A DNA stretch of 64,000 nt, taken from positions 1,302,001 to 1,366,000 of the forward strand of contig NZ_CP040948.1 of assembly GCF_006363955.1 (NCBI RefSeq), written 5' to 3'. The notes beneath the pieces are model-generated. The model ran no database searches and was not told the DNA's origin. It was given only the letters and a program-made list of their open reading frames with translations. The position numbers were made by a program, and so were the translations under genes. Positions within the stretch are counted from its first letter, which is position 1, and every line of letters starts with the position of its first letter. This document shows, one piece after another, positions 1 through 64,000 of the stretch. Origin of the DNA: Methylophilus medardicus (lineage in GTDB: Bacteria > Pseudomonadota > Gammaproteobacteria > Burkholderiales > Methylophilaceae).

Positions 1-604
1 TTCTGCCGGTTACCGCGATCGGGTCCAGCTGGGGACATCGGTCACCGCAGTGGTGCGTCATGCGCAAGGCGTAAACATCACCACCAATCACGGCAACACA
101 CACACCTTTGATTATGTATTTTTTGCCTGTCACAGTGATGAGGCATTGCAGATCCTGGGTGCAGAAGCCACCGCCGCCGAGCGTGAAGTGTTGTCTGCCA
201 TTCCTTATCAGGACAATACGGTGTACCTGCATACCGATGCCAAGTTAATGCCCAAACGTCCATTGGCTTGGGCGGCATGGAACTATCATGTCACGGCCAA
301 ACCGAGTGGCAAGGTACAAGTGACCTACAACATGAATATTCTGCAGGGCATTCGCTCGACGGAGCCATTGCTGGTCACCCTCAATTACACAGAGGCCATC
401 GACCCGGCCAAAGTGATCAAAAAATTGCATTATCGTCATCCGTTGTACACCTTGGCTGGCGCAGCTGCACAAGCCCGGCATGCCGACATCAGTGGCGCAA
501 ATCGCACCGCTTACGCTGGCGCGTATTGGCGTAATGGCTTTCACGAAGATGGTGTTGTGAGCGCTCTAGCCGCCATACAACACTTTGAGGCGGCCACTGC
601 ATGA
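1..604 (+). CDS. FAD-dependent amine-oxidase-like oxidoreductase (C-terminal part)
   Basis: This is the C-terminal portion of a flavoprotein whose start lies outside the window; the reading frame is open from base 2. The visible 200 residues match the COG2907-type NAD(P)/FAD-binding amine oxidase family. The segment ending AYWRNGFHEDGVVSALA near the C-terminus is the usual last FAD-contacting stretch, where the glycine-rich end meets the flavin. The stop codon overlaps the next start (ATGA), so it is translationally coupled to the DUF1365 gene and then to a CFA-type methyltransferase. That trio is known from ChrR/RpoE stress regulons, where the flavoprotein acts on membrane fatty acids. The substrate here is inferred from context only. 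Confidence 0.75.
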   Translation, partial: SAGYRDRVQLGTSVTAVVRHAQGVNITTNHGNTHTFDYVFFACHSDEALQILGAEATAAEREVLSAIPYQDNTVYLHTDAKLMPKRPLAWAAWNYHVTAKPSGKVQVTYNMNILQGIRSTEPLLVTLNYTEAIDPAKVIKKLHYRHPLYTLAGAAAQARHADISGANRTAYAGAYWRNGFHEDGVVSALAAIQHFEAATA

Positions 605-1380
605 CCTCCAGTAACCCACAGGCATTACACAGTGCGATTTACACGGGTTGGGTGAGTCATCAACGCTTGCAACCCAAACTGCATGGCTTTCGCTATCAGC
701 TATTCATGCTTTACATCGATTTGGCTGAGCTGCCCACCCTTTTTAAGGGCAATACGTTCTGGTCATTTCTGACGCCCAATCTGGCATACTTCAGACGCAA
801 AGATTATCTGGGCCCGCCTGAAAAGTCGCTGGATAGTTGTGTACGTGACCTCGTTGAGCAAGAAACCGGGCAGCGCCCGCTGGGTCGCATCGGGTTGTTG
901 ACCCACTGTCGCTACTGGGGGGTGTGTTTTAACCCAGTCAGTTTTTACTATTGCCACAATGAAGCTGGCCAATTGCAAGCCATTATCAGCCACATCACCA
1001 ATACGCCTTGGAAAGAACGTTTTGCTTACGTACACGCAGTGAAAGATGATTCTTTGCTGTTTAAGTTAAAAAAAGACTTTCATGTCTCGCCTTTTATGCC
1101 CATGCAAATAGATTACCAGTGGCAGTTCTCCACGCCGGGGCAGGAGCTCAATGTGCATATGCAAAACTGGCAGCAGGAGCAGGCAATGTTTTTTGCCACG
1201 TTAAAAATGCAACGGCAACCCTGGCAGGCCAGCGCGCTGAACCGTATGTTACTCAATTACCCATGGATGACACTGAAAGTCATTCTGTCTATTTATTGGC
1301 AAGCCCTACGCCTGTGGCTCAAAAGAATTCCTTTTTACCCACATCCTGAGCAGCCTGCCAACCGCGGAGATGAATCTTGA
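601..1380 (+). CDS. DUF1365 domain-containing protein
   Basis: A 259-residue protein of the DUF1365 family, whose biochemical role is not established. Features visible are the N-terminal AIYTGWVSHQRLQPKLHGFRYQLFMLYIDL, split here only in description, and the central RYWGVCFNPVSFYYC motif with a following HITNTPWKERFAYV, both typical of the family. It starts with ATG inside the stop of the flavoprotein gene and ends inside the TTG start of the CFA synthase gene, so the three form one tightly coupled operon. In other bacteria this triad is associated with modification of unsaturated fatty acids in phospholipids. Family membership is firm; function is inferred from neighbours. Confidence 0.85.
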   Translation: MTSSNPQALHSAIYTGWVSHQRLQPKLHGFRYQLFMLYIDLAELPTLFKGNTFWSFLTPNLAYFRRKDYLGPPEKSLDSCVRDLVEQETGQRPLGRIGLLTHCRYWGVCFNPVSFYYCHNEAGQLQAIISHITNTPWKERFAYVHAVKDDSLLFKLKKDFHVSPFMPMQIDYQWQFSTPGQELNVHMQNWQQEQAMFFATLKMQRQPWQASALNRMLLNYPWMTLKVILSIYWQALRLWLKRIPFYPHPEQPANRGDES

Positions 1381-2663
1381 CGATAGCCCCCTCCCCCCTT
1401 CCCGTGACCACGGATACCCTGACGAAGCCACTCAAGCCAAAAAGTCGGGCTAAGTGGGTAGCCAAGCTGGCAAAATCGCAGGTGCTCAGTCGTTTGTCTG
1501 GATTACGCAAAGGGCAATTGATTCTGATCGATGGCAGTGAACGTCATGTATTTGGTCGCCTTGATGCAGGTGACTTACAGGCGACTATTACCGTGCATGA
1601 CCCACGCTTTTACGGCGAGATTGCCTTCGGTGGCAGCATCGGTGCCGGTGAGGCTTATATGCTCGGTTATTGGCAGGCCGATACGCTGACTAACGTCGTT
1701 CGTTTGATGGTATTAAATCAGTCTGTAATGGATACCTTGGAAGGCGGTTATCAATGGTTCACCAAACCCTTACTCAAAGTCTTCCATTGGTTAAACAGTA
1801 ACAGCGAAGCAGGCAGCCAGAAAAATATTGCTGCGCATTATGATCTTGGCAATGATTTGTTTCAATTATTCCTCGATCCGACCATGATGTATTCGTCAGC
1901 TATGTTTGACGAGGACACCGCAACCTTGCAAGCCGCCTCTGAGCGAAAATTGCAAGTCATTTGTGACAAGTTGCAGCTGGTCCCCACCGACCATGTGTTA
2001 GAAATTGGCACTGGCTGGGGCGGCTTTGCGATCTATGCCGCCAAACATTATGGCTGCCATGTCACCACTACCACTATTTCTGAGCAGCAATATCTACTGG
2101 CACAAAGCCGGATACTGGCGGAAGGGCTGCAAGATCAGATCACTTTGCTCAAGCACGATTATCGTCACTTGCAAGGCCAGTTTGACAAGTTAGTATCGAT
2201 TGAAATGATTGAGGCGGTAGGCCATCAATATTATGACACCTACTTTAACAAGGTGAGCCAGCTACTCAAGCCAGACGGCGTGGCTTTGATACAAGCCATT
2301 ACCATTGCCGACCAGCGCTATGAGAGTGCGATTCGCTCTGTCGACTTTATTCAGCGCTATATTTTTCCGGGGTCGAATATTCCCTCGAATACAGCCATGC
2401 TCACCAGCATCACCAATGCCAGTGATTTACGACTGGTAGATTTGCAAGACATCGGTTTAGACTATGCGACCACCTTACGCTTATGGCGCGAAAACTTTTT
2501 TGCGCAATTGGATGCAGTGCGTCAACTAGGCTACAGCGAAGCGTTTATTCGCATGTGGGATTTTTATCTCAGTTATTGCGAGGGTGGCTTTGCGGAATGC
2601 GCGCTTGGGGATGTACACCTGCTGCTGGCCAAACCAGAATATCGCGCGCTCAAGCGGGTGTAA
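1377..2663 (+). CDS. cfa: Cyclopropane-fatty-acyl-phospholipid synthase family methyltransferase
   Basis: A 428-residue SAM-dependent methyltransferase of the CFA/mycolic-acid synthase family, which transfers methylene or methyl groups onto double bonds of phospholipid acyl chains at the membrane. The SAM-binding glycine-rich loop is VLEIGTGWGGFAIYAA (around residues 205-220). Upstream are the family motifs NIAAHYDLGNDLFQLFLD and MMYSSAMF, and EMIEAVGHQYYDTYF follows. The frame opens at a TTG that overlaps the DUF1365 stop by four bases, so a TTG start is likely. Next to a flavoprotein and DUF1365 it may act as a UfaM-like methylating enzyme rather than a classical CFA synthase; sequence alone does not separate the two. 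Confidence 0.85.
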   Translation: MTIAPSPLPVTTDTLTKPLKPKSRAKWVAKLAKSQVLSRLSGLRKGQLILIDGSERHVFGRLDAGDLQATITVHDPRFYGEIAFGGSIGAGEAYMLGYWQADTLTNVVRLMVLNQSVMDTLEGGYQWFTKPLLKVFHWLNSNSEAGSQKNIAAHYDLGNDLFQLFLDPTMMYSSAMFDEDTATLQAASERKLQVICDKLQLVPTDHVLEIGTGWGGFAIYAAKHYGCHVTTTTISEQQYLLAQSRILAEGLQDQITLLKHDYRHLQGQFDKLVSIEMIEAVGHQYYDTYFNKVSQLLKPDGVALIQAITIADQRYESAIRSVDFIQRYIFPGSNIPSNTAMLTSITNASDLRLVDLQDIGLDYATTLRLWRENFFAQLDAVRQLGYSEAFIRMWDFYLSYCEGGFAECALGDVHLLLAKPEYRALKRV

Positions 2664-2696
2664 TGGCCACCTACCACGTGATACACTTGCCAGCCT

Positions 2697-4664
2697 ATGA
2701 GTACGCACGCAGTTTTAGAGTGGCGCAACGGCCTACCCTACTCTACACAATTTGATGATGTTTATTTTTCAGTCAGCCCGGATCATCCCCAACATGGGCT
2801 GGCTGAAACACGTCATGTCTTTTTAGCACACAATCAACTGCACACACGCTGGCAACAATTGCCTAGCGACCAACCCAGCCACTTTGTCATTGTAGAAACA
2901 GGCTTTGGCAGTGGCCTCAACTTTTTAGCCGCCCTGCAATTATGGCGAGAAACCGCGCCAGCACAGGCGCATCTGCATTTCGTCAGCATAGAAATCGCGC
3001 CATTTACCCCGCAAGACCTGCAAGCCGCCCATCAACACTTTCCAGCGCTGGCTGCCGTGAGTGAGGCTTTATGTCGACAATATCGCCTATTGCAGCCCGG
3101 GATTAACCAGCTTGAGCTGCCTGAATACTCTGCTAGCCTGACCTTATATATCGGTGATAGTGCAACGGTGTTGCCGCAACTCAAGTTGGTGGCTGATGCT
3201 TGGTTTTTAGATGGGTTTGCGCCGTCCAAAAATCCGCAAATTTGGCAGCCCGCATTGTTTGAATGCATGGCGCGATGCTCGCGACCCAACAGCACATTTG
3301 CCACGTTTACCAGTGCTGGCTTAGTTAAACGTGGCTTGCAAGCCGTCGGGTTTCAGGTACAAAAGGTGCCAGGTTATGGCAAAAAACGTGAAATGTTGTG
3401 TGGCCATTGGCCGGCAGCCGCCCAAGACGTTAGGCCACCCGCCATGCCTAAAGTCGCGATTATAGGCGCAGGTATCGCCGGTTGCAGCACCGCTTGGTTT
3501 CTGGCTAAACTGGGCTGCGAGGTTCATGTGTTTGATCGGGCCGAGCAAATCGCTACCGGCGCTTCGGGCAACCCCAAAGGCATGTTGTATCCCAGACTCA
3601 ACGCCGAAAAACCACTGAATGACCAACTGGCTTGGCGCAGCTACAGTTTTATTTTGCGCCATTATGCAAATCTCGGGTTAGGTCGTGACGCTTTTCAAAC
3701 CTGCGGTTTATTACAAATGGGCGCAAGTCCACGTGAGCGTAAACGGGTACAAAAAGTTGGCGACCGTTATGCCCACTTGGGTTTGCTACAATCGCTCACC
3801 GCGGAACAAGCCAGTGCGCAGGCCGGCGTGCGCATTGCGCATGATTGCTTATACTTTGCCGAAGGCGCTTGGGTGAATCCTACTGTCGCTTGCGCGCAGA
3901 TGATGCGGCATCCTAATATTCAATGGCACCCACAACATGAGATTGCTGCGCTGACAGCGCACGCGCAAGGCTGGCAGTTAACCATGCAAGGCGGCGAGGT
4001 CAGTCAGGCCTTTGCGGCAGTGGTGGTGTGTAATGCGGCAGAGGCGGCCAACTTAATACCAAACAGTGGGATGTGGTTGAACCCAGTGCGTGGCCAGATG
4101 GGGATGATCCCTGCGCAGCCTGAGATGGCGTCACTGAAAGTGATTTTGTGCGGCGATGGTTACCTGACGCCGGCCGCTGAGGGGATGCATGCCATGGGAG
4201 CCACCTTTGCCCCGGGCGATTCGGATACCGATATTCGTCAGGCCGATCACCTAAGTAATCTGGATATGGTTAGTCGTTTGAGCCCGCAATTCGACACCAC
4301 TCACGATGCAGCGATGAAGCACGCGCGCGCGGCGTTACGCTGTGGCTCTCCCGATTATTTACCGTATGTGGGCCCGGTGCTGAATCTCACAGCATTGCCG
4401 CAAACGCCACCACTGACCGACTTTGCAGCGTTACCAGCGCCACAAGGCCTCTATGTGCACGTGGCGCATGGCAGCAAAGGCTTGATGACCGCGCCATTTT
4501 GCGCAGCGATGCTCGCGCAACGCTTATGTGCAGACTTTGGTATCACGTTGCCTGCATTGACAGAAGATACCTTTTGGGCGGGCTTGCACCCTCAAAGGCA
4601 TCTTTTTAAGCAACTGGGCTGGAAAGCTTTAGTCAACCCGTTTGATCACGCGCCATCAGCATGA
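2697..4664 (+). CDS. mnmC: Bifunctional tRNA wobble-uridine modification enzyme MnmC
   Basis: A 655-residue fusion that finishes the mnm5s2U34 modification of tRNAs. The N-terminal DUF752 methyltransferase half carries ETGFGSGLNFLAAL near residue 65 and WFLDGFAPSKNPQIW near 165. The C-terminal half is a FAD-dependent demodification oxidoreductase, with VAIIGAGIAGCSTAWFLA near residue 253 and the closing HGSKGLMTAPF segment. The two halves remove the carboxymethyl group (FAD domain) and then methylate (SAM domain). Length agrees with the E. coli enzyme (about 668). Its stop overlaps the start of the TPR glycosyltransferase gene by four bases, an unusual coupling of tRNA modification with protein glycosylation. 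Confidence 0.93.
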   Translation: MSTHAVLEWRNGLPYSTQFDDVYFSVSPDHPQHGLAETRHVFLAHNQLHTRWQQLPSDQPSHFVIVETGFGSGLNFLAALQLWRETAPAQAHLHFVSIEIAPFTPQDLQAAHQHFPALAAVSEALCRQYRLLQPGINQLELPEYSASLTLYIGDSATVLPQLKLVADAWFLDGFAPSKNPQIWQPALFECMARCSRPNSTFATFTSAGLVKRGLQAVGFQVQKVPGYGKKREMLCGHWPAAAQDVRPPAMPKVAIIGAGIAGCSTAWFLAKLGCEVHVFDRAEQIATGASGNPKGMLYPRLNAEKPLNDQLAWRSYSFILRHYANLGLGRDAFQTCGLLQMGASPRERKRVQKVGDRYAHLGLLQSLTAEQASAQAGVRIAHDCLYFAEGAWVNPTVACAQMMRHPNIQWHPQHEIAALTAHAQGWQLTMQGGEVSQAFAAVVVCNAAEAANLIPNSGMWLNPVRGQMGMIPAQPEMASLKVILCGDGYLTPAAEGMHAMGATFAPGDSDTDIRQADHLSNLDMVSRLSPQFDTTHDAAMKHARAALRCGSPDYLPYVGPVLNLTALPQTPPLTDFAALPAPQGLYVHVAHGSKGLMTAPFCAAMLAQRLCADFGITLPALTEDTFWAGLHPQRHLFKQLGWKALVNPFDHAPSA

Positions 4665-6433
4665 CCTCAGTTATCGAACAATTAAAACGCCAGTTATTTT
4701 CGCGGCCGCAAGACCCTGAACTCTACTATGAGTTAGGCCGACAGTATTTAGCCCTCAAAGAAGCCAAGCCCGCAGAACAGGCGTTTCAGCAAGCGTTAAA
4801 ATGGGCACCAGAGCATCCGCAAATACTGATGCAACTTGGCAATGTAGCCAGTCTGCGTGGCCAAGAAAACATCGCTGCCGATTATTTCAAACGCTCGTTG
4901 GCGCAAGACGAGCAGCAGGCAGATGTGCACTTTAACCTAGCAAACAGCTTGCAAAAATTAGGTGAACACGCACTCGCCGTCAAGCATTATCAGCGCGCAA
5001 TCCAATTCACGCCAGACGATGCTGAGTGCCATAACAATCTAGGCAATGCCTATCGACAATTGGGCCACCTAGATTTAGCGGTGAACGCCTATGCGCGTGC
5101 CCTCGCGCTAGACCCACAGTTGCTACACGCCAAGGTGCATTGGATTCACCAAAAGCAGCATATGGCAGACTGGCAGGGTTTAGATGCCGCCATCACAGCG
5201 GTGCGCAGCGCGCTCAACAAGGGCGCAAACGCAAAAATTCCACCGTTTGCTTTTCTCGCGATGCCGGGCACGACGGACACAGAACAACAAGCGTGTGCCA
5301 GTGCCTGGGCTGCACAGCATTATGGGCATATTCAAGCGCTACCCGCGCCGACAGCAAAGCCCGCGTACAGGCCCATCAAGCTCGCCTATGTGTCGTCTGA
5401 CTTTCGGCAACATCCATTAGCCTATTTAGTCACCGAGGTGATTGCGGCGCATGACCGTCAACGCTTTGAAATATTTTTATACAGCAACAGCCAAGATGAT
5501 CACTCCGCCCAGAGACAAGCGTTTTACACCGCTGCGAATCATTGGCTAGACATTGTGGCCATGAGCGACGCAGACGTCGCCCAACACATGCGGGATGCAG
5601 ATATCGATATTTTGATCGACTTGACTGGCTATACCCAACACAGCCGCAGTGGCATCGCGGCTTATCGGCCAGCAAGGCAACATATCAACTGGCTAGGCTA
5701 TCCTGGCAGCATGGGCTATTTACGGGGTCAACCCCTATTTGATGCGATCATCGTCGACGAAACGCTCAATACGCTGACCTTGGCCGAGCGGCCCATCGTA
5801 CTGCCCTGCTATCAGCCGAATAATGCGCAGCGCCCAATGGCAGATGCAGGCACACGCATCGATCATGATCTGCCAAGCCAAGGCTTCGTTTTTTGCTGTT
5901 TGAATCAGAGTTTTAAAATCACCCCAAGCGTGTTTGCAAGCTGGATGCGTATTTTGCAGCAGGTGCCGGGTAGCGTGTTGTGGTTGTTGCAATGCAATGC
6001 ATGGGCTACGCGCCATTTGCAACAACAGGCACAAGCGGCTGGTATTGACATAAGCAGACTCATCTTCGCACCCCGAAAGCCCATAGATCAGCATATCGCC
6101 AGGCAACAACATGCAGATATCATGTTGGATACTGCGCCTTACAATGCGCACACCACTGCGAGTGACGCCTTATGGCAAGGGATTCCGCTACTGACGGTGG
6201 CTGGCGACACGTTCCCTGCGCGGGTCAGTGCCAGTTTGCTACGTCGTATCGGCATGCAAGATTGTATTTGTGCAGATTGGGCAGCGCTCGAAACAAAAGC
6301 GGTGGCTTTGGCGAATGACCCGACTACCTTAGCCGCCCTGAAATCGCGCTTAAAAACGCAGTCAAGCCTGCTGTTTGATCCGCAGGACTTTTGTCAGCAG
6401 CTTGAGCAGGCGTTGACGCAACTACTCCGTTGA
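4661..6433 (+). CDS. TPR-repeat O-GlcNAc-transferase-like (SPINDLY family) glycosyltransferase
   Basis: A 590-residue protein with about four TPR repeats over residues 10-160, each with the A-G-Y/A-P spacing, for example ELGRQYLALKEAKPAEQAFQ and NNLGNAYRQLGHLDLAVNAY. A GT41/SPINDLY-like catalytic region follows. Catalytic-region hallmarks are LAYVSSDFRQHPLAYLV (around 245), INWLGYPGSMGY (around 345) and the donor-binding stretch TAPYNAHTTASDALWQGIPL with FPARVSASLL (around 490-525). The eukaryotic homologues put GlcNAc or fucose on Ser/Thr; bacterial targets are mostly unknown. The gene starts within the mnmC stop and its end overlaps the convergent DMT transporter gene by 12 bases. Confidence 0.85.
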   Translation: MTSVIEQLKRQLFSRPQDPELYYELGRQYLALKEAKPAEQAFQQALKWAPEHPQILMQLGNVASLRGQENIAADYFKRSLAQDEQQADVHFNLANSLQKLGEHALAVKHYQRAIQFTPDDAECHNNLGNAYRQLGHLDLAVNAYARALALDPQLLHAKVHWIHQKQHMADWQGLDAAITAVRSALNKGANAKIPPFAFLAMPGTTDTEQQACASAWAAQHYGHIQALPAPTAKPAYRPIKLAYVSSDFRQHPLAYLVTEVIAAHDRQRFEIFLYSNSQDDHSAQRQAFYTAANHWLDIVAMSDADVAQHMRDADIDILIDLTGYTQHSRSGIAAYRPARQHINWLGYPGSMGYLRGQPLFDAIIVDETLNTLTLAERPIVLPCYQPNNAQRPMADAGTRIDHDLPSQGFVFCCLNQSFKITPSVFASWMRILQQVPGSVLWLLQCNAWATRHLQQQAQAAGIDISRLIFAPRKPIDQHIARQQHADIMLDTAPYNAHTTASDALWQGIPLLTVAGDTFPARVSASLLRRIGMQDCICADWAALETKAVALANDPTTLAALKSRLKTQSSLLFDPQDFCQQLEQALTQLLR

Positions 6434-7336
6434 TTCCCCCACACTGACCGACAACACGCCGGCGGCAATAATGCAAAAACCCCCGGCCATCTCAATCACA
6501 GACAGCGTTTCATTCGCTAGAAAATAAGCGGCAACACCCGCCACAATCAGTTCGGTCATAAATAACACCGAAGCCTGAATCGCAGGCATTTTGGTGACCC
6601 CATACTGCACCAACAAGGTCGCGGATACGAGTAAGAAGGCAATGATCAACAATAGCCAGCCGACATGTGGGGTCAACACACCACTACTGACAAAGTGAAA
6701 AGCCCCCGTGCCAGCCTGCCATAACAACACTAGCAACGACAACCCAAACACGCCCAACCACACCAACATCCCCTTGGCAGCCACCGTCAAATGGGTCGAA
6801 AAGCGCGTAATGACATTGGTCAATGAAAAACCGATGCCAGCGGACAATGCCAGCCACTCCGAAGTCGATTGCGGCCACGGCCAGATCCACTGCCCATCAG
6901 TCAGCATTAACACGGCGCCCAGCAATGACAACGCGATAGCCAACAATTGTGGCCGATGCCAACGCTCATGCAACCACACCCGTGCCAATAACAAAGTCCA
7001 CAAAGGCGATAAATAAAATAACAGCATCACCCGCATGACTTCGCCATCGATAATCGCTAGGACATAAGCAAGATTGGTCCAACCCGCCACTAGACTCAGC
7101 CAATAGGCAGAAGCAGGCACATTCACCACATGCTTGAACCTGCGCCAAAACAATAGGCCGCCGATGAGTAAGGCGAGACAATCACTCAATAAACTGGATT
7201 CCACGCCGGCTAAACCGACGTCATTGAGTAACCGGTAGGGATACCAGATCACACCCCAGCAAAGCGCACCATAGATCAAGGCTGCAGAAGCTAAATATTT
7301 TTGCCGGGAAGTTTCTTGTTTATGAGAAAGGCTCAC
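6422..7336 (-). CDS. DMT-family (EamA) transporter
   Basis: A 304-residue inner-membrane protein with ten hydrophobic segments arranged as two EamA repeats of about 150 residues, the normal layout for drug/metabolite transporters. The first repeat begins with GALCWGVIWYPYRLL, and the second around SAGIGFSLTNVITRFS. Substrates of this family (amino acids, nucleosides, small metabolites) cannot be told from sequence. The start is GTG; an ATG is not available near this position. It is divergent from dapC with only 15 bases between the two start codons, and convergent with the TPR glycosyltransferase gene. Confidence 0.85.
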   Translation of the reverse strand: MSLSHKQETSRQKYLASAALIYGALCWGVIWYPYRLLNDVGLAGVESSLLSDCLALLIGGLLFWRRFKHVVNVPASAYWLSLVAGWTNLAYVLAIIDGEVMRVMLLFYLSPLWTLLLARVWLHERWHRPQLLAIALSLLGAVLMLTDGQWIWPWPQSTSEWLALSAGIGFSLTNVITRFSTHLTVAAKGMLVWLGVFGLSLLVLLWQAGTGAFHFVSSGVLTPHVGWLLLIIAFLLVSATLLVQYGVTKMPAIQASVLFMTELIVAGVAAYFLANETLSVIEMAGGFCIIAAGVLSVSVGESTE

Positions 7337-7343
7337 TTATAAT
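7316..7343 (+). promoter_or_regulatory. Sigma-70 promoter driving dapC, apparently leaderless
   Basis: TTGTTT and a perfect TATAAT are separated by 16 bases. Only eight bases lie between TATAAT and the dapC ATG, and there is no Shine-Dalgarno sequence. A normal start site 7-9 bases after the -10 box would put the transcript start at or within two bases of the ATG. The -35 box lies inside the first codons of the divergent transporter gene. Confidence 0.6.
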
Positions 7344-7351
7344 ACACACCT

Positions 7352-8542
7352 ATGAATCCAAATTTAAATTTACTGCAGCCTTACCCGTTTCAACGCTTGC
7401 GTGATCTGTTTCAGGGCATCACACCTAACCCAGCATTCAATCCTGTCAATCTGTCGATTGGTGAACCTAAGCACGCCACGCCCAGCATTATTTCTGATGC
7501 ACTGGCAAGCAACTTAAGTGGCTTAGCCAGCTATCCTACCACACTCGGCATCCCTGCCCTGCGTGAAGCGATCAATCAGTGGTTGCAACGGCGTTATCAA
7601 ATCCCCGCACTCAATATCGAACGGGCGATTCTGCCAGTTAATGGTAGCCGTGAGGCATTATTTGCTTTTGCGCAGGCCGTGATTAATACGCAAGTATCAC
7701 AGAAGCCAGTGGTCATCTCCCCCAATCCTTTTTATCAAATTTATGAAGGTGCGGCGTTTTTAGCCGGGGCAGAACCCTACTTTATTAACACCACCCCCGA
7801 CAACGAGTTTGTCATGGACCTCACCCAGGTTCCGGTCGATGTCTTAAAGCGCACGCAGTTGGTGTATGTGTGCAGCCCTGGCAATCCGTCTGGCAAAGTG
7901 ATGGATCTAGAGGCTTGGCGCACGCTGTTTACGCTCTCAGATCAATATGGGTTTGTGGTGGCATCTGATGAATGCTATTCAGAAATCTATTTTGATGAGG
8001 GCAAGCCACCGGTTGGCGCATTGCAAGCTGCGCACCTGCTGGGGCGCGACTTCACCCGCATCGTCATGTTTAGCTCGCTATCTAAACGATCAAACGTGCC
8101 GGGCATGCGCTCAGGCTTTGTTGCGGGAGATGCGGCGATTGTGGAAAAATTTGCGCTATATCGCACCTATCATGGCTGCGCGATGAACCCTGCGGTGCAA
8201 GCTGCCAGCATTGTTGCCTGGAACGACGAAGCGCATGTGCTGCACAATCGCACCCTCTACCGAGAAAAATTTAATGCAGTCACGCCGCTGTTGCAGCGCG
8301 TTTGGCCGCAGACACAACATCCTGACGCCGCATTTTACTTGTGGATTCCTACGCAACAAGACGACACAACAGTGGCTAAACAGTTATATGAACAATTACA
8401 TATTACGGTTTTACCCGGTTCTTATTTGGCGCGTACAGCCCATGGCGTCAACCCTGGAAGTGGCTTTATTCGAATGGCCCTTGTGGCGCCCACTGAAGAA
8501 ACAATTACTGCAGCACAACGCATTAAAGATCATCTGCAATAA
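7352..8542 (+). CDS. dapC: Succinyldiaminopimelate transaminase
   Basis: A 396-residue class I/II PLP-dependent aminotransferase that converts N-succinyl-2-amino-6-ketopimelate to N-succinyl-LL-diaminopimelate in lysine and peptidoglycan precursor synthesis. Visible motifs are NLSIGEPKHATP (residues 32-43), NGSREALFAF, the SPGNPSGKV loop, SDECYSEIYF, and the PLP lysine Lys245 in SSLSKRSNVPGMRSGF. The start lacks a ribosome binding site and sits directly behind a consensus -10 box. The gene is followed by a strong bidirectional terminator. Confidence 0.92.
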   Translation: MNPNLNLLQPYPFQRLRDLFQGITPNPAFNPVNLSIGEPKHATPSIISDALASNLSGLASYPTTLGIPALREAINQWLQRRYQIPALNIERAILPVNGSREALFAFAQAVINTQVSQKPVVISPNPFYQIYEGAAFLAGAEPYFINTTPDNEFVMDLTQVPVDVLKRTQLVYVCSPGNPSGKVMDLEAWRTLFTLSDQYGFVVASDECYSEIYFDEGKPPVGALQAAHLLGRDFTRIVMFSSLSKRSNVPGMRSGFVAGDAAIVEKFALYRTYHGCAMNPAVQAASIVAWNDEAHVLHNRTLYREKFNAVTPLLQRVWPQTQHPDAAFYLWIPTQQDDTTVAKQLYEQLHITVLPGSYLARTAHGVNPGSGFIRMALVAPTEETITAAQRIKDHLQ

Positions 8543-8561
8543 ATTGAAGATGATATCAAAC

Positions 8562-8595
8562 AAAAAGCCGGTTGCAGAAGCAACCGGCTTTTTTT
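8562..8595. terminator. Bidirectional Rho-independent terminator between dapC and the PEP-CTERM genes
   Basis: A perfect 9-bp stem GCCGGTTGC / GCAACCGGC with a four-base loop is flanked by an A-run on the left and a T-run on the right. It therefore serves both dapC (+) and the convergent PEP-CTERM gene (-). Confidence 0.95.
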
Positions 8596-8609
8596 ATTAC
8601 TGCAAAAAA

Positions 8610-9128
8610 TTAAGCAAATTTTCTGCGAGCGATCAAACCAATAATACCCAAACCTGCCAACATCAGTGCATTTGATTCTGGCTCTGGTACTGGAATCACT
8701 GTTTCAGTGGCAGTAAAAGTCAGTTTGTTAGACAAAGTAACATTGAACGCGCCTGGGTTAAATTTAAACACATAGTCATCACCGGCAGCCAAATCCACGA
8801 ATGTGAATGTTGTGGTTGCATTTGCAATCAATGATGGGATACTGAAAGAAGTGATCTCTGTGTCTGCGCTGTCATACAGGCTAAAGCTAGAGCCTGCACT
8901 GATGCCCAACAAAGCTTTAAAATCAACAGTCACTGTTGAGTCTGCGCTCAAATCAAATTTATACAAATCAGGCAAAAAGAATGCGCCCACTTGCAACAAA
9001 GATTGGTTGGCGACTGGACCATCATTCAAATTACCTAAGTCAGTGACGTTTGTAGTAGCAAACGCTTGACTTGAAAAACTAACGGCAGAAATGAATGCAA
9101 TAGAACCTAATACATTAGATACTTTCAT
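8610..9128 (-). CDS. PEP-CTERM sorting-domain protein
   Basis: A 172-residue exported protein. It has a signal peptide (positive start MKVSNVLG, hydrophobic run, cleavage near SQAFA), a beta-rich body with little charge, and the C-terminal sorting signal VPEPESNALMLAGLGIIGLIARRKFA: a PEP motif, one membrane span, then basic residues. Such proteins are recognised by an exosortase, cut at the PEP motif and released to the extracellular matrix. The start chosen has AGGAGAAG five bases upstream; an upstream in-frame start has no such signal. It is the second of two co-directional PEP-CTERM genes and close to the eps sugar genes. Confidence 0.9.
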   Translation of the reverse strand: MKVSNVLGSIAFISAVSFSSQAFATTNVTDLGNLNDGPVANQSLLQVGAFFLPDLYKFDLSADSTVTVDFKALLGISAGSSFSLYDSADTEITSFSIPSLIANATTTFTFVDLAAGDDYVFKFNPGAFNVTLSNKLTFTATETVIPVPEPESNALMLAGLGIIGLIARRKFA

Positions 9129-9174
9129 ATCTTCTCCTCGATTAACAATTAACAAAAAAATTTACAACTTAAAA

Positions 9175-9651
9175 TTAGTGTGCTTTGCGCAATGAAACCA
9201 AACCGATCATCAACAGACCAACCATCAGCAAGATGCCTTTATCCGCTTCAGGTACTGGCGTCACCACATTGGCATTTAAAAAATATTGACCACCACTGAA
9301 ACCATCTACCGTGCCGGAAACCCTCAATTGGTATTTGCCTGGCGTCAAATTGAACGGTGATGTGATCAAATTATCTTCAGCATCATAAAAGCCATATTTA
9401 AACGTTTCATCAATGATGTTATACGTAGGCTCTTCAACTTCGCCAACCAGTATTGATAAAGAGACCGGCTCTTGTAAATCAAGATCGAATACATCGTTGA
9501 ATTCAAAGTTTGTTAACACATCAGCATCGCGATTCACCACAGTAGCCACGTTACCAAAGTTAAATACGTAATTTGCTGCATCCGCTTGGCTCATTAAGCT
9601 CAAGCTAGCAACCACAATCACAGATAAATTCTTTAATAAGCTTTTGAACAT
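9175..9651 (-). CDS. FxDxF-type PEP-CTERM protein with variant sorting signal
   Basis: A 158-residue exported protein. The signal peptide ends near SLMSQADA. The body contains FNDVFDLDL (the FxDxF motif) and the late PGKYQLRVSG...GGQYFLNANV pattern of FxDxF-family PEP-CTERM proteins. The sorting signal reads VPEADKGILLMVGLLMIGLVSLRKAH, so the second proline of the PEP motif is replaced by Ala, while the membrane span and basic end remain. The start is fixed by GAGGAGAAACAA directly before ATG. Only 46 bases separate it from the next PEP-CTERM gene, so the two are probably co-transcribed. Confidence 0.8.
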   Translation of the reverse strand: MFKSLLKNLSVIVVASLSLMSQADAANYVFNFGNVATVVNRDADVLTNFEFNDVFDLDLQEPVSLSILVGEVEEPTYNIIDETFKYGFYDAEDNLITSPFNLTPGKYQLRVSGTVDGFSGGQYFLNANVVTPVPEADKGILLMVGLLMIGLVSLRKAH

Positions 9652-9875
9652 TTGTTTCTCCTCAACACAGTAATTGTTGATCATCTTATTCGCTACTCGA
9701 GCCGTTTTATATAGCCCATTATGACCAATCAATTATGTAATTTAATTATGTACTAGCAAAAAACAGACCAGTTACAAATACTATTGCAATACATTGATTT
9801 TATTATGATTTATATTCAAAATAAGCCAGCAACATGCATAGAGATGAGTGATTTGCACCACTTTTTTTGACTTAG

Positions 9876-9891
9876 TGCGTGTAATGCACCA
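9876..9891 (-). promoter_or_regulatory. Possible sigma-54 promoter for the PEP-CTERM genes
   Basis: On the minus strand the site reads TGGTGCATTACACGCA, with the invariant GG and GC of sigma-54 promoters ten bases apart, but the flanks deviate from TGGCACG and TTGC. It would give a leader of about 215 bases to the first PEP-CTERM gene. The palindrome at 9940-9959 would lie about 85 bases upstream of the start, a normal distance for an enhancer-binding protein. Confidence 0.35.
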
Positions 9892-9939
9892 TTTAGATGC
9901 ATGCATTTTACAGGGCGTGAGAGGAAAATAGCAAAGGAA

Positions 9940-9960
9940 TTTGTCATAAATATGACAAAC
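9940..9960. promoter_or_regulatory. 20-bp palindrome, candidate activator site (element A, copy 1)
   Basis: TTTGTCATA-AA-TATGACAAA is a perfect inverted repeat with a two-base centre. Its core GTCA-N6-TGACAAAC recurs between epsL and epsB at 38576-38593, with 15 of 18 bases the same. A dimeric regulator of exopolysaccharide-linked genes is the simplest explanation. Confidence 0.5.
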
Positions 9961-10011
9961 TCCAATATGATTGAACTAAATTAGTAAAGATTAGTAATTT
10001 TTTGATTTGAA

Positions 10012-11457
10012 TTAAATCTTCACAAGCTGCTCAAGGACCGACTTCACCAGCTGTGTTGAAGTCGCCATTGTGGCGGTTTCGACATAGCACCGCAGTTCTG
10101 GTGCATTGCCTGAGGGCCGTAAGTGAATAATATTGCCTGATCGGCAAGTCACTCTCAAACCATCGGTGGTATCCACCGTGGCGACGGTTTCATTCAGCGA
10201 TAAGGCCGCTAACATTTGTGCAGGTGCAACAGACCAGCCCTCAATCAATGCTTTGCTTTTTTCAGTGGCCACATTTTGCAGACGATCGCTTGCGGTATAG
10301 CGTTGTGGCAACCCGGCAACAAGGGCAGACAATGGTTTATGTTGTTGTTTAGATTGTGCCAATAAACATACAACAGGCAATACTGCATCCCGCGTCGGCA
10401 AGGGTAACAAGCTAGGATGGTCGGCCACCGTCGAGCCGAGCAAAAAGCCGCCATTCGCCTCAAAGCCGGCAACACTCTGGGCACCAGTTTTTTGCAGCGC
10501 CTCCATTTCGGCAATCACGTACGGTGAACCAATACGGGTTCGAGAGACATGTTGAAATAAGCCGCTCGCCTCGATGGCTGTATTACAGCTCACTGGCACG
10601 GCTAAATGCGTAATTTTTAACGCCTGCGCCGTCAGCAAGCCAACAATATCCCCACGCAACCATTGACCTTTTTCATCGCTCATTAGCGGGCGATCGCCAT
10701 CGCCATCCGTAGAGATGATGGCGTCAACTTGATGTTGCGCTGCCCAAGCCAAGCCCTTTTGCGTATCTTCAGCAGACACCGCTTCGGTATCAATGGGCAC
10801 AAAGGTATCTGAACGTTCTAGGCAAATGACTTCAGCGCCTAGCTCGCTAAAGAGTTGCGGCATCAAATCGCGGCCGACACTCGAATGTTGGTAAATGGCG
10901 AGTTTGAACCCTGAAAGCGCGCCCTCGCCCAGTAAATCTTTATAGCGCTCAATATAGTTGTTTTTAGCCAACGGGCTTTCAGGCAGCAACGCTGCGTCAG
11001 CATGAACTAACGGCTGCAATGGACAGGCCAGCATCGCGGCTTCATCCGCCTTGGTAATTTCTCCATCTGGCCGATAGAACTTGAGGCCGTTCCGGTCAAA
11101 CGGAATATGACTGCCGGTGACCATGATGCCAGGGATGCGCTGACTCTGGGCAAACAATGCCAGTGCCGGGGTAGGCACCGCCCCACAATAAATGACTTCT
11201 AACCCCATCTGTGACAATTGATGGGCACACGCAGTCGCAATTCTGACGCTACTTGGGCGTAGGTCGGTCGCAATCGCCACTTGTTTAAAATCAAACCCTT
11301 GTTTAACCGTCGCCACAAATGCTTGTGTGTAAGCTGCGCACACCTCGTCGGTCATTGCGCTGACGAGGCCACGCGCACCGCTGGTGCCGAAAGCAACACC
11401 ACTTTGCTGCATCACAGCACGCAAGTCGTTCACATTGGTCATGCTAGTTGCGGCCAT
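10012..11457 (-). CDS. manB: Phosphomannomutase/phosphoglucomutase
   Basis: A 481-residue alpha-D-phosphohexomutase interconverting hexose 6- and 1-phosphates, here to supply mannose-1-phosphate to ManC. The active serine is Ser116 in MVTGSHIPFDRNG. The metal loop is STDGDGDRPLM, the sugar-binding stretch FEANGGFLLGS, and the phosphate site RPSGNAPELRCY sits near the C-terminus. The canonical TASHNP is TGSHIP here, as in a subgroup of proteobacterial enzymes. The start at 11457 has GAAGA five bases upstream and overlaps the manC stop; a second ATG at 11442 is possible. Glucose versus mannose preference is not decidable by eye. Confidence 0.85.
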   Translation of the reverse strand: MAATSMTNVNDLRAVMQQSGVAFGTSGARGLVSAMTDEVCAAYTQAFVATVKQGFDFKQVAIATDLRPSSVRIATACAHQLSQMGLEVIYCGAVPTPALALFAQSQRIPGIMVTGSHIPFDRNGLKFYRPDGEITKADEAAMLACPLQPLVHADAALLPESPLAKNNYIERYKDLLGEGALSGFKLAIYQHSSVGRDLMPQLFSELGAEVICLERSDTFVPIDTEAVSAEDTQKGLAWAAQHQVDAIISTDGDGDRPLMSDEKGQWLRGDIVGLLTAQALKITHLAVPVSCNTAIEASGLFQHVSRTRIGSPYVIAEMEALQKTGAQSVAGFEANGGFLLGSTVADHPSLLPLPTRDAVLPVVCLLAQSKQQHKPLSALVAGLPQRYTASDRLQNVATEKSKALIEGWSVAPAQMLAALSLNETVATVDTTDGLRVTCRSGNIIHLRPSGNAPELRCYVETATMATSTQLVKSVLEQLVKI

Positions 11458-12856
11458 AAGTATCTTCGTAACGCACAATATCGTCCTCACCCAAATAACT
11501 GCCAGATTGCACCTCAATCAGATGCAAAGGCAATTTACCGGGGTTTTCAAGGCGATGCGTAGAGCCGATAGGAATATATGTCGACTCGTTTTCTGTATAG
11601 AGTTTGGTGACATTATCTACCGTAATCATGGCGGAGCCACTGACCACCACCCAATGTTCGGCGCGATGATGGTGCATTTGTAGCGAGAGTTTTTCACCTG
11701 GCTTGACCATAATGCGTTTGACTTGAAAACGTTCGCCTACATCGATGCCCTCGTACCAACCCCATGGACGATAAACGCGAGGGTGCACCTGATGCTCAGT
11801 GCGGCCACTGGCTTTCAGATGGTCCACAATGTTTTTAACATCCTGCGCACAGTCACGATGGGCCACCAACACCGCATCAGCCGTTTCAACAATCAATAAA
11901 TCCTCAACCCCTACGGCAGCCACAAAGCGACCTTCCGCGCGAATCAAGGTGTTTTTCACATCCTTCATAAAAACATCACCGCGGGTTGCGTTGCCTGCGG
12001 CGTCATTGGGCTGCACATCCTTTAATGCCGTCCAAGAGCCAACATCATTCCAGCCCATGCTGGCGGGCACGACGGCTGCCAGTTTGGTTTTCTCCATCAC
12101 GGCATAGTCAATCGAATCTGACGGCGATGCCGCAAAAGCAGATTCTTGCAAACGTACAAAATCGAGATCCTTATAGCTGTGTTCCACCGCATTGGTCACT
12201 GCGGTGACCATGTCGGGTGCATATTGCTGCAACTCAGCCAAAAACGCGGAAGGTTTAAACAAGAACATGCCGCTATTCCAATAAAAATTGCCGGCATCCA
12301 GATATTGTTGCGCAGTCGCTGCGTTTGGCTTTTCAACAAATCGCGCCACGTCAAAACAACCTTCGGCAGCACTCAACCCTGCGCCAGACTGAATATAACC
12401 ATAGCCAGTCTCGGCGTGCGTTGGCGCGATGCCGAACGTCACCAGTTTTCCTTGCTCCGCCGCAACGCTGGCGCGACGCACCGCCGCCTCAAACGCCACC
12501 ACATCGGTGATCACGTGATCTGCTGGCAACACCAGCATCAATACGTCTTTGTCCTTTAAAGCGATGGCTGCCGCTGCAATGGCTGGCGCGGTATTTCGCG
12601 CCACCGGCTCTAGCACAATGGCCTCTGGGTGAATATCCACTTGGCGTAATTGTTCAGCGACTAAAAAGCGATGGTCATTGCCGCAAATAACGATCGGGTT
12701 TCCGACCTCGGCCCAGTTTGATAACCTGGTCAAAGTCTCTTGCAACATAGTGTTCTCAGTCACCAATGGCAGGAGTTGCTTAGGCAACACTGCGCGTGAC
12801 AGCGGCCACAGCCGCGTTCCAGAACCACCAGAAAGAATCACTGGGACAATTTTCAT
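11444..12856 (-). CDS. manC: Mannose-1-phosphate guanylyltransferase / mannose-6-phosphate isomerase
   Basis: A 470-residue bifunctional enzyme making GDP-mannose. The N-terminal nucleotidyltransferase begins VPVILSGGSGTRLWPLSR with the PKQ lysine just after, and has the LPADHVI motif near residue 110. The C-terminal cupin isomerase domain carries the metal-binding pattern around KLSLQMHHHRAEHWVVVSG. The ATG chosen has AAGG at a nine-base spacing; the longer frame would need a TTG. It lies between galE and manB in a nucleotide-sugar operon serving exopolysaccharide synthesis. Confidence 0.93.
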   Translation of the reverse strand: MKIVPVILSGGSGTRLWPLSRAVLPKQLLPLVTENTMLQETLTRLSNWAEVGNPIVICGNDHRFLVAEQLRQVDIHPEAIVLEPVARNTAPAIAAAAIALKDKDVLMLVLPADHVITDVVAFEAAVRRASVAAEQGKLVTFGIAPTHAETGYGYIQSGAGLSAAEGCFDVARFVEKPNAATAQQYLDAGNFYWNSGMFLFKPSAFLAELQQYAPDMVTAVTNAVEHSYKDLDFVRLQESAFAASPSDSIDYAVMEKTKLAAVVPASMGWNDVGSWTALKDVQPNDAAGNATRGDVFMKDVKNTLIRAEGRFVAAVGVEDLLIVETADAVLVAHRDCAQDVKNIVDHLKASGRTEHQVHPRVYRPWGWYEGIDVGERFQVKRIMVKPGEKLSLQMHHHRAEHWVVVSGSAMITVDNVTKLYTENESTYIPIGSTHRLENPGKLPLHLIEVQSGSYLGEDDIVRYEDTYGRN

Positions 12857-12889
12857 TTTTATCAACCTTATGCCTACATTTTGAATGCG

Positions 12890-13864
12890 TTAATTTGACT
12901 GCTTCAGTTCCCACTGCCATGCATGGGCCACAATGGTGTTCAAGTCTGTATACACTGGCTGCCATGCCAGCATATCTTTTGCTCGCTTGGCATCGGCGAC
13001 CAATCGAGCCGGGTCACCTTCTCGTCTTGCCGCGTTAATAACCGTCACTGTCTTGCCAGAGACCGTCTGCACCGCATCAATCACCTCTTGCACCGAAAAT
13101 CCCGCGCCATTACCCAGATTGAAACGGTCGCTGCCGCCGCCTTGGTTCAAATATTCGAGTGCCGCCAAATGGGCAGAACACAAATCAACAATATGAATGT
13201 AGTCGCGGATACAGGTGCCGTCTGGCGTATCGTAATCACGCCCAAACACATGAATATTGTCGCGGCGACCAGACGCTGCCTGTAAAATCAGTGGAATCAA
13301 ATGCGTTTCTGGATCATGACGCTCACCCAATTGCCCTTCGGGATCAGCGCCTGCCGCATTAAAATAACGTAAGCACACCGAGCGCAAGTCGAATGCCTTG
13401 TCATAATCCGCCAGCACTTGCTCAATCATCCACTTAGAGCGTCCGTAAGGATTTAAAGGACGATTGGGATGCGCTTCATCAATAGGTACGTAATCTGGCT
13501 CCCCAAACACTGCTGCAGTAGAAGAAAAAATAAACTTCTTCACGTTAAACTGCAACATGGTATCCAGCAAATTGAGCGTATTCGTCACATTGTTACGGTA
13601 GTAAATATCCGGTTTACGCACAGATTCACCCACCTGAATAAAGGACGCAAAATGCATCACGGCCTCAGGTTGATATTGCGCAAACACCCCTTGCAAGAAA
13701 GCAGCATCGGCTAAATCGCCTTCAACAAAGGTCCCCCCAAGCACCGCATCACGGTGTCCGCTTGAGAGATTATCCAAAGTAATCACCTCATGGCCAGCCC
13801 CCAATAGCATTTTCACCATATGTGAGCCAATATAGCCTGCACCACCTACCACCAACACGCGCAT
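12890..13864 (-). CDS. galE: UDP-glucose 4-epimerase
   Basis: A 324-residue extended SDR enzyme interconverting UDP-glucose and UDP-galactose. The NAD-binding motif is GGAGYIGSH (residues 7-15). The catalytic residues are the Ser/Thr in FSSTAAVFG (114-116) and the Tyr140-x3-Lys144 pair in YGRSKWMIEQ. The start is supported by GGAAGA before ATG; the open frame extends further upstream into the end of ugd, but that stretch is not GalE-like. It supplies galactose donor to the glycosyltransferases of the locus. Confidence 0.92.
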   Translation of the reverse strand: MRVLVVGGAGYIGSHMVKMLLGAGHEVITLDNLSSGHRDAVLGGTFVEGDLADAAFLQGVFAQYQPEAVMHFASFIQVGESVRKPDIYYRNNVTNTLNLLDTMLQFNVKKFIFSSTAAVFGEPDYVPIDEAHPNRPLNPYGRSKWMIEQVLADYDKAFDLRSVCLRYFNAAGADPEGQLGERHDPETHLIPLILQAASGRRDNIHVFGRDYDTPDGTCIRDYIHIVDLCSAHLAALEYLNQGGGSDRFNLGNGAGFSVQEVIDAVQTVSGKTVTVINAARREGDPARLVADAKRAKDMLAWQPVYTDLNTIVAHAWQWELKQSN

Positions 13865-13880
13865 AGAGTCTTCCAATAAA

Positions 13881-15047
13881 TTAGTCGCTACCGAATAAAT
13901 CGCGGGTATACACCTTGTCCAGCACATCGGCCAATTCTTTGGCTTGGCGGTTGGCAATGATGACATCGGACATTTGTTTGAACTGGTCGAGATCTTTGAT
14001 CACTTTAGAATAAAAGAACTCAGACTCTTCAAGCACGGGCTCATACACCACCACTTCGATACCCTTGCCTTTGATCCGTTTCATGATGCCCTGAATGGAA
14101 GAGGCTCTAAAGTTGTCCGAGCCCGCCTTCATGATCAAGCGATAAATACCCACCACTTTGGGTTTCTTTTTAATGATGCTGTCCGCGACAAAGTCCTTAC
14201 GCGTCGTGTTCGCCTCCACAATCGCGTTAATCAGGTTTTGCGGCACTTGTGAGTAGTTTGCCAGCAATTGCTTGGTATCTTTAGGCAGGCAATAGCCCCC
14301 ATAGCCAAACGAAGGATTGTTGTAGTGATTGCCAATCCGTGGGTCCATACACACGCCCTCAATAATCTGACGCGTATTGAGGCCATGGGTCTCGGCATAG
14401 GTATCTAACTCGTTAAAGTAGGCCACGCGCATCGCTAAAAACGTATTGGCAAATAACTTGATGGCCTCAGCTTCTGAACTGTTGGTCAGTAAAATCGCCG
14501 CATCTGGTTTCAGGCAGTTGTCTTTGAGCAGATTGGCAAATTTTTGCGCACGCTCTGACACCTCACCAACCACAATCCGAGAAGGATACAAGTTATCGTA
14601 AAGCGCTTTGCCTTCGCGTAAAAACTCAGGGGAGAAAATCAGGTTATCGCAATGCAGGTCTGCACGGATCTTTTCGGTGTAGCCAACCGGAATCGTCGAT
14701 TTAATCACCATCACAGCCTGTGGGTTAATCGCCATGACATCTTTAATCACTGCCTCCACCGACTTGGTGTTGAAGTAATTCGTTTCGGCATCGTAATCGG
14801 TCGGGGTGGCAATCACCACAAACTCAGCGTTTTGATAGGCTTCGTTTTTATCTGTGGTGGCTTTAAAATTTAACTGTTTGTTAGCCAAAAAATCTTCGAT
14901 TTCACGATCTACAATCGGTGATTTCTTTTGATTTAACAAGGCCACTTTTTCCGGCACAATGTCCAGCGCAACGACTTCATTTTTTTGCGCCAATAACACG
15001 GCCAATGACAAACCCACATAACCAGTACCCGCAATTGCAATCTTCAC
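13881..15047 (-). CDS. ugd: UDP-glucose 6-dehydrogenase
   Basis: A 388-residue NAD-dependent dehydrogenase oxidising UDP-glucose to UDP-glucuronate in two steps. It has the N-terminal [10 protein letters not shown] nucleotide motif, [20 protein letters not shown], the central [23 protein letters not shown] helix and the thioester-forming Cys253 in [12 protein letters not shown]. It starts at GTG, with AAGGAG five bases upstream. The length is typical of the short bacterial Ugd/RkpK-like group. The product would provide an acidic sugar to the exopolysaccharide. Confidence 0.92.
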
Positions 15048-15096
15048 AGTGGCTCCTTCGACTTTTCTAAACTAAATTCTTGTGTGGCGGCTTTAA

Positions 15097-15858
15097 TTAT
15101 TTTTTTAACCACTCACGTATAAACAATTGGGGGAAAATCACCGCACCCACTAAATATCGCTTCATCAGCCGTTTGGGCTCTGAACACATTCTGTGCAGCC
15201 ACTCCAAACCAACCTTACGCATCCACATGGGGGCTCTGGGTTTGTTGCCCGCCAGAAAATCAATGGTTGCCCCTACGCACAACGCGACTTTCACGGGCAG
15301 TTTGTGGGCATATTTATCTACCCAGATTTCTTGCTTGGGCGCGCCTAAGCCAATCACCAACAAATCGGCGTTAGCATCAGCGACCGACTGGCAGATACGA
15401 TCACAGTAGTCACTGTCTTTTTCAAAACCAAAGTCAGGGCTCAAGATGCCGACCACTTTCACCATCGGCCATTGCGCCTGAATGTTGGCCGCAGCCACCT
15501 CGCCTACGCCAGGCATGGCACCAAGCAGATAAACTTTCAGAGGAAGGTTTTTTTGCTGAAAACGTTCGAAAATATTAGGCACTAAATCACTACCAGGAAT
15601 GGTCTCAGGCAACGGTTTACCTAGAAGGTTAGAGGCCAATACCACCGGCTTACCATCGGCAACCACCATGGCAGCGTGGTCATAAGCTTGCTTCAATGCG
15701 GCATTTTTTTCAAGTTGCACAACGTGATCAACATTGGGGGTGACGACAAATTTACAGTCGTTATCGCCAAATTGCAGCCATTCTTGTATCACATCCAACG
15801 CACCATTCATTGAAAACTTGTGAATGGTGATTCCAAACATTTCTATGGTATTTGACAT
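15097..15858 (-). CDS. WecG/TagA/CpsF-family glycosyltransferase
   Basis: A 253-residue GT26-family enzyme that transfers a sugar from a nucleotide donor to a polyprenol-linked acceptor on the cytoplasmic side. Signature stretches are VTPNVDHVVQL, VVADGKPVVLAS, VIGLGAPKQEIWVDK and CVGATIDFLAGNKPRAPMWM, followed by the basic amphipathic C-terminus typical of these membrane-associated enzymes. ATG at 15858 is preferred; the longer frame starts at TTG and reads through the shared upstream element. It heads the ugd-galE-manC-manB operon. Its sugar could be ManNAcA-, GlcA- or similar; not decidable here. Confidence 0.85.
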   Translation of the reverse strand: MSNTIEMFGITIHKFSMNGALDVIQEWLQFGDNDCKFVVTPNVDHVVQLEKNAALKQAYDHAAMVVADGKPVVLASNLLGKPLPETIPGSDLVPNIFERFQQKNLPLKVYLLGAMPGVGEVAAANIQAQWPMVKVVGILSPDFGFEKDSDYCDRICQSVADANADLLVIGLGAPKQEIWVDKYAHKLPVKVALCVGATIDFLAGNKPRAPMWMRKVGLEWLHRMCSEPKRLMKRYLVGAVIFPQLFIREWLKK

Positions 15859-15910
15859 AAACAGCTTGAGACCCAACAGGTTAATGGTGTTTGTGAACAA
15901 TTACGTAGAA

Positions 15911-15921
15911 TTACGTAAAAT
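15911..15921 (-). promoter_or_regulatory. Element B, copy 1, upstream of the WecG-family gene
   Basis: On the minus strand ATTTTACGTAA is followed ten bases later by a second ACGTAAT. The same ATTTTACGTAA with a second CGTAAT lies upstream of epsE at 36337-36347. Both copies sit 53-58 bases before the start codon on the same strand, so a shared regulator or promoter type is likely. Confidence 0.35.
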
Positions 15922-15942
15922 ATTTATGGTTATTTTTTCAGT

Positions 15943-15969
15943 CACAGGTGAATAAAAAAAGAACCTGTG
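15943..15969. repeat. Inverted repeat CACAGGT-N13-ACCTGTG in the divergent intergenic region
   Basis: Seven-base perfect arms surround an A-rich spacer between the divergent WecG-family and GMC oxidoreductase genes. No T-run follows on either strand, so an operator is more likely than a terminator. Confidence 0.35.
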
Positions 15970-16109
15970 TGATATGGTATAACCCATCAGGATTATGCGA
16001 TATAAGACGTTTGACCTATATTTAATAAGCGACGCCACTGCTTGCACCTCATCTACAAGTTCAATAATAACGCTTATTTATGAATTTTTTTAAGTGATTT
16101 AACAAAAAT

Positions 16110-17792
16110 ATGATTAGCAATCTAAATAAACGTAGCACAGGTTCAACCATAGCAGCCGACATCTGCATCGTCGGTGCAGGCGCAGCAGGCATATCACTGG
16201 CGTTATCACTTTCAGGCCGCGGCTTGAAAATATTGCTGTTAGAGTCAGGCTTTGAGTTTGCAGATGAAAAGACACAGGAGTTATATGCGGGTGAAGTGGC
16301 AGACGAAAAACTGCACAGCCCACCCGATAAATATCGTCAGCGCAGATTTGGCGGCTCGACCACCATCTGGGGTGGCCGTTGCATGCCATTTGACCCGATT
16401 GACTTTGAGCAACGGGACTATGTGCCATTGAGTGGCTGGCCAATTAGTTATGAAGACCTTGCCCCCTACTACCAAACGGCCAATTGGCTACTTGAAGCGG
16501 GCGTCTATGAATATGATGCCGACAAAGTGTTTGACCCCGTAAAGCAAGCCGCGATTCAAGGCTTTCAGTCTGAAATTCTCAAAACCAATAATTTAGAACG
16601 TTTTTCCTGTCCGACCAATGTGGGTGACCGTTACAAGCAGCGTTTGGTGCTGGCTGAGGATGTTGAGGTGTTACTGGGCGCCAATTGCACCGGCATTCAA
16701 TTGAATCCAACCGGTGATCATGTGCAACAACTGGATATCGCCAGCCTTGAAGGCATCAAAGCCACAGTGCATGCCAAAAAAGTCGTGCTGGCCACTGGGG
16801 GGATTGAGACCACTAGACTGTTGCTGGCCTCAAATGACGTTTGCCCAAACGGCATTGGCAATGCGCACGATTTAGTCGGTCGCTACTACCAGTGCCATAT
16901 CGCCGGCAATCTGGGTAAATTAACCGTTTTTGGCCCACCCACCAAGGTCAGACATGGCTATGAAGTCTCCCCTGAGGGCATTTATTGCCGTCGTCGGTTT
17001 GCGTTAACAGCAGACACGCAAAAAAGCATTCAGGCGGGCAATATGGTGGCTCGATTACACTTTCCTAAAATCGTTGATCCGTCACACAAAATCGGCGTGT
17101 TGTCTGGATTGTTTTTGGCCAAAAACTTCATCAGTTATGAATACGGCAAGCGGTTGAAAGATGGACAGTCTAGCCTCGGTATCTACTTAAAGCATTTTGC
17201 AAACATTATTCTTGATCCCATTGATACTGTTAAGTTTTTATATCACTGGATTACCAAGCGGACGCTGGCAAAACGCAAGTTCCCTTCGGTTATTTTAAGC
17301 AACAAAAGCAATCAATTCACCTTTGAAATCCACAGTGAACAATACCCAAACCCTAATAGTCGCGTGACCTTAATTGAGGATAAGGATGCCTTAGGCATGC
17401 GCAAAGTGAAGGTGGATTGGCAATACCTGCCAGAAGACATTGAATCTGTGCGTCGCTCATTGCGCTTGTTTGTACAAGAAATCAATCAAAGTGGGCTAGC
17501 CACCTTTGAATTTAACGATGATCAACTCGAAGAAGATCTGACCCGATTTGGTGCCTACGGTGGCCATCACATCGGGACAACCAGAATGGGCACGCAGCCG
17601 GAAACATCAGTGGTAGACCCTAACGGTAAGATTCACGACATTGATAACTTATATATTTCTAGTGCGTCTGTGTTTCCAACCAGCAGTCAGGCCAACCCTA
17701 CCCTGACCATTGTCGCCATGAGCTTACGCCTGGCAGACCACATTGCTGAAACATTGCAGGCAGGCAAACCTACTCATTCAATTATCTCGTAA
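16110..17792 (+). CDS. GMC-family FAD-dependent oxidoreductase
   Basis: A 560-residue flavoprotein with the N-terminal dinucleotide fold DICIVGAGAAGISLAL followed by the ribose-binding Glu in LLLESGFE, the GGSTTIWGGRCMPFD stretch of GMC enzymes, and the C-terminal catalytic region with His486-His487 in GGHHIGTTRMGT and Asn529 in SSQANPTLTIVA. There is no signal peptide, so it should act in the cytoplasm. It is a clear paralogue of the second GMC enzyme in the main eps operon. GMC enzymes oxidise alcohols or sugars; the substrate is unknown, probably a sugar or lipid-linked sugar. No strong ribosome binding site is seen. Confidence 0.85.
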   Translation: MISNLNKRSTGSTIAADICIVGAGAAGISLALSLSGRGLKILLLESGFEFADEKTQELYAGEVADEKLHSPPDKYRQRRFGGSTTIWGGRCMPFDPIDFEQRDYVPLSGWPISYEDLAPYYQTANWLLEAGVYEYDADKVFDPVKQAAIQGFQSEILKTNNLERFSCPTNVGDRYKQRLVLAEDVEVLLGANCTGIQLNPTGDHVQQLDIASLEGIKATVHAKKVVLATGGIETTRLLLASNDVCPNGIGNAHDLVGRYYQCHIAGNLGKLTVFGPPTKVRHGYEVSPEGIYCRRRFALTADTQKSIQAGNMVARLHFPKIVDPSHKIGVLSGLFLAKNFISYEYGKRLKDGQSSLGIYLKHFANIILDPIDTVKFLYHWITKRTLAKRKFPSVILSNKSNQFTFEIHSEQYPNPNSRVTLIEDKDALGMRKVKVDWQYLPEDIESVRRSLRLFVQEINQSGLATFEFNDDQLEEDLTRFGAYGGHHIGTTRMGTQPETSVVDPNGKIHDIDNLYISSASVFPTSSQANPTLTIVAMSLRLADHIAETLQAGKPTHSIIS

Positions 17793-17802
17793 GGAAGCAA
17801 GC

Positions 17803-18774
17803 ATGAAAGTCTTAATCCTTGGCGCCACTGGCCACGTAGGCAGCCAGCTGCACACGCACTTGCAACAGTCAAACATCACTTCGATTGCCGCATCCAGAGG
17901 CAGAATGCGCAGCAATATCGAGGGGCATGTCATTTTAGACAGCATGAATTTGGCTGATCTGACTACGCAGCTTAAACAAGTCGATGCAGTGGTGAATTGT
18001 GTCGCCGGGAGTAAAGACGGCATCGGCCAAGGTGCCAAAATTTTGGCCGAAGCTGCATTGGCTGCGGGCAAGCCGACCATTGTGCATTTAAGTACGATGT
18101 CAGTGTATGGCGCCAGTGAAGGCATCATCACCGAGACTTCGCCATTTGACCCCACTTACAACTGGTATGCAGCTGCCAAATGCGAGGCCGAGCAACACAT
18201 GCAAGCCTACGCACAAGCCGGCGGCAAAGTGGTCGTGTTTCGACCAGGCTGCATTCATGGGCCGGGTAGCGTGCAGTGGGTAGAACGTATCGCCAATCTG
18301 CTCAACAGCTTTAGGCTAGGTGACCTAGGCAGTGCTGGGGATGGCTGGAGCAATCTGGTGCACGTAGATGACGTGGTTAAAGCGATTCATTTTGGGCTGC
18401 AACTGCCCCTAAATGCTGGCGACATTCAACATTACAACCTCGCAGCGCCTGACAGTCCACGCTGGAACCAATACTTTATCGACTTAGCGCAAGCCATTGG
18501 CGCCACCCCGGTTAAACGGATTCACCCTTTACAACTCAAGCTCGATTCAAAAGCGTTCAGCCCGGCGATTAAAATCTCCGAAAAACTGCTTTCAAAAGCT
18601 GGCCAGCGCGGCCTGGCAAAGCGTTTGCCTGAGCCCCTACCGCCTTCGTTGGTGCGGCTGTTCAAACAACAGATTTTTCTCGACGCGCAAAAAATAGCGC
18701 CCCAAGTTCCATTCATGACATATGCGCAAAGCTTTTCAAGCGCAGTGGAGTGGTTTAAGAATGAGCAGCGGTAA
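17803..18774 (+). CDS. NAD-dependent epimerase/dehydratase family protein
   Basis: A 323-residue extended SDR protein. The nucleotide motif is LILGATGHVGSQLH near the N-terminus and the catalytic Tyr-x3-Lys lies in NWYAAAKCEAEQ around residue 120, preceded by LSTMSVYGAS. It probably modifies a sugar nucleotide for the exopolysaccharide. The start has AGGAAG before ATG, and an upstream in-frame extension overlapping the GMC gene is not needed. It follows the GMC gene by ten bases and overlaps the acyltransferase start by 14 bases. Confidence 0.8.
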   Translation: MKVLILGATGHVGSQLHTHLQQSNITSIAASRGRMRSNIEGHVILDSMNLADLTTQLKQVDAVVNCVAGSKDGIGQGAKILAEAALAAGKPTIVHLSTMSVYGASEGIITETSPFDPTYNWYAAAKCEAEQHMQAYAQAGGKVVVFRPGCIHGPGSVQWVERIANLLNSFRLGDLGSAGDGWSNLVHVDDVVKAIHFGLQLPLNAGDIQHYNLAAPDSPRWNQYFIDLAQAIGATPVKRIHPLQLKLDSKAFSPAIKISEKLLSKAGQRGLAKRLPEPLPPSLVRLFKQQIFLDAQKIAPQVPFMTYAQSFSSAVEWFKNEQR

Positions 18775-19741
18775 TGTAACGCGATATGCCTACCTCGATG
18801 GCTGGCGAGGATTATCTATCTTAGCCGTGCTTGCCGGACATTTTCTAAATGTGCATGGTTTTAATGCCGGTAGGTTCGGCGTTGAAATGTTTTTTGTGCT
18901 GAGCGGAAGGCTGATGGCCGAAATCTTGTTTATCAAACTCACCCCGCTGCCCAGTTTTTTTAAACGACGCATCTCCCGGGTTTGGCCGGCACTGTTTGTG
19001 TTTATTATTGCAATGTGGCTCATTTTTGGCCGATCACAAAACGCGCTGCATGTGGATTACCAAAGTGTGTTGGCTACGCTCACCTTCACCTACAACTACT
19101 ACAGCATTTACGCAAACCACACCCCGGTTTTAGATCACATTTGGTCACTCTGCATCGAGGAGCACACCTACATCCTGCTGGCATTTATTGCGTTTTTGGC
19201 CCGAAAATACAACTTTGACCCAATCAAACCGCTCATTGCCATCTGTGTATTATTTTTGCTTAACGGCGCCCTACTCACCTTCACCCAACACCTTGATTAT
19301 TACAATGTGTATTGGAGAAGCGACACCCGTAGCGCCTCTATCCTCATTGGCGTCATTACTTTTCTGCTGATTCAACGATCCAGCCAGCATATTCCTGCAC
19401 TCACGTCTGCTTTGCTGCTAGGCTTGGCTGTGCTACTAAACATCAACCCCGTGCCTGACCCCATCAAATACAGCCTTGGAACAGTGTGTGTTGCTGGCGC
19501 TATTTGTAGCATTAAAGAACTGCCAGACTATCTAATGAGATTCTTGTGTCACCCAGCACTCACTTGGGTAGGTTTGATTTCATTCTCGCTTTATTTATGG
19601 CAACAACCTTTTTACAAGATGATTCACTCAGGACAATCAGAATTCTTACTGCTGTTAACTGCACTCATCATCGCAGCAATCAGTTATCGTTTTATTGAAG
19701 TCCCTGTCAGAAAGACACTCAACCAACACTGGGCGAAATAG
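18761..19741 (+). CDS. Acyltransferase family 3 membrane protein
   Basis: A 326-residue polytopic membrane protein with about ten hydrophobic segments and the family signature YLDGWRGLSILAVLAGH at the N-terminus, whose Arg and His are conserved in OafA/NodX-type O-acyltransferases. The motif LDHIWSLCIEEHTYI is also typical. It would move acetyl or other acyl groups onto exopolysaccharide sugars. The start is placed at ATG inside the end of the SDR gene, with GGAG about ten bases upstream. It is one of three such enzymes in the locus and converges on the next one. Confidence 0.83.
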   Translation: MSSGNVTRYAYLDGWRGLSILAVLAGHFLNVHGFNAGRFGVEMFFVLSGRLMAEILFIKLTPLPSFFKRRISRVWPALFVFIIAMWLIFGRSQNALHVDYQSVLATLTFTYNYYSIYANHTPVLDHIWSLCIEEHTYILLAFIAFLARKYNFDPIKPLIAICVLFLLNGALLTFTQHLDYYNVYWRSDTRSASILIGVITFLLIQRSSQHIPALTSALLLGLAVLLNINPVPDPIKYSLGTVCVAGAICSIKELPDYLMRFLCHPALTWVGLISFSLYLWQQPFYKMIHSGQSEFLLLLTALIIAAISYRFIEVPVRKTLNQHWAK

Positions 19742-19777
19742 GCATAGCCAACTGTGAACAATTGCAGAGCTGCCAAA

Positions 19778-20842
19778 TCAGACGTTAGACCCGTATTTTC
19801 TTCTCAATGCGATTGTCGGTTGTTCAATCACATAGTAAGAAACCAAGGTAGTTATGATGGTTAACCCCCAAAACCCAATTTGCCAGGCAAGCGAAAACTT
19901 ATTCAAACCGATTGCATACGAGATAAGTGTCATAGACAACCAATGTTGCAAATACAGCGAGTAGCTTAACTTGCCCACAAAAGTGAGTGGGCTTAACGCC
20001 AAAAAGCGTCTAATAGCGGCAAAAAAACTGGCCTGATTAAATAAGACATTCAGCAATATTAAAAAAAGCCCTACATTTTGTACGCTATATCTGAAGGTCT
20101 CTCTAAAAAACAGATCTCGCACCAATAGCGATAAGAGAATTGCAGCTAGTCCGAGCACAAAATAACCAAACTTGAGTAAGTGGCGCTCAAGCCACTCTTT
20201 TTGTACGGGCTTATGCATAAGACAAGCCATAAAACACCCGAACGCGATCGAATCAATCCTTGCCTCCGTAGCCGTGTACGTATAACCACCCTCATGCAGT
20301 AAGTCAGGGAAAATCAAGGCGTAGCCTAGTCTGATCAACAGCGGTAGAACTAAAAAAACCACGATGATTTGGTAATAGCGATTTGAGCGATAAGTAAACG
20401 CGAGCAGCGGCGCAAACAAAATATAAAAATGCTCTTCGATGGCAAGACTCCACAAAATATTAAATGGAGAGAGCAAACCATCTACATTAGAAAAATGGAT
20501 AAAAATTTTATAGTAGTTGGCAAAGTAAAATAATGCTGCTGAAATTTCTGACATCTTGATGGCGTGATTGATATAGAGAATCAATAGGCTCGAGATGATA
20601 ATGAAATAAATGGCTGGCGGGAGTAAGCGCCAAAACCGACGGATATAGAACTTTTTTAAATCTATATGCTGGTTTTTTTCGGCTTCGCTAATCAATAAAG
20701 AAGTAATTAAGTAGCCACTAATAAAAAAGAAGATCGTGACCCCAAAACCGCCGGGAACAATATGGCCGAAACCCGCATGAGAAATCATGACAAGTAATAT
20801 CGATAATGCCCTGATGCCATCTAGTTCTGGTGTGTATTTCAT
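19778..20842 (-). CDS. Acyltransferase family 3 membrane protein
   Basis: A 354-residue polytopic O-acyltransferase with ELDGIRALSILLVMISHAG at the N-terminus, FFFISGYLITSLL next, and LWSLAIEEHFYILF near residue 130, matching the OafA-like family. The sequence is visibly AT-rich compared with the flanking sugar genes, as often seen in variable exopolysaccharide decoration genes. It is the last gene of the long eps operon on this strand, with a 53-base gap to the preceding acyltransferase, and converges on the plus-strand acyltransferase. No terminator is evident in the 36-base convergent gap. Confidence 0.83.
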   Translation of the reverse strand: MKYTPELDGIRALSILLVMISHAGFGHIVPGGFGVTIFFFISGYLITSLLISEAEKNQHIDLKKFYIRRFWRLLPPAIYFIIISSLLILYINHAIKMSEISAALFYFANYYKIFIHFSNVDGLLSPFNILWSLAIEEHFYILFAPLLAFTYRSNRYYQIIVVFLVLPLLIRLGYALIFPDLLHEGGYTYTATEARIDSIAFGCFMACLMHKPVQKEWLERHLLKFGYFVLGLAAILLSLLVRDLFFRETFRYSVQNVGLFLILLNVLFNQASFFAAIRRFLALSPLTFVGKLSYSLYLQHWLSMTLISYAIGLNKFSLAWQIGFWGLTIITTLVSYYVIEQPTIALRRKYGSNV

Positions 20843-20895
20843 AAAGTGACTTCTTAGTTTGCTAAGTTAAGCGTTTATCCTCACACGCTACTTGG

Positions 20896-21999
20896 CTACA
20901 CTTTGACAAGTTTGCGTGATTTTTCGCGGAATGGACTTTCTATCAGTCGATACGTGATGTAACCGCTGATTAAGCAAGCCGCAATAAAGCCAATGGTAAG
21001 AATGACCGCCAAAGGGAACTCAAATTGCGGGATGGATAAGCCCTCAACAATCATTTCCGGCCGATGAAACAGTACTCTGATCACTTGTTGATAAAACCAA
21101 AGCACGAGTCCATGTGACATGTACAGGGAAAATGAAATGGTGCCCAACCAAACCAACGCCGGATGCGACAGAAAGTGCTTCCAAAAGTGGTCTCGTGACA
21201 ACAATATTGATGCAATCAGTAAGCAAGTTAAAGGATAAATCAGCACTTTAAGTGATTTGGTATCATGGCCAAACACCATAAACAAGCCAATCAACACAAA
21301 ACATAGCGGTATCCAATAGGGGCTCAGGCCCACAGAGGTTTTCACTTTGCTAATACCAAGCGCCAACATGCAGCCGATAAAAAAGCCAGCGATACATCTC
21401 AGCATAAAATCATGCTGCTCAGGATGGTAAATGAAGAGAATGGCAGTGGCTGATAAGCCCAGGGCCGCAAAAATATAATTTTTGAATTTTGCAAAGTTGA
21501 GCACAATCAAGCCAAAAATTAGATAAGTGTAAAACTCAGCGCTAATAGACCAAGCTGGACTGTTAAAAGTGATGGCCTGTTCGTTTGGCCAAAATGCTTT
21601 AATCATGAACACATCGCGCATAAACGCAGCTAGATTGTTTTGCTCGAAGGGTTGCTTGCTGAGGCTGGCAATGCCGAAATAATGCTGCAAAACATATTTC
21701 AATATTTCAATGCCCAGAAACAACACTAAAAAAAGTAGATGTACTGGGTATAAGCGACCAAATCGCAAAAACTGAAACTTTGCTAATTCGTAGGCTGTGG
21801 TGATTCGATTCGCATAAGCGGTATAAATGACAAAGCCTGATAGTACAAAAAACAAATCGACCATCATAAAACCACTACGAATGATTGAAATGTCATGGAT
21901 CAACGGGTTCCATGCTGGCACATGATATAAAACCACCAGTAAGGCAGCAATGCCGCGTAGGCTTTCTAGCTGATCAATCTTTTTTATAGTTTTACTCAT
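20896..21999 (-). CDS. Acyltransferase family 3 membrane protein
   Basis: A 367-residue multi-span O-acyltransferase with QLESLRGIAALLVVLYHVP and FFVLSGFVIYTAY near the N-terminus and SPAWSISAEFYTYL around residue 160, where the others have LWSLxIEE. This SISAEFY variant marks a different subgroup from the other two acyltransferases, so a different sugar position or acyl group is possible. The first ATG is used; the longer frame needs a TTG. It follows the glycosyltransferase gene in the eps operon. Confidence 0.83.
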   Translation of the reverse strand: MSKTIKKIDQLESLRGIAALLVVLYHVPAWNPLIHDISIIRSGFMMVDLFFVLSGFVIYTAYANRITTAYELAKFQFLRFGRLYPVHLLFLVLFLGIEILKYVLQHYFGIASLSKQPFEQNNLAAFMRDVFMIKAFWPNEQAITFNSPAWSISAEFYTYLIFGLIVLNFAKFKNYIFAALGLSATAILFIYHPEQHDFMLRCIAGFFIGCMLALGISKVKTSVGLSPYWIPLCFVLIGLFMVFGHDTKSLKVLIYPLTCLLIASILLSRDHFWKHFLSHPALVWLGTISFSLYMSHGLVLWFYQQVIRVLFHRPEMIVEGLSIPQFEFPLAVILTIGFIAACLISGYITYRLIESPFREKSRKLVKV

Positions 22000-22033
22000 T
22001 GATGTGTTTTGCAATTAAAAATAGAAAATCGCG

Positions 22034-23218
22034 CTAATCTCTTTTGGATTTAACCCATTCAATTTGACGGTTCACAAAAAACTTAGCATATAACTGGATT
22101 TTGCTGATTGCATATACCGGCGCATATGTCAGCAACTCAAAAAATGGCAGAATTTTGCTGCCATGCTTAAACCAAGAGATCATGACAAATGTAGATAACA
22201 GCAAAAATTGAATCACACCGTAGCCCCATGGGAAATAGGCATTTGTTGCAAGCATCAACCCCGCAGAGACCATCGCAAATAAGCCACTCAGCAAGAATAA
22301 TAAAGCGACTGGCGGTACGCATAGGTCTAGTGCCATGGCGATCATCTCGATATTTGCAGTGCGAATACCCTTAAACAATAAAGGTAGGCCTTCTTGCACA
22401 ATCATGCCGATATGACCGTGTTCCCATCTTTTACGTTGTGAGGCTGCGCCTTCATCATTCATCGGAAACTCGCTGGTCACATAAGCTTCAGGGCAAAATT
22501 TAGGCGCTAAATGTTGCTCTGCTAAATCGATACCCAACTTCATATCTTCGACAATATAGCCTTTGGCTAAGTTAGCCCCTTTCACATGCTGCCATGGGAA
22601 AGCCATGCCCGAACCCATCAGTTGCATGGGCATGCCTAAACGATGAAAACCTAAAGGCCGTGTCCAGCTTTTGACGACATAAGCGAACTCAGCGAGCTTG
22701 GTTTTCACCGGAGAATTTGGTTTGGCTTGAATTAAATAAAGTGCTTGCACAGCGCGTTTGCCTGTAACCACGGCTTGCACCAATGCATTAATGGTATCCG
22801 GATACACAATGCAATCGGCATCGAACACAATCATCACTTCTGGCGGGTTATTTCTTAAATATTGAATACCAAAGTCGAGTGCATAGCCTTTGCCACGTAA
22901 GGTCTCATGCGATCTCTCAATGACTTCAGCACCAAGTTGGCGCGCAATCTCTGCCGTATTGTCAGTGCAATTATCAGCAATGACTACAATTCTGGTATTT
23001 GGGGTGGCTGCTTTTTGAATAGAGGCTAACGTTTCGCTAATCCCGGCTGATTCGTTGTGCGCGGGAATCAACAATGCGACTGTTGCTGATTGTGCCTCAA
23101 CCTTTTGATTGCGGTAGCCAGGCAGTACCGCCACCAAAATCTGCAAACAAAAGGTCAATACTGGGATTGCCAGGATGGCAAGCAAAGTAAAAAAAAGCAC
23201 TTCAGCAACAATCAGCAT
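22034..23218 (-). CDS. Membrane-associated family 2 glycosyltransferase
   Basis: A 394-residue GT2 enzyme with an N-terminal membrane span, the donor-binding start VALLIPAHNESAGI, the metal DAD in IVFDADCIVYPD, and a QRKRWEHGHIGM stretch corresponding to the (Q/R)xxRW motif of processive synthases such as cellulose and hyaluronan synthases. Two or more C-terminal hydrophobic segments follow. It may add a backbone or side-chain sugar to the repeat unit at the inner membrane. It lies between the unknown secreted protein and two acyltransferases. Confidence 0.85.
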   Translation of the reverse strand: MLIVAEVLFFTLLAILAIPVLTFCLQILVAVLPGYRNQKVEAQSATVALLIPAHNESAGISETLASIQKAATPNTRIVVIADNCTDNTAEIARQLGAEVIERSHETLRGKGYALDFGIQYLRNNPPEVMIVFDADCIVYPDTINALVQAVVTGKRAVQALYLIQAKPNSPVKTKLAEFAYVVKSWTRPLGFHRLGMPMQLMGSGMAFPWQHVKGANLAKGYIVEDMKLGIDLAEQHLAPKFCPEAYVTSEFPMNDEGAASQRKRWEHGHIGMIVQEGLPLLFKGIRTANIEMIAMALDLCVPPVALLFLLSGLFAMVSAGLMLATNAYFPWGYGVIQFLLLSTFVMISWFKHGSKILPFFELLTYAPVYAISKIQLYAKFFVNRQIEWVKSKRD

Positions 23219-23256
23219 ACAGTCAACTTCTATCAGGTTAGGCCAACGACCAAAAT

Positions 23257-24678
23257 TTACTCAGTTACTCGGATTAATGTACCACTTACAGTAGAGCTTG
23301 CGCCGACTCCGCTGGTAACCACTACATTTGGTATGACGTCATCCGCAGGCCAAACAAATGTCCTTGATTTGCCGTTTACCAAGTCATAGGTGTCCACTCT
23401 GGTGCTATATCTTTTGTCTTTGAGGATTAATCTGAGTTTACCACCACCTGTGGTGACAGCAGTCAATTTATATTTATCGCCTTTCTTAGGCTTTGCCCAA
23501 GTGACTTTAGTGAGCGAGCGACCCGAAGGGTTTGACTGTACGACATTTGTAGTGGTTTGACCAAACACAATAGCCTGCTTCCAAGTATCAAATTTACCCG
23601 CAGATGGATCGTTTGGCGCACAAGCAGCGCGTTTATAGACGCACCAAGGGCCACGCATCGAAAGAATATTTAAATTCTTTTCGGGTATAAATGGATTACC
23701 TGATGCATCTACCCAAGATTTTGCTGAAGTTACCATACGCAATGACTGGCGGATTAAATGTAATTCATTAGCCGCCCTGTAGTTGTAACCATTTTTATGT
23801 AAATTCAAGCCGGAGCCGTTTTCAACATAAATAATAAATGGTGTACCGTCATTGGTATCAACGATATACGCACCATACACTTTCAAGGTGTTTACAATTT
23901 TGATCAATTCTGGTGTTTTAATCTTAGAAACATCAAAACTGTCAGGCAGCATCAGCAATGCACCCTCAGGAATTTTTCCTGTATTTGTCGGGGCATAGAC
24001 ATCTGCGGATGTCGCTGGATAAACATAGGCTGGATTTGCAGCTGCACCATTTAAGGCCAGTGACATAGCCAATGCGTGCGGATAGATAGGATCACTACTT
24101 GCGAACTCATTCTTACGGATGATGCCAGCGCATGCACCAATCCCAACAGCTCGAGCACCTTGATAATAATGTGCTGGATCTGCCCAACCTGTACCGTCAA
24201 TAGGCGACCACGCGTAAAGATTCGCCGTCCATTCACCATTGGTGTTTTTCAGCTTCCAGAACGAATGAATCACACCGCTGGCAGTGTCGTAAATATCGGC
24301 ATGACCATCCCCGCCAGAGGCAGGCACGAGATCTGCTGGCCAATGCGGTACTTCAATTTTTGGGTAATGAGTTTCTGCATCGGCATCGTAAACCCCTCTT
24401 TGACCAGGGTTAGGTTTCACGGTCACAGATCCACTTGTTTCATCTGCAAAAAAACAACCTGAGGATAAAATACCCTCGTGAATATTTGGATTGTATTTTG
24501 AAGTTGGAATAACAAAATCAGAGAAAGTTGGAGAAACTGGCTTACTTTTCCACAAAGAATTTACTGCAAACGGCTTTGTATAACGTGCTGTATCTGCTGC
24601 GTTTACATCTGCATTCAATGCAACCAATGCAAGCCAAGGTAAAGCAAGAAGACTGGTTTTATGAAAGGCTTTCATCAT
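23257..24678 (-). CDS. Secreted protein of unknown function in the eps operon
   Basis: I do not recognise a named family. The 473 residues begin with a signal peptide (MMKAFHKTSLLALPWLAL, cleavage near DVNA). A probable enzyme-like domain contains the ACAGIIRKNEF, PHALAMSLALNG, IPEGALLMLPDSFD and VYGAYIVDTNDG stretches in an order that recurs in some secreted actinobacterial proteins of unknown role. The C-terminal 110 residues look like a beta-sandwich module. Cysteines are few (SSGCFF, GACAG, PWCVYKRAAC). AAAGGAAT precedes the ATG. Its place among glycosyltransferases suggests a periplasmic or extracellular polysaccharide-acting role, such as lyase, hydrolase or binding; this is inference. 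Confidence 0.7.
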   Translation of the reverse strand: MMKAFHKTSLLALPWLALVALNADVNAADTARYTKPFAVNSLWKSKPVSPTFSDFVIPTSKYNPNIHEGILSSGCFFADETSGSVTVKPNPGQRGVYDADAETHYPKIEVPHWPADLVPASGGDGHADIYDTASGVIHSFWKLKNTNGEWTANLYAWSPIDGTGWADPAHYYQGARAVGIGACAGIIRKNEFASSDPIYPHALAMSLALNGAAANPAYVYPATSADVYAPTNTGKIPEGALLMLPDSFDVSKIKTPELIKIVNTLKVYGAYIVDTNDGTPFIIYVENGSGLNLHKNGYNYRAANELHLIRQSLRMVTSAKSWVDASGNPFIPEKNLNILSMRGPWCVYKRAACAPNDPSAGKFDTWKQAIVFGQTTTNVVQSNPSGRSLTKVTWAKPKKGDKYKLTAVTTGGGKLRLILKDKRYSTRVDTYDLVNGKSRTFVWPADDVIPNVVVTSGVGASSTVSGTLIRVTE

Positions 24679-26331
24679 TTATTCCTTTGTAGTCACACTT
24701 TGAGTTAAATGATCAGCAAGCCTTAATGCCAACGCAACAATGGTTAATGTCGGGTTAGCATGGCTATTCGTGGTAAACACGGATGCGCTAGCGATGTGCA
24801 GGTTTTTGACACCATGCACTTTGCAATTCACATCCACCACACTGTCATTCGGAGCGGTGCCCATACGGGTGGTACCCATATGATGGCCGCCAACGGGTAA
24901 AGCGTTCTCCATTGCCTTTTGTAATGCTTGAGGCTCAAATTCAAGCCTGCATGCTTTTGTCTTCTCAAATTGCTTTTGTAATAAATTAAAAGATTTAATA
25001 CCAGAGGCGATATCTTGTGCGGTCATTCTCCATTGAACGCTCACCCTTGGCATTCCAAATCGATCACATTCTTTTAGTAACTCGATTTGGTTGTTTACAT
25101 CTGAAACTTGCTCGCTATTAAACTCTATCGGATAGGTGCCATTACGGTTGGCAACCAAGGTGTAAGGGATACGCCGCTTAGCCAGTTTTATCTTAAACAA
25201 CCAGTTAAACGCAAAACCGATCACCGAACCAATATCCATCACCACATTCATGAGGTGTTTAATCGATTGACCACGCACAGCAGTTTGGTTCACGCCGTGA
25301 TTTAGAATCGCCTGATACTCAGGTTTTAAAATCGACTTAGCCAGAAAAATAGTCGACATCACACCACTACCATGCGAAGGATCCGCATACGCCGGAAAAT
25401 GTAACCGAAAGGCCGCGTTCAGTAAGCCATGTTCCGCTTGAAATTCAGATGAAAATTGCAGCTTACGCCGCGCGTAAATACCCTCAGTGGTTTTCTGAAA
25501 ATCAAATACAGGTAGCTCACCCTTAAAACGCAAAGCACCAAAAATTAGGTCGTAATGGCAGGCATAATATTTACCTAAGCTGGTATCCATCCACTGCCAA
25601 GCAGGTGTTTTTTGCCGCGTGACCAACATCAGCCGCGTCGATTCAATGCCCCCCCCTGCCAGCACCACCTGTTTCACTTTAACCTCAAGTGGCTGTTGGC
25701 CGTCATGCAGCGTGACTGATTCAACAACATCGCCAGCAGCACTGGTATTCAGGCTCACACAACGCGTGCGTAACAAAACCAGCACGTTGGTCGAGTCAGT
25801 TAACTCTTGGCGAAATTTTTTACCAAAATCGGTTGGCAGGCTGTAGCGCTCAATGTATTCGTTGAGTGCAGGCGCTAATAACGGCGCCTCGGTGAAAATA
25901 GGTTTTGTGTTTGGGCCAAAAGCGCTGATGGTGAAGTTATTTACACCAGCATCGCAATAATCCAAAGCTACATCGTAGTAGCTCGCAATCGCGCCAGCGC
26001 CCTCAGGCCAACCACTTTCGGGGACATGTGACCGTTTTGCAAAATCATGTGCATCAAGTGGTACACAGCGGCCGCCCCACAAATGGGTCGTTCCGCCAAA
26101 TCGTTGATATCTAAATTCGGTAGTTTGTGGATGCGGTGCTGTCGCCTCCCCCATGTAAGCATCGACAACCTCGGGCGTTTCATTCCAATCACCACCTTCA
26201 ATCAGTAGCACCCGCTGTCCAAGACGCGACAGTTTCACTGCGAGACTAATGCCAGAAGCACCTGCACCGATGACACAAACTGAGTAGGATTCCAGTTCGG
26301 AAAGTTTTGTATTGTGAAGATAACCGATCAT
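24679..26331 (-). CDS. GMC-family FAD-dependent oxidoreductase (second copy)
   Basis: A 550-residue flavoprotein closely parallel to the GMC gene on the opposite strand. It has SVCVIGAGASGISLAVKLS at the FAD site, FGGTTHLWGGRCVPLD, and the catalytic GGHHMGTTRMGT (His483-His484) and NSHANPTLTIVALALRLADH. No signal peptide is present. It lies directly between a glycosyltransferase (one-base gap) and the unknown secreted protein, so an exopolysaccharide role is likely, perhaps oxidation of a sugar hydroxyl to a keto or uronic form. The substrate cannot be read from sequence. Confidence 0.85.
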   Translation of the reverse strand: MIGYLHNTKLSELESYSVCVIGAGASGISLAVKLSRLGQRVLLIEGGDWNETPEVVDAYMGEATAPHPQTTEFRYQRFGGTTHLWGGRCVPLDAHDFAKRSHVPESGWPEGAGAIASYYDVALDYCDAGVNNFTISAFGPNTKPIFTEAPLLAPALNEYIERYSLPTDFGKKFRQELTDSTNVLVLLRTRCVSLNTSAAGDVVESVTLHDGQQPLEVKVKQVVLAGGGIESTRLMLVTRQKTPAWQWMDTSLGKYYACHYDLIFGALRFKGELPVFDFQKTTEGIYARRKLQFSSEFQAEHGLLNAAFRLHFPAYADPSHGSGVMSTIFLAKSILKPEYQAILNHGVNQTAVRGQSIKHLMNVVMDIGSVIGFAFNWLFKIKLAKRRIPYTLVANRNGTYPIEFNSEQVSDVNNQIELLKECDRFGMPRVSVQWRMTAQDIASGIKSFNLLQKQFEKTKACRLEFEPQALQKAMENALPVGGHHMGTTRMGTAPNDSVVDVNCKVHGVKNLHIASASVFTTNSHANPTLTIVALALRLADHLTQSVTTKE

Positions 26332-26332
26332 G

Positions 26333-27553
26333 TTAGCTTTGCAGTTGTTCCCTGATCAGATGTTCAAGCTTATTCACTTCAACTTTAAAATTAAAGTTAC
26401 TCTCAATTGTGTTGCGAGCAGCTGAACGGACGGTTTCACGTAATTCTGGTTGTGTGATGTAACATAAAATGGCACTTTTCAAAGCCACCTCATCGGATGG
26501 TGCAACAACCATGCCAGAAACACAATGCTCGATCAGTTCAGTCACCCCGCCTACATTGGTACCAATGACTGGCACACCGCAAGCCATGGCTTCCATCAAG
26601 GAGACAGGCACGCCTTCAGCAAAACTAGGCAGAATAAATACATCGCTATCCAGCAAAGTGTCGCGTACGGTTTCTTGGCTAGCAAAGCCCCCAAAATGGA
26701 CCATTTGTGTCAATCCATGTTGCTTCACCGCAGTTTCTAAAGCCGCACGCTCTGGACCATCGCCCAAAAGTGTCAAATGAAAGCGATGGCCTTCGTTTTT
26801 AAGCGCAATTAAACTACGCAATAACACTGGCACGCCCTTTTCGGCAGCCAGCCTGCCAACGTAAAGCAGTTTTACTGGTGTGTCAGCGGCTGCCTGTGTT
26901 TTGACTTGCGCATAGGGGTATTGATCGACATCTACACCGCAATGAACAATCTGTAATTTATGCCAATCTTCAGCATCAGAAAAAAGCATCATTTGACTGC
27001 GGCAATAGTTGCTAATACACACAATAAACTTGGCGTGTTTCACTTTTTCGCGAAGCGCCAACAAAGTCGGCTCGAAAAAAATATGCGGCCCATGAAAGGT
27101 GACGCTATAACCCACGCCACTCAACTGACTCGCAAGCATCGTCACCATGCCACTGCTATCCCCAAAATGATTGTGCACATGTTGCACATTATTCTGTTGC
27201 AGGTAGTTTGCTAGCAACAATGCCTCTTGAAAGTAAAAAAGCTGATACAGCGTACCTTTTACACCCGGTCGACGCGTTTTAAAAGCCAACTTTAGTGTTT
27301 TAAAGTAGCTGCAGGTCGCACTGAGCAAATACTTAACATTCAGTTGAATCAGCTTTAACGGGCTCGCGGGCAAAAAATAAGTGGTTTGTTTGCGCTCATT
27401 TAAAATCAAAGGACTCACGTTGTTGGCGCCCTCAGGCTGCCTGAGTGCACTCGTGAGCACCTCAACGCCTGAAGCTCTGAGTCCAATCACCTCGCGTTGG
27501 ATAAAGGTGTCAGTGGCGCGCGGGTAGCTGCTAGTAAAATAGGCAATTTGCAT
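26333..27553 (-). CDS. Family 4 glycosyltransferase
   Basis: A 406-residue GT4 retaining glycosyltransferase with the two-Rossmann (GT-B) layout. The C-terminal donor half shows KLLYVGRLAAEKGVPVLL, LLGDGPERAALE, VHFGGF and the E-x7-E motif in PSFAEGVPVSLMEAMACGVP. The N-terminal acceptor half contains VHNHFGDSSGM. It would add a hexose from a nucleotide sugar to the lipid-linked repeat unit in the cytoplasm. It follows the polymerase gene. Confidence 0.9.
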   Translation of the reverse strand: MQIAYFTSSYPRATDTFIQREVIGLRASGVEVLTSALRQPEGANNVSPLILNERKQTTYFLPASPLKLIQLNVKYLLSATCSYFKTLKLAFKTRRPGVKGTLYQLFYFQEALLLANYLQQNNVQHVHNHFGDSSGMVTMLASQLSGVGYSVTFHGPHIFFEPTLLALREKVKHAKFIVCISNYCRSQMMLFSDAEDWHKLQIVHCGVDVDQYPYAQVKTQAAADTPVKLLYVGRLAAEKGVPVLLRSLIALKNEGHRFHLTLLGDGPERAALETAVKQHGLTQMVHFGGFASQETVRDTLLDSDVFILPSFAEGVPVSLMEAMACGVPVIGTNVGGVTELIEHCVSGMVVAPSDEVALKSAILCYITQPELRETVRSAARNTIESNFNFKVEVNKLEHLIREQLQS

Positions 27554-27565
27554 CGTGAAAACTCT

Positions 27566-28981
27566 TTATTTGTTAGTCTGAATGACTTTATCAAGTGGTT
27601 TTTTCGTATCAAAAAGTCTAGCACCAGACAATGTCAGTCCGAGCGTAAACCACAAATACCAGTTAAAAACGAGATAATCGAGCAGGTTATCTGCATATCC
27701 CATAAAGGCAAATTCCATCAAGATCACAATGACTGTGAAAACAAGTAACTTATTGAATTGGTAAATACTTAGAAGCTTTTTCAATACTTGAAAAATCAAA
27801 TACAGAAACGCCAACAGGCCGAAAATCCCTAGCTCAAAGAACAATTGAACATAAATATTGTGGGCATTAATATCAAACTCCTGTTTTTCAAAGGCGTTTG
27901 CCATTGCAAAACTAGTTGAGTGGTGAATAAAACTATACAGGCCATACCCAGTTAAATAGTGAGATTTGGACATCCAAGCGATACTGTCTGACCAGATTTT
28001 CACCCGCCAAGCGTATGAGTTCAATCGACCATAACCGCTGGAGCCAAAATCGTTGTCACTGGTGAGATCTAAAACGCGTTCCTGCACCTCTGGAATCAAT
28101 AAGGCTAAAAATGGCGCCAAGATCACTATGAACAGGTATTTGCGCTCGTGTAGCAATGCATATAAAAAGAAGAAAAGATAACAAGCAACCCAACCTGACC
28201 GGGTTTTAGTCATAATCAACATACCAATGAGCAACAGTATGTAGAACGGTAACAATCTGCGAATAGTGGGGCCTATCGCGGTAATTTTTGATTTATAAAT
28301 ATAGAAGCAAATCGTGATCATCAACACCAAATAAGGTGCGAAAGGATTGGGGTGTGGGAACGTGCTCCTTAAACGGAATCCCTCTTGGTAGCTAAATGCC
28401 AAGCCTCTGCCACCAAATAAGATACAAAAAAGGCCATAAAGAATTGGGATAATGGATGACAGTGCGACTGCTTTAATCCACTTATCGAAATCTTTTTGTG
28501 AGTTCACAAGCCTCATACCCAGGAAAAACATGGAAGCATAGGAAACATAAATCAAAAAAACCTTAATGCTTTGAAGGGTGGCAGGTGAATAGGCCAGTGA
28601 CAAACAAGATAGCGTTAGAAAAATAACCCAAGCCTTTTTGATCCCTCTAACATCCTGCTGTAGAGGCTCATTTTTCTCAAAAAGAGTCAGGATGGCAATC
28701 AGTATCACTAAAGCATTTAAAACCGCACCAATACCGAAGCTGCCAAGTTTAATTGTGTTGAACACGACATCCAATGAAGATCTTGAGAGAATCACTAACA
28801 GAAAGAAAAAATAGCGGTCGAATACGAAAGTCAAACCAATGACGATGGCGACGGGCAAGCTGAGTAGATAGATATAATTCTCACCAACCAGCTGGGTCAG
28901 AAGTAAAGAAACCAATCCAAAAAATAATGCGGACAATGCTGCCAGCAAGATCAGCGATACTTTAGTGATATTCATATTCAT
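27566..28981 (-). CDS. O-antigen ligase/polymerase family (Wzy-like) membrane protein
   Basis: A 471-residue inner-membrane protein with about twelve hydrophobic segments and a periplasmic loop with the Wzy_C hallmarks, including MSKSHYLTGYGLYSF and INAHNIYVQLFFELGIFGLLAF, where the HN pair is characteristic. It would polymerise lipid-linked repeat units in the periplasm. The ATG at 28981 is chosen over an upstream GTG. It is AT-rich like other variable genes of the locus. Polymerase rather than ligase is inferred from the presence of Wzx, EpsE and EpsF in the same operon. Confidence 0.83.
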   Translation of the reverse strand: MNMNITKVSLILLAALSALFFGLVSLLLTQLVGENYIYLLSLPVAIVIGLTFVFDRYFFFLLVILSRSSLDVVFNTIKLGSFGIGAVLNALVILIAILTLFEKNEPLQQDVRGIKKAWVIFLTLSCLSLAYSPATLQSIKVFLIYVSYASMFFLGMRLVNSQKDFDKWIKAVALSSIIPILYGLFCILFGGRGLAFSYQEGFRLRSTFPHPNPFAPYLVLMITICFYIYKSKITAIGPTIRRLLPFYILLLIGMLIMTKTRSGWVACYLFFFLYALLHERKYLFIVILAPFLALLIPEVQERVLDLTSDNDFGSSGYGRLNSYAWRVKIWSDSIAWMSKSHYLTGYGLYSFIHHSTSFAMANAFEKQEFDINAHNIYVQLFFELGIFGLLAFLYLIFQVLKKLLSIYQFNKLLVFTVIVILMEFAFMGYADNLLDYLVFNWYLWFTLGLTLSGARLFDTKKPLDKVIQTNK

Positions 28982-29047
28982 CTTTGGCACGGTTTAACCA
29001 GACTTTTTCTCATTGAAACTAAGTGAATGAACTTTGAGCGAAACTTA

Positions 29048-29896
29048 TTAAGTTCTCAGTGTGGCCGCTAATAAAGTTAACAAGCCTTTTGGCCAAAAAC
29101 CTAATTTGATAAACTTGAGCCAATCTGAAAAATTGGGTCGATTGTTGTAGTAACGAGAGAACATCTGCAAAAACAGTTGTTGCGCATTTCGCTTTGAATC
29201 TTGGCAATGCTTGCTCACAAAGCGGCTATAGGCTTGCTCCAAACGGGCTCTGGATTTAATCGAAATTCTGTCGGTTCTCGGCGTGTCATCCATAATTTGA
29301 GTGGGAATATCGAGCAACGAAGCTTTACCGAATTTTTGTAAGACTCGAAAAAAGAACTCCATGTCCTGCCAAGCTGGCATGGCTTCATCGAACAATCCCG
29401 CCTCTATAAATGTGCTTTTTGGCGCAAAAATCTGATTTCCCACATGATTAAACTCAAACAACTGCTCATAACTGACGTTGCCTAATTTTTTCGATTGCGC
29501 AACCTCTTTGCCATCTCTGTAAATCAAATCCGGCGTGTATAAACAAGAAGGATGAATAGCATGTCTCTCTAAAAGCTGCCAATAATCGAGCATTAATGCC
29601 AGTCGATTGGGCAAAAACTCATCGTCATCATCCAACCCAGTAATAAACTCACCCGTGGCGCTTTTAATGGCCAGATTACGCGCGGCAGGCGCGCCTTCTG
29701 ACTGGGGCTTGATGAAGAATTTTAAGCGCGGATCAGCGGCTGATTTTTGCTGTAAGTATTGTTCGGTGTCATCGGTCGAGCCGTCACTGACAACAATCAC
29801 TTCAACATCTTGGTGCGTTTGGTTGAGTACAGAATCAACCGCCTTTTCTAATGCCTGTCTTCTATTTTTTGTTGGAATGTAAACAGAGATTCTCAT
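29048..29896 (-). CDS. Family 2 glycosyltransferase
   Basis: A 282-residue inverting GT-A glycosyltransferase with SVYIPTKNRRQALEKAVDS at the N-terminus, VIVVSDGSTDDTE at residues 34-46, and the metal-binding run GLDDDDEFLPN near residue 92. The acceptor region includes PAWQDMEFFFRVLQKFG. It is soluble or peripherally bound and adds one sugar to the repeat unit. It lies between the Wzx flippase gene (seven-base gap) and the polymerase gene. Confidence 0.9.
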   Translation of the reverse strand: MRISVYIPTKNRRQALEKAVDSVLNQTHQDVEVIVVSDGSTDDTEQYLQQKSAADPRLKFFIKPQSEGAPAARNLAIKSATGEFITGLDDDDEFLPNRLALMLDYWQLLERHAIHPSCLYTPDLIYRDGKEVAQSKKLGNVSYEQLFEFNHVGNQIFAPKSTFIEAGLFDEAMPAWQDMEFFFRVLQKFGKASLLDIPTQIMDDTPRTDRISIKSRARLEQAYSRFVSKHCQDSKRNAQQLFLQMFSRYYNNRPNFSDWLKFIKLGFWPKGLLTLLAATLRT

Positions 29897-29903
29897 GGTC
29901 GAT

Positions 29904-31334
29904 TCAATTCTTTCTGCTAAAAACTTTGCCTAAATATGACTTTATTAAGGATGGAAACAACACATAACTCACTAACAAATAAAACACGACACCAAAAGAA
30001 ATGGCGACGATAAAACTGACGGACATGCCCCAATGGCTATTTAATTGGGTGAAGGCATATCGGGTTGATAAGCACATTAAAAGCGCAACAACCGCTGGCT
30101 TCCATATGGATTTTAATAAATCAAGTGGGCTGCAGTGCACCAACTTACCCGCGCTGATGACTAACGGAACGCCTGTAATGACACTGGCATAAAAGTACCA
30201 CTCTGCGACGCCAGTGACCCCGTATGCAGCGCCTATGTAATAAGCGATGACATGGACTAACGCACTCGCCAACGAAAACCACATCAATAGGCGCGTTTTA
30301 GCTTGTGCCATAAACACAGTGCCGGTGGTGCTGGAAATCGACTGCACAAAACCCACCGGCGTGAGCCAAGCTAGCACCGTGGCGACTTGTATCCATTGGT
30401 GGCCAAAGGCGATTTCAACAAAGGGTTCGCGCAAGGCAAAAATGCCGGCCATGAGTGGCGCTGTTAAAAAAGCAATAAAAGTGATGGTTTGCAAATAAAG
30501 CTTACCCATTTCATCGAGTGCATTTTGCTGACGGCTCATCACCGGAAGCAATGCTCTTGAGGAAGCCCAGGTAATGTTTTGCACGGGTAACAACATCACT
30601 TTGTACGCCATTGAGTAGATCCCTAGCGAGGCGGCGCCTAATATGCGGCCGATGACCATGCTGTCGGCATTTCTAAAAAAATAAGTAATCAGCTGAAAGG
30701 CAGTCATGTGCCCGGTAAACGGTAATAACGTTTTCAGTTCTTGCCAGCTTGGTTTGCCTTGTGGCCGCCAACTTGAAACCATCCATAACTGCACTGACGA
30801 CAGCAAGGCCATGAGTATGGCTTGTAACACTAAACTGTATACCCCAGCGCCATAGAGGGCGGCAGCCACTGCAACCACCATGGCGATGAGTGAAGAAATC
30901 ACCTCAATAAACGCCAGTTTTTTAAATTTAGATTCTCGCTCGAGCAAGGCCTGATGTGAGATCGATGAGCTTGAGATCGGAAAAATTAGCGCCAATATGA
31001 CCAAAATAGCGATCAGCTCGTCATGCTTAAAATAGTCCGCGATGATGGGCGAGCACAGCGCGATCATCAACGCAATCACCACGCCCACCATGACGTTAAA
31101 CCAGAACACGGTGTTGATCGTGTGGTGGGTTAAGTCTTCTTTTTGAATAATTGCCGCCGACGTGCCTTGATCCCGAATCAATAATGCTAAATTGGTCACT
31201 ACTGTCGCCATGGCCATCAGACCATAATCACTGGGCGGCAAAATTCTTGCTAATACAAAGATATTGGCAAGTTGCGAAGTGATTCTAGCTATCTGGGAGA
31301 CGGCGACCCATTTAGCGTTTGAGACAGCAGACAT
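29904..31334 (-). CDS. Lipopolysaccharide/exopolysaccharide flippase (Wzx-like)
   Basis: A 476-residue polytopic protein of the polysaccharide-transport (PST/MATE-like) superfamily with about fourteen hydrophobic segments. The N-terminal SAVSNAKWVAVSQIARITSQ and LARILPPSDYGLMAMATVV are typical of the RfbX/WzxC group. It would flip the lipid-linked repeat unit to the periplasm for the Wzy-like polymerase. The gene follows epsI and is followed within seven bases by a glycosyltransferase gene. Confidence 0.88.
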   Translation of the reverse strand: MSAVSNAKWVAVSQIARITSQLANIFVLARILPPSDYGLMAMATVVTNLALLIRDQGTSAAIIQKEDLTHHTINTVFWFNVMVGVVIALMIALCSPIIADYFKHDELIAILVILALIFPISSSSISHQALLERESKFKKLAFIEVISSLIAMVVAVAAALYGAGVYSLVLQAILMALLSSVQLWMVSSWRPQGKPSWQELKTLLPFTGHMTAFQLITYFFRNADSMVIGRILGAASLGIYSMAYKVMLLPVQNITWASSRALLPVMSRQQNALDEMGKLYLQTITFIAFLTAPLMAGIFALREPFVEIAFGHQWIQVATVLAWLTPVGFVQSISSTTGTVFMAQAKTRLLMWFSLASALVHVIAYYIGAAYGVTGVAEWYFYASVITGVPLVISAGKLVHCSPLDLLKSIWKPAVVALLMCLSTRYAFTQLNSHWGMSVSFIVAISFGVVFYLLVSYVLFPSLIKSYLGKVFSRKN

Positions 31335-31352
31335 TCAGTGACAGTCTAATAT

Positions 31353-32069
31353 TTAGTTTGGTAAAAGTAAGCCTGGCGAGCGATTTTCTACTTGGCGGGC
31401 AAACTCTAAAAGAAACTTTTCATGCAAGGCGTAGGCCTCGGCACGCTTGCTTTCGTCTGCAATCGCAGAGGAAACACGCACTAAAATACCGTCATCTAAC
31501 CGACGATTTAATAATCCGTCTTCAATAATTTTTAAACGCATTTGTAAGCCGGAGGTCATGGTGCGGTCGCCTACCCGAATCCAGTAACTGACTGCCTCGA
31601 AATGATTTTGGCCTTGATACAACTGCCGTTTGCCGACAACGGGGCTGCTGCGCTTGAATCCATCAAACGTCACTGTTTCGCTTTTGAGTAACTGGTAGCC
31701 TTGGGCCGGATAGCAGATATCTGGTTGATGAATTTTGACGTCTTGCCGTTGCTCTTTGGCATAGGCCAATGCCACCATGACTTGATGCCCTGCTTGATCG
31801 GCATAGGTGCGCATTAAAGTGTCGTCGTATAACTCGTTGACCAGGCTTTTTTCATCACTGACAACACTGACTTGTGGGGTAGATTGTTGTACCTCTACCC
31901 AGCCATCGAGCACGCGAGGGATAGACCGCTCAAAATCACTGGCATGCGATGCGTAGTGATGATCCGGTTTAAGCAAGGTTGCCAAGCCAAAAAAGATGAT
32001 AGCCACAACCAACAAGGGCAAGCCTGTAGACAGGTTTACGTGCGGCAGCTTTAAGTATAAATCTTTCAT
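31353..32069 (-). CDS. epsI: EpsI, exosortase-associated protein
   Basis: A 238-residue protein with one N-terminal membrane segment (TGLPLLVVAIIFFGLATLL) and a periplasmic domain of the EpsI family. The domain includes QVMVALAYAKEQRQDVKIHQ and the conserved PDICYPAQGYQLLKSETV. In other bacteria EpsI is encoded next to, or fused to, the exosortase and assists exopolysaccharide production; its molecular role is unsettled. Here it begins eight bases after the exosortase gene, as expected for the pair. Length agrees with free-standing EpsI. Confidence 0.92.
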   Translation of the reverse strand: MKDLYLKLPHVNLSTGLPLLVVAIIFFGLATLLKPDHHYASHASDFERSIPRVLDGWVEVQQSTPQVSVVSDEKSLVNELYDDTLMRTYADQAGHQVMVALAYAKEQRQDVKIHQPDICYPAQGYQLLKSETVTFDGFKRSSPVVGKRQLYQGQNHFEAVSYWIRVGDRTMTSGLQMRLKIIEDGLLNRRLDDGILVRVSSAIADESKRAEAYALHEKFLLEFARQVENRSPGLLLPN

Positions 32070-32077
32070 AATGGACG

Positions 32078-32974
32078 TTACTCTTGGCTCAACAAGCTTT
32101 TCAACTTGAATTTTTCAGCGATTTTTTGAATCAGTGAATCGACGACGATGATCAACACCAGCGCTGTCAAGAAAAGCACCATGCCGGAGAAGTTATGCAA
32201 AAAGCCCTGCCCTGCTTCATCACCTAAGTGAAAGGTAATCAAGGCCAGCGTGCACACTCGTAATACGTTGGAAGTAAACGAAATTGGGACAATCAATATG
32301 GCCAGTAGCACATTGCGCCAGAACGCTTGGTGGTTAATCACGTTAATGTAGAGTAAGCCAATCGCCTCTAGCGTAAACAAAGAGTTCAGCCCAGCGCAGG
32401 CATCGGCAACCAACAGTTTGTATTGCCCGATTTGCAAAATCACCCCTGATCTGGCGATAGGATAATCCAGGGCATACAGCAAATGGTCAGCGGCGTATGA
32501 GACGGCGATTTTCATCGGCTGCGTCAAGGTATCGATCACCGAGGTTGGCCATGGGATCAAAAAGATGAAAAAGAACAGTGCAAACCAGTATTTAACGGCG
32601 GTTTTCGCGCCGAAAATAATGCAAATTAAGCCGCACAGAATAAACACGAGCGACAGAATAGAGATGATGTAAACGCTTTGTGAGTAGCCGACCACATATA
32701 GGCCACCCCCAAGGATCACCAATGGCCAGCCGAGGCCAGGGCTTGGTTTAAACGTCTGCGGTTTTTCTAAAATTTGTTTGGTTTTAAAATAAAAAAACCA
32801 AAGCCCGATTGCCAAGACAATCGGGCCATGCGATTGCGTGTCAGAGTTCCATACCGTCACAAACAAGTCATGAAACACCGGCACATACAAACACAACAGC
32901 GAGACTAAAACAGCCACATAGCCATAGACTTTTTGATTGGATGGCGGCAGGGCCGCAATAGTCGTCGCTGACAT
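32078..32974 (-). CDS. epsH: Exosortase B (EpsH)
   Basis: A 298-residue inner-membrane protease/transpeptidase with about eight membrane spans. It recognises PEP-CTERM signals and cleaves them. The catalytic triad of the family is complete: Cys193 in VADACAGLNSLFTLEA, Arg239 in SNVLRV, and His260 in GFLHNFSG. The immediate neighbours EpsG and EpsI and the overall gene set identify the XrtB type linked to EPS loci. Its likely substrates in this window are the two PEP-CTERM proteins at 8.6-9.7 kb, with more expected elsewhere in the genome. Confidence 0.94.
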   Translation of the reverse strand: MSATTIAALPPSNQKVYGYVAVLVSLLCLYVPVFHDLFVTVWNSDTQSHGPIVLAIGLWFFYFKTKQILEKPQTFKPSPGLGWPLVILGGGLYVVGYSQSVYIISILSLVFILCGLICIIFGAKTAVKYWFALFFFIFLIPWPTSVIDTLTQPMKIAVSYAADHLLYALDYPIARSGVILQIGQYKLLVADACAGLNSLFTLEAIGLLYINVINHQAFWRNVLLAILIVPISFTSNVLRVCTLALITFHLGDEAGQGFLHNFSGMVLFLTALVLIIVVDSLIQKIAEKFKLKSLLSQE

Positions 32975-32975
32975 A

Positions 32976-33842
32976 CTAGCTTGCGTTCAAGGCAATTTGC
33001 ACATCGATGCCCAAGCTACGGCATGCTTCGTAAGCCTGTTGGGTGTCACTGATTGTGGTTTGATTCTGCTGGGTTGAGATCAATACACCACCCACTTTTT
33101 TTGCGACGATTTGCGCATCAGACGACTGCAAAATCGGTGAGGTATCCATAATGATGACGTCGTAATGTTCACCGAATACTTTTAACAACTCATCCAAGGC
33201 CTCTTTGTTAAGCAGCTCTTGCGGGTTAGGAGGCGTGGCCCCTGCCGTGAGGATGCTTAAATTGAGCAATGATGGAATTCTCACCACAACATCAGTCGAG
33301 GCTCTGCCAACCAGAATGTCTGACAGACCGTGATGGTTGTTGAGCTTGAATAACTTGTGCTGCGAAGGTGCGCGCAGATTGGCATCAATCAGCAATGTAC
33401 GTTCGCCGAGTTGTGAGAACACAATCGCCAAGTTAGAGGCAAGCAAACTGGCACCATCGGCCTCGCGGGCAGATGACACGGCAATGGTTTTAAAACCACG
33501 CTCAAACCAGCGCAAAATCAGCTGGGTTCTGAGAGAACGCAGTGATTCGACTTGTTTAGAGAACGGATCAAATGCCGAAATCAAACTGGCATTGAACGAT
33601 GACTTGTCTGGGGAAATATAAGGGTAATCAAACTGATAAGACAAGGCTTGATTGATATCCTCGATGGAGACAAAACCGAGCGCCATGGCGGCTTCACCAA
33701 AACGCATCGATTTCTCTTTTTGAAACTTAAGGATGCGCTCAGCGTCTTTTTCGGTAATCTTTCCCATATCCAGCAACAGATGACCAATGCTGGAAGAAAC
33801 CGTTTTCATGGGCGTGTTGTTCTCTGATTCAATAATATTCAT
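32976..33842 (-). CDS. epsG: EpsG, BY-kinase-like chain-length protein with degenerate P-loop
   Basis: A 288-residue cytoplasmic protein. Residues 18-75 form an MshEN-like domain (IGHLLLDMGKITEKDAERIL), and residues 118-288 a MinD/BY-kinase fold. The fold is recognisable from SNLAIVFSQLGERTLLIDA and the late VIIMDTSP (Walker B). The P-loop reads SSAREADGAS, with Ala131 where the nucleotide-binding Lys (or Arg in many EpsG) is expected. Walker A' is LLIDANLR, with Asn155 in place of the second Asp. There is no C-terminal tyrosine cluster. It probably still pairs with EpsF, but kinase activity is doubtful. The ATG start is preferred over an upstream TTG. Confidence 0.88.
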   Translation of the reverse strand: MNIIESENNTPMKTVSSSIGHLLLDMGKITEKDAERILKFQKEKSMRFGEAAMALGFVSIEDINQALSYQFDYPYISPDKSSFNASLISAFDPFSKQVESLRSLRTQLILRWFERGFKTIAVSSAREADGASLLASNLAIVFSQLGERTLLIDANLRAPSQHKLFKLNNHHGLSDILVGRASTDVVVRIPSLLNLSILTAGATPPNPQELLNKEALDELLKVFGEHYDVIIMDTSPILQSSDAQIVAKKVGGVLISTQQNQTTISDTQQAYEACRSLGIDVQIALNAS

Positions 33843-33885
33843 ACGCAATCACTTTTGCCTGATAAATTGTTTTGGTAAGTCAACA

Positions 33886-35235
33886 TTAGACTGACTTGAG
33901 GCTGTATTCAAACACTGGAATGTCACCCAATGCCAACAGATCGTCTTTGCTGCGCACACGGCGATCAAGCATTTCTGCCAGCAACGCGAACAGACAACCC
34001 AATAGGCCACCGATGATCAGCGAGAATGGTGCGATCAGTAACAAGCTCGGGTTACTTGGTTCTAACGGTGGAACCGCTGTTTCAAGAATAGAAATATCGC
34101 CCTGCGTAGATTGACCTTCAAGCGCTGTTTGACTAAAGCGGTTGTTTACGGATTCCAGCGCGTTTTGTGCGATTTGCACTTCTTTTTCAAGAATCGACAA
34201 ATCGGATCTGAAACGATTCAAATCAAGCACTCTTTGCTTCTGTTTCTCCAGCTGGAACTTCAAATCACCTAAGCGGTTTGAATTGATGCTGGCGCTGTTG
34301 CCTAAACTCACCACCGTGCGATCAATTTCAGTATTTAACTGACTCTTGATTTTGTTCACTTCGGCTTCTGCTGCAATGTACATCGGGTGATTTTTGCTGT
34401 AACGCTGGCCCATCTCAGCCAACTTTGATTCTGCTGTAATCAAGCTCATACGCATGTTTTGAATCACGGGATTTTGCGCAACATCAGGCGAGTCACTCAT
34501 GTTTCTGGCCGCGTCATTGCGGCGTGAATTGGCTTCAATCGATTGTGACTGCGCCATGCTGTATTGCGTAGACAAGTCTCTCAGCTTTGAGCTTTCAACG
34601 TCGAAAGAATCCTGAACGCTGGTTAAGCCATGTTTTTGTTGATACTCGGCCAACTTGTCTTGCGCTTTTTGCACGTTTTCGCGCAATACTTTAGTTTGTT
34701 CTGACAAGTATTGTGAAGCTTTAATGGCCGGGTCAATCTTCAGCTTTAAACTTAAGTTGATATAAGAGTCTGCAAACGCGTTGGCCATGGTTGCGGCAAA
34801 CACTGGGTCTACGCCTTTATAGCCAATGCTAATCACACTGCTCTCTTTTGAAGGCAGAATCATCAATTTTTGTTGCAACAAATCTGCCAGCCACTCGTTA
34901 ATATCAGCCTGCTTGCCGGCAGTGGCCTGTGCAAATTGTTCTTGCAAAGACTTCACCTCGGCCAGATGTAAACGCTTGATCACATCCAGCGTAACATTTT
35001 TACTCTGAATAATATCTACCTGGGTGGCCATGTAACCGGGCATCAACTGGGCAGGCATCGCCATCCCAGTCACCGGATCCACCCCTTTATAGTTCAGGAT
35101 CACTCTGGTGGCTGCTTTGTAGCTTTTCGGAAACAACAAACTCACGACGCTTGCCGTCAGTAATGTAATGACCGATACCAACAAAATCATCTTATAGCGT
35201 GCCTTTAAAATCAGCACTAACTGCGTAAAATTCAT
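33886..35235 (-). CDS. epsF: EpsF, chain-length determinant (Wzz-like) protein
   Basis: A 449-residue polysaccharide co-polymerase. It has an N-terminal membrane span after MNFTQLVLILKARYK, a Wzz-type periplasmic domain with SYKAATRVILNY, a long central helical/coiled-coil region (about residues 170-370, rich in Q, E and K), and a C-terminal span (SLLLIAPFSLIIGGLLGCLF) ending in a short cytoplasmic tail. It controls polymer length together with EpsG, whose gene is next. The start has AAAGGG six bases before ATG. Confidence 0.92.
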   Translation of the reverse strand: MNFTQLVLILKARYKMILLVSVITLLTASVVSLLFPKSYKAATRVILNYKGVDPVTGMAMPAQLMPGYMATQVDIIQSKNVTLDVIKRLHLAEVKSLQEQFAQATAGKQADINEWLADLLQQKLMILPSKESSVISIGYKGVDPVFAATMANAFADSYINLSLKLKIDPAIKASQYLSEQTKVLRENVQKAQDKLAEYQQKHGLTSVQDSFDVESSKLRDLSTQYSMAQSQSIEANSRRNDAARNMSDSPDVAQNPVIQNMRMSLITAESKLAEMGQRYSKNHPMYIAAEAEVNKIKSQLNTEIDRTVVSLGNSASINSNRLGDLKFQLEKQKQRVLDLNRFRSDLSILEKEVQIAQNALESVNNRFSQTALEGQSTQGDISILETAVPPLEPSNPSLLLIAPFSLIIGGLLGCLFALLAEMLDRRVRSKDDLLALGDIPVFEYSLKSV

Positions 35236-35250
35236 GGTCAACCCTTTAAA

Positions 35251-36279
35251 TTACAACAGACTTTCTTCAATAAACAACACATCTTCGTCTTGCAAAACGG
35301 CTGACAAGTCTGGCGTTTGCTTTACCACATGGCCTTCAGCATTTTTGCGATGTAGCTTGACGGAGCGTTGTGTGCCGCGAATCGTCAGGCCACCGGCTTT
35401 TGCAATCGCTTGCATCACGGTCATGTTTTTATCCACTTTAAACATGCCAGGACGTTGCACTTCACCATAGACGTATACTTGTGGTGCTTTTGGCACATAG
35501 ATCACATCACCTGGTAACACATCTTTGTTGAGTGCGCTTGCAGGTGCACGGAAGATCTCATCCACATTCACTTCTTGCGTCACTGAAGAACCGGAACGTT
35601 GTGTTGTAAAAAACAAGACTTCGCCCGCCAGCTCATTTGAGCCGCCAGCCAAAGCGATAAAGTCTGTAATTTTGCGGTTACCGCCTTGAATGCCATATTT
35701 TCCAGGACGTAACACCTGACCACCAACCGCAACATCACGCACACTCACGTAAACGGTTTCGCCACCGACCAAACGAATATCTTCATCTTTCAAGTTACGA
35801 CGCTCGATGACTTCGTTCAAATCATACTCACTGCGTTTATCACCACGCACCAAGGTAATGATTTCTGAAGCCTCAGGCACCAAGCCCCCTGCTTCAGCCA
35901 AAATATCTTTAACATCTGTCGGGCGTGTAATCGGATAGCGACCTGGTTTTGGCACGCCGCCCAACACAGAGACAGACTTGCTCATAAACTCAAGGACTAA
36001 CATCGATACTTGCGGATTGGCAATAAAGCCACCACGTTTTAATTGCTCTGCAATGCGTTTTTCACTCTCGATGGTGGTCAGGCCGCCGACCTTGACTTCA
36101 CCGATGAGCGGCATCGTCAGTACGCCGTCCTCTGAGACCCGCGTTTCGCGCGTGAGCTCAGCATCCCCATAAACAATGACTCTGACATAGTCTCCTGCAC
36201 CTAGGGTATAGTCCGCGTGGGCTAATGGACTTAATACAAAGATCAGTCCGGCGATTAAGTATTGGAAAAACTTTCTCAT
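35251..36279 (-). CDS. epsE: EpsE, polysaccharide export protein
   Basis: A 342-residue exported protein. A signal peptide (MRKFFQYLIAGLIFVLSPLA, cleavage near AHA) is followed by the Poly_export domain (YTLGAGDYVRVIVYGDAELT and EVKVGGLTTIESEKRI) and SLBB domains (VSVLGGVPKPGRYPI, VAVGGQVLRPGKYGI, VYVYGEVQRPGMFKV). It has no lipobox Cys, so unlike classical Wza it is not an obvious lipoprotein. It would form the periplasmic/outer-membrane exit channel. The shared element at 36337-36347 lies 58 bases upstream, suggesting an internal promoter. Confidence 0.92.
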   Translation of the reverse strand: MRKFFQYLIAGLIFVLSPLAHADYTLGAGDYVRVIVYGDAELTRETRVSEDGVLTMPLIGEVKVGGLTTIESEKRIAEQLKRGGFIANPQVSMLVLEFMSKSVSVLGGVPKPGRYPITRPTDVKDILAEAGGLVPEASEIITLVRGDKRSEYDLNEVIERRNLKDEDIRLVGGETVYVSVRDVAVGGQVLRPGKYGIQGGNRKITDFIALAGGSNELAGEVLFFTTQRSGSSVTQEVNVDEIFRAPASALNKDVLPGDVIYVPKAPQVYVYGEVQRPGMFKVDKNMTVMQAIAKAGGLTIRGTQRSVKLHRKNAEGHVVKQTPDLSAVLQDEDVLFIEESLL

Positions 36280-36336
36280 AAGCAATGAACTCTTTTCGTA
36301 ACTTTGGATTTAAAGATTTGTATATTACGGCAACTT

Positions 36337-36347
36337 TTACGTAAAAT
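36337..36347 (-). promoter_or_regulatory. Element B, copy 2, upstream of epsE
   Basis: On the minus strand ATTTTACGTAA is followed by CGTAATATACA. TTTTAC and TATACA are 16 bases apart and could be -35 and -10 boxes of an epsE promoter. The first eleven bases equal the element upstream of the WecG-family gene. Confidence 0.35.
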
Positions 36348-36369
36348 TAATTCAGGGTAAACAGTTTAA

Positions 36370-37194
36370 CTAATGGTATTGCGAATCAATTTTTTCATTA
36401 AAGACTTGAATACCCGCTAAATTCTGCAAGCGCTCAATTTCTTTTTTAATATAAGCCTGCTTTTGCTGCTGCCCCAACATTTTTTTTGCCACCAAGAGCG
36501 CGGATGACATGCTGGTAGGCACGTCAATAATATCCTGTATCGATTTCACAATCACTTCATGGTCATTGTGCACATACATTAAGTCACCTTGATGCAAATG
36601 ACTCACTTTTGACAAAATACTCAGCGGTAATCGATCCGTCAGAAACTGGCTACTATTTTTGTCATAGACGATGTTTTTGGCATGCAATGTATCCTCTAAA
36701 GACGATAGCGTGGTCACGGCTTGTTCCATCGCTTTGATATCTAATTGTGCAGGATCATGCGTAAAAGTCACATCCACCGTTTTAAACAGTTTTCGCTGCT
36801 CAAACATTTCTGGGTGCGCCTTTAAAAACTCACTCGCGGCTTCATCGCTGATCTCCGGCAACTTGGCCATTTTTTTTGCCATGTAGGCCTGTGCATAAAT
36901 CTGCGCCTTAGAGGACTCAATCGCCTGAGTCACCTCCGGTGTGCGGTCTAAGTTCAACTTGACGGCCTCTTGCGCTAGTAACTGCCGGTCAATTAAATTG
37001 GTTAATACTTTTTTTGCCGTGTCTGCATTTTTAGTGCTTGCAGACAGTTTTGTCATCTCAGCCTGCAGTTGAGGCATGGTGAGTTGCTCACCATTGACCG
37101 TTGCCACCACCTGTGAGGCCGACATTTCATCGCTCTGCTGACAACCTGACAGCAGAAGTAGTACCAAAGAAAGCTTGCTAACCCTATGAAACAT
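36370..37194 (-). CDS. epsD: EpsD, peptidyl-prolyl cis-trans isomerase family lipoprotein
   Basis: A 274-residue lipoprotein with a lipobox LLLLSGC (Cys18 acylated), a SurA/PrsA-like N-terminal helical region (VATVNGEQLTMPQLQAEM, LIDRQLLAQEAVKLNL) and a weak PpiC-like C-terminal part around DLMYVHNDHEVIVKSIQDI. It matches the EpsD family found in exosortase-B eps loci, proposed to help fold or assemble outer-membrane export components. It lies between epsL and epsE, with an 84-base gap to epsE that holds the shared element. Confidence 0.88.
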   Translation of the reverse strand: MFHRVSKLSLVLLLLSGCQQSDEMSASQVVATVNGEQLTMPQLQAEMTKLSASTKNADTAKKVLTNLIDRQLLAQEAVKLNLDRTPEVTQAIESSKAQIYAQAYMAKKMAKLPEISDEAASEFLKAHPEMFEQRKLFKTVDVTFTHDPAQLDIKAMEQAVTTLSSLEDTLHAKNIVYDKNSSQFLTDRLPLSILSKVSHLHQGDLMYVHNDHEVIVKSIQDIIDVPTSMSSALLVAKKMLGQQQKQAYIKKEIERLQNLAGIQVFNEKIDSQYH

Positions 37195-37233
37195 TTACTT
37201 TCCAGTCATTAACACTGCTACCGCTCAAAATTA

Positions 37234-38436
37234 TCAAATCTTCAAATCGACCATGACGCTGGTGGTGACGTCATCGTAATCAAAATTATTGTAAGCCGAG
37301 GACGCGTTTCTTTTTGATTTGATAGAGCTTAAGGTGAAGCCTATGCTTTTAATTGGTCGCCAAGACACCGAGCCAGAAAGACTTTGCTCATCGTCTTCTC
37401 GGTTAGCTACACCAGCTTGCACCGCCTGCTTAAAGTCTCGCTGCGCAAGGCGACCATTAAGCATAAAAGTAAGTTTCTCAGAGTACAGATAGCTCAAACC
37501 CAAACTGGCTGAGTCAGTGACGCTATAGGTACTGTATTCCGTTTCAAAAGGACTGGCTGTTCTGGATAGATCTAAGTTGGCTCTGATTTTGCCGGTTAAC
37601 AGCAAGTCATACTTTAAGAAACCGATCCAAACGTTATAGTCTCGGATAGAAAAGTTATCATATTCCCGCGACAGGTAAGCCAGCTTGCTGCTCAGATTAC
37701 TTTTGCCGGTAGGCTTCAGAACAAAATCAAACTCGTATTCGTCTTCAGTAAAGCCATTATCAAACAGCGAGGTCGTGTTTAAAGTCCGGTCGAACTCACC
37801 GTTGCGTTTGTGCCCTAGCCAGCTCAAATTACTGCCAGAAGCAAAGTTGTATCGTGCACCATAATCGAAAGCAGTCGCATTGTATTGTGCAACAGCGTTG
37901 AAGGTTTGACTGTTTTGAACTTTGGTCTCAGTCAAACCTGCAATTAAAGCCCACACTTTATAAGGCGAGTATTCCGCTCTAAATTGGTTAATATCGATGG
38001 TTCTAATGTTTTGCGTAAACAAACGAAAGTCATTAAACCCGTTTAAGCTTTTGTTACGGCTAGTGGATAAGTTGCCTGTCAACGAGGGCGTTAGTGACCA
38101 TAACCATTTCGCGTCATAGTTAATCGCATCAAAGTTCAAAAAATCACTGTTTTGGTATTTATAATCAACGTAATTAACATCTGCAATAAACCGCTGCAAA
38201 GAGTAGGTTTTATCGAGCTTAACCCCAGCGGTGTAAGTGGTAATTTGATCTGAGGTTTCGTTGTTTCTAACCCGAAACAGGTTGTTGTCATAGGCGCGGT
38301 TCACCGATGTATTGAATTGCAAGGTGTCATATTCATCAGCGAAAACACTGATGGGCAACACCCCTAGGGTCAATGCAAACAGGCACCGAATCGGTCGTTT
38401 AATATTTATTTTAGTTGATCGCTTGCGGAATGACAT
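37234..38436 (-). CDS. epsL: EpsL, outer-membrane beta-barrel protein of the eps operon
   Basis: A 400-residue exported protein of the EpsL family. A signal peptide ends near LPISVFA, followed by amphipathic strands rich in aromatic girdle residues and Asn/Ser/Thr loops (FNTSVNRAYDNNLFRVRNN), and a C-terminal SVMVDLKI strand ending in a hydrophobic residue as BAM substrates do. The barrel probably passes the polymer through the outer membrane. It is the first gene of the long eps operon and is divergent from epsB. Confidence 0.9.
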   Translation of the reverse strand: MSFRKRSTKINIKRPIRCLFALTLGVLPISVFADEYDTLQFNTSVNRAYDNNLFRVRNNETSDQITTYTAGVKLDKTYSLQRFIADVNYVDYKYQNSDFLNFDAINYDAKWLWSLTPSLTGNLSTSRNKSLNGFNDFRLFTQNIRTIDINQFRAEYSPYKVWALIAGLTETKVQNSQTFNAVAQYNATAFDYGARYNFASGSNLSWLGHKRNGEFDRTLNTTSLFDNGFTEDEYEFDFVLKPTGKSNLSSKLAYLSREYDNFSIRDYNVWIGFLKYDLLLTGKIRANLDLSRTASPFETEYSTYSVTDSASLGLSYLYSEKLTFMLNGRLAQRDFKQAVQAGVANREDDEQSLSGSVSWRPIKSIGFTLSSIKSKRNASSAYNNFDYDDVTTSVMVDLKI

Positions 38437-38575
38437 GTGTTATTAGCAATAGCAAATGATGTTATTTGAGTACATTCTAACCTGTAAACCTGCTTTTATT
38501 GCCACCAATACTTAACTTTTTAACTAGCACAATAATATTTATTTAATTAGTTTCCTAGTATAACCCTATTGGCGA

Positions 38576-38593
38576 GTCAGATTTATGACAAAC
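38576..38593. promoter_or_regulatory. Element A, copy 2, in the epsL/epsB divergent region
   Basis: The site reads GTCAGATTTATGACAAAC and matches the PEP-CTERM upstream palindrome in 15 of 18 bases, with the same GTCA-N6-TGAC spacing. It sits 140 bases upstream of epsL and 88 bases upstream of epsB, so one bound regulator could act on both. No sigma-54 pair with correct N10 spacing was found here. Confidence 0.5.
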
Positions 38594-38636
38594 CAGTCGC
38601 CAAGCCTCAGTCATTCGACGATTGCTGTTGAGCATT

Positions 38637-38674
38637 AATTTAGTTAAACTCAATTGAGTACATTGAACTAAATT
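38637..38674. repeat. Nested inverted repeats before the epsB start
   Basis: Outer arms AATTTAGTT and AACTAAATT enclose a perfect 12-bp palindrome ACTCAATTGAGT. The unit ends six bases before the epsB ATG, where no Shine-Dalgarno sequence is seen. It may be an operator, or an mRNA hairpin controlling epsB translation. Confidence 0.45.
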
Positions 38675-38680
38675 ATAATT

Positions 38681-40090
38681 ATGAAAAAAACGATGAAACC
38701 CCCTATCAGAACCATCTCTGGACTGTCGTCAGGCCCTCGAAGTCCACTTTACTTCATCGAATCCATCGTAGAGCCCCTCGTTTTAGTATTTTTTATGTGG
38801 GGGATTTTTATCTACTTTGAAGACCGTATTCCAATCTCGATCTTCTTTACCTCCATTCTGCTGTTTTCGGTGACTTTTCCAAGTGGCGCGAAAATTCGTT
38901 TGGGCTTTTGGAAAATGGCTAGAGACGTTATTTTCCAGTGGGTGTTGTTGGCCGGCATGGTGCTGATTTTTGCTCGAATTACTGGCTACATCACCTTGTA
39001 TACCCCCGAAATTGTCTACGCATGGCTAATCGGTACCCCGATTGCGCAGATCTTGGCACTGACCGCGCTCAAAGAACTGTCGCCTTTATTTATCAGCTTG
39101 CAGGGGCCTACTAAAAATGCGGTGATTATTGGCCTCAATGAACAAGGCTTGGCAGTGGCAAACAACTTGCTAGCCGATGAATATAGCCGAGTCAATGTGC
39201 TTGGCTTTTTTGAAGACCGCGCGCCGGATCGGGTGCCGCAAGAACATGGCTACGAGGTACTGGGTGCGTTGACTGATATTCCGGCGTATTGCAAACACCA
39301 TCAAATCCATACCATTTATATCGCCCTACCCATGTCCAGCCATCCACGTATTTTAAAATTACTGGATGACTTAAAAGACACGACGGCTTCGATTTATTTT
39401 GTGCCTGATATTTTTGTCACTGACTTGATTCAAGGTCGCGTATCTGACGTGAATGGTATTCCGGTAGTCTCGGTGTGCGAAACCCCCTTCACCGGCGTCG
39501 ACGGCCTAATCAAACGCACGGCAGACATTTTGTTCTCACTGTTTGTATTGATTTTGATTTCACCGATTTTGATCATCGTCGCGCTGGGGGTCAAACTGAC
39601 CTCACCTGGGCCGATTATTTTTAAACAACGCCGTTATGGCTTGGATGGTCAAGAAATTCTGGTGTACAAGTTCCGTTCGATGACGGTGACTGAAGATGGT
39701 GTGACAGTGACCCAGGCGACCAAGAATGATCAGCGCATTACGCCGTTGGGTGCTTTTTTACGCAAGTCATCGTTGGACGAGTTGCCACAATTTATTAACG
39801 TGTTACAGGGTCGCATGAGTGTGGTGGGCCCACGCCCGCATGCCGTGGCGCACAACGAGGAATACCGTAAACTGATTAAAGGCTATATGGTGCGCCACAA
39901 GGTGAAGCCTGGTATCACCGGCTGGGCGCAGGTGAATGGCTTTCGGGGCGAAACCGATACCTTAGAAAAAATGGAACAACGTGTGCATTATGATCTGGAA
40001 TATTTGCGCAACTGGAGCCCGCGTCTGGATATGCTGATTGTGGCTAAAACCGCATGGCTCACTATTGTTGGTCAAGATGGTGCCTACTAA
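38681..40090 (+). CDS. epsB: Undecaprenyl-phosphate glucose phosphotransferase (EpsB)
   Basis: A 469-residue polyisoprenyl-phosphate hexose-1-phosphate transferase that starts repeat-unit synthesis by loading a sugar phosphate on undecaprenyl phosphate. The first half has four membrane spans and a CoA-binding-like domain (NAVIIGLNEQGLAVANNLL). The catalytic bacterial-sugar-transferase domain begins KRTADILFSLFVLIL, with KQRRYGLDGQEILVYKFRSM, LRKSSLDELPQFINVL and VKPGITGWAQVNG. Length is usual for the WcaJ-type family. It has no visible ribosome binding site and is preceded by nested inverted repeats. It is divergent from epsL and ends at a terminator. Confidence 0.93.
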   Translation: MKKTMKPPIRTISGLSSGPRSPLYFIESIVEPLVLVFFMWGIFIYFEDRIPISIFFTSILLFSVTFPSGAKIRLGFWKMARDVIFQWVLLAGMVLIFARITGYITLYTPEIVYAWLIGTPIAQILALTALKELSPLFISLQGPTKNAVIIGLNEQGLAVANNLLADEYSRVNVLGFFEDRAPDRVPQEHGYEVLGALTDIPAYCKHHQIHTIYIALPMSSHPRILKLLDDLKDTTASIYFVPDIFVTDLIQGRVSDVNGIPVVSVCETPFTGVDGLIKRTADILFSLFVLILISPILIIVALGVKLTSPGPIIFKQRRYGLDGQEILVYKFRSMTVTEDGVTVTQATKNDQRITPLGAFLRKSSLDELPQFINVLQGRMSVVGPRPHAVAHNEEYRKLIKGYMVRHKVKPGITGWAQVNGFRGETDTLEKMEQRVHYDLEYLRNWSPRLDMLIVAKTAWLTIVGQDGAY

Positions 40091-40111
40091 ACGCACGTAT
40101 GAAGCCTAAAT

Positions 40112-40138
40112 AAAAACCGGACACTGTCCGGTTTTTTT
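40112..40138. terminator. Bidirectional Rho-independent terminator between epsB and miaA
   Basis: AAAAACCGGAC-ACT-GTCCGGTTTTTTT forms a short GC-rich stem with A and T runs on either side. It can end both epsB (+) and miaA (-); the T-run overlaps the miaA stop codon. Confidence 0.9.
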
Positions 40139-41084
40139 ACGCCTGTATGTGTTGTTGCAGCAAGGTCGAGGCTTCATCCACCCAATCGGGGCGTAAACAA
40201 TCCAGCGCATGTACATCATCCATGCCACGTAACCAAGTGAGTTGACGCTTGGCGAGTTGGCGCGTGGCATAGACACCATGCTCACCCAAGGTGGGCAAAT
40301 CAATATCGCCATTGAGATATTGCATGGCCTGCCGGTAGCCGACACAGCGCATACTGGGGCTATCTGCGGTGAGTGATGGGTAAGTGAGGAGCAAATGTTT
40401 TACTTCATCGACAAAACCTTGCTTGAGCATCAACTGAAAACGCTCAGCGATACGTTGATGCAGCACACTGCGCTCACTGGGCATTAAGGCAAGCTTGAGA
40501 ATATGAAACGGCAATGCGGTTTTTTCTGACTGTGCCCGCAGTACGCTCATGGGTTTGCCGCTGATGCGATAGACCTCCAGTGCGCGCTCAATCCGCTGTG
40601 AGTCTGTCGTGTGGATATTGGCCGCAACGGTCGGATCTATGCTGGCCAATTGTGCGTGCATGGCTGGCCAGCCATGCAAGGCAGCTTCAGACTCGATTTG
40701 TGCGCGTATGGCACTGTCGGCCTCAGGCAAATTGCTTAAGCCATGCTGCAAGGCATTGAAATACAGCATGGTGCCACCAACCAAGACGGGCACTCGACCA
40801 CGTGCGGTGGCCGCATGCATGAGAGCTAAGGCGTCTTTGGCAAATTGCGCCGCTGAATATTGCTCTAGCGGCGTAATCAGGTCGATTAAATGATGTGGCG
40901 CCTGACGTAAAGTCTCGGCATCCGGCTTTGCAGTACCAATATCCATGCCGCGATACACCAATGCCGAATCCACACTAATAATATCCACCGGAAAGCGCTG
41001 ATTTAGCGCAATCGTAGCCGCAGTTTTGCCGCTGGCGGTGGGGCCCATCAAAAAGATGGCAGGCGGTAAAGTATGGGTGGTCAT
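40137..41084 (-). CDS. miaA: tRNA dimethylallyltransferase
   Basis: A 315-residue enzyme adding a dimethylallyl group to A37 of tRNAs that read codons starting with U. The P-loop is LMGPTASGKTAATIAL (Gly14-Thr21). Further family motifs are ISVDSALVYRGMDIGTAKP, HHLIDLITPLEQYSAAQF, LVGGTMLYFNAL and CVGYRQAMQYL. It follows the pterin dehydratase gene at 47 bases with no terminator between, so it may share the H4MPT operon transcript. Confidence 0.95.
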   Translation of the reverse strand: MTTHTLPPAIFLMGPTASGKTAATIALNQRFPVDIISVDSALVYRGMDIGTAKPDAETLRQAPHHLIDLITPLEQYSAAQFAKDALALMHAATARGRVPVLVGGTMLYFNALQHGLSNLPEADSAIRAQIESEAALHGWPAMHAQLASIDPTVAANIHTTDSQRIERALEVYRISGKPMSVLRAQSEKTALPFHILKLALMPSERSVLHQRIAERFQLMLKQGFVDEVKHLLLTYPSLTADSPSMRCVGYRQAMQYLNGDIDLPTLGEHGVYATRQLAKRQLTWLRGMDDVHALDCLRPDWVDEASTLLQQHIQA

Positions 41085-41131
41085 AAAAACAACAGCATCA
41101 GCGAAGGTGAAAGGCTCAGCGGTCGCCCGAA

Positions 41132-41503
41132 TTAATCATATTTGATATAACTGAAGCGCAAGTCACTCTGCGGGGTGCCTTCAAGCGCAGAATTACCTTG
41201 GGCGTTCGGTTGCCATTGCACAACTTCTTCAATTTTTCGCGCGAGTTCGATGTCTTTCATGGTGATGCCTTTGGCACTGTGGGTGCACAATTTAACAATC
41301 ACGAACGCATACGACACGGTTAAATCGGGGTGATGCCAAGCGGCTTCGGCCAAGTGACCAACGGTATTCACCACCATCAGCGTGCCCTTCCAGCTATTGG
41401 TTTTGTATTTGCGACGAATCCAACCGTCTTCATACACCCAATGCGGTAGAGAGGTTGAAAAGTGTTGTTGAATTTCTTGCTCGGTGAGCACCTGATCGGT
41501 CAT
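41132..41503 (-). CDS. Pterin-4a-carbinolamine dehydratase-like protein
   Basis: A 123-residue protein of the PCD/DCoH family. The active-site pattern is seen in HLAEAAWHHPDLTVSYAFVIVKLCTHSAKGIT, described here in parts: the HHP at the catalytic position and the later THSAKGIT. Classical PCDs recycle tetrahydrobiopterin, but no pterin hydroxylase is nearby. As the last gene of the H4MPT cluster it more likely serves dephospho-H4MPT chemistry, as suggested for homologues in other methylotrophs. The start has GGAG six bases upstream, five codons inside the open frame. Confidence 0.85.
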   Translation of the reverse strand: MTDQVLTEQEIQQHFSTSLPHWVYEDGWIRRKYKTNSWKGTLMVVNTVGHLAEAAWHHPDLTVSYAFVIVKLCTHSAKGITMKDIELARKIEEVVQWQPNAQGNSALEGTPQSDLRFSYIKYD

Positions 41504-41566
41504 TTTGCGCTCCTGCACATGTTTGACTAGAGCGCTACAGTATACCTCAGCGCACGCGTTGGGCTG

Positions 41567-42427
41567 TCAGAATAGCGTTGGTTGATGCGCCCGCAATGCG
41601 GCCAGCATCGCAGTGATCACCGTTAAATCAGCACTGGTGCCTGGATTAATGCGTTGCGCTTTGAGCGCATGATCCCAAGCCAGCAGTGCCGGCATTGCTT
41701 GTTTTGGATTCTCTAGTGCCAACAATGATTGGTAATAATCGCCAGCCTCATGTTGTATACGTTGCGCGACAGTGGCGCCGAATTTACGGGCAATGTGACT
41801 GTCAGGGGAGCTAGACAGCCAATACAAATATACTGCGGTCAGCGCCCATGCTGGGCGTTGCCAGCGTTGCAGACAGGTGTCATACAGTGGCAGCGCTGCC
41901 TCAAAAATCTCCCGAAAGCCTTCGACGTATTGGCGAGCAATCATATCGACCGGGCTTGCTATCTGCATGGCTTGCATCAAAGTAATCTGCGGCGGTTGTG
42001 AAACATCATGCTCGTCTCGCTGACCCATGCCAGCCGGACTGACTAAACGGATGCCTGCATAGACTTGCGTGGCATCGTCGATGGTAGATTGCTGACACAC
42101 TTGTTGTATCGCCGCAGCTAACGCCTGCTTGGGAGATTGCAAACAGGCTTGCACCACCGGCGCTGCCAATAAGATGATGCCTAAATTGGTATTGCAACCG
42201 ACCTTGGCATGGGTGGCCTGCAAAGCCTGCAAAATGCGTTGCCCAAACGTGCGCTGTCCGAGCAGCTGATCATCACACAAGGCAGGCGCTGATACTTCAG
42301 CGCTATTCACAAAGTCTTGCACTTGCATGCCGTGTCCATCGGCAAACACGTGCACATTGCCTGGCTTGAGCGCTTCTAGCTCAGCGAGACATGCGTTACG
42401 ATACGCCTGTTGCAGTAACGCCATCAT
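41567..42427 (-). CDS. orf7: CitG-like triphosphoribosyl-dephospho-CoA synthase family protein (Orf7 type)
   Basis: A 286-residue helical protein of the CitG/MdcB family. Motifs visible are CLAELEALKPGNVHVFADGHGMQ, GCNTNLGIILLAAP and LVSPAGMGQRDEHDV, with HN/D-rich nucleotide contacts. CitG proper attaches a ribosyl unit from ATP to dephospho-CoA through an alpha-1,2 bond. No citrate or malonate lyase genes are here; the gene overlaps orf5 by four bases in the H4MPT cluster. The role in H4MPT synthesis is unproven; an alpha-ribosylation step is an attractive guess. Confidence 0.82.
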   Translation of the reverse strand: MMALLQQAYRNACLAELEALKPGNVHVFADGHGMQVQDFVNSAEVSAPALCDDQLLGQRTFGQRILQALQATHAKVGCNTNLGIILLAAPVVQACLQSPKQALAAAIQQVCQQSTIDDATQVYAGIRLVSPAGMGQRDEHDVSQPPQITLMQAMQIASPVDMIARQYVEGFREIFEAALPLYDTCLQRWQRPAWALTAVYLYWLSSSPDSHIARKFGATVAQRIQHEAGDYYQSLLALENPKQAMPALLAWDHALKAQRINPGTSADLTVITAMLAALRAHQPTLF

Positions 42428-43335
42428 GGCTGCGCCGCCTGATTGCTCACCAAGCCCAACAAGTCATCCACCAACACATCAGCAATATCAAACGCGGTGA
42501 TACTCTGTAAGCCGCGCCAAGCTGGAATACTGTTCACTTCAATCACCCAAAGTTTGCCATGTTTGTCACGCATGACGTCGACCCCGGCATAATCGATGCT
42601 GATCGCCTGCGCCGCACGGACGCCAATCGCGGCCACATCGGCCTCATCACACGGTGTGCATCGCGCGCCCCTTGCAACATTGTGCAACCAGTTGTCGCCT
42701 TGCCGACGCATCACCGCCACTGGCTCGCCACGAACCACAAACACACGATAATCATGCTGATACGGGCCACAATCAATCTTTTCTTGCAGATAATAGACGC
42801 CTTCGACAAACCTATCCTGCGGCAACGCAAACGCTTGGCGATGCTCAATCAAGCGCACGCCTTTGCCTTGCGACCCAAACAGCGGCTTAATGACTAGCGT
42901 TTTACGCGCATCCAACGCCTGTTGCATCAAGTGATGGGCAATCTGACGGTGTTCACAAACCCAAGTGGCCGGTGTTGCCACGCCCTGCTCTGCCAGTAAT
43001 TGACTGGTTAGGCCTTTATCGACAGTGGTTTCAATCGCGCGGCCATGGTTGTAAACGACCATGCCTTGGCGCTGCAAGGTATGCAAAAGATTCATGCGGG
43101 TGATGATTTGCTGGGTGGTGCCAGCAGCCACGCCACGCACAAATGCCATGGGGGCGGGTTGGGTCAAACCGGGAATATGCACTTGTACTTGTTGCTCGCT
43201 GATACTGACATGACAACTGTCGAGAGACACCATCAGGGCTTGCCAGCCGCGACGCGCAAAGGCTTCAGCCAAACACTGGCCATGCCAGCCGCCAGCTTGG
43301 GCGACTTCGTCAGTAAAAATGGGAACAACTTGCAT
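42424..43335 (-). CDS. orf5: RimK-like ATP-grasp ligase of the H4MPT cluster (Orf5 type)
   Basis: A 303-residue ATP-grasp protein related to RimK/MptN glutamate ligases. It shows the ATP-binding stretch TLVIKPLFGSQGKGVRLIEH, the middle QEKIDCGPYQHDYRVFVVRGEP, and the metal-binding C-terminal DVMRDKHGKLWVIEVNSIPAWRG. It probably joins an amino acid or similar carboxylate in the side chain of dephospho-H4MPT or methylofuran; the substrate is not known. It lies directly after mch and is coupled to the CitG-like gene. The ATG is used, the longer frame needing a GTG. Confidence 0.85.
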   Translation of the reverse strand: MQVVPIFTDEVAQAGGWHGQCLAEAFARRGWQALMVSLDSCHVSISEQQVQVHIPGLTQPAPMAFVRGVAAGTTQQIITRMNLLHTLQRQGMVVYNHGRAIETTVDKGLTSQLLAEQGVATPATWVCEHRQIAHHLMQQALDARKTLVIKPLFGSQGKGVRLIEHRQAFALPQDRFVEGVYYLQEKIDCGPYQHDYRVFVVRGEPVAVMRRQGDNWLHNVARGARCTPCDEADVAAIGVRAAQAISIDYAGVDVMRDKHGKLWVIEVNSIPAWRGLQSITAFDIADVLVDDLLGLVSNQAAQP

Positions 43336-43419
43336 AGAAAAACTTATGAATAAAGGCGCGGGCACGCTGTGTGCGCCACATTGTACCCGTGCTTATGTGG
43401 CTAAAGCAAAAATTTAAAT

Positions 43420-44394
43420 TTATCCACCAAATGATTGATTCAAAAGCACTTCATTGAATTGTCCTGCGAAGAATGTTCGGCCGGACTTAAGGTTAGTGAC
43501 GCTGACCTTGGCCGGCGAGAACAACATCGGATCAATTTGGTAAAAATCCATATTCACCGCTTTAAAGACCTCTGCAAACGGCCGACCGTAATCTTTGGAG
43601 GCAGAAGACGGTAATTGTGTAGCCAACTGCTCAGCCGCCGCATCATCGGTGTTCACAAACAATTGCACAAAACCACCAAACAAAATGGCATCGTTGGTGC
43701 GGCCCATGCCGACAATAAAATCGGGTGAAGGCGCAGGAATCGGCGCAACGCCGTAGCCATCAACGATGGCATTCAAATCAAAATGCAAGGTGTGACATTT
43801 GTGCAGCGCGACCTCAAGCACACGGGCGGTCACTTGTAATGAACCAGCCAAACTGCGGGTCGGTGTCAGAATAAACGTCAGTTTGTTCGCGGCTAGGCCA
43901 GTATCCCTCGCCACTTTCTCGATCACCTCCAACGGTGGAATCTTGTCAGTTTCAAGCACCAATACCGTTTGTGTGCCTTGATCACGGTAATTAATCTCTT
44001 TGAATACCTCTTCACGTTGGGCAATGGCGCGCGCCGGGCCGCTACCGAGCGAAAAAAACTTTTCATGCGATAACGCCCACCCAGCATATTGGCTGCCCAA
44101 GCAGGCAATCACTGGCTGCTTGGCCGTCACCACCACACTGAGCGGCCAATGGGCAAATTGTGGCACATGCTGCAAGGCAACACTGCCCAGTCCGCCCATG
44201 CAAATTTCGGCAATGATACGGCCTGCCTCTAAGCCACCAGGCACTTGGATACCGGCGTCGACGATGGTCGCGCCACTCTCGTGTGTAGACACGGCGCAAC
44301 CCAGTGCGGGCGCATTCGCAATCAGTTCGGCAACCAGCGGTGCGCTGTATTGCTGAACGCTAATGGATGTTGAATTCGATGTGCTCACAGACAT
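43420..44394 (-). CDS. mch: Methenyl-tetrahydromethanopterin cyclohydrolase
   Basis: A 324-residue enzyme that hydrolyses methenyl-H4MPT to N5-formyl-H4MPT in formaldehyde oxidation. Family stretches include GIQVPGGLEAGRIIAEICMGG, VVTAKQPVIACLGSQYAGW, LGSGPARAIAQREEVF, and VAPIPAPSPDFIVGMGRTNDA. The start is fixed by GGGGGA three bases before ATG and by usual family length; the open frame runs much further upstream but inside orfY. It overlaps the end of orfY by 35 bases, so its ribosome binding site lies within orfY. Confidence 0.95.
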   Translation of the reverse strand: MSVSTSNSTSISVQQYSAPLVAELIANAPALGCAVSTHESGATIVDAGIQVPGGLEAGRIIAEICMGGLGSVALQHVPQFAHWPLSVVVTAKQPVIACLGSQYAGWALSHEKFFSLGSGPARAIAQREEVFKEINYRDQGTQTVLVLETDKIPPLEVIEKVARDTGLAANKLTFILTPTRSLAGSLQVTARVLEVALHKCHTLHFDLNAIVDGYGVAPIPAPSPDFIVGMGRTNDAILFGGFVQLFVNTDDAAAEQLATQLPSSASKDYGRPFAEVFKAVNMDFYQIDPMLFSPAKVSVTNLKSGRTFFAGQFNEVLLNQSFGG

Positions 44395-45457
44395 AAGTCC
44401 CCCATAGTGTGTGTAATTGTGTTTTTTTATCGCGCAATGTTTGCTCAACTTCGCGCGCAGTGTGCCCTTCTGCATAAACGCTGCAGAGCGGCTGACCGGC
44501 AGCAACATGGCCGCCAACAGGCTGATCCTCTAGCCAATCAGGCAAGTTTAACTGACTGGCATCTATTGTTTGCCGGGCGTATAAAATACGATGGCTAGCC
44601 AACAATTCTGGTGGTTTTAATGCAGGTAAGGCTTGTTGGTCACAGGCGTTCAAGTGTGCTTGGATCAAAGGTAGTTGCATATACAAACGCATACTGGCAC
44701 TTAACCTAGGATTGACCTCGAGTAAGTGCAAGGTTTGTGTATCCCAAATGGCATCGATACTATTGATACCCACGAGGCCTAATGCGGGCAACAATGCCGC
44801 TAACAATTGGTGCGCCGCACTGATCAACGCAGCATCTTGCGAGCGCGATGCGCCGGCATAGGCGTAACTCCCTGCATGCTGATGGAGTGCATGCACGCCA
44901 ATGAGATTGTATGTATCCGCATGCGCTACAAACAAAATACCTACCGCTTGGCCTGGTTGATATTGCTGCCAATAGGTTGAGGCGTCTTGAATGGATTGTG
45001 CTTGCCAGCGCTCGACATGGCCTCCCCCGCATTGCCCGACCTGCTTGGTAAACCAGTCTCCAACGGTCGGCGGCGTGACGCTGATGGCGGGTGATTGCAC
45101 GCCCTGAGCCTCACAAGTTGCCTTCAACCATTGCGGATTTTTGACGTTCACAATGGTTTGTGGCGTATTTCCCAACACAGGATAGCCTGCAAATAATGCG
45201 GCATAAGCATCAGGATGCGCTTCAAAGCCCGATCCCACCAACACGGCATCGGGTTCAAAAGCATCCAACGCAGGCATCAGAGCATGCATCGCGTGGTCCA
45301 AAGGCTGGTCGAGCATCGCTGACCATTGGTACGCTGAATCGGCGGCTAGTCGCGTGTCTGTATCGAGAAACGCATCGACAGCGAACACCGTAAAGCCCTC
45401 GCGTTTTGCCATCTGGCTATAAATACGCGCGCTGTGTGACACCATGGCCAGCCGCAA
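44360..45457 (-). CDS. orfY: ATP-grasp domain protein of the H4MPT cluster (OrfY type)
   Basis: A 365-residue protein with an ATP-grasp fold. The N-terminal Rossmann-like strand is LAMVSHSARIYSQMAKREGF, the ATP-grasp core appears around QYQPGQAVGILFVAHADTYN, and the metal-binding end is IDAIWDTQTLHLLEVNPRLSASM. Homologues (OrfY) are required for C1 transfer by H4MPT in Methylobacterium, probably in cofactor synthesis, but the reaction is not known. The start is likely TTG, because the ATG four codons later would cut the first beta strand. It follows mtdB by eight bases. Confidence 0.85.
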   Translation of the reverse strand: MRLAMVSHSARIYSQMAKREGFTVFAVDAFLDTDTRLAADSAYQWSAMLDQPLDHAMHALMPALDAFEPDAVLVGSGFEAHPDAYAALFAGYPVLGNTPQTIVNVKNPQWLKATCEAQGVQSPAISVTPPTVGDWFTKQVGQCGGGHVERWQAQSIQDASTYWQQYQPGQAVGILFVAHADTYNLIGVHALHQHAGSYAYAGASRSQDAALISAAHQLLAALLPALGLVGINSIDAIWDTQTLHLLEVNPRLSASMRLYMQLPLIQAHLNACDQQALPALKPPELLASHRILYARQTIDASQLNLPDWLEDQPVGGHVAAGQPLCSVYAEGHTAREVEQTLRDKKTQLHTLWGTYVCEHIEFNIH

Positions 45458-45465
45458 AACTCAGC

Positions 45466-46359
45466 TTATTCCACGTGTGCACAGGCATATTCATAGGCCT
45501 GGTGGTAATCAATATGCATCGGGCTTTCGCTTTGCAGCATTTGCTCCAACAATTTGTTTTGAGTGACGTATTTCAACTGGCCAATCGCCAACGCACCAAA
45601 GCCAGCCACTTGCGTGCCTTCAATAAAGCCGCCATTGGAGAAAGTATCGACACCTTCAATCCCTGAAGGTGGAACGGCGTTAACGTCGGCCACCACTTTG
45701 AGTGTGCTGGATTTTGCCAGCTGGGCCAGTTCCAATACACGAATCCCTGCCGGCGTCGCGCACAACGCCACAGTAGCTTCATTTAACACAGCGATTTTAG
45801 CGGCCTCAGTGCTGCCATCTACCACTTGCAACTTCACATCATAATTGGCGGATAGTTTATCGACATAAGTTTGCATGCTTTCGAGTCCAGCATGCGCCAC
45901 CATTAATACCGTTGATCCCTGACGGGCAGCAATTAAAGCGGCTGTCGAGCCCACTGTGCCACTGGCACCAAAAATGGCCACTTTTTCTTGACCGAGACCA
46001 CTGCCGGATTTTTGCAGATAAAAATCGACTTTTGCCAGCATGGCGGCTGCGGTAGTAAATGCACCAGAAGGATCAGAAAAGGTGTGGCATTCAAAAGGCT
46101 TAAACATGGCACTACGCGCCTGTTTTTGCATCTCTAATGCGACTTGAATATCGCGACCGCCAAAAAACAAGGCCTGCTGTTTTAAGCCACTAGGGCTGCG
46201 AGAAAAAATGGCATCCTGGGTCAAGGCCACGATTTCATTAAGCGTGACGTCGGTGTAAGAAATAATTTTTTCATAGCCGGCATCAAAGGCCATATTCACA
46301 TCAAATGGGCTGGCGTTTTTTGCGGCTGTAAACAAATGCATAATGCTGGTTTTTTTCAT
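45466..46359 (-). CDS. mtdB: NAD(P)-dependent methylene-tetrahydromethanopterin dehydrogenase
   Basis: A 297-residue enzyme oxidising methylene-H4MPT to methenyl-H4MPT with NAD(P)+. Features are SPFDVNMAFDAGYEKIISY near the N-terminus, the IFSRSPSGLKQQALFFGGRD stretch, and the dinucleotide fold VAIFGASGTVGSTAALIAA near residue 135, with VVADVNAVPPSGIEGVD towards the end. GGGGGGAA lies before the ATG. It heads the mtdB-orfY-mch-orf5-orf7 string; the 119 bases upstream separate it from beta-RFAP synthase and probably hold a promoter, though no clear boxes are seen. Confidence 0.94.
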   Translation of the reverse strand: MKKTSIMHLFTAAKNASPFDVNMAFDAGYEKIISYTDVTLNEIVALTQDAIFSRSPSGLKQQALFFGGRDIQVALEMQKQARSAMFKPFECHTFSDPSGAFTTAAAMLAKVDFYLQKSGSGLGQEKVAIFGASGTVGSTAALIAARQGSTVLMVAHAGLESMQTYVDKLSANYDVKLQVVDGSTEAAKIAVLNEATVALCATPAGIRVLELAQLAKSSTLKVVADVNAVPPSGIEGVDTFSNGGFIEGTQVAGFGALAIGQLKYVTQNKLLEQMLQSESPMHIDYHQAYEYACAHVE

Positions 46360-46478
46360 TATTCCCCCCGGAACCGTTCGTTAATCATAGCTATTCCCAA
46401 TATACACACATCGAAGCAGGTTCAAAATCAAGAGCAGACCGTGAAAATCATAACTTTTCAAGATTATCTGCCACAAAT

Positions 46479-47453
46479 TTAAGCCGAAGCGACTTTTATA
46501 TCGATCTGGGCAGACTGATTCATTGCCGCAGTCACCAAAAAGCCGAGCGCTGCATGCCCGGCGTAATTGGCGAGCAGTTGCATTTGCAAGTCGACCGCAA
46601 CTTGACGCGAGGGTAACAATACAAACCCGGTCGGGCCCCAAGAAGATTGCCCGGCGCCGACATAACCTTGTTTTATTAGACGGTTGAGAATCTCGCCAAC
46701 CGCTTGACTGGCATAAGCCCCCCCCTGTGCCGGCGAAAAGTAATCTGCGTTATAGCGCTGTAGCGCACCCAAAAACTCACTAAATGCGGCAAAGTCGTGC
46801 TCAATCAATGCGGGTAGGCCTTGGCTCAGTAATTGTTGCTGAATGGCTTGGGTCGCCGCAACGGACGGCGGCACCAGTTGTTTAAAAGCCGTTTTTTCGC
46901 CTTGACCATGCAAGCCGTGATGACTGCTATCTGTGATCAGTAAAAAATGCCAATCGGCGGGAAATGCCTGTTGTGCCAACATCGGCGGCACCACGGTGTG
47001 GGCGGCACGGCCGCCATCCACCACCAGACCGCCATGGGTAAAGGTGGCAATACCGATCCCTGATCGGGCACCGCGCTGATGGATCGCGGCGATTTCTGCG
47101 GGGTCAATGGAATGACCCAGCAAGCCGTTGACCGCAGCGCCAAGGGCAAGCGCCATTTGCGTACCAGAACCGAGACCGCCGTGCCGTGGAATCGCCTGTG
47201 GTATGGCGACATCCAGCAAGGTGTCTGTTTGAGTCGCAGACACATGACGCTGCAAAATAGCCGCTGCCCATGGGTCCAACGCTTGTTGTGGAGGACCAAA
47301 CCTCGCGTTGACCACAGTCTTAAAAGCATCAATCGCTACGCCAACGCTACCAAACTGGCGTTGTAGCTGATTACTCAAATTAAAAAAACCGAGATGTAGG
47401 CGACCGTAGGTGGTCACGCGCACCTGATCTGCTGCGGGAATCACTGCTTTCAT
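46479..47453 (-). CDS. orf4: Beta-ribofuranosylaminobenzene 5'-phosphate synthase
   Basis: A 324-residue GHMP-kinase-fold enzyme making the first committed intermediate of methanopterin from PRPP and 4-hydroxybenzoate or 4-aminobenzoate. It begins VRVTTYGRLHLGFFNL and has the glycine-rich loop PRHGGLGSGTQMALALGAAV near residue 100 and GIGIATFTHGGLVVDGGR later. It is called orf4 in Methylobacterium and mptG in archaea. It precedes mtdB in the same direction and is divergent from ppsA. A near-palindrome lies 36-57 bases upstream. Confidence 0.92.
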   Translation of the reverse strand: MKAVIPAADQVRVTTYGRLHLGFFNLSNQLQRQFGSVGVAIDAFKTVVNARFGPPQQALDPWAAAILQRHVSATQTDTLLDVAIPQAIPRHGGLGSGTQMALALGAAVNGLLGHSIDPAEIAAIHQRGARSGIGIATFTHGGLVVDGGRAAHTVVPPMLAQQAFPADWHFLLITDSSHHGLHGQGEKTAFKQLVPPSVAATQAIQQQLLSQGLPALIEHDFAAFSEFLGALQRYNADYFSPAQGGAYASQAVGEILNRLIKQGYVGAGQSSWGPTGFVLLPSRQVAVDLQMQLLANYAGHAALGFLVTAAMNQSAQIDIKVASA

Positions 47454-47488
47454 GGCGTTTTATTATAGGATGCTAAAAAAAATGAATT

Positions 47489-47511
47489 GTCACCCATATG
47501 GTGACGTGACA
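47489..47511. promoter_or_regulatory. Inverted/direct repeat between beta-RFAP synthase and ppsA
   Basis: GTCAC-N7-GTGAC is immediately followed by a second GTGAC, giving two overlapping dyads in the divergent region of two C1/carbon-metabolism genes. Binding of a dimeric regulator is possible. Confidence 0.35.
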
Positions 47512-47532
47512 TTAAAACATGATTTTGGCATA

Positions 47533-47560
47533 ATGACCGTTACAAAAGCCGTTCTATAAT
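47533..47560 (+). promoter_or_regulatory. Sigma-70 promoter of ppsA
   Basis: A perfect TATAAT is preceded at 16 bases by ATGACC, a weak match to TTGACA. It would give a leader of about 90 bases to the ppsA ATG, which has AAGG eight bases upstream. Confidence 0.5.
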
Positions 47561-47656
47561 CAGAAGATGTTAGGCAAACAGCCTCTATTTATCGAATTCA
47601 ATCCATCGCATTCCGCGATAGATTATCACCAGTTTTAAAATAATTAAGGGTTTTAT

Positions 47657-50029
47657 ATGGTAAGTCATGTTATTCCATTTGAGAATCTACGAAACACCGA
47701 TGTGCCGTCTGTTGGGGGCAAAAATGCCTCTTTAGGTGAGATGATTTCGCAGCTCTCCGCCAAAGGCGTACGCGTACCGACTGGTTTTGCAACCACGGCA
47801 GATGCCTACCGTGAGTTTTTAGCACAAGGTGGATTGAACAAAAAAATCAATGACTTGCTTGATAAATTAAATGCCGATGACACGCAGGAACTGGCGCGCG
47901 TGGGTGCACAAATTCGTCAGTGGATTATGGAGGCGGAGTTTCCACCGGCACTGCAAACAGCGATTGCTGAAAACTATGCCAAACTGATCGAAAGATCTGC
48001 GCAAGGGACGACTTTTGCGGTACGTTCCTCTGCCACCGCAGAAGACTTGCCAGATGCTTCATTTGCCGGCCAGCAAGAGTCTTTTTTGAATATTCACGGC
48101 TTGGACAACATCAGCCATGCCATCAAAGAGGTATTTGCTTCTTTATACAATGACCGCGCAATTTCTTACCGCGTACACAAAGGCTTTGTGCATGCCGATG
48201 TGGCACTCTCGGCCGGCGTACAACAAATGGTGCGCTCTGACATTGGCTGTGCTGGCGTCATGTTCACCATTGACACCGAATCTGGCCACCGTGATGTGGC
48301 CTTTATTACTTCGTCTTATGGCCTAGGTGAAACCGTGGTGCAAGGCGCAGTGAACCCAGATGAGTTTTATGTGCATAAGCCATTGCTGGCACAAGGTAAG
48401 CCAGCGATTGTGCGCCGCACCATGGGCTCCAAGCTGATCAAAATGATTTTTTCGGATGCGACGCAGGCCGGCAAATCGACCAGCACCGTTGAAGTGGATG
48501 CCGCAGAAAGCAATCGTTATTCATTGACCGATGCGGACATTTTAGAACTGGCGGGTTACGCCATGACCATTGAGCAGCATTATGGTTGCCCAATGGATAT
48601 CGAATGGGGCAAAAACGGCTTGGATAACAAGTTGTACATTTTGCAAGCGCGTCCTGAAACAGTGAAGTCGCAAGAAGCGGCTAAAAACATCACTGAAACG
48701 TTTAAATTACAAAAACATTCTTCTGTGCCAGTAGTCGCTGGTCGTGCGGTGACTCAAAAAGTCGGCGTCGGCCCAGTGCGTATCGTGCTGGATCCTGCGG
48801 ATATGCACGAAGTGCAACCTGGAGATGTGCTGGTCGCAGACATGACGGACCCTAACTGGGAGCCGGTAATGAAACGCGCCAGCGCACTGGTGACGAATCG
48901 TGGTGGCCGTACTTGCCACGCGGCGATTATTGCGCGTGAGCTCGGTATTCCTGCCATTGTTGGTTCTGTGAACGCCACCGACTTATTGCGTGATGGTGAA
49001 ATGGTGACCGTCTCTTGTGCTGAAGGCGAAACCGGTTTTGTGTACCACGGTGCCTTGGATTTTGAAATATCCACGCAATCAAACAGCGCCTTAGCAAAAC
49101 CGCCGTGCAAGATCATGATGAACGTGGGCAACCCTGACATGGCGTTTACATTCGCGCAAACGCCGAATGATGGCGTTGGGTTAGCGCGCTTGGAGTTTGT
49201 AATCAACAACATGGTTGGCATTCACCCAAAAGCGATTCTGAATGTCGATGCCATGCCAGCAGCCATTCAAGCCACGATCAAGAATCGTGCGCGTGGATAT
49301 GCGAACCCCAAACAATTCTATATCGACAAAGTGTCTGAAGGCGTTGCGACGATTGCGGCGGCATTCTATCCAAAACCAGTCATTGTGCGGACATCGGATT
49401 TTAAGTCAAATGAGTACAAAAAACTGGTCGGCGGCGAGATTTACGAGCCAGATGAAGAAAACCCAATGATTGGCTTCCGTGGCGCGGCGCGTTACATGGC
49501 AGAAGACTTTAAAGAGTGCTTTGCCATGGAGTGTCAGGCCATGAAAAAAGTACGTGACGAGATGGGTTTGACCAATGTGGAATTGATGATTCCTTTTGTG
49601 CGCACGTTGGACGAAGCACGCGCTGTGACAGAAATCATGGCTGCCAATGGCCTCAAACGTGGTGAAAACGGCCTGCGCCTGATCATGATGTGTGAAATCC
49701 CGGCAAACGCGCTGTTGGCCGAAGAGTTCTTGGAGTACTTCGATGGCTTCTCGATTGGTTCTAACGACCTGACGCAGCTGACATTGGGCATGGACCGCGA
49801 TTCTGGTATTCTTGCCGACGGTTTTGACGAGCGCAACGATGCGGTAAAAGTGCTGCTGAAAATGGCCATCAACACCTGTAACCGTTTGGGTAAATACGTT
49901 GGTATTTGTGGCCAGGGCCCTTCTGACCACGAAGACTTTGCAGAATGGCTGGTCGCTGAGGGCATCCAATCGGTCTCGCTCAACCCGGACACCGTTGTGG
50001 CAACTTGGCAGCGTTTGACCAAAAAATAA
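47657..50029 (+). CDS. ppsA: Phosphoenolpyruvate synthase (pyruvate, water dikinase)
   Basis: A 790-residue enzyme making PEP from pyruvate and ATP, needed for gluconeogenesis in ribulose-monophosphate methylotrophs. The N-terminal ATP-binding domain starts at [14 protein letters not shown] and includes [20 protein letters not shown]. The swivelling phosphohistidine is His421 in [16 protein letters not shown], the same number as in E. coli. The C-terminal PEP-binding barrel ends with [16 protein letters not shown] and the catalytic Cys in [14 protein letters not shown]. It is followed by its regulator ppsR. Confidence 0.96.
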
Positions 50030-50058
50030 ATATTTAGCAATCAACTCAAGGCGTTCGC

Positions 50059-50862
50059 ATGAATCACCGTTCTGTTTTTATTATTTCTGATGGCACGGGG
50101 ATTACAGCTGGCGCCTTGAGCAAGTTGCTAGAGCACTTTCCAAATACCAAATTTACTACCACGCGCCTGCCCTTCACGGACAACGACGAAAAGGTCCAAG
50201 CCGCATTTGAGCATATTCAAAAAGTCGCTGGCGAAGACGGCATCCGCCCGATTGTCATTATGTCAGTCGGCAACGGTGAACACCGTAACCACCTTAAGCA
50301 GGCCAATGCCTACTTTATCGATTTATTCCACCGTTTTATTTATCCGCTGGGTTCTGAGCTCAATCAAGAGCCGCTCACAGGCGCCAGCATTGCTTACAGT
50401 GCAATGGGGAATAGCTACCATGAGCGCATGGAAGCAATCAACTTCACGCTGAATCATGATGACGGCATGACGAATTCTGGCTTAGATGAAGCAGAAGTCA
50501 TTCTAATCGGGGTTTCTCGTTGCGGAAAAACCCCCACCAGCATTTATCTCGCCATGCAGTTTGGTATCAAAGCCGCCAATTACCCACTGATTCCAGAGGA
50601 TTTTGAGCGCGGTGCCCTGCCCGCTGCCTTGCAAAAAAACATTGATAAAATTTTTGGTTTGACCATTAAAGCGGAACGTTTACATTCTGTCCGCAATGAA
50701 CGTCGCCCAGACAGTTTTTATGCTTCACTCGATAATTGCCGCAAAGAAATTGAAATCGCTGAAAGCATGATGCGCGCTGCGGGCATCCCTTGGGCAGACT
50801 CTACCAGCCGCTCGATTGAAGAGCTCTCCGCCTTGATCATGCAAAAAATTCGCCAGCGCTAA
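50059..50862 (+). CDS. ppsR: PEP synthase regulatory kinase/pyrophosphorylase (DUF299)
   Basis: A 267-residue PSRP protein that inactivates PEP synthase by ADP-dependent phosphorylation of a Thr next to the catalytic His and reverses this with phosphate. The family start VFIISDGTGITAGALSKLL and the P-loop GVSRCGKT (Gly151-Thr158) are intact. AAGG lies seven bases before the ATG. It follows ppsA by 29 bases and its stop codon lies inside the loop of a terminator. Confidence 0.95.
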   Translation: MNHRSVFIISDGTGITAGALSKLLEHFPNTKFTTTRLPFTDNDEKVQAAFEHIQKVAGEDGIRPIVIMSVGNGEHRNHLKQANAYFIDLFHRFIYPLGSELNQEPLTGASIAYSAMGNSYHERMEAINFTLNHDDGMTNSGLDEAEVILIGVSRCGKTPTSIYLAMQFGIKAANYPLIPEDFERGALPAALQKNIDKIFGLTIKAERLHSVRNERRPDSFYASLDNCRKEIEIAESMMRAAGIPWADSTSRSIEELSALIMQKIRQR

Positions 50863-50877
50863 GGCTGGCGATTTTTT
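50851..50877 (+). terminator. Rho-independent terminator of ppsA-ppsR
   Basis: CGCCAGC and GCTGGCG form a 7-bp stem with a six-base loop containing the ppsR stop codon, followed by ATTTTTT. Confidence 0.92.
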
Positions 50878-50922
50878 AAATGCGTTAACGGCCTCGATGC
50901 CGCCTGTGATTTTAGCTGACGC

Positions 50923-51609
50923 CTACGCGGCCATCGCCATTTCGCGCGTAGAAGTGCCTTTGTTGATTGCCGTCTGCGGCTTTAGCATGTCGCCCCGCCA
51001 AAAATAATAGAACTCACGTGCAACACTCAAAAAAGTATGTTGTGAACCCAAAGCATTGAACAAAGGCAGGTTTCTGTCGACCATTTGACGATAGCTGTGA
51101 GACTGTTTGAAGGAAACATGGCGTAAGGACATGAGTAAGTATCTTGCCATGCGCATACGCTCTTTAAACACAGCTGGCTCAAATCCGCGCACTTGCGTCA
51201 TCTGCTCAAAGGTTTCCATGACTTGCGTTTCGTGACTGGTCATCGGCGTTTTATCCAAATCGTACCAATGCTTAAACAATTCGTCCTGTGCCACCATCAC
51301 CACGGGGGTGCTGCCATTAAACACTTTGGCCTGACTCATGGCAGCAATGGCTTTAATATCACCGACCCAAAACGAGAAAAACTCACGAATCACTGGCAAA
51401 ATACTAGGAATCTCAGCTGGGTCAATGCTGGCAATAAAACGATCGACCGCATGTCGATAATGGCTACCATCACAGGGGATGTCTTTTAAAAAGGCACTGA
51501 CCCGAATCAGGATGAATTCTCGCTGCACCAATACGCGCTGGCTTACCCCTTGCCCAGTCAGCAACTTCACGTATGCTTTTTGCGCCTCTTCTTCTCTGGT
51601 CATTTCCAT
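50923..51609 (-). CDS. Unknown protein with internally duplicated helical domain
   Basis: I do not recognise the family. The 228 residues are soluble and largely helical with no signal peptide or membrane span. The two halves resemble each other: YRHAVDRF...IREFFSFWVGD (around residues 51-85) and YRQMVDRN...AREFYYFWRGD (around residues 180-214), suggesting an ancient tandem duplication. The start is placed at ATG with GGAG nine bases upstream; the open frame reaches further but without that support. It is transcribed away from the MFS gene region on the same strand, with a weak terminator in between. No function is proposed. Confidence 0.75.
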   Translation of the reverse strand: MEMTREEEAQKAYVKLLTGQGVSQRVLVQREFILIRVSAFLKDIPCDGSHYRHAVDRFIASIDPAEIPSILPVIREFFSFWVGDIKAIAAMSQAKVFNGSTPVVMVAQDELFKHWYDLDKTPMTSHETQVMETFEQMTQVRGFEPAVFKERMRMARYLLMSLRHVSFKQSHSYRQMVDRNLPLFNALGSQHTFLSVAREFYYFWRGDMLKPQTAINKGTSTREMAMAA

Positions 51610-51718
51610 GATGATTGACTCCACTTGTCGGATTTGTATAACGCACTGCGACGAGGCAGGCACTGACAATTTCATCTTAATGCAGTCGTAGGGCGATCAA
51701 ATATGCAATGAAGTTGGT

Positions 51719-51742
51719 AAAAGCCCCATATTTCAGGGCTTG
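51719..51742 (-). terminator. Weak Rho-independent terminator after the MFS gene
   Basis: On the minus strand AAGCCC-N9-GGGCTT is followed by a short TT run. It lies 23 bases after the exporter stop codon. Stem strength and T-run are modest. Confidence 0.45.
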
Positions 51743-51764
51743 CACAGGCTTTGTGCGACACTCG

Positions 51765-52961
51765 CTACGAAGTGGTTGGTTGGCGTGAAAACCATAGCAG
51801 CAAGGTGCTCAGAATGATCATGGCCAACATCGCCATGGCCAAGGTCAATGTGGAATGCCATACCAAGGGCACAATCAGGGCTGAGCACAGCGTTGAGCAC
51901 AACATCTGCATGAATGCTTGTGCAGAGGCAGCGGTGCCACGCAAGGTCGGATAACAATCGAGTGCTGCAATCGATAAGATCGGCATGGCGGTTGCCATAC
52001 CGACATTAAACAAAGCGATGGGTAGAATCGACAACCACCAAGCAGAATGTGCGCTCATACTCATCCACCACTGCAAGCCTACGTTGGCGCTGGCGATAAT
52101 AAGCATCCAAGCAAATGCCCAGCGTAACACCCTGGTGGGGGCAATCTTGCCTGCCGTATGGCGTGAGATCCAAGAACCCAGCATCATGCCGGTCACCGTG
52201 GGCACAAACAAATAACCAAACTGTTGGCTATTCAGATGTAAATGCTTGACCAGAAAGACCGGGCTTGCCAACACGTAAATAAAGAATGCGGAAAAATTGA
52301 GCCCCAAGCAGATGATCAGCCCCAAAAAAACTTTATGTTTTAGCATCTTGCCGTAGGTCTGCACGATGCCTTGGATTGAAAATGCAATCCGTTTCTCCGC
52401 AGGCATGGTTTCTGGCAGGTAGCGCACCGCCATCCATAGCGCAATCGCGGCATACAGGGCCAAAAAGATAAAAATGGCCTGCCAGTGGATGCCTAAAAGA
52501 ATCCCGCCCAGAATCGGCGCAATCGCAGGGGCAATGCCAAATAACAGCTGCACAGTCGCCATCACCCGTTGCGCTTGTGCACCTGAAAACAGATCACGCA
52601 CCATGGCACGTGCAACGGTGTTGCCCGCCCCACCACTCATACCTTGCAAGGCTCTGAACAGCCACAAGGTTTGAACATTCGGTGCAAAAGCACAGCCGAC
52701 ACTGGCCAACATAAAAATCGCTAGCCCCCATTTAATGGTCGTGATACGACCGATCGCATCAGAAATCGCACCATGACAAAGTGTCATTAACGCATAGGGC
52801 AGCAAATACAAGGTCAAACTTTGTTGGATCGCTAATTCATCGGTGCCAAATGCTGCAGCCATGATGTGAAAGGCAGGTAAGTAAGTATCTATGGCAAATG
52901 GCGCTAGCGCAGCCAAAGCAGCCAACACTAATACCAAGGTAGAAGAACGTGATTTAAACAT
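51765..52961 (-). CDS. Bcr/CflA-family multidrug efflux MFS transporter
   Basis: A 398-residue inner-membrane protein with twelve hydrophobic segments of the DHA1 type. The first segment contains FAIDTYLPAF, a Bcr/CflA hallmark, and loop 2-3 has HGAISDAIGRI, the MFS motif A. ALQGMSGGAGNTVARAMVRD is the family motif in segment 4-5. It would export drugs or sulfonamide-like and dipeptide compounds by proton antiport. The ATG at 52961 with AAGG six bases upstream is chosen; a start 21 bases upstream lies inside the T-run of the pqq terminator. Confidence 0.87.
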   Translation of the reverse strand: MFKSRSSTLVLVLAALAALAPFAIDTYLPAFHIMAAAFGTDELAIQQSLTLYLLPYALMTLCHGAISDAIGRITTIKWGLAIFMLASVGCAFAPNVQTLWLFRALQGMSGGAGNTVARAMVRDLFSGAQAQRVMATVQLLFGIAPAIAPILGGILLGIHWQAIFIFLALYAAIALWMAVRYLPETMPAEKRIAFSIQGIVQTYGKMLKHKVFLGLIICLGLNFSAFFIYVLASPVFLVKHLHLNSQQFGYLFVPTVTGMMLGSWISRHTAGKIAPTRVLRWAFAWMLIIASANVGLQWWMSMSAHSAWWLSILPIALFNVGMATAMPILSIAALDCYPTLRGTAASAQAFMQMLCSTLCSALIVPLVWHSTLTLAMAMLAMIILSTLLLWFSRQPTTS

Positions 52962-52971
52962 GAACGACCTT

Positions 52972-53001
52972 AGAAAAAACAAAGGTGCCCTCAGGCACCT
53001 T
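52972..53001 (-). terminator. Rho-independent terminator of the pqq operon
   Basis: On the minus strand AAGGTGCC-TGAG-GGCACCTT is a perfect 8-bp stem followed by TGTTTTTT. It ends 54 bases after the pqqE stop, and its T-run abuts the ribosome binding site of the MFS gene. Confidence 0.9.
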
Positions 53002-53055
53002 GGGTATTATAAGGCAGACCTGAAAACAATATCTGCCAGTTTAACCAATCTTCGC

Positions 53056-54237
53056 TTAGGGCAAAGCATGAAACTGTTCGATGCGCTCTTTATCACCCTC
53101 AACATATTTTTTAGAATTTTTGTCTGTTCTAAAGATAATGGGTTGCTCACGCAGCTGCGGTTTTTGTGAATTGGCTAAGGCCTCATCGATTAAATGACGA
53201 TTTGGCGATTTTGTACACACTGGATCGGCCATTTCGGCGTCACCACTCAGCAGGTATGACTGACAACGACAACCGCCGAGATCGTTTTCTCTCTCATCAC
53301 AACTACGGCAAGGCTCTTTCATCCAATCCATACCACGGTATTTGGTAAAGGCTGGAGATTCTTTCCAAGCCCACTCCAAACCATTCTCGCGGACATTGGG
53401 GAATGTCATGCCGGGTAACACACGCGCCGAATGGCAAGGCAACACATCCCCATTGGCAGTCACGATCATAAACACTTCGCCCCAGCCATTCATGCATTTT
53501 TTGGGCCGGTCAGAAAAGTAATCTGGCACCACAAAAAACACCTTCATTTTGTTACCGACCCGCTCTCTGAAAGCGTTAGTCGCGGCCTCAGCTTGGTTTA
53601 ATTGCTCACGCGTTGGCATGAGCTGATCACGATTCACCAAACTCCAGCCGTAATATTGCGTGTTCGCTAACTCAACATAGTCAGCCCCCAGCGCTTCTGC
53701 CATTTCTAAGATCCGACCCACTTGGTCAATATTGTAACGGTGGATCACCACGTTCAATACCATGGGGTAGCCATGCGCTTTGATCATGCCCGCGACTTTT
53801 TTCTTCAATTCAAAGGTGCGGGTATCGGTAATAAAGTTGCTGATGTCTTCAGTGACATCATGCATCGACAGTTGAATGTGGTCTAAGCCCCCTTCTTTAA
53901 AGGCTTGAATTCGCTTCTCGGTTAAGCCCACTCCAGATGTAATCAGGTTGCTGTAGTAGCCAAGCTTGTGCGCCTCTGCCACAATTTCTTCAATGTCGTC
54001 ACGTAATAACGGCTCCCCCCCAGAAATACCGAGCTGTATGGCCCCCATTTTACGTGCATCGCGCAACGCACTAATCCATTGCTCAGTGCTTAACTCATTT
54101 TTGGTATGTTTGTCATAATCGGTGGGGTTATAACAAAATGCGCAATGCAGTGGGCACCGATATGTAACTTCTGCCAGCAACCATAACGGTTGCTTCTGGG
54201 TGACGTTTGCTGCTACGCCATTATTAAGCTGTGCCAT
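53056..54237 (-). CDS. pqqE: PqqA peptide cyclase (radical SAM)
   Basis: A 393-residue radical SAM enzyme that forms the Glu-Tyr carbon-carbon bond in PqqA, the first step of PQQ synthesis. The SAM cluster cysteines are Cys28, Cys32 and Cys35 in YRCPLHCAFCYNP. GISGGEPLLRDD follows, and the C-terminal SPASM region carries further cysteines in LPCHSARVLPG, EPCRSCDERENDLGGCRCQ and ADPVCTKSP. TAGGAG precedes the ATG. It is the last gene of pqqBCDE, 17 bases after pqqD. Confidence 0.97.
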   Translation of the reverse strand: MAQLNNGVAANVTQKQPLWLLAEVTYRCPLHCAFCYNPTDYDKHTKNELSTEQWISALRDARKMGAIQLGISGGEPLLRDDIEEIVAEAHKLGYYSNLITSGVGLTEKRIQAFKEGGLDHIQLSMHDVTEDISNFITDTRTFELKKKVAGMIKAHGYPMVLNVVIHRYNIDQVGRILEMAEALGADYVELANTQYYGWSLVNRDQLMPTREQLNQAEAATNAFRERVGNKMKVFFVVPDYFSDRPKKCMNGWGEVFMIVTANGDVLPCHSARVLPGMTFPNVRENGLEWAWKESPAFTKYRGMDWMKEPCRSCDERENDLGGCRCQSYLLSGDAEMADPVCTKSPNRHLIDEALANSQKPQLREQPIIFRTDKNSKKYVEGDKERIEQFHALP

Positions 54238-54254
54238 GTGACTCTCCTAACGGA

Positions 54255-54539
54255 TTAATTGACCTTGCGTAACCAGGCTTTACCAACAGCAAGGTCAAAC
54301 ATACCCACAATATCGGATTCAATGCCTTCGGCATCCGGAAACGCGGTTTTTAACGCAGTCACGATATCGCCCACGCTCGCTTTACCATCCACGCGTTTCA
54401 GAATCTCTCCTGCACCGCCATGCAATTTGACCATGCCTTCAGGAAACAGCAGCACGTAGCTTTGTTGCGCTTCTTCCCATTGAAAGCGATGATGCAAGGC
54501 AATGGCGTATATATCTGAATGTTGGATGTTATTTTCCAT
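54255..54539 (-). CDS. pqqD: PqqA-binding chaperone PqqD
   Basis: A 94-residue peptide chaperone that presents PqqA to PqqE, here a separate protein rather than a fusion. The family stretches HHRFQWEEAQQSYVLLFPEG, VKLHGGAGEILKRVDG and the winged-helix-like C-terminus are present. The start ENNIQHS with GAAG upstream gives the usual length; the longer open frame overlaps pqqC and is not PqqD-like. Confidence 0.94.
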   Translation of the reverse strand: MENNIQHSDIYAIALHHRFQWEEAQQSYVLLFPEGMVKLHGGAGEILKRVDGKASVGDIVTALKTAFPDAEGIESDIVGMFDLAVGKAWLRKVN

Positions 54540-54558
54540 GTTGCACTTCTTTCGTTGC

Positions 54559-55320
54559 TTATCTGAACTTGATGACAGGTTGGCGCATGTAGTCGCGGTC
54601 TTCAACCTGAATTTTCGTACTTGCTAACATGATGGCATCCGCAATCACCCACAACACATCGAGTTTGAATTGCAAAATGTCTAAGGCACGCAGCTGCATC
54701 TCACGGCTCACGCTAAAATAATCTAGCGTAATGCCTAGCCCTTGCTCAACATCGCGACGTGCTTCGGTCAGGCGTTTTTTAAAATACACAAAGCCCTCTT
54801 CTTTCACCCATGGATACATGGCTGGCCAAGAACTGATGCGTTGCTGGTGAATATGCGGCGCAAACAATTCAGTGAGGCTAGAACAGACACTCTCTTGCCA
54901 AGGCCGTTGACGAGCAAAGTTCACGTAGGCATCAACAGCAAATTTCACGCCAGGAGAAACCAATTCAAGGGAGGTGACTTGGTCGCGCGACAAGCCCACG
55001 GCCTCACTCAGTTTAAGCCAAGCTTCAATCCCGCCCTCGACCCCATCGTAACCATCATGGTCGGTGATTCTGTGAATCCAGCCTTTGCGTACCTCTTTGT
55101 CGGGGCAATTGGACATCACTGCCGCATCCTTCTGCGGAATCATGATTTGATAGTAATAACGATTTGCCACCCAGCATTGCAGTTGCTCTTTTGTCAGCTT
55201 ACCTTCATACATCAGCACGTGGATAGGATGATAGATGTGATAGCCCTGTCCTTTTTCACGCAGTTTGGCTTCAAACTCTTCGCGTGACCATGGCAAATTA
55301 TCGTGGGTAACTGTGTTCAT
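54559..55320 (-). CDS. pqqC: Pyrroloquinoline-quinone synthase
   Basis: A 253-residue cofactor-free oxidase performing the final ring closure and eight-electron oxidation of PQQ synthesis. The family pattern [36 protein letters not shown], and [19 protein letters not shown] is intact, including the His, Arg and Lys residues used in catalysis. GGAGCGCAAT precedes the ATG. It lies nine bases after pqqB. Confidence 0.97.
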
Positions 55321-55329
55321 ATTGCGCTC

Positions 55330-56271
55330 CTATAGAATGATATCCATACCGTCATACGCCACTTCGATCTTGTGTTGATCGAGAATAGCGCGCTCGGCGG
55401 AATCTTCTCTTAAAATCGGGTTAGTATTGTTGATATGAATCAGTACTTTGCGTACAGGTTTATCGGCACCAAAGCCATCGAGGACTTCTATCATGCCACC
55501 CGGACCAGATTGCGGATTGTGACCAATACTGCGTGCAGTTTTGGTCATGAGCCCCATGTCTAACATTTCGGTGTTGGTCCAGAAAGTGCCATCGACCATC
55601 ACGCAATCTGCTTGATGCATGAGCGGTGGCAAATGCGGTTCAATTTCAGCCAATCCTGGCGAGTACCAACATTTTTTGCCTGTTGAAATCTCTTCGATTA
55701 AAACGCCAATGGTGTCGCCGGGGTGAGGATCGTTGCGGTGCGGGGAATACGGCGGTGCTGCACTCTTCAACGCCACTGCGGTGAAGCGTAAATTGGGGAC
55801 TGTCGGAATTTCAAAGCTGTGGGCTCTGCTAATATCGTCAGCATCAATTGGGATCTCATGATGATTGATACCGCAATAATGGCCCAGAATATTTAAAATT
55901 TGATTGCCGCTGGTCAGGTCGCCGTGAACGGCCTTGGTGCAATAAATCTCGCGCTTGACTTGGCCTTCACGCAACATAAATAAACCCGTGGTGTGATCAA
56001 TCTGTGCATCAATCAATACAATCGCTTGAATCCCCGAGTCACGAATCCCACGCCCAGGTTGCAGTGGCGCAAACTCTTGAATTTGTTGCAACACGTCTGG
56101 GGAGGCATTAAACAATACCCAATCCACACCATTACTTGATACACAAATAGAGGATTGTGTCCGACGCTTAGCTTTGATTGTGCCTTTGCGCAAACCATCA
56201 CAGTTTTGACAATTGCAATTCCATTGTGGAAACCCACCCCCTGCGCCCGCCCCTAATACGTGTATTTGCAT
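55330..56271 (-). CDS. pqqB: PQQ biosynthesis protein PqqB (metallo-beta-lactamase fold)
   Basis: A 313-residue protein of the metallo-hydrolase fold that hydroxylates the tyrosine ring of the processed PqqA product. The N-terminal structural zinc site is Cys19, Cys21 and Cys24 in QWNCNCQNC, preceded by GAGAGGGFP. The metal-hydrolase region reads VLIDAQIDHTTGLFMLREG, and VMVDGTFWTN and VLIHINNTNPIL follow. It is the first gene of the visible pqq operon; no pqqA precedes it. Confidence 0.96.
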   Translation of the reverse strand: MQIHVLGAGAGGGFPQWNCNCQNCDGLRKGTIKAKRRTQSSICVSSNGVDWVLFNASPDVLQQIQEFAPLQPGRGIRDSGIQAIVLIDAQIDHTTGLFMLREGQVKREIYCTKAVHGDLTSGNQILNILGHYCGINHHEIPIDADDISRAHSFEIPTVPNLRFTAVALKSAAPPYSPHRNDPHPGDTIGVLIEEISTGKKCWYSPGLAEIEPHLPPLMHQADCVMVDGTFWTNTEMLDMGLMTKTARSIGHNPQSGPGGMIEVLDGFGADKPVRKVLIHINNTNPILREDSAERAILDQHKIEVAYDGMDIIL

Positions 56272-56426
56272 AATCGCTCGTTATTTAACCTTTTAAAAAA
56301 GAAGCCTAGCCGGTTAGCTTAAACTTCATCATACAACAATTGTCTGTTCGGTGATGAGGCCATTGTGTGGCTTAATTTCTGGGTCCACACAATGAACACC
56401 AATTAAGACTCGCATCATACGCATGC

Positions 56427-56447
56427 GTTGCATGAACAGCCTGCAAC
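56427..56447. repeat. Inverted repeat GTTGCA-N9-TGCAAC upstream of pqqB
   Basis: Six-base perfect arms flank a nine-base spacer in the leader region of the pqq operon, about 155 bases before pqqB. It may form a small mRNA hairpin or be a binding site; no T-run follows. Confidence 0.3.
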
Positions 56448-56463
56448 AGACAATGATTCCCTG

Positions 56464-56480
56464 CTCATGATTATCATGAG
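56464..56480. promoter_or_regulatory. 17-bp perfect palindrome upstream of pqqBCDE
   Basis: CTCATGAT-T-ATCATGAG is perfectly symmetric about a single T. The centre ATGATTATCAT resembles a Fur-box core, but the outer bases do not fit the GATAAT consensus. It lies between the aroG terminator and pqqB, 193 bases before the pqqB start, where an operator for the pqq promoter would be expected. Confidence 0.45.
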
Positions 56481-56509
56481 CCCAAGACAGATTCGTGATT
56501 TTTAGGCAT

Positions 56510-56536
56510 AAAAAAGCCGCGCTTGAGCGCGGCTTG
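56510..56536 (-). terminator. Rho-independent terminator of the gyrA-aroG operon
   Basis: On the minus strand AAGCCGCGC-TCAA-GCGCGGCTT forms a 9-bp stem followed by TTTT. It lies 16 bases past the aroG stop and separates the operon from pqqBCDE. Confidence 0.95.
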
Positions 56537-56551
56537 ATGGATTCGTTAAGT

Positions 56552-57634
56552 TTATTCTTCAGCGGCACGCTTTTCACGACGCGCTTTCACCGACGCGGCT
56601 AAAGTCTCTAACACGGCCACAGAATCCTCCCAGCCCAAACAGGCATCGGTGATCGACTGACCGTAGTTGAGGTTGCAACCGGGTGAATGGTCCTGACGGC
56701 CTTCGTTCAAATGTGACTCCAACATGAGACCGATAATACGTGCATCCCCCGCGGCGACCTGCGCAGCCACATCATCTACCACCGCGATTTGATTTTTATA
56801 CTGCTTTTGGCTGTTGCCATGGCTGCAGTCGACCATCAACACGGGTGCTAAGCCAGCTTCTGCCAACTGGTCACACACAGCTGCCACACTTTGAGTATCG
56901 TAATTTGGCAGTTTGCCACCGCGTAAAATCACATGGCAGTCTTCATTGCCTTTTGTGGCAAAAATGGCAGACTCACCTTCTTTGGTCATCGACAAGAAGT
57001 GATGCGGACTCGCAGCAGTTTTAATAGCATCGATGGCGACCTTCACGCCACCGTCAGTCCCGTTTTTAAAGCCGACGGGGCAAGACAGGCCTGAGGCAAG
57101 CTCTCGGTGAATTTGAGATTCGGTCGTACGCGCGCCAATCGCACCCCAGCTGACTAAATCCGCCGTATATTGTGGCGATACCACGTCTAAGAATTCTGTC
57201 GCGGCGGGCATCCCGATCTCGTTCACATCCAGCAAAAAGCGGCGTGCTTTTTCGAGCCCTAAATTGATGTCATAGGTACCATCAAGGTGGGGATCATTAA
57301 TCAATCCTTTCCAGCCAACCGTCGTGCGTGGCTTTTCGAAATACACGCGCATGACGATCAACAACTCGCCCGCCAGACGGTTGCGCACGGCAAGCAAGCG
57401 CTGAGCATATTCCATGCCGGCCTCGGTATCATGGATCGAGCAAGGCCCTACAATCACCAACAATCGATCATCACCTTGATGCAGAACATGGTGAATGGCC
57501 GAGCGCGTTTTGAGAATGTTTTGCGTACTGGTTTGACTTTCTTGCAGTCGAGACAGTAATTCCGCTGGTTTAATCAGCGGTTTAATCTCAAGCACCCTGA
57601 CATCATCAGTGGCTAATTTTTCGTATACGGTCAT
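56552..57634 (-). CDS. aroG: 3-deoxy-7-phosphoheptulonate synthase (class I DAHP synthase)
   Basis: A 360-residue enzyme condensing PEP and erythrose-4-phosphate, the entry to aromatic amino acid synthesis. Family motifs are LLVIVGPCSIHDTEAGMEYA, MRVYFEKPRTTVGWKGLIND, GARTTESQIHRELASGLSCP and VMVDCSHGNSQK. The type I AroFGH architecture suggests feedback inhibition by one aromatic amino acid; which one cannot be read here. It overlaps hisC by four bases and ends the superoperon. Confidence 0.96.
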   Translation of the reverse strand: MTVYEKLATDDVRVLEIKPLIKPAELLSRLQESQTSTQNILKTRSAIHHVLHQGDDRLLVIVGPCSIHDTEAGMEYAQRLLAVRNRLAGELLIVMRVYFEKPRTTVGWKGLINDPHLDGTYDINLGLEKARRFLLDVNEIGMPAATEFLDVVSPQYTADLVSWGAIGARTTESQIHRELASGLSCPVGFKNGTDGGVKVAIDAIKTAASPHHFLSMTKEGESAIFATKGNEDCHVILRGGKLPNYDTQSVAAVCDQLAEAGLAPVLMVDCSHGNSQKQYKNQIAVVDDVAAQVAAGDARIIGLMLESHLNEGRQDHSPGCNLNYGQSITDACLGWEDSVAVLETLAASVKARREKRAAEE

Positions 57635-58734
57635 GACGCTAAAATCTTTGTAAGCACTTCAAGAAAACGTGCATTTTCACTAAATAAACCAATGCTGACA
57701 CGCAAATACGCCGGCATTTCATAATTGGCTACCGGGCGGACAATCACGCCCTGCTTGAGCAATGCCTGGTTGACCGCGCTAGCGTTGTCGACTTTAAAGC
57801 TGACGAAATTGCCATACGACGGAATATAACTCAAGCCGAGTTGTTGCAGGCCTTGCGTCATTTGCAGCATTCCGGCCTGATTGGCTGCATAGCTGCGCGC
57901 AACAAAGTCATCATCAAGCAATGATTCAATGGCAGCCACTTGCGCTAAGCTGTTAACGTTAAACGGCTGACGCACTCGGTTCAACAAATCGGCCACGGTG
58001 GCGTGCATCAAGCCGAACCCGACGCGCAATCCTGCTAGTCCATAGGCCTTTGAGAAGCTGCGTGAAATAATCAAATTTTCAAATTCTGCCAGCCAACCAA
58101 TGGCCTCTGATTTGTCCGCAGGTGACAAATACTCGTCATACGCCTCGTCTAGGACCACCAGAATATGCTTAGGCACTTGTTGTAAAAATGCTTTTAAGTC
58201 TGGCTTGCTGATCAGCGTTCCGGTCGGATTATTAGGGTTTGCGACAAACATGAGCTTGGTGTTAGGCGTGATCGCTTTCAAGAAACCAGCCAAATCATGA
58301 CCAAACGCTACCGCTGGCACCACAATACCAGTCGCACCCACGGCTTGCGTCACCAGTGGATACACTGCAAAGGCATGCTGCGAGTAAATGACGTCATCTC
58401 CCGCCGTTAAAAAGGCGCGTGCGACCAGCTCTAGAATGTCGTTAGAACCGTTACCAAAAACAATCTGTGATGCTTGCACCCCAAATTTATGACTGACCGC
58501 ATCCCGCAAAGCAAAGCTGTTGCCATCTGGATAACGTGCAATGTTTTCAATCGCCGCTTCAAGCGCCATTTGCGCCTTGGGACTCATCCCGAGCGGATTC
58601 TCGTTGGACGCGAGTTTAACGATATCCGCCTCGTTTAATCCCATTTCGCGGGCAAGTTCACTGATCGGTTTGCCACCCTGATAGGGGGCAATGGCACGAA
58701 TATTGGCAGGCGCTAACGCTGATAAAGTCGACAT
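57631..58734 (-). CDS. hisC: Histidinol-phosphate/aromatic aminotransferase
   Basis: A 367-residue class I/II PLP enzyme. The N-terminal VKLASNENPLGMSP, the NPNNPTGTLI loop, LDEAYDEYL and the PLP Lys229 in SRSFSKAYGLAGLRVGF are all present. The HisC2-type protein sits in an aromatic operon after pheA, so it probably transaminates phenylpyruvate and prephenate or hydroxyphenylpyruvate as well as imidazole acetol phosphate. The gene overlaps aroG by four bases and follows pheA by nine. Confidence 0.94.
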   Translation of the reverse strand: MSTLSALAPANIRAIAPYQGGKPISELAREMGLNEADIVKLASNENPLGMSPKAQMALEAAIENIARYPDGNSFALRDAVSHKFGVQASQIVFGNGSNDILELVARAFLTAGDDVIYSQHAFAVYPLVTQAVGATGIVVPAVAFGHDLAGFLKAITPNTKLMFVANPNNPTGTLISKPDLKAFLQQVPKHILVVLDEAYDEYLSPADKSEAIGWLAEFENLIISRSFSKAYGLAGLRVGFGLMHATVADLLNRVRQPFNVNSLAQVAAIESLLDDDFVARSYAANQAGMLQMTQGLQQLGLSYIPSYGNFVSFKVDNASAVNQALLKQGVIVRPVANYEMPAYLRVSIGLFSENARFLEVLTKILAS

Positions 58735-58743
58735 AATGAAAGA

Positions 58744-59826
58744 TTAAATAATTGCGGTTGGGTAAGAACCCAACACTTTGAGAAAAGTAGCGCGTTCAGC
58801 CAATGCTGTCAGCGCGGCTTGTACGGAAGGCTGTTGTTGATGGCCTTCAATATCGACAAAAAACACGTAGTTCCACAAGTTTTGGCGTGAGGGGCGTGAT
58901 TCAAGCTTGGTCATACTCACACCATGCTGAGACAAGGGCTCAAGCAGCGCTAACATGGCGCCTGGCTTATTGTGTGCACTCATTACCAAAGAGGTTTTGT
59001 CCTGGCCTGACGGCGCAACACTATGATTGCCCAGCACCAAAAACCGTGTAGTGTTTTTAGGATCATCTTCAATATTTTCAGCCAACACATGCAAATCGAA
59101 CAGCTCAGCCGCGCGCTTGCTGGCAATGGCGGCTGCGAAGGTGCCTTGACTGGCAACCAGCTCATGGATCATTTGTGCAGCGCGCGCGTTACTGGTCACA
59201 GCTTCCCGCTCGGCCGTGGGTAAGTGCTTGTTCAACCACTCATGACATTGCGATAAAGATTGCGCATGTGAAAACACATGGCTGATCTGACGGATATCCT
59301 GCTGCGCTGATAGCAAGCAATGGTGCACGGGCAAGGTCACCTCACCGATCACTTGCAGCGGACTTGAAAGCAATAAGTCTAACGTGATGCCAACTGCGCC
59401 CTCCGTCGAGTTTTCCACCGGCACCACCGCATAATCTGCCTGCCCAGCCTCAACCGTGCGAAACACCTCATCAATACTGCCGCAGACGACCGCTTGGCGA
59501 CCTTCACCAAATTGTTTTAACGCGGCCTCCTCACTGTAGGTGCCTAATGGCCCCAGAAAAGCAATCGATAACTCTTTTTCGAGCGCGCGGCAATTGGACA
59601 TCACCGCACGAAAAATATGACTGACAGCTTCAGGCGATAGCGGCCCTTGATTGTCTGCTTGCAAGCGACGAATAATTTGCGCCTCACGCTCAGGGCGATA
59701 AATCACGCCATCGTCTTTTAAATGCCCGATCTCTCGCGCCAGAGCGGCTCGTTGATTGACTAGCGCCAATACTTGGGCGTCAATTGCGTCAATCTTATCT
59801 CTAAATTGTTTCAATAAATCAGACAT
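58744..59826 (-). CDS. pheA: Bifunctional chorismate mutase / prephenate dehydratase
   Basis: A 360-residue P-protein making phenylpyruvate from chorismate. The AroQ chorismate mutase domain (residues 1-90) begins FRDKIDAIDAQVLALVNQRA. The prephenate dehydratase domain starts at IAFLGPLGTYSEEAAL, with VPVENSTEGAVGITLDLL and a TRFLVLG motif at its end. The ACT regulatory domain from about residue 275 contains ESRPSRQNLWNYVFFVD, the phenylalanine-binding part. It follows serC by 23 bases in the superoperon. Confidence 0.96.
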   Translation of the reverse strand: MSDLLKQFRDKIDAIDAQVLALVNQRAALAREIGHLKDDGVIYRPEREAQIIRRLQADNQGPLSPEAVSHIFRAVMSNCRALEKELSIAFLGPLGTYSEEAALKQFGEGRQAVVCGSIDEVFRTVEAGQADYAVVPVENSTEGAVGITLDLLLSSPLQVIGEVTLPVHHCLLSAQQDIRQISHVFSHAQSLSQCHEWLNKHLPTAEREAVTSNARAAQMIHELVASQGTFAAAIASKRAAELFDLHVLAENIEDDPKNTTRFLVLGNHSVAPSGQDKTSLVMSAHNKPGAMLALLEPLSQHGVSMTKLESRPSRQNLWNYVFFVDIEGHQQQPSVQAALTALAERATFLKVLGSYPTAII

Positions 59827-59849
59827 TTAAAATAAATAATTAAGGTATT

Positions 59850-60929
59850 TTATGAGTTGGATTTTTCAAACGCTTGCATAAACTCGACCAGTGCTTGCAC
59901 GCCTTCGATAGGCATCGCGTTATACATGCTGGCGCGCATCCCACCCACAGAACGATGTCCTTTGAGTTGTAACAAGCCCTGCGTCTCTGCCTGCTTTAAA
60001 AAGGCATCATTGAGTGATTCGTCATGCAAACGGAACGGAATATTCATCCGCGACCGATATTCGTGTTGAATAGCATTGTCATAAAAGTCAGTTTGATCAA
60101 GGTAGTGATACAACAAGTTCGCCTTGGCGATATTTTTTTGCTCGATGGCTTCTACGCCGCCTTGCGCTAATAACCACTCAAAAACCAAACCTGCGATATA
60201 AATGCTGTAAGTTGGCGGCGTGTTAATCATGCTTTGGTTATCCGCCTGGGTTTTCCAGTGAAACACCGCAGGAGTCAACGAGGACGCTTGCTCCAATAAA
60301 TCTTCACGCACAATCACCAGACACAGCCCCGCGGGGCCAATATTCTTTTGTGCGCCCCCATAAATCACACCATATTTTGAAACATCAATGGGACGTGACA
60401 AAATATGCGAGGACATGTCAGCGACAATTGGCACGCCATGGGTGTCGGGCACGGTCAAAAACTCCACCCCATTGATGGTTTCATTGGTGCAGTAATGCAC
60501 GTATGCCGCCTGCTTGTTTAATTGCCAATCATTAAACGCCGGCACCGTAGTAAAGCCTTGCGCCTCAGCGCTAGCGGCAATATTGATCTGACCATATGCC
60601 TGTGCGTCCTGCACACTGCGCTTACTCCAGGCGCCGGTGACCACATAATCCGCAGACTTGCCGTTCAGCAAGTTGAGGGGAATCATGGCATTCTCAGCAA
60701 TCGCCCCGCCCTGCAAAAACAAGACTTTATAATTGGTCGGAATGGCCAACAGCTGGCGCAAATCGGCTTCGGTTTTCTCCAGAATGCTGGTGAACTCTTT
60801 GCCACGATGCGACATTTCCATCACACTCATACCAGAGCCATGCCAATCAAGCATTTCTGCTTGGGCACGCGCTAATACTGGTTTTGGGAGGACTGCTGGT
60901 CCTGCAGAAAAATTAAAAATCTGTGTCAT
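59850..60929 (-). CDS. serC: Phosphoserine aminotransferase
   Basis: A 359-residue class V PLP enzyme producing phosphoserine for serine synthesis and serving pyridoxal phosphate synthesis. It begins IFNFSAGPAVLPKPVL and has GSGMSVMEMSHRGKEF, and the PLP lysine in VIYGGAQKNIGPAGL. The start is at ATG with CAGG just upstream, giving the normal length; the open frame reaches into the gyrA end. It begins seven bases after gyrA. Confidence 0.95.
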   Translation of the reverse strand: MTQIFNFSAGPAVLPKPVLARAQAEMLDWHGSGMSVMEMSHRGKEFTSILEKTEADLRQLLAIPTNYKVLFLQGGAIAENAMIPLNLLNGKSADYVVTGAWSKRSVQDAQAYGQINIAASAEAQGFTTVPAFNDWQLNKQAAYVHYCTNETINGVEFLTVPDTHGVPIVADMSSHILSRPIDVSKYGVIYGGAQKNIGPAGLCLVIVREDLLEQASSLTPAVFHWKTQADNQSMINTPPTYSIYIAGLVFEWLLAQGGVEAIEQKNIAKANLLYHYLDQTDFYDNAIQHEYRSRMNIPFRLHDESLNDAFLKQAETQGLLQLKGHRSVGGMRASMYNAMPIEGVQALVEFMQAFEKSNS

Positions 60930-60936
60930 GCCTGTC

Positions 60937-63507
60937 TTATTCTTCGTTGCCTTCAACGTCATCGTCAGTTTCAACTACTTTTTCTAAGCCTGACAATTTT
61001 TCACCTTCGCCCAGATTAATCAAGGTCACGCCTTGTGCTGCGCGACCCATATCACGAATCTCTTTGACCCGCGTACGAATCAATACACCACCCGTGGTGA
61101 TCAACATGATTTCATCTTCTGCGCTCACCAGTCTGGCCGCAATGGCTAAGCCATTACGCTCGCTAATGGCGATGGCTTTAACGCCTTGGGTGCCACGGCC
61201 TGAATGACGGAACTCAGACAACACGGTGCGCTTACCGTAACCGTTTTCAGTCGCAACCAACACAGACTGCTGATCATTTTCAGCAATCAGCAGAGACAAC
61301 ACCTGCTGCTTAGCTGCGAGTTTCATGCCACGCACGCCGCGCGTCGCCCGGCCCATCGGGCGCACATCATCTTCAGTGAACCAGACCGCTTTACCACCGT
61401 TGGATACCAGCACGATATCGTTGGCACCATTGGTCACTTCAGCACCGATCAGATAGTCGCCTTCGTCGAGGTTAATCGCGATAATGCCGGACTTACGAGG
61501 ATTGGCGAATTCGGTTAACGCTGTTTTCTTGACCGTACCCATCGCCGTTGCCATGAAGACAAAGTGGCTTTCGTCAAACTCTTTCACGGGCAAGATAGCG
61601 TTAATTTTCTCGCCCTCTTCGAGTGGGAACAGGTTCACAATCGGCTTACCGCGGCTGACACGACTGCCTTGTGGTACTTCATAGACTTTCAACCAGTAGA
61701 CACGTCCACGGCTGCTGAAACACAGGATGTAATCATGTGTATTGGCGACAAACATCTTGTCGATGAAGTCGTCCTCTTTGGTAGCAGCTGCTTGTTTGCC
61801 GCGACCACCACGTTTTTGCGCACGATATTCATCTAATGGCTGTGACTTGACATAGCCCGTATGTGACAAAGTAACGACAACATCTTGTGGCGTAATCAGA
61901 TCTTCAAGAGACAGGTCCTGTGTGTTTTGCTCGATTTCTGAACGACGTTTGTCGCCAAATTGTTTCTGAATTTCATTTAACTCATCGACAATAATCGCGG
62001 TCACACGCTCAGGTTTAGCGAGAATATCCAGCAAATCAGCAATGACATCCATCACTTCTTTATACTCATTAACGATCTTATCCTGCTCAAGACCAGTCAA
62101 GCGTTGCAAGCGCATTTGGAGAATTTCTTGCGCCTGGACGTCAGACAGTCGATAACCCTCTGGGGTCATGCCAAAGTCTACCGACAAGCCTTCTGGACGA
62201 GAGGCTTCCATGGCCGCGCGTCTAAGCATTTCTTCAACTACTGGCGAGTTCCAGGTGCGTAACATCAACTCTTTTTTCGCTTCTGGTGGCGTCGGTGCAG
62301 CTTTAATGATCGCAATCATCTCATCTACGTTAGCCAGCGCAACTGCCAAGCCTTCAAGCACATGGCCCCGATCGCGGGCTTTGCGCAGCTCAAACACGGT
62401 GCGGCGTGTGACCACTTCACGACGATGACGCAAAAAGGCTTCAAGCATTTGCTTGAGGTTGAGCAAGCGCGGCTGCCCATCCATTAGGGCCACCATGTTC
62501 ATACCAAAGGTGTCTTGCAATTGGGTTTGTTTGTAGAGGTTGTTTAAAATCACCTCTGGGACTTCGCCCCGCTTGAGTTCAATCACTACGCGCATGCCTG
62601 ATTTATCAGACTCATCGCGTAAATCAGAAATACCCTCGATTTTTTTCTCGTTGACCAGTTCCGCGATTTTTTCAATCAAGGTTTTCTTGTTCACCTGATA
62701 CGGTAACTCGTCAATGATGATGGACTGACGACCCCCTTTATCGAGATCTTCAAAGTGGGTGCGGCCCCGCATCACGACGCGGCCGCGGCCGGTGCGGTAG
62801 CCCTCTTTCACACCTACCGTGCCGTAAATAATCCCAGCGGTCGGGAAATCAGGTGCGGGGATGTATTCGATCAATTCATCGACACTGATTTCAGGGTTTT
62901 TCAGCACTGCAAAGCAGGCATTTAACACTTCGTTCAGGTTGTGTGGCGGAATGTTGGTCGCCATGCCCACGGCAATCCCCGAGCTACCGTTAATCAGCAG
63001 ATTGGGAATACGGGTTGGCATGATCAGCGGCTCTTGTTCGCTGCCGTCATAGTTAGGACCAAAGTCTACAGTCTCTTTTTCGATATCAGCCAACAGCTCG
63101 TGCGCAATTTTGGACATGCGAATTTCGGTGTAACGCATCGCAGCCGCGTTGTCGCCATCCACCGAACCAAAGTTACCCTGACCATCGACCAGCATGTAGC
63201 GCAGAGAGAAATCTTGCGCCATGCGCACGATGGTGTCGTACACAGCCGTGTCGCCGTGCGGGTGGTATTTACCGATCACGTCACCGACAATACGGGCAGA
63301 TTTTTTGTAAGGCTTGTTGTAGTCATTTGACAACTCGTGCATCGCAAACAACACGCGGCGGTGCACAGGCTTGAGACCATCACGCACATCAGGAAGCGCA
63401 CGCCCGACGATCACGCTCATGGCGTAATCGAGGTAGCTCCGACGCATCTCGTCTTCTAAGCTGATAGGTAACGTTTCTTTGGCAAATTGATCTGGAGACT
63501 GACTCAT
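60937..63507 (-). CDS. gyrA: DNA gyrase subunit A
   Basis: An 856-residue topoisomerase subunit that breaks and rejoins DNA. The catalytic tyrosine is Tyr126 in [11 protein letters not shown]. The quinolone-resistance region reads [17 protein letters not shown], with Thr87 where E. coli has Ser83; Thr is found naturally in several groups, so it is not in itself a resistance sign. The C-terminal beta-pinwheel domain starts with the GyrA box at QKRGGRGKQ and ends in an acidic tail [11 protein letters not shown]. It heads the gyrA-serC-pheA-hisC-aroG superoperon, an arrangement shared by many betaproteobacteria. Confidence 0.97.
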
Positions 63508-63665
63508 TCTTGACCCAATTTATAGTTAAAAGTTATCTCGCGATTTTAGCATATTAAGCGCAATCCGGCGCGCCTAATCACGGCTGGGGGCCAAGTGGGC
63601 ATGAAAAAAAACCACGATTTGGTCACTTTTATTAGCTGAAATCTTTCGCCTTAAATAACAAACGA

Positions 63666-63690
63666 CACTGACAGGACTTCCTGATCAGTG
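63666..63690. repeat. Imperfect hairpin between metZ and gyrA
   Basis: CACTGACAGGA and TCCTGATCAGTG pair with one bulged base. It lies after metZ and upstream of gyrA. No T-run follows on the minus strand, so it is a poor terminator; a role in gyrA control is possible but unsupported. Confidence 0.3.
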
Positions 63691-63759
63691 CCGATGAAGT
63701 AGCTAAAAAAACCCGCGTAATTAAAAATCAAGCGCCAGCCTAAAAGCTATTTGAACCTA

Positions 63760-64000
63760 TTACTGTTGCGTGAGTAACTGCAAGTCTGCTTTCAAATCCT
63801 CAATATGCTCCAAACCGACCGCAATTCTGACCAGATTATCCTTGATGCCAGAGGCAGCTCTTGCCTCTGGGCTGACGCGGCTATGCGTGGTGGTGGCAGG
63901 ATGTGTGATGGTGGATTTTACATCGCCCAGGTTTGCCGTGATTGAGATAAGGCGCGTGGCATCAATCACCGCCCATGCTGCCTCCTTCTGGGTTTGGCCC
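63760..64000 (-). CDS. metZ: O-succinylhomoserine sulfhydrylase (C-terminal part)
   Basis: The last 79 residues of a Cys/Met-metabolism PLP enzyme; the rest lies beyond the window. The sequence VIDATRLISITANLGDVKST followed by ITHPATTTHSRVSPEARAA and LVRIAVGLEHIEDLKADL matches MetZ-type sulfhydrylases, which make homocysteine from O-succinylhomoserine and sulfide. Cystathionine synthases and lyases share the fold; the AWAVIDATRLISITAN wording favours MetZ. It ends about 250 bases before gyrA on the same strand. Confidence 0.85.
   Translation of the reverse strand, partial: GQTQKEAAWAVIDATRLISITANLGDVKSTITHPATTTHSRVSPEARAASGIKDNLVRIAVGLEHIEDLKADLQLLTQQ

Follow-up and report, generated by a model that had tools for sequence, protein, structure and literature searches.

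Does one regulator couple the production of PEP-CTERM proteins to the export of exopolysaccharide in the methanol-eating bacterium Methylophilus medardicus? The question arises from two similar 18-bp sequences in the 64-kb window analysed here (the whole stretch of 64,000 nucleotides), one upstream of a pair of PEP-CTERM genes (site A, 9943-9960) and the other upstream of the exopolysaccharide gene epsL (site B, 38576-38593). The initial annotation had attributed both to a single regulator of an NtrC-like/sigma-54 system. Our comparisons point instead to phosphate control, and we give a probability of about one half to the reading that the element would be, at both places, a Pho box bound by PhoB, with the PEP-CTERM pair additionally under the control of NtrC and sigma-54.

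The shared element and its chance level

Both copies are present as annotated, agree in 15 of 18 bases with GTCA-N6-TGAC in common, and are non-coding, each sitting between genes. Site A had also been described as part of a perfect 20-bp palindrome; positions 9940-9959 form only an 18/20 palindrome, TTTGTCATA-AA-TATGACAAA. The minus strand gives the better reading of the element, TTGTCATAAATCTGACTC at site B and TTGTCATATTTATGACAA at site A.

As a string alone, the element is hardly above chance. With up to two mismatches, GTCA-N6-TGACAAAC gave 12 matches in the window versus 6.6 expected, a number reached in 4 of 100 shuffles, and with up to one mismatch it gave 25 matches in the whole genome (2,602,980 bp, one contig) versus 24 in the reversed control, so that the literal pattern showed no genome-wide enrichment, one of the outcomes that the initial annotation had set as counting against its proposal. 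Four of the genome matches are exact, the two besides sites A and B (105127 and 318113) lying inside open reading frames, and a phosphate porin's Pho box is among the 25. For the bare dyad GTCA-N6-TGAC the excess was modest, with 80 genome sites versus 44 in the reversed control.

The weight of the element comes rather from its conservation in relatives, whose absence the initial annotation had named as a refutation and which is present within Methylophilus for both sites (site A in 7 genomes, site B in 15 of 17 gaps between epsL and its divergent neighbour). A fortuitous, non-functional likeness at one site or at both would fit the lack of enrichment of the literal pattern, but it is hard to reconcile with a conservation that exceeds permuted matrices and with a constant spacing to a −10-like hexamer (both described below), and we consider it very improbable.

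A Pho-box matrix and the predicted eps/exosortase operon

The Pho boxes of Methylophilus pstS, the OprO/P porin and phoB, like those of E. coli, resemble sites A and B in having TGTCA-type repeats 11 bp apart that face the gene. In the available parts of two reports, the PhoB consensus consists of two copies of CTGTCAT separated by 4 nt (PMC4415409, PMC3131613), and site B read on the minus strand is close to it. A matrix was trained on boxes upstream of Methylophilus pstS (19 of 27 matches, incomplete, second and distant copies being dropped) and of the OprO/P porin (17 of 24 matches, weak ones being dropped), picked by agreement with a Pho consensus in at least 14 of its 16 positions. Boxes at this threshold were found in 17 of the 19 pstS and all 17 porin upstream regions, and the 15 distinct 18-mers among these 34 boxes made up the matrix, sites A and B being excluded. 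The phoB gene's own box, outside the training set, scored 22.8, and the plain Pho pattern with two mismatches gave 122 genome matches versus 69 in the control. In the window, sites B and A were the top two matches (14.7 each; next 13.6 and 12.1), and 3% of 2000 column-permuted matrices yielded at least two window matches as good.

This control preserves the relatedness among the compared sequences and was also applied to summed scores over sets of other sequences. The sums for two coding stretches were reached by 119 and 432 of 500 permuted matrices, that for the promoter of a second sugar transferase by 429, that for eps loci outside the genus by 70, and that for a PEP-CTERM paralogue, which was not flat, by 37.

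At the eps locus, the predicted Pho box TTGTCATAAATCTGACTC (38574-38591, minus strand) faces epsL and lies 11 bp from a predicted epsL −10 element, TATACT (38557-38562, minus strand), which is without a clear −35. Phosphorylated PhoB at site B would replace the −35 element. The Pho boxes of pstS and the porin are alike in lying 10-11 bp before a −10-like hexamer; the pattern [TC]A...T, a loose one picked after inspection, occurs 10 or 11 bp past the box in 34 of 34 training boxes and 15 of 15 site B orthologues. From epsL onwards, 16 collinear genes assigned by profile families (19778-38436, minus strand; gaps of 0-84 bp) form a predicted PhoB-driven operon that is headed by epsL and contains epsD, epsE, epsF, epsG, xrtB (exosortase B) and epsI, together with a flippase, glycosyltransferases and others; their co-transcription is presumed from this arrangement. 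XrtB-type eps clusters, for example that of Methylobacillus sp. 12S, have the same kind of gene set. The region had been annotated as lying between divergent epsL and epsB; the divergent gene (38681-40090, plus strand) reached only 213 of 393 bits on the EpsB_2 model and encodes a WcaJ-type undecaprenyl-phosphate glucose phosphotransferase (TIGR03023, 505 bits; cut-off 411). It is preceded by a probable sigma-70 promoter read from the sequence, TTGCTG-17-TAAACT (38622-38650, plus strand), that is similar in close relatives.

We collected 30 epsL loci, of which 17 have a divergent wcaJ gene across the gap, all of them from the same genus. Site B was found in 15 of these 17 gaps, 117-163 bp before epsL and on the epsL strand; in 14 of them the best matrix match coincides with it in position and strand, and in L010 it is a near-equal second; the Pho matrix found no site in the gaps of L016 and L017. 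Eight of the 17 gaps reached p<0.05 singly. The summed score of the 17 was 170.9 versus a maximum of 124.7 for 2000 permuted matrices, and when only the 8 closest gaps were summed, 3 of the 2000 did as well. In one relative, site B reads CTGTCAAAAAACTGTCAT and scores 21.0. The base that separates a direct repeat from a dyad was T in 11 of 15 orthologues, A in 3 and neither in 1 (L015 being read here in a different register than for the −10 spacing), favouring an 11-bp direct repeat of TGTCA type over a dyad. The second repeat is often weak, and at site B, unlike in known Pho boxes, it is degenerate. Outside this set of gaps, 19 loci yielded no convincing Pho box before epsL; among them, L027 and L028 are distant relatives of epsL within the genus, and L020 and L233 are one sequence, the Methylobacillus eps locus, which differs from the M. 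medardicus cluster in showing no Pho box upstream of epsL. In the M. medardicus gap, site B also lies inside a longer dyad, TTGGCGA...TCGCCAA (38569-38603), which was not seen in the gaps of the relatives compared.

In this genome PhoB scores above its profile cut-off, and phoB carries its own Pho box; a scan of the proteins next to phoB and pst recognised no cognate PhoR. Sites A and B score under every training box (range 19.5-26.3), as might be expected if both were bound by a single member of the OmpR/PhoB family that is not PhoB itself but recognises a similar half-site and responds to a different signal. Five further full-length PhoB-like regulators (161-190 bits) are encoded in the genome, and in Pseudomonas aeruginosa PhoB and TctD act at neighbouring sites, according to the available part of one study (PMC4513871). 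The register of site B and its −10 spacing nevertheless match those of the pstS and porin boxes, and we judge such a regulator improbable.

Site A and the candidate promoters of the PEP-CTERM pair

Site A is flanked by a phosphohexomutase-like gene on one side and by two FxDxF-type PEP-CTERM genes on the other, and stands 289 bp before the first start codon of the pair. The first gene (9175-9651, minus strand) encodes a PEP-CTERM-like protein scoring 44.5 bits on NF038126, below the cut-off of 50, whose C-terminal motif reads PEA in translation; the second (8610-9155, minus strand), which scores 49.7 bits on NF038126, just below 50, and exceeds the cut-off of PF07589, starts 19 bp downstream and likely shares its transcript. 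A stem resembling GGGCTATATAAAATAGCCC near the PEP-CTERM start codon (~9698-9718), clear in L062-L064 and weaker here, could be a leader hairpin.

The candidate Pho box at site A, TTGTCATATTTATGACAA (9941-9958, minus strand), is a near-dyad that scores 14.7 facing away from the genes and 12.0 facing them. Just downstream lies a candidate sigma-70 promoter, TTGCTA-18-TAAAAT (9905-9934, minus strand), with a spacing constant in 7 of 7 genomes (TAAAAT in 6 of 7, TTGCTA in 5 of 7). An alternative −10, TATTTT (9925-9930, minus strand), is 10 bp from site A, and [TC]A...T is found at that distance in 7 of 7; the second candidate −10, mostly TAAAAT and 30 bp from site A, is equally constant (7 of 7). 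In being also a dyad and in having a −35/−10 pair downstream, site A is unlike known Pho boxes.

The PEP-CTERM protein was matched in 17 of 22 Methylophilus genomes, and the comparison covered 12 upstream regions. M. medardicus and six close relatives share the position of the box. Five of these 7 give it a higher score in the orientation towards the genes, and in M. medardicus and L063 the opposite orientation scores higher; 5 of 7 keep the TGTCA...TGACA dyad. The summed matrix score for the 12 regions was 137.2 versus a maximum of 125.1 among 2000 permuted matrices; 7 of the 12 reached p<0.05 singly, and for the 5 distant regions alone 10 of 2000 permuted matrices did as well. Three species of a second clade have [CT]TGTCAAAAAAAATTCAC at the position of site A and a related half-site at epsL, one half-site being kept, and no convincing site A was found in L068 and L072 among the 12 regions. 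M. methylotrophus DSM 46235 has both the eps and the PEP-CTERM locus, its two sites being weaker. In L065, site A reads TTGTCACATTTCTTTCAA, a direct repeat close to the pstS box of the genus, TTGTCACATTTCTGTCAT. An inverted second copy of the box is found ~21 bp further upstream in L063, L064 and L066 and is not evident in this genome.

Downstream of site A lies an NtrC-type dyad, TGCATCTAAATGGTGCA (9885-9901, minus strand), that matches 11 of 12 positions of TGCACC-N5-GGTGCA, the only such score in the window. A weaker GGTGCA site follows 31 bp on (9854-9859, minus strand), and then a sigma-54-type promoter, TGGTCTGTTTTTTGCT (9755-9770, minus strand). The E. coli NtrC consensus is given as TGCACCAnnnTGGTGCA in the available part of one report (PMC8743547). 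Having three mismatches to TGGCAC-N5-TTGCW, the promoter was missed by a scan allowing up to two, which returned none at the site A or site B regions. TGG-N8-TTGCT precedes the PEP-CTERM pair in 12 of 12 orthologues, very diverged ones included, with 2-3 mismatches to the consensus, and the dyad retains 9-11 of 12 positions in 11 of 12 (8 in L072). In 11 of 12 orthologues the two are separated by 129-134 bp, the exception being L072; for L071 the position of the start codon is uncertain. Because shuffled half-sites matched the sum of the dyad scores in 5 of 500 trials, and because TGG-N8-TTGCT by itself has six occurrences in the window, this constant spacing bears most of the weight.

A similar layout is found at glnA, which in this genome adjoins ntrB and ntrC and has two NtrC-type dyads, matching 11 and 10 of 12 positions and spaced by 30 bp, and a sigma-54-like site. 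In E. coli and other enterics, the NtrC-sigma-54 promoter of glnA is part of a two-promoter layout. Both E. coli and Methylophilus glnA resemble the PEP-CTERM pair in having two NtrC-type sites ~30 bp apart followed by a sigma-54-type promoter, although the first dyad is 131 bp from the promoter at the pair versus 107 bp at glnA and the second dyad of the pair is weak. The NtrC profile was over cut-off in this genome, and NtrB is also present. Taken together, these features support a predicted NtrC/sigma-54 control of the PEP-CTERM pair.

The sigma-54 control proposed in the initial annotation is thus supported at one locus, where promoter and dyad lie 40-190 bp from the flagged element, and not at the eps operon, since none of the 17 epsL/wcaJ gaps has TGG-N8-TTGCT on the epsL strand (1 of 17 on the wcaJ strand). 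Nor is the 18-bp element itself the NtrC site, the dyad at 9885-9901 being another sequence. That the element is an NtrC-like/sigma-54 site of PrsK/PrsR type joining both loci, as first proposed, draws on the control of PEP-CTERM genes by such systems elsewhere; sigma-54 control of these genes is already known from the available parts of two reports (PMC1569441, PMC9850573). The PrsK/PrsR box of Haft 2006 and Aquincola pepA are like the present pair in having a sigma-54-type promoter before the PEP-CTERM gene, and the 103 nt from promoter to start codon fall within the range of 23-221 in the part of Haft 2006 consulted. The upstream motif described there, however, ends in TTTACA at an average of 63 nt from the promoter, whereas here an NtrC-type dyad is found and no protein exceeds the PrsR cut-off. 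The best match to PrsR (TIGR02915) reached 411.9 of 502.6 bits and scored higher on the AtoC and NtrC models, and PrsR was rejected as the regulator. With the eps gaps also lacking such a promoter before epsL, we regard a PrsK/PrsR site joining both loci as extremely unlikely.

The assignment of PhoB is weaker for site A than for site B because site A is also a dyad, and less confident because a sigma-54-type promoter was found at the same gene pair; PhoB at site A would be the weakest link of the model. These two features, the dyad kept in 5 of 7 and the strong NtrC/sigma-54 layout, favour a division of labour in which site B is a PhoB box, site A belongs to a dyad-binding regulator such as EpsA or a sigma-54-system factor, NtrC and sigma-54 run the PEP-CTERM pair, and no regulator is common to both loci. 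Two EpsA (LuxR-type) regulators are over cut-off, one of which (G000:C1:1949254-1950003; L267, L272) adjoins a PEP-CTERM gene, and we know of no defined EpsA binding site. Against such a division, the Pho-matrix score of site A summed over the orthologues exceeds that of each of the 2000 permuted matrices, the L065 site is a direct repeat near the pstS box, and both EpsA genes are far from the window; we consider it possible, if unlikely. A single regulator at both sites is plausible, since one independent matrix finds A and B and both are conserved in Methylophilus.

We scanned 30 PEP-CTERM loci of this genome, 29 over cut-off and one below; the second gene of the pair at site A is among them as L133, and fewer than 100 nt of upstream sequence were available for L127 and L134. 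A Pho box general to PEP-CTERM genes was rejected, 27 of the 30 loci scoring below 10; the exceptions are L140 (15.8, facing away), L123 (10.3) and L143 (11.1), both facing the gene. Sigma-54-like sites with up to two mismatches occur on the gene strand in 4 of 30 and on the other strand in 6 of 30, and NtrC dyads of at least 11 positions only at the site A gene pair. The Pho box and the NtrC layout are not general to the PEP-CTERM genes of this genome. A paralogue near 1,294,185 has a box-like sequence in this genome without conservation and was set aside.

Two further Pho-like sequences were observed. Repeats resembling a Pho box precede a phosphoglucomutase gene (G000:C1:1889983-1890009; L162), a possible link between sugar-nucleotide supply and phosphate control, and three TGTCA-type repeats 11 bp apart (G000:C1:955365-955391; L161) lie before a short open reading frame and point away from it.

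A predicted link between nutrient shortage and the exosortase matrix

The proposed mechanism starts from direct observations: the two sites and their conservation, the layout that site B has in common with pstS and the porin and the PEP-CTERM pair with glnA, and the PhoB and NtrC genes. From these we infer binding, activation, signals and operon structure. Low phosphate would lead to leftward transcription from site B through epsL-epsDEFG-xrtB-epsI and the glycosyltransferase genes, and PhoB at site A would help the adjacent sigma-70-type promoter to express the two PEP-CTERM proteins. Their second, downstream sigma-54 promoter would be driven by NtrC, whose predicted dyad appears to overlap the start of the upstream sigma-70-type promoter. 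Given the NtrC-type site and the sigma-54 promoter, the pair would also answer nitrogen shortage, and a shortage of nutrients with carbon to spare would result in a matrix being built. Exosortase B is presumed to handle these two PEP-CTERM proteins.

Parts of this scheme have precedents in other bacteria. In the available parts of the reports, PhoB controls EPS II in Sinorhizobium meliloti (PMC3131613), and PhoB and phosphate act on the exopolysaccharide genes rosR and pssA in Rhizobium leguminosarum (PMC4415409); these cases concern other polysaccharide systems, and exosortase and PEP-CTERM genes go unmentioned in the same parts. A Desulfovibrio response regulator binds PEP-CTERM promoters, according to the part consulted (PMC3333781). 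Within the literature searched, which was of partial coverage with subscription journals mostly outside it, no paper was found joining exosortases with a Pho box or PhoB, PEP-CTERM proteins with NtrC or nitrogen limitation, or PEP-CTERM proteins with phosphate starvation. PhoB control of exopolysaccharide is known in rhizobia, and what seems new here is the combination and the likely signals.

In a broader and more tentative interpretation, to which we give somewhat less than even odds, Methylophilus would build an exosortase-sorted matrix upon starvation, with PhoB acting on the eps/xrtB operon and the PEP-CTERM pair integrating phosphate, through site A, and nitrogen by means of a glnA-like double promoter. 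If this is true, limiting phosphate (and nitrogen) would be a simple way of inducing an exosortase B system in those Methylophilus that can be cultured, and among some 30 such genes a single PEP-CTERM pair would stand out as the likely partner of exosortase B.
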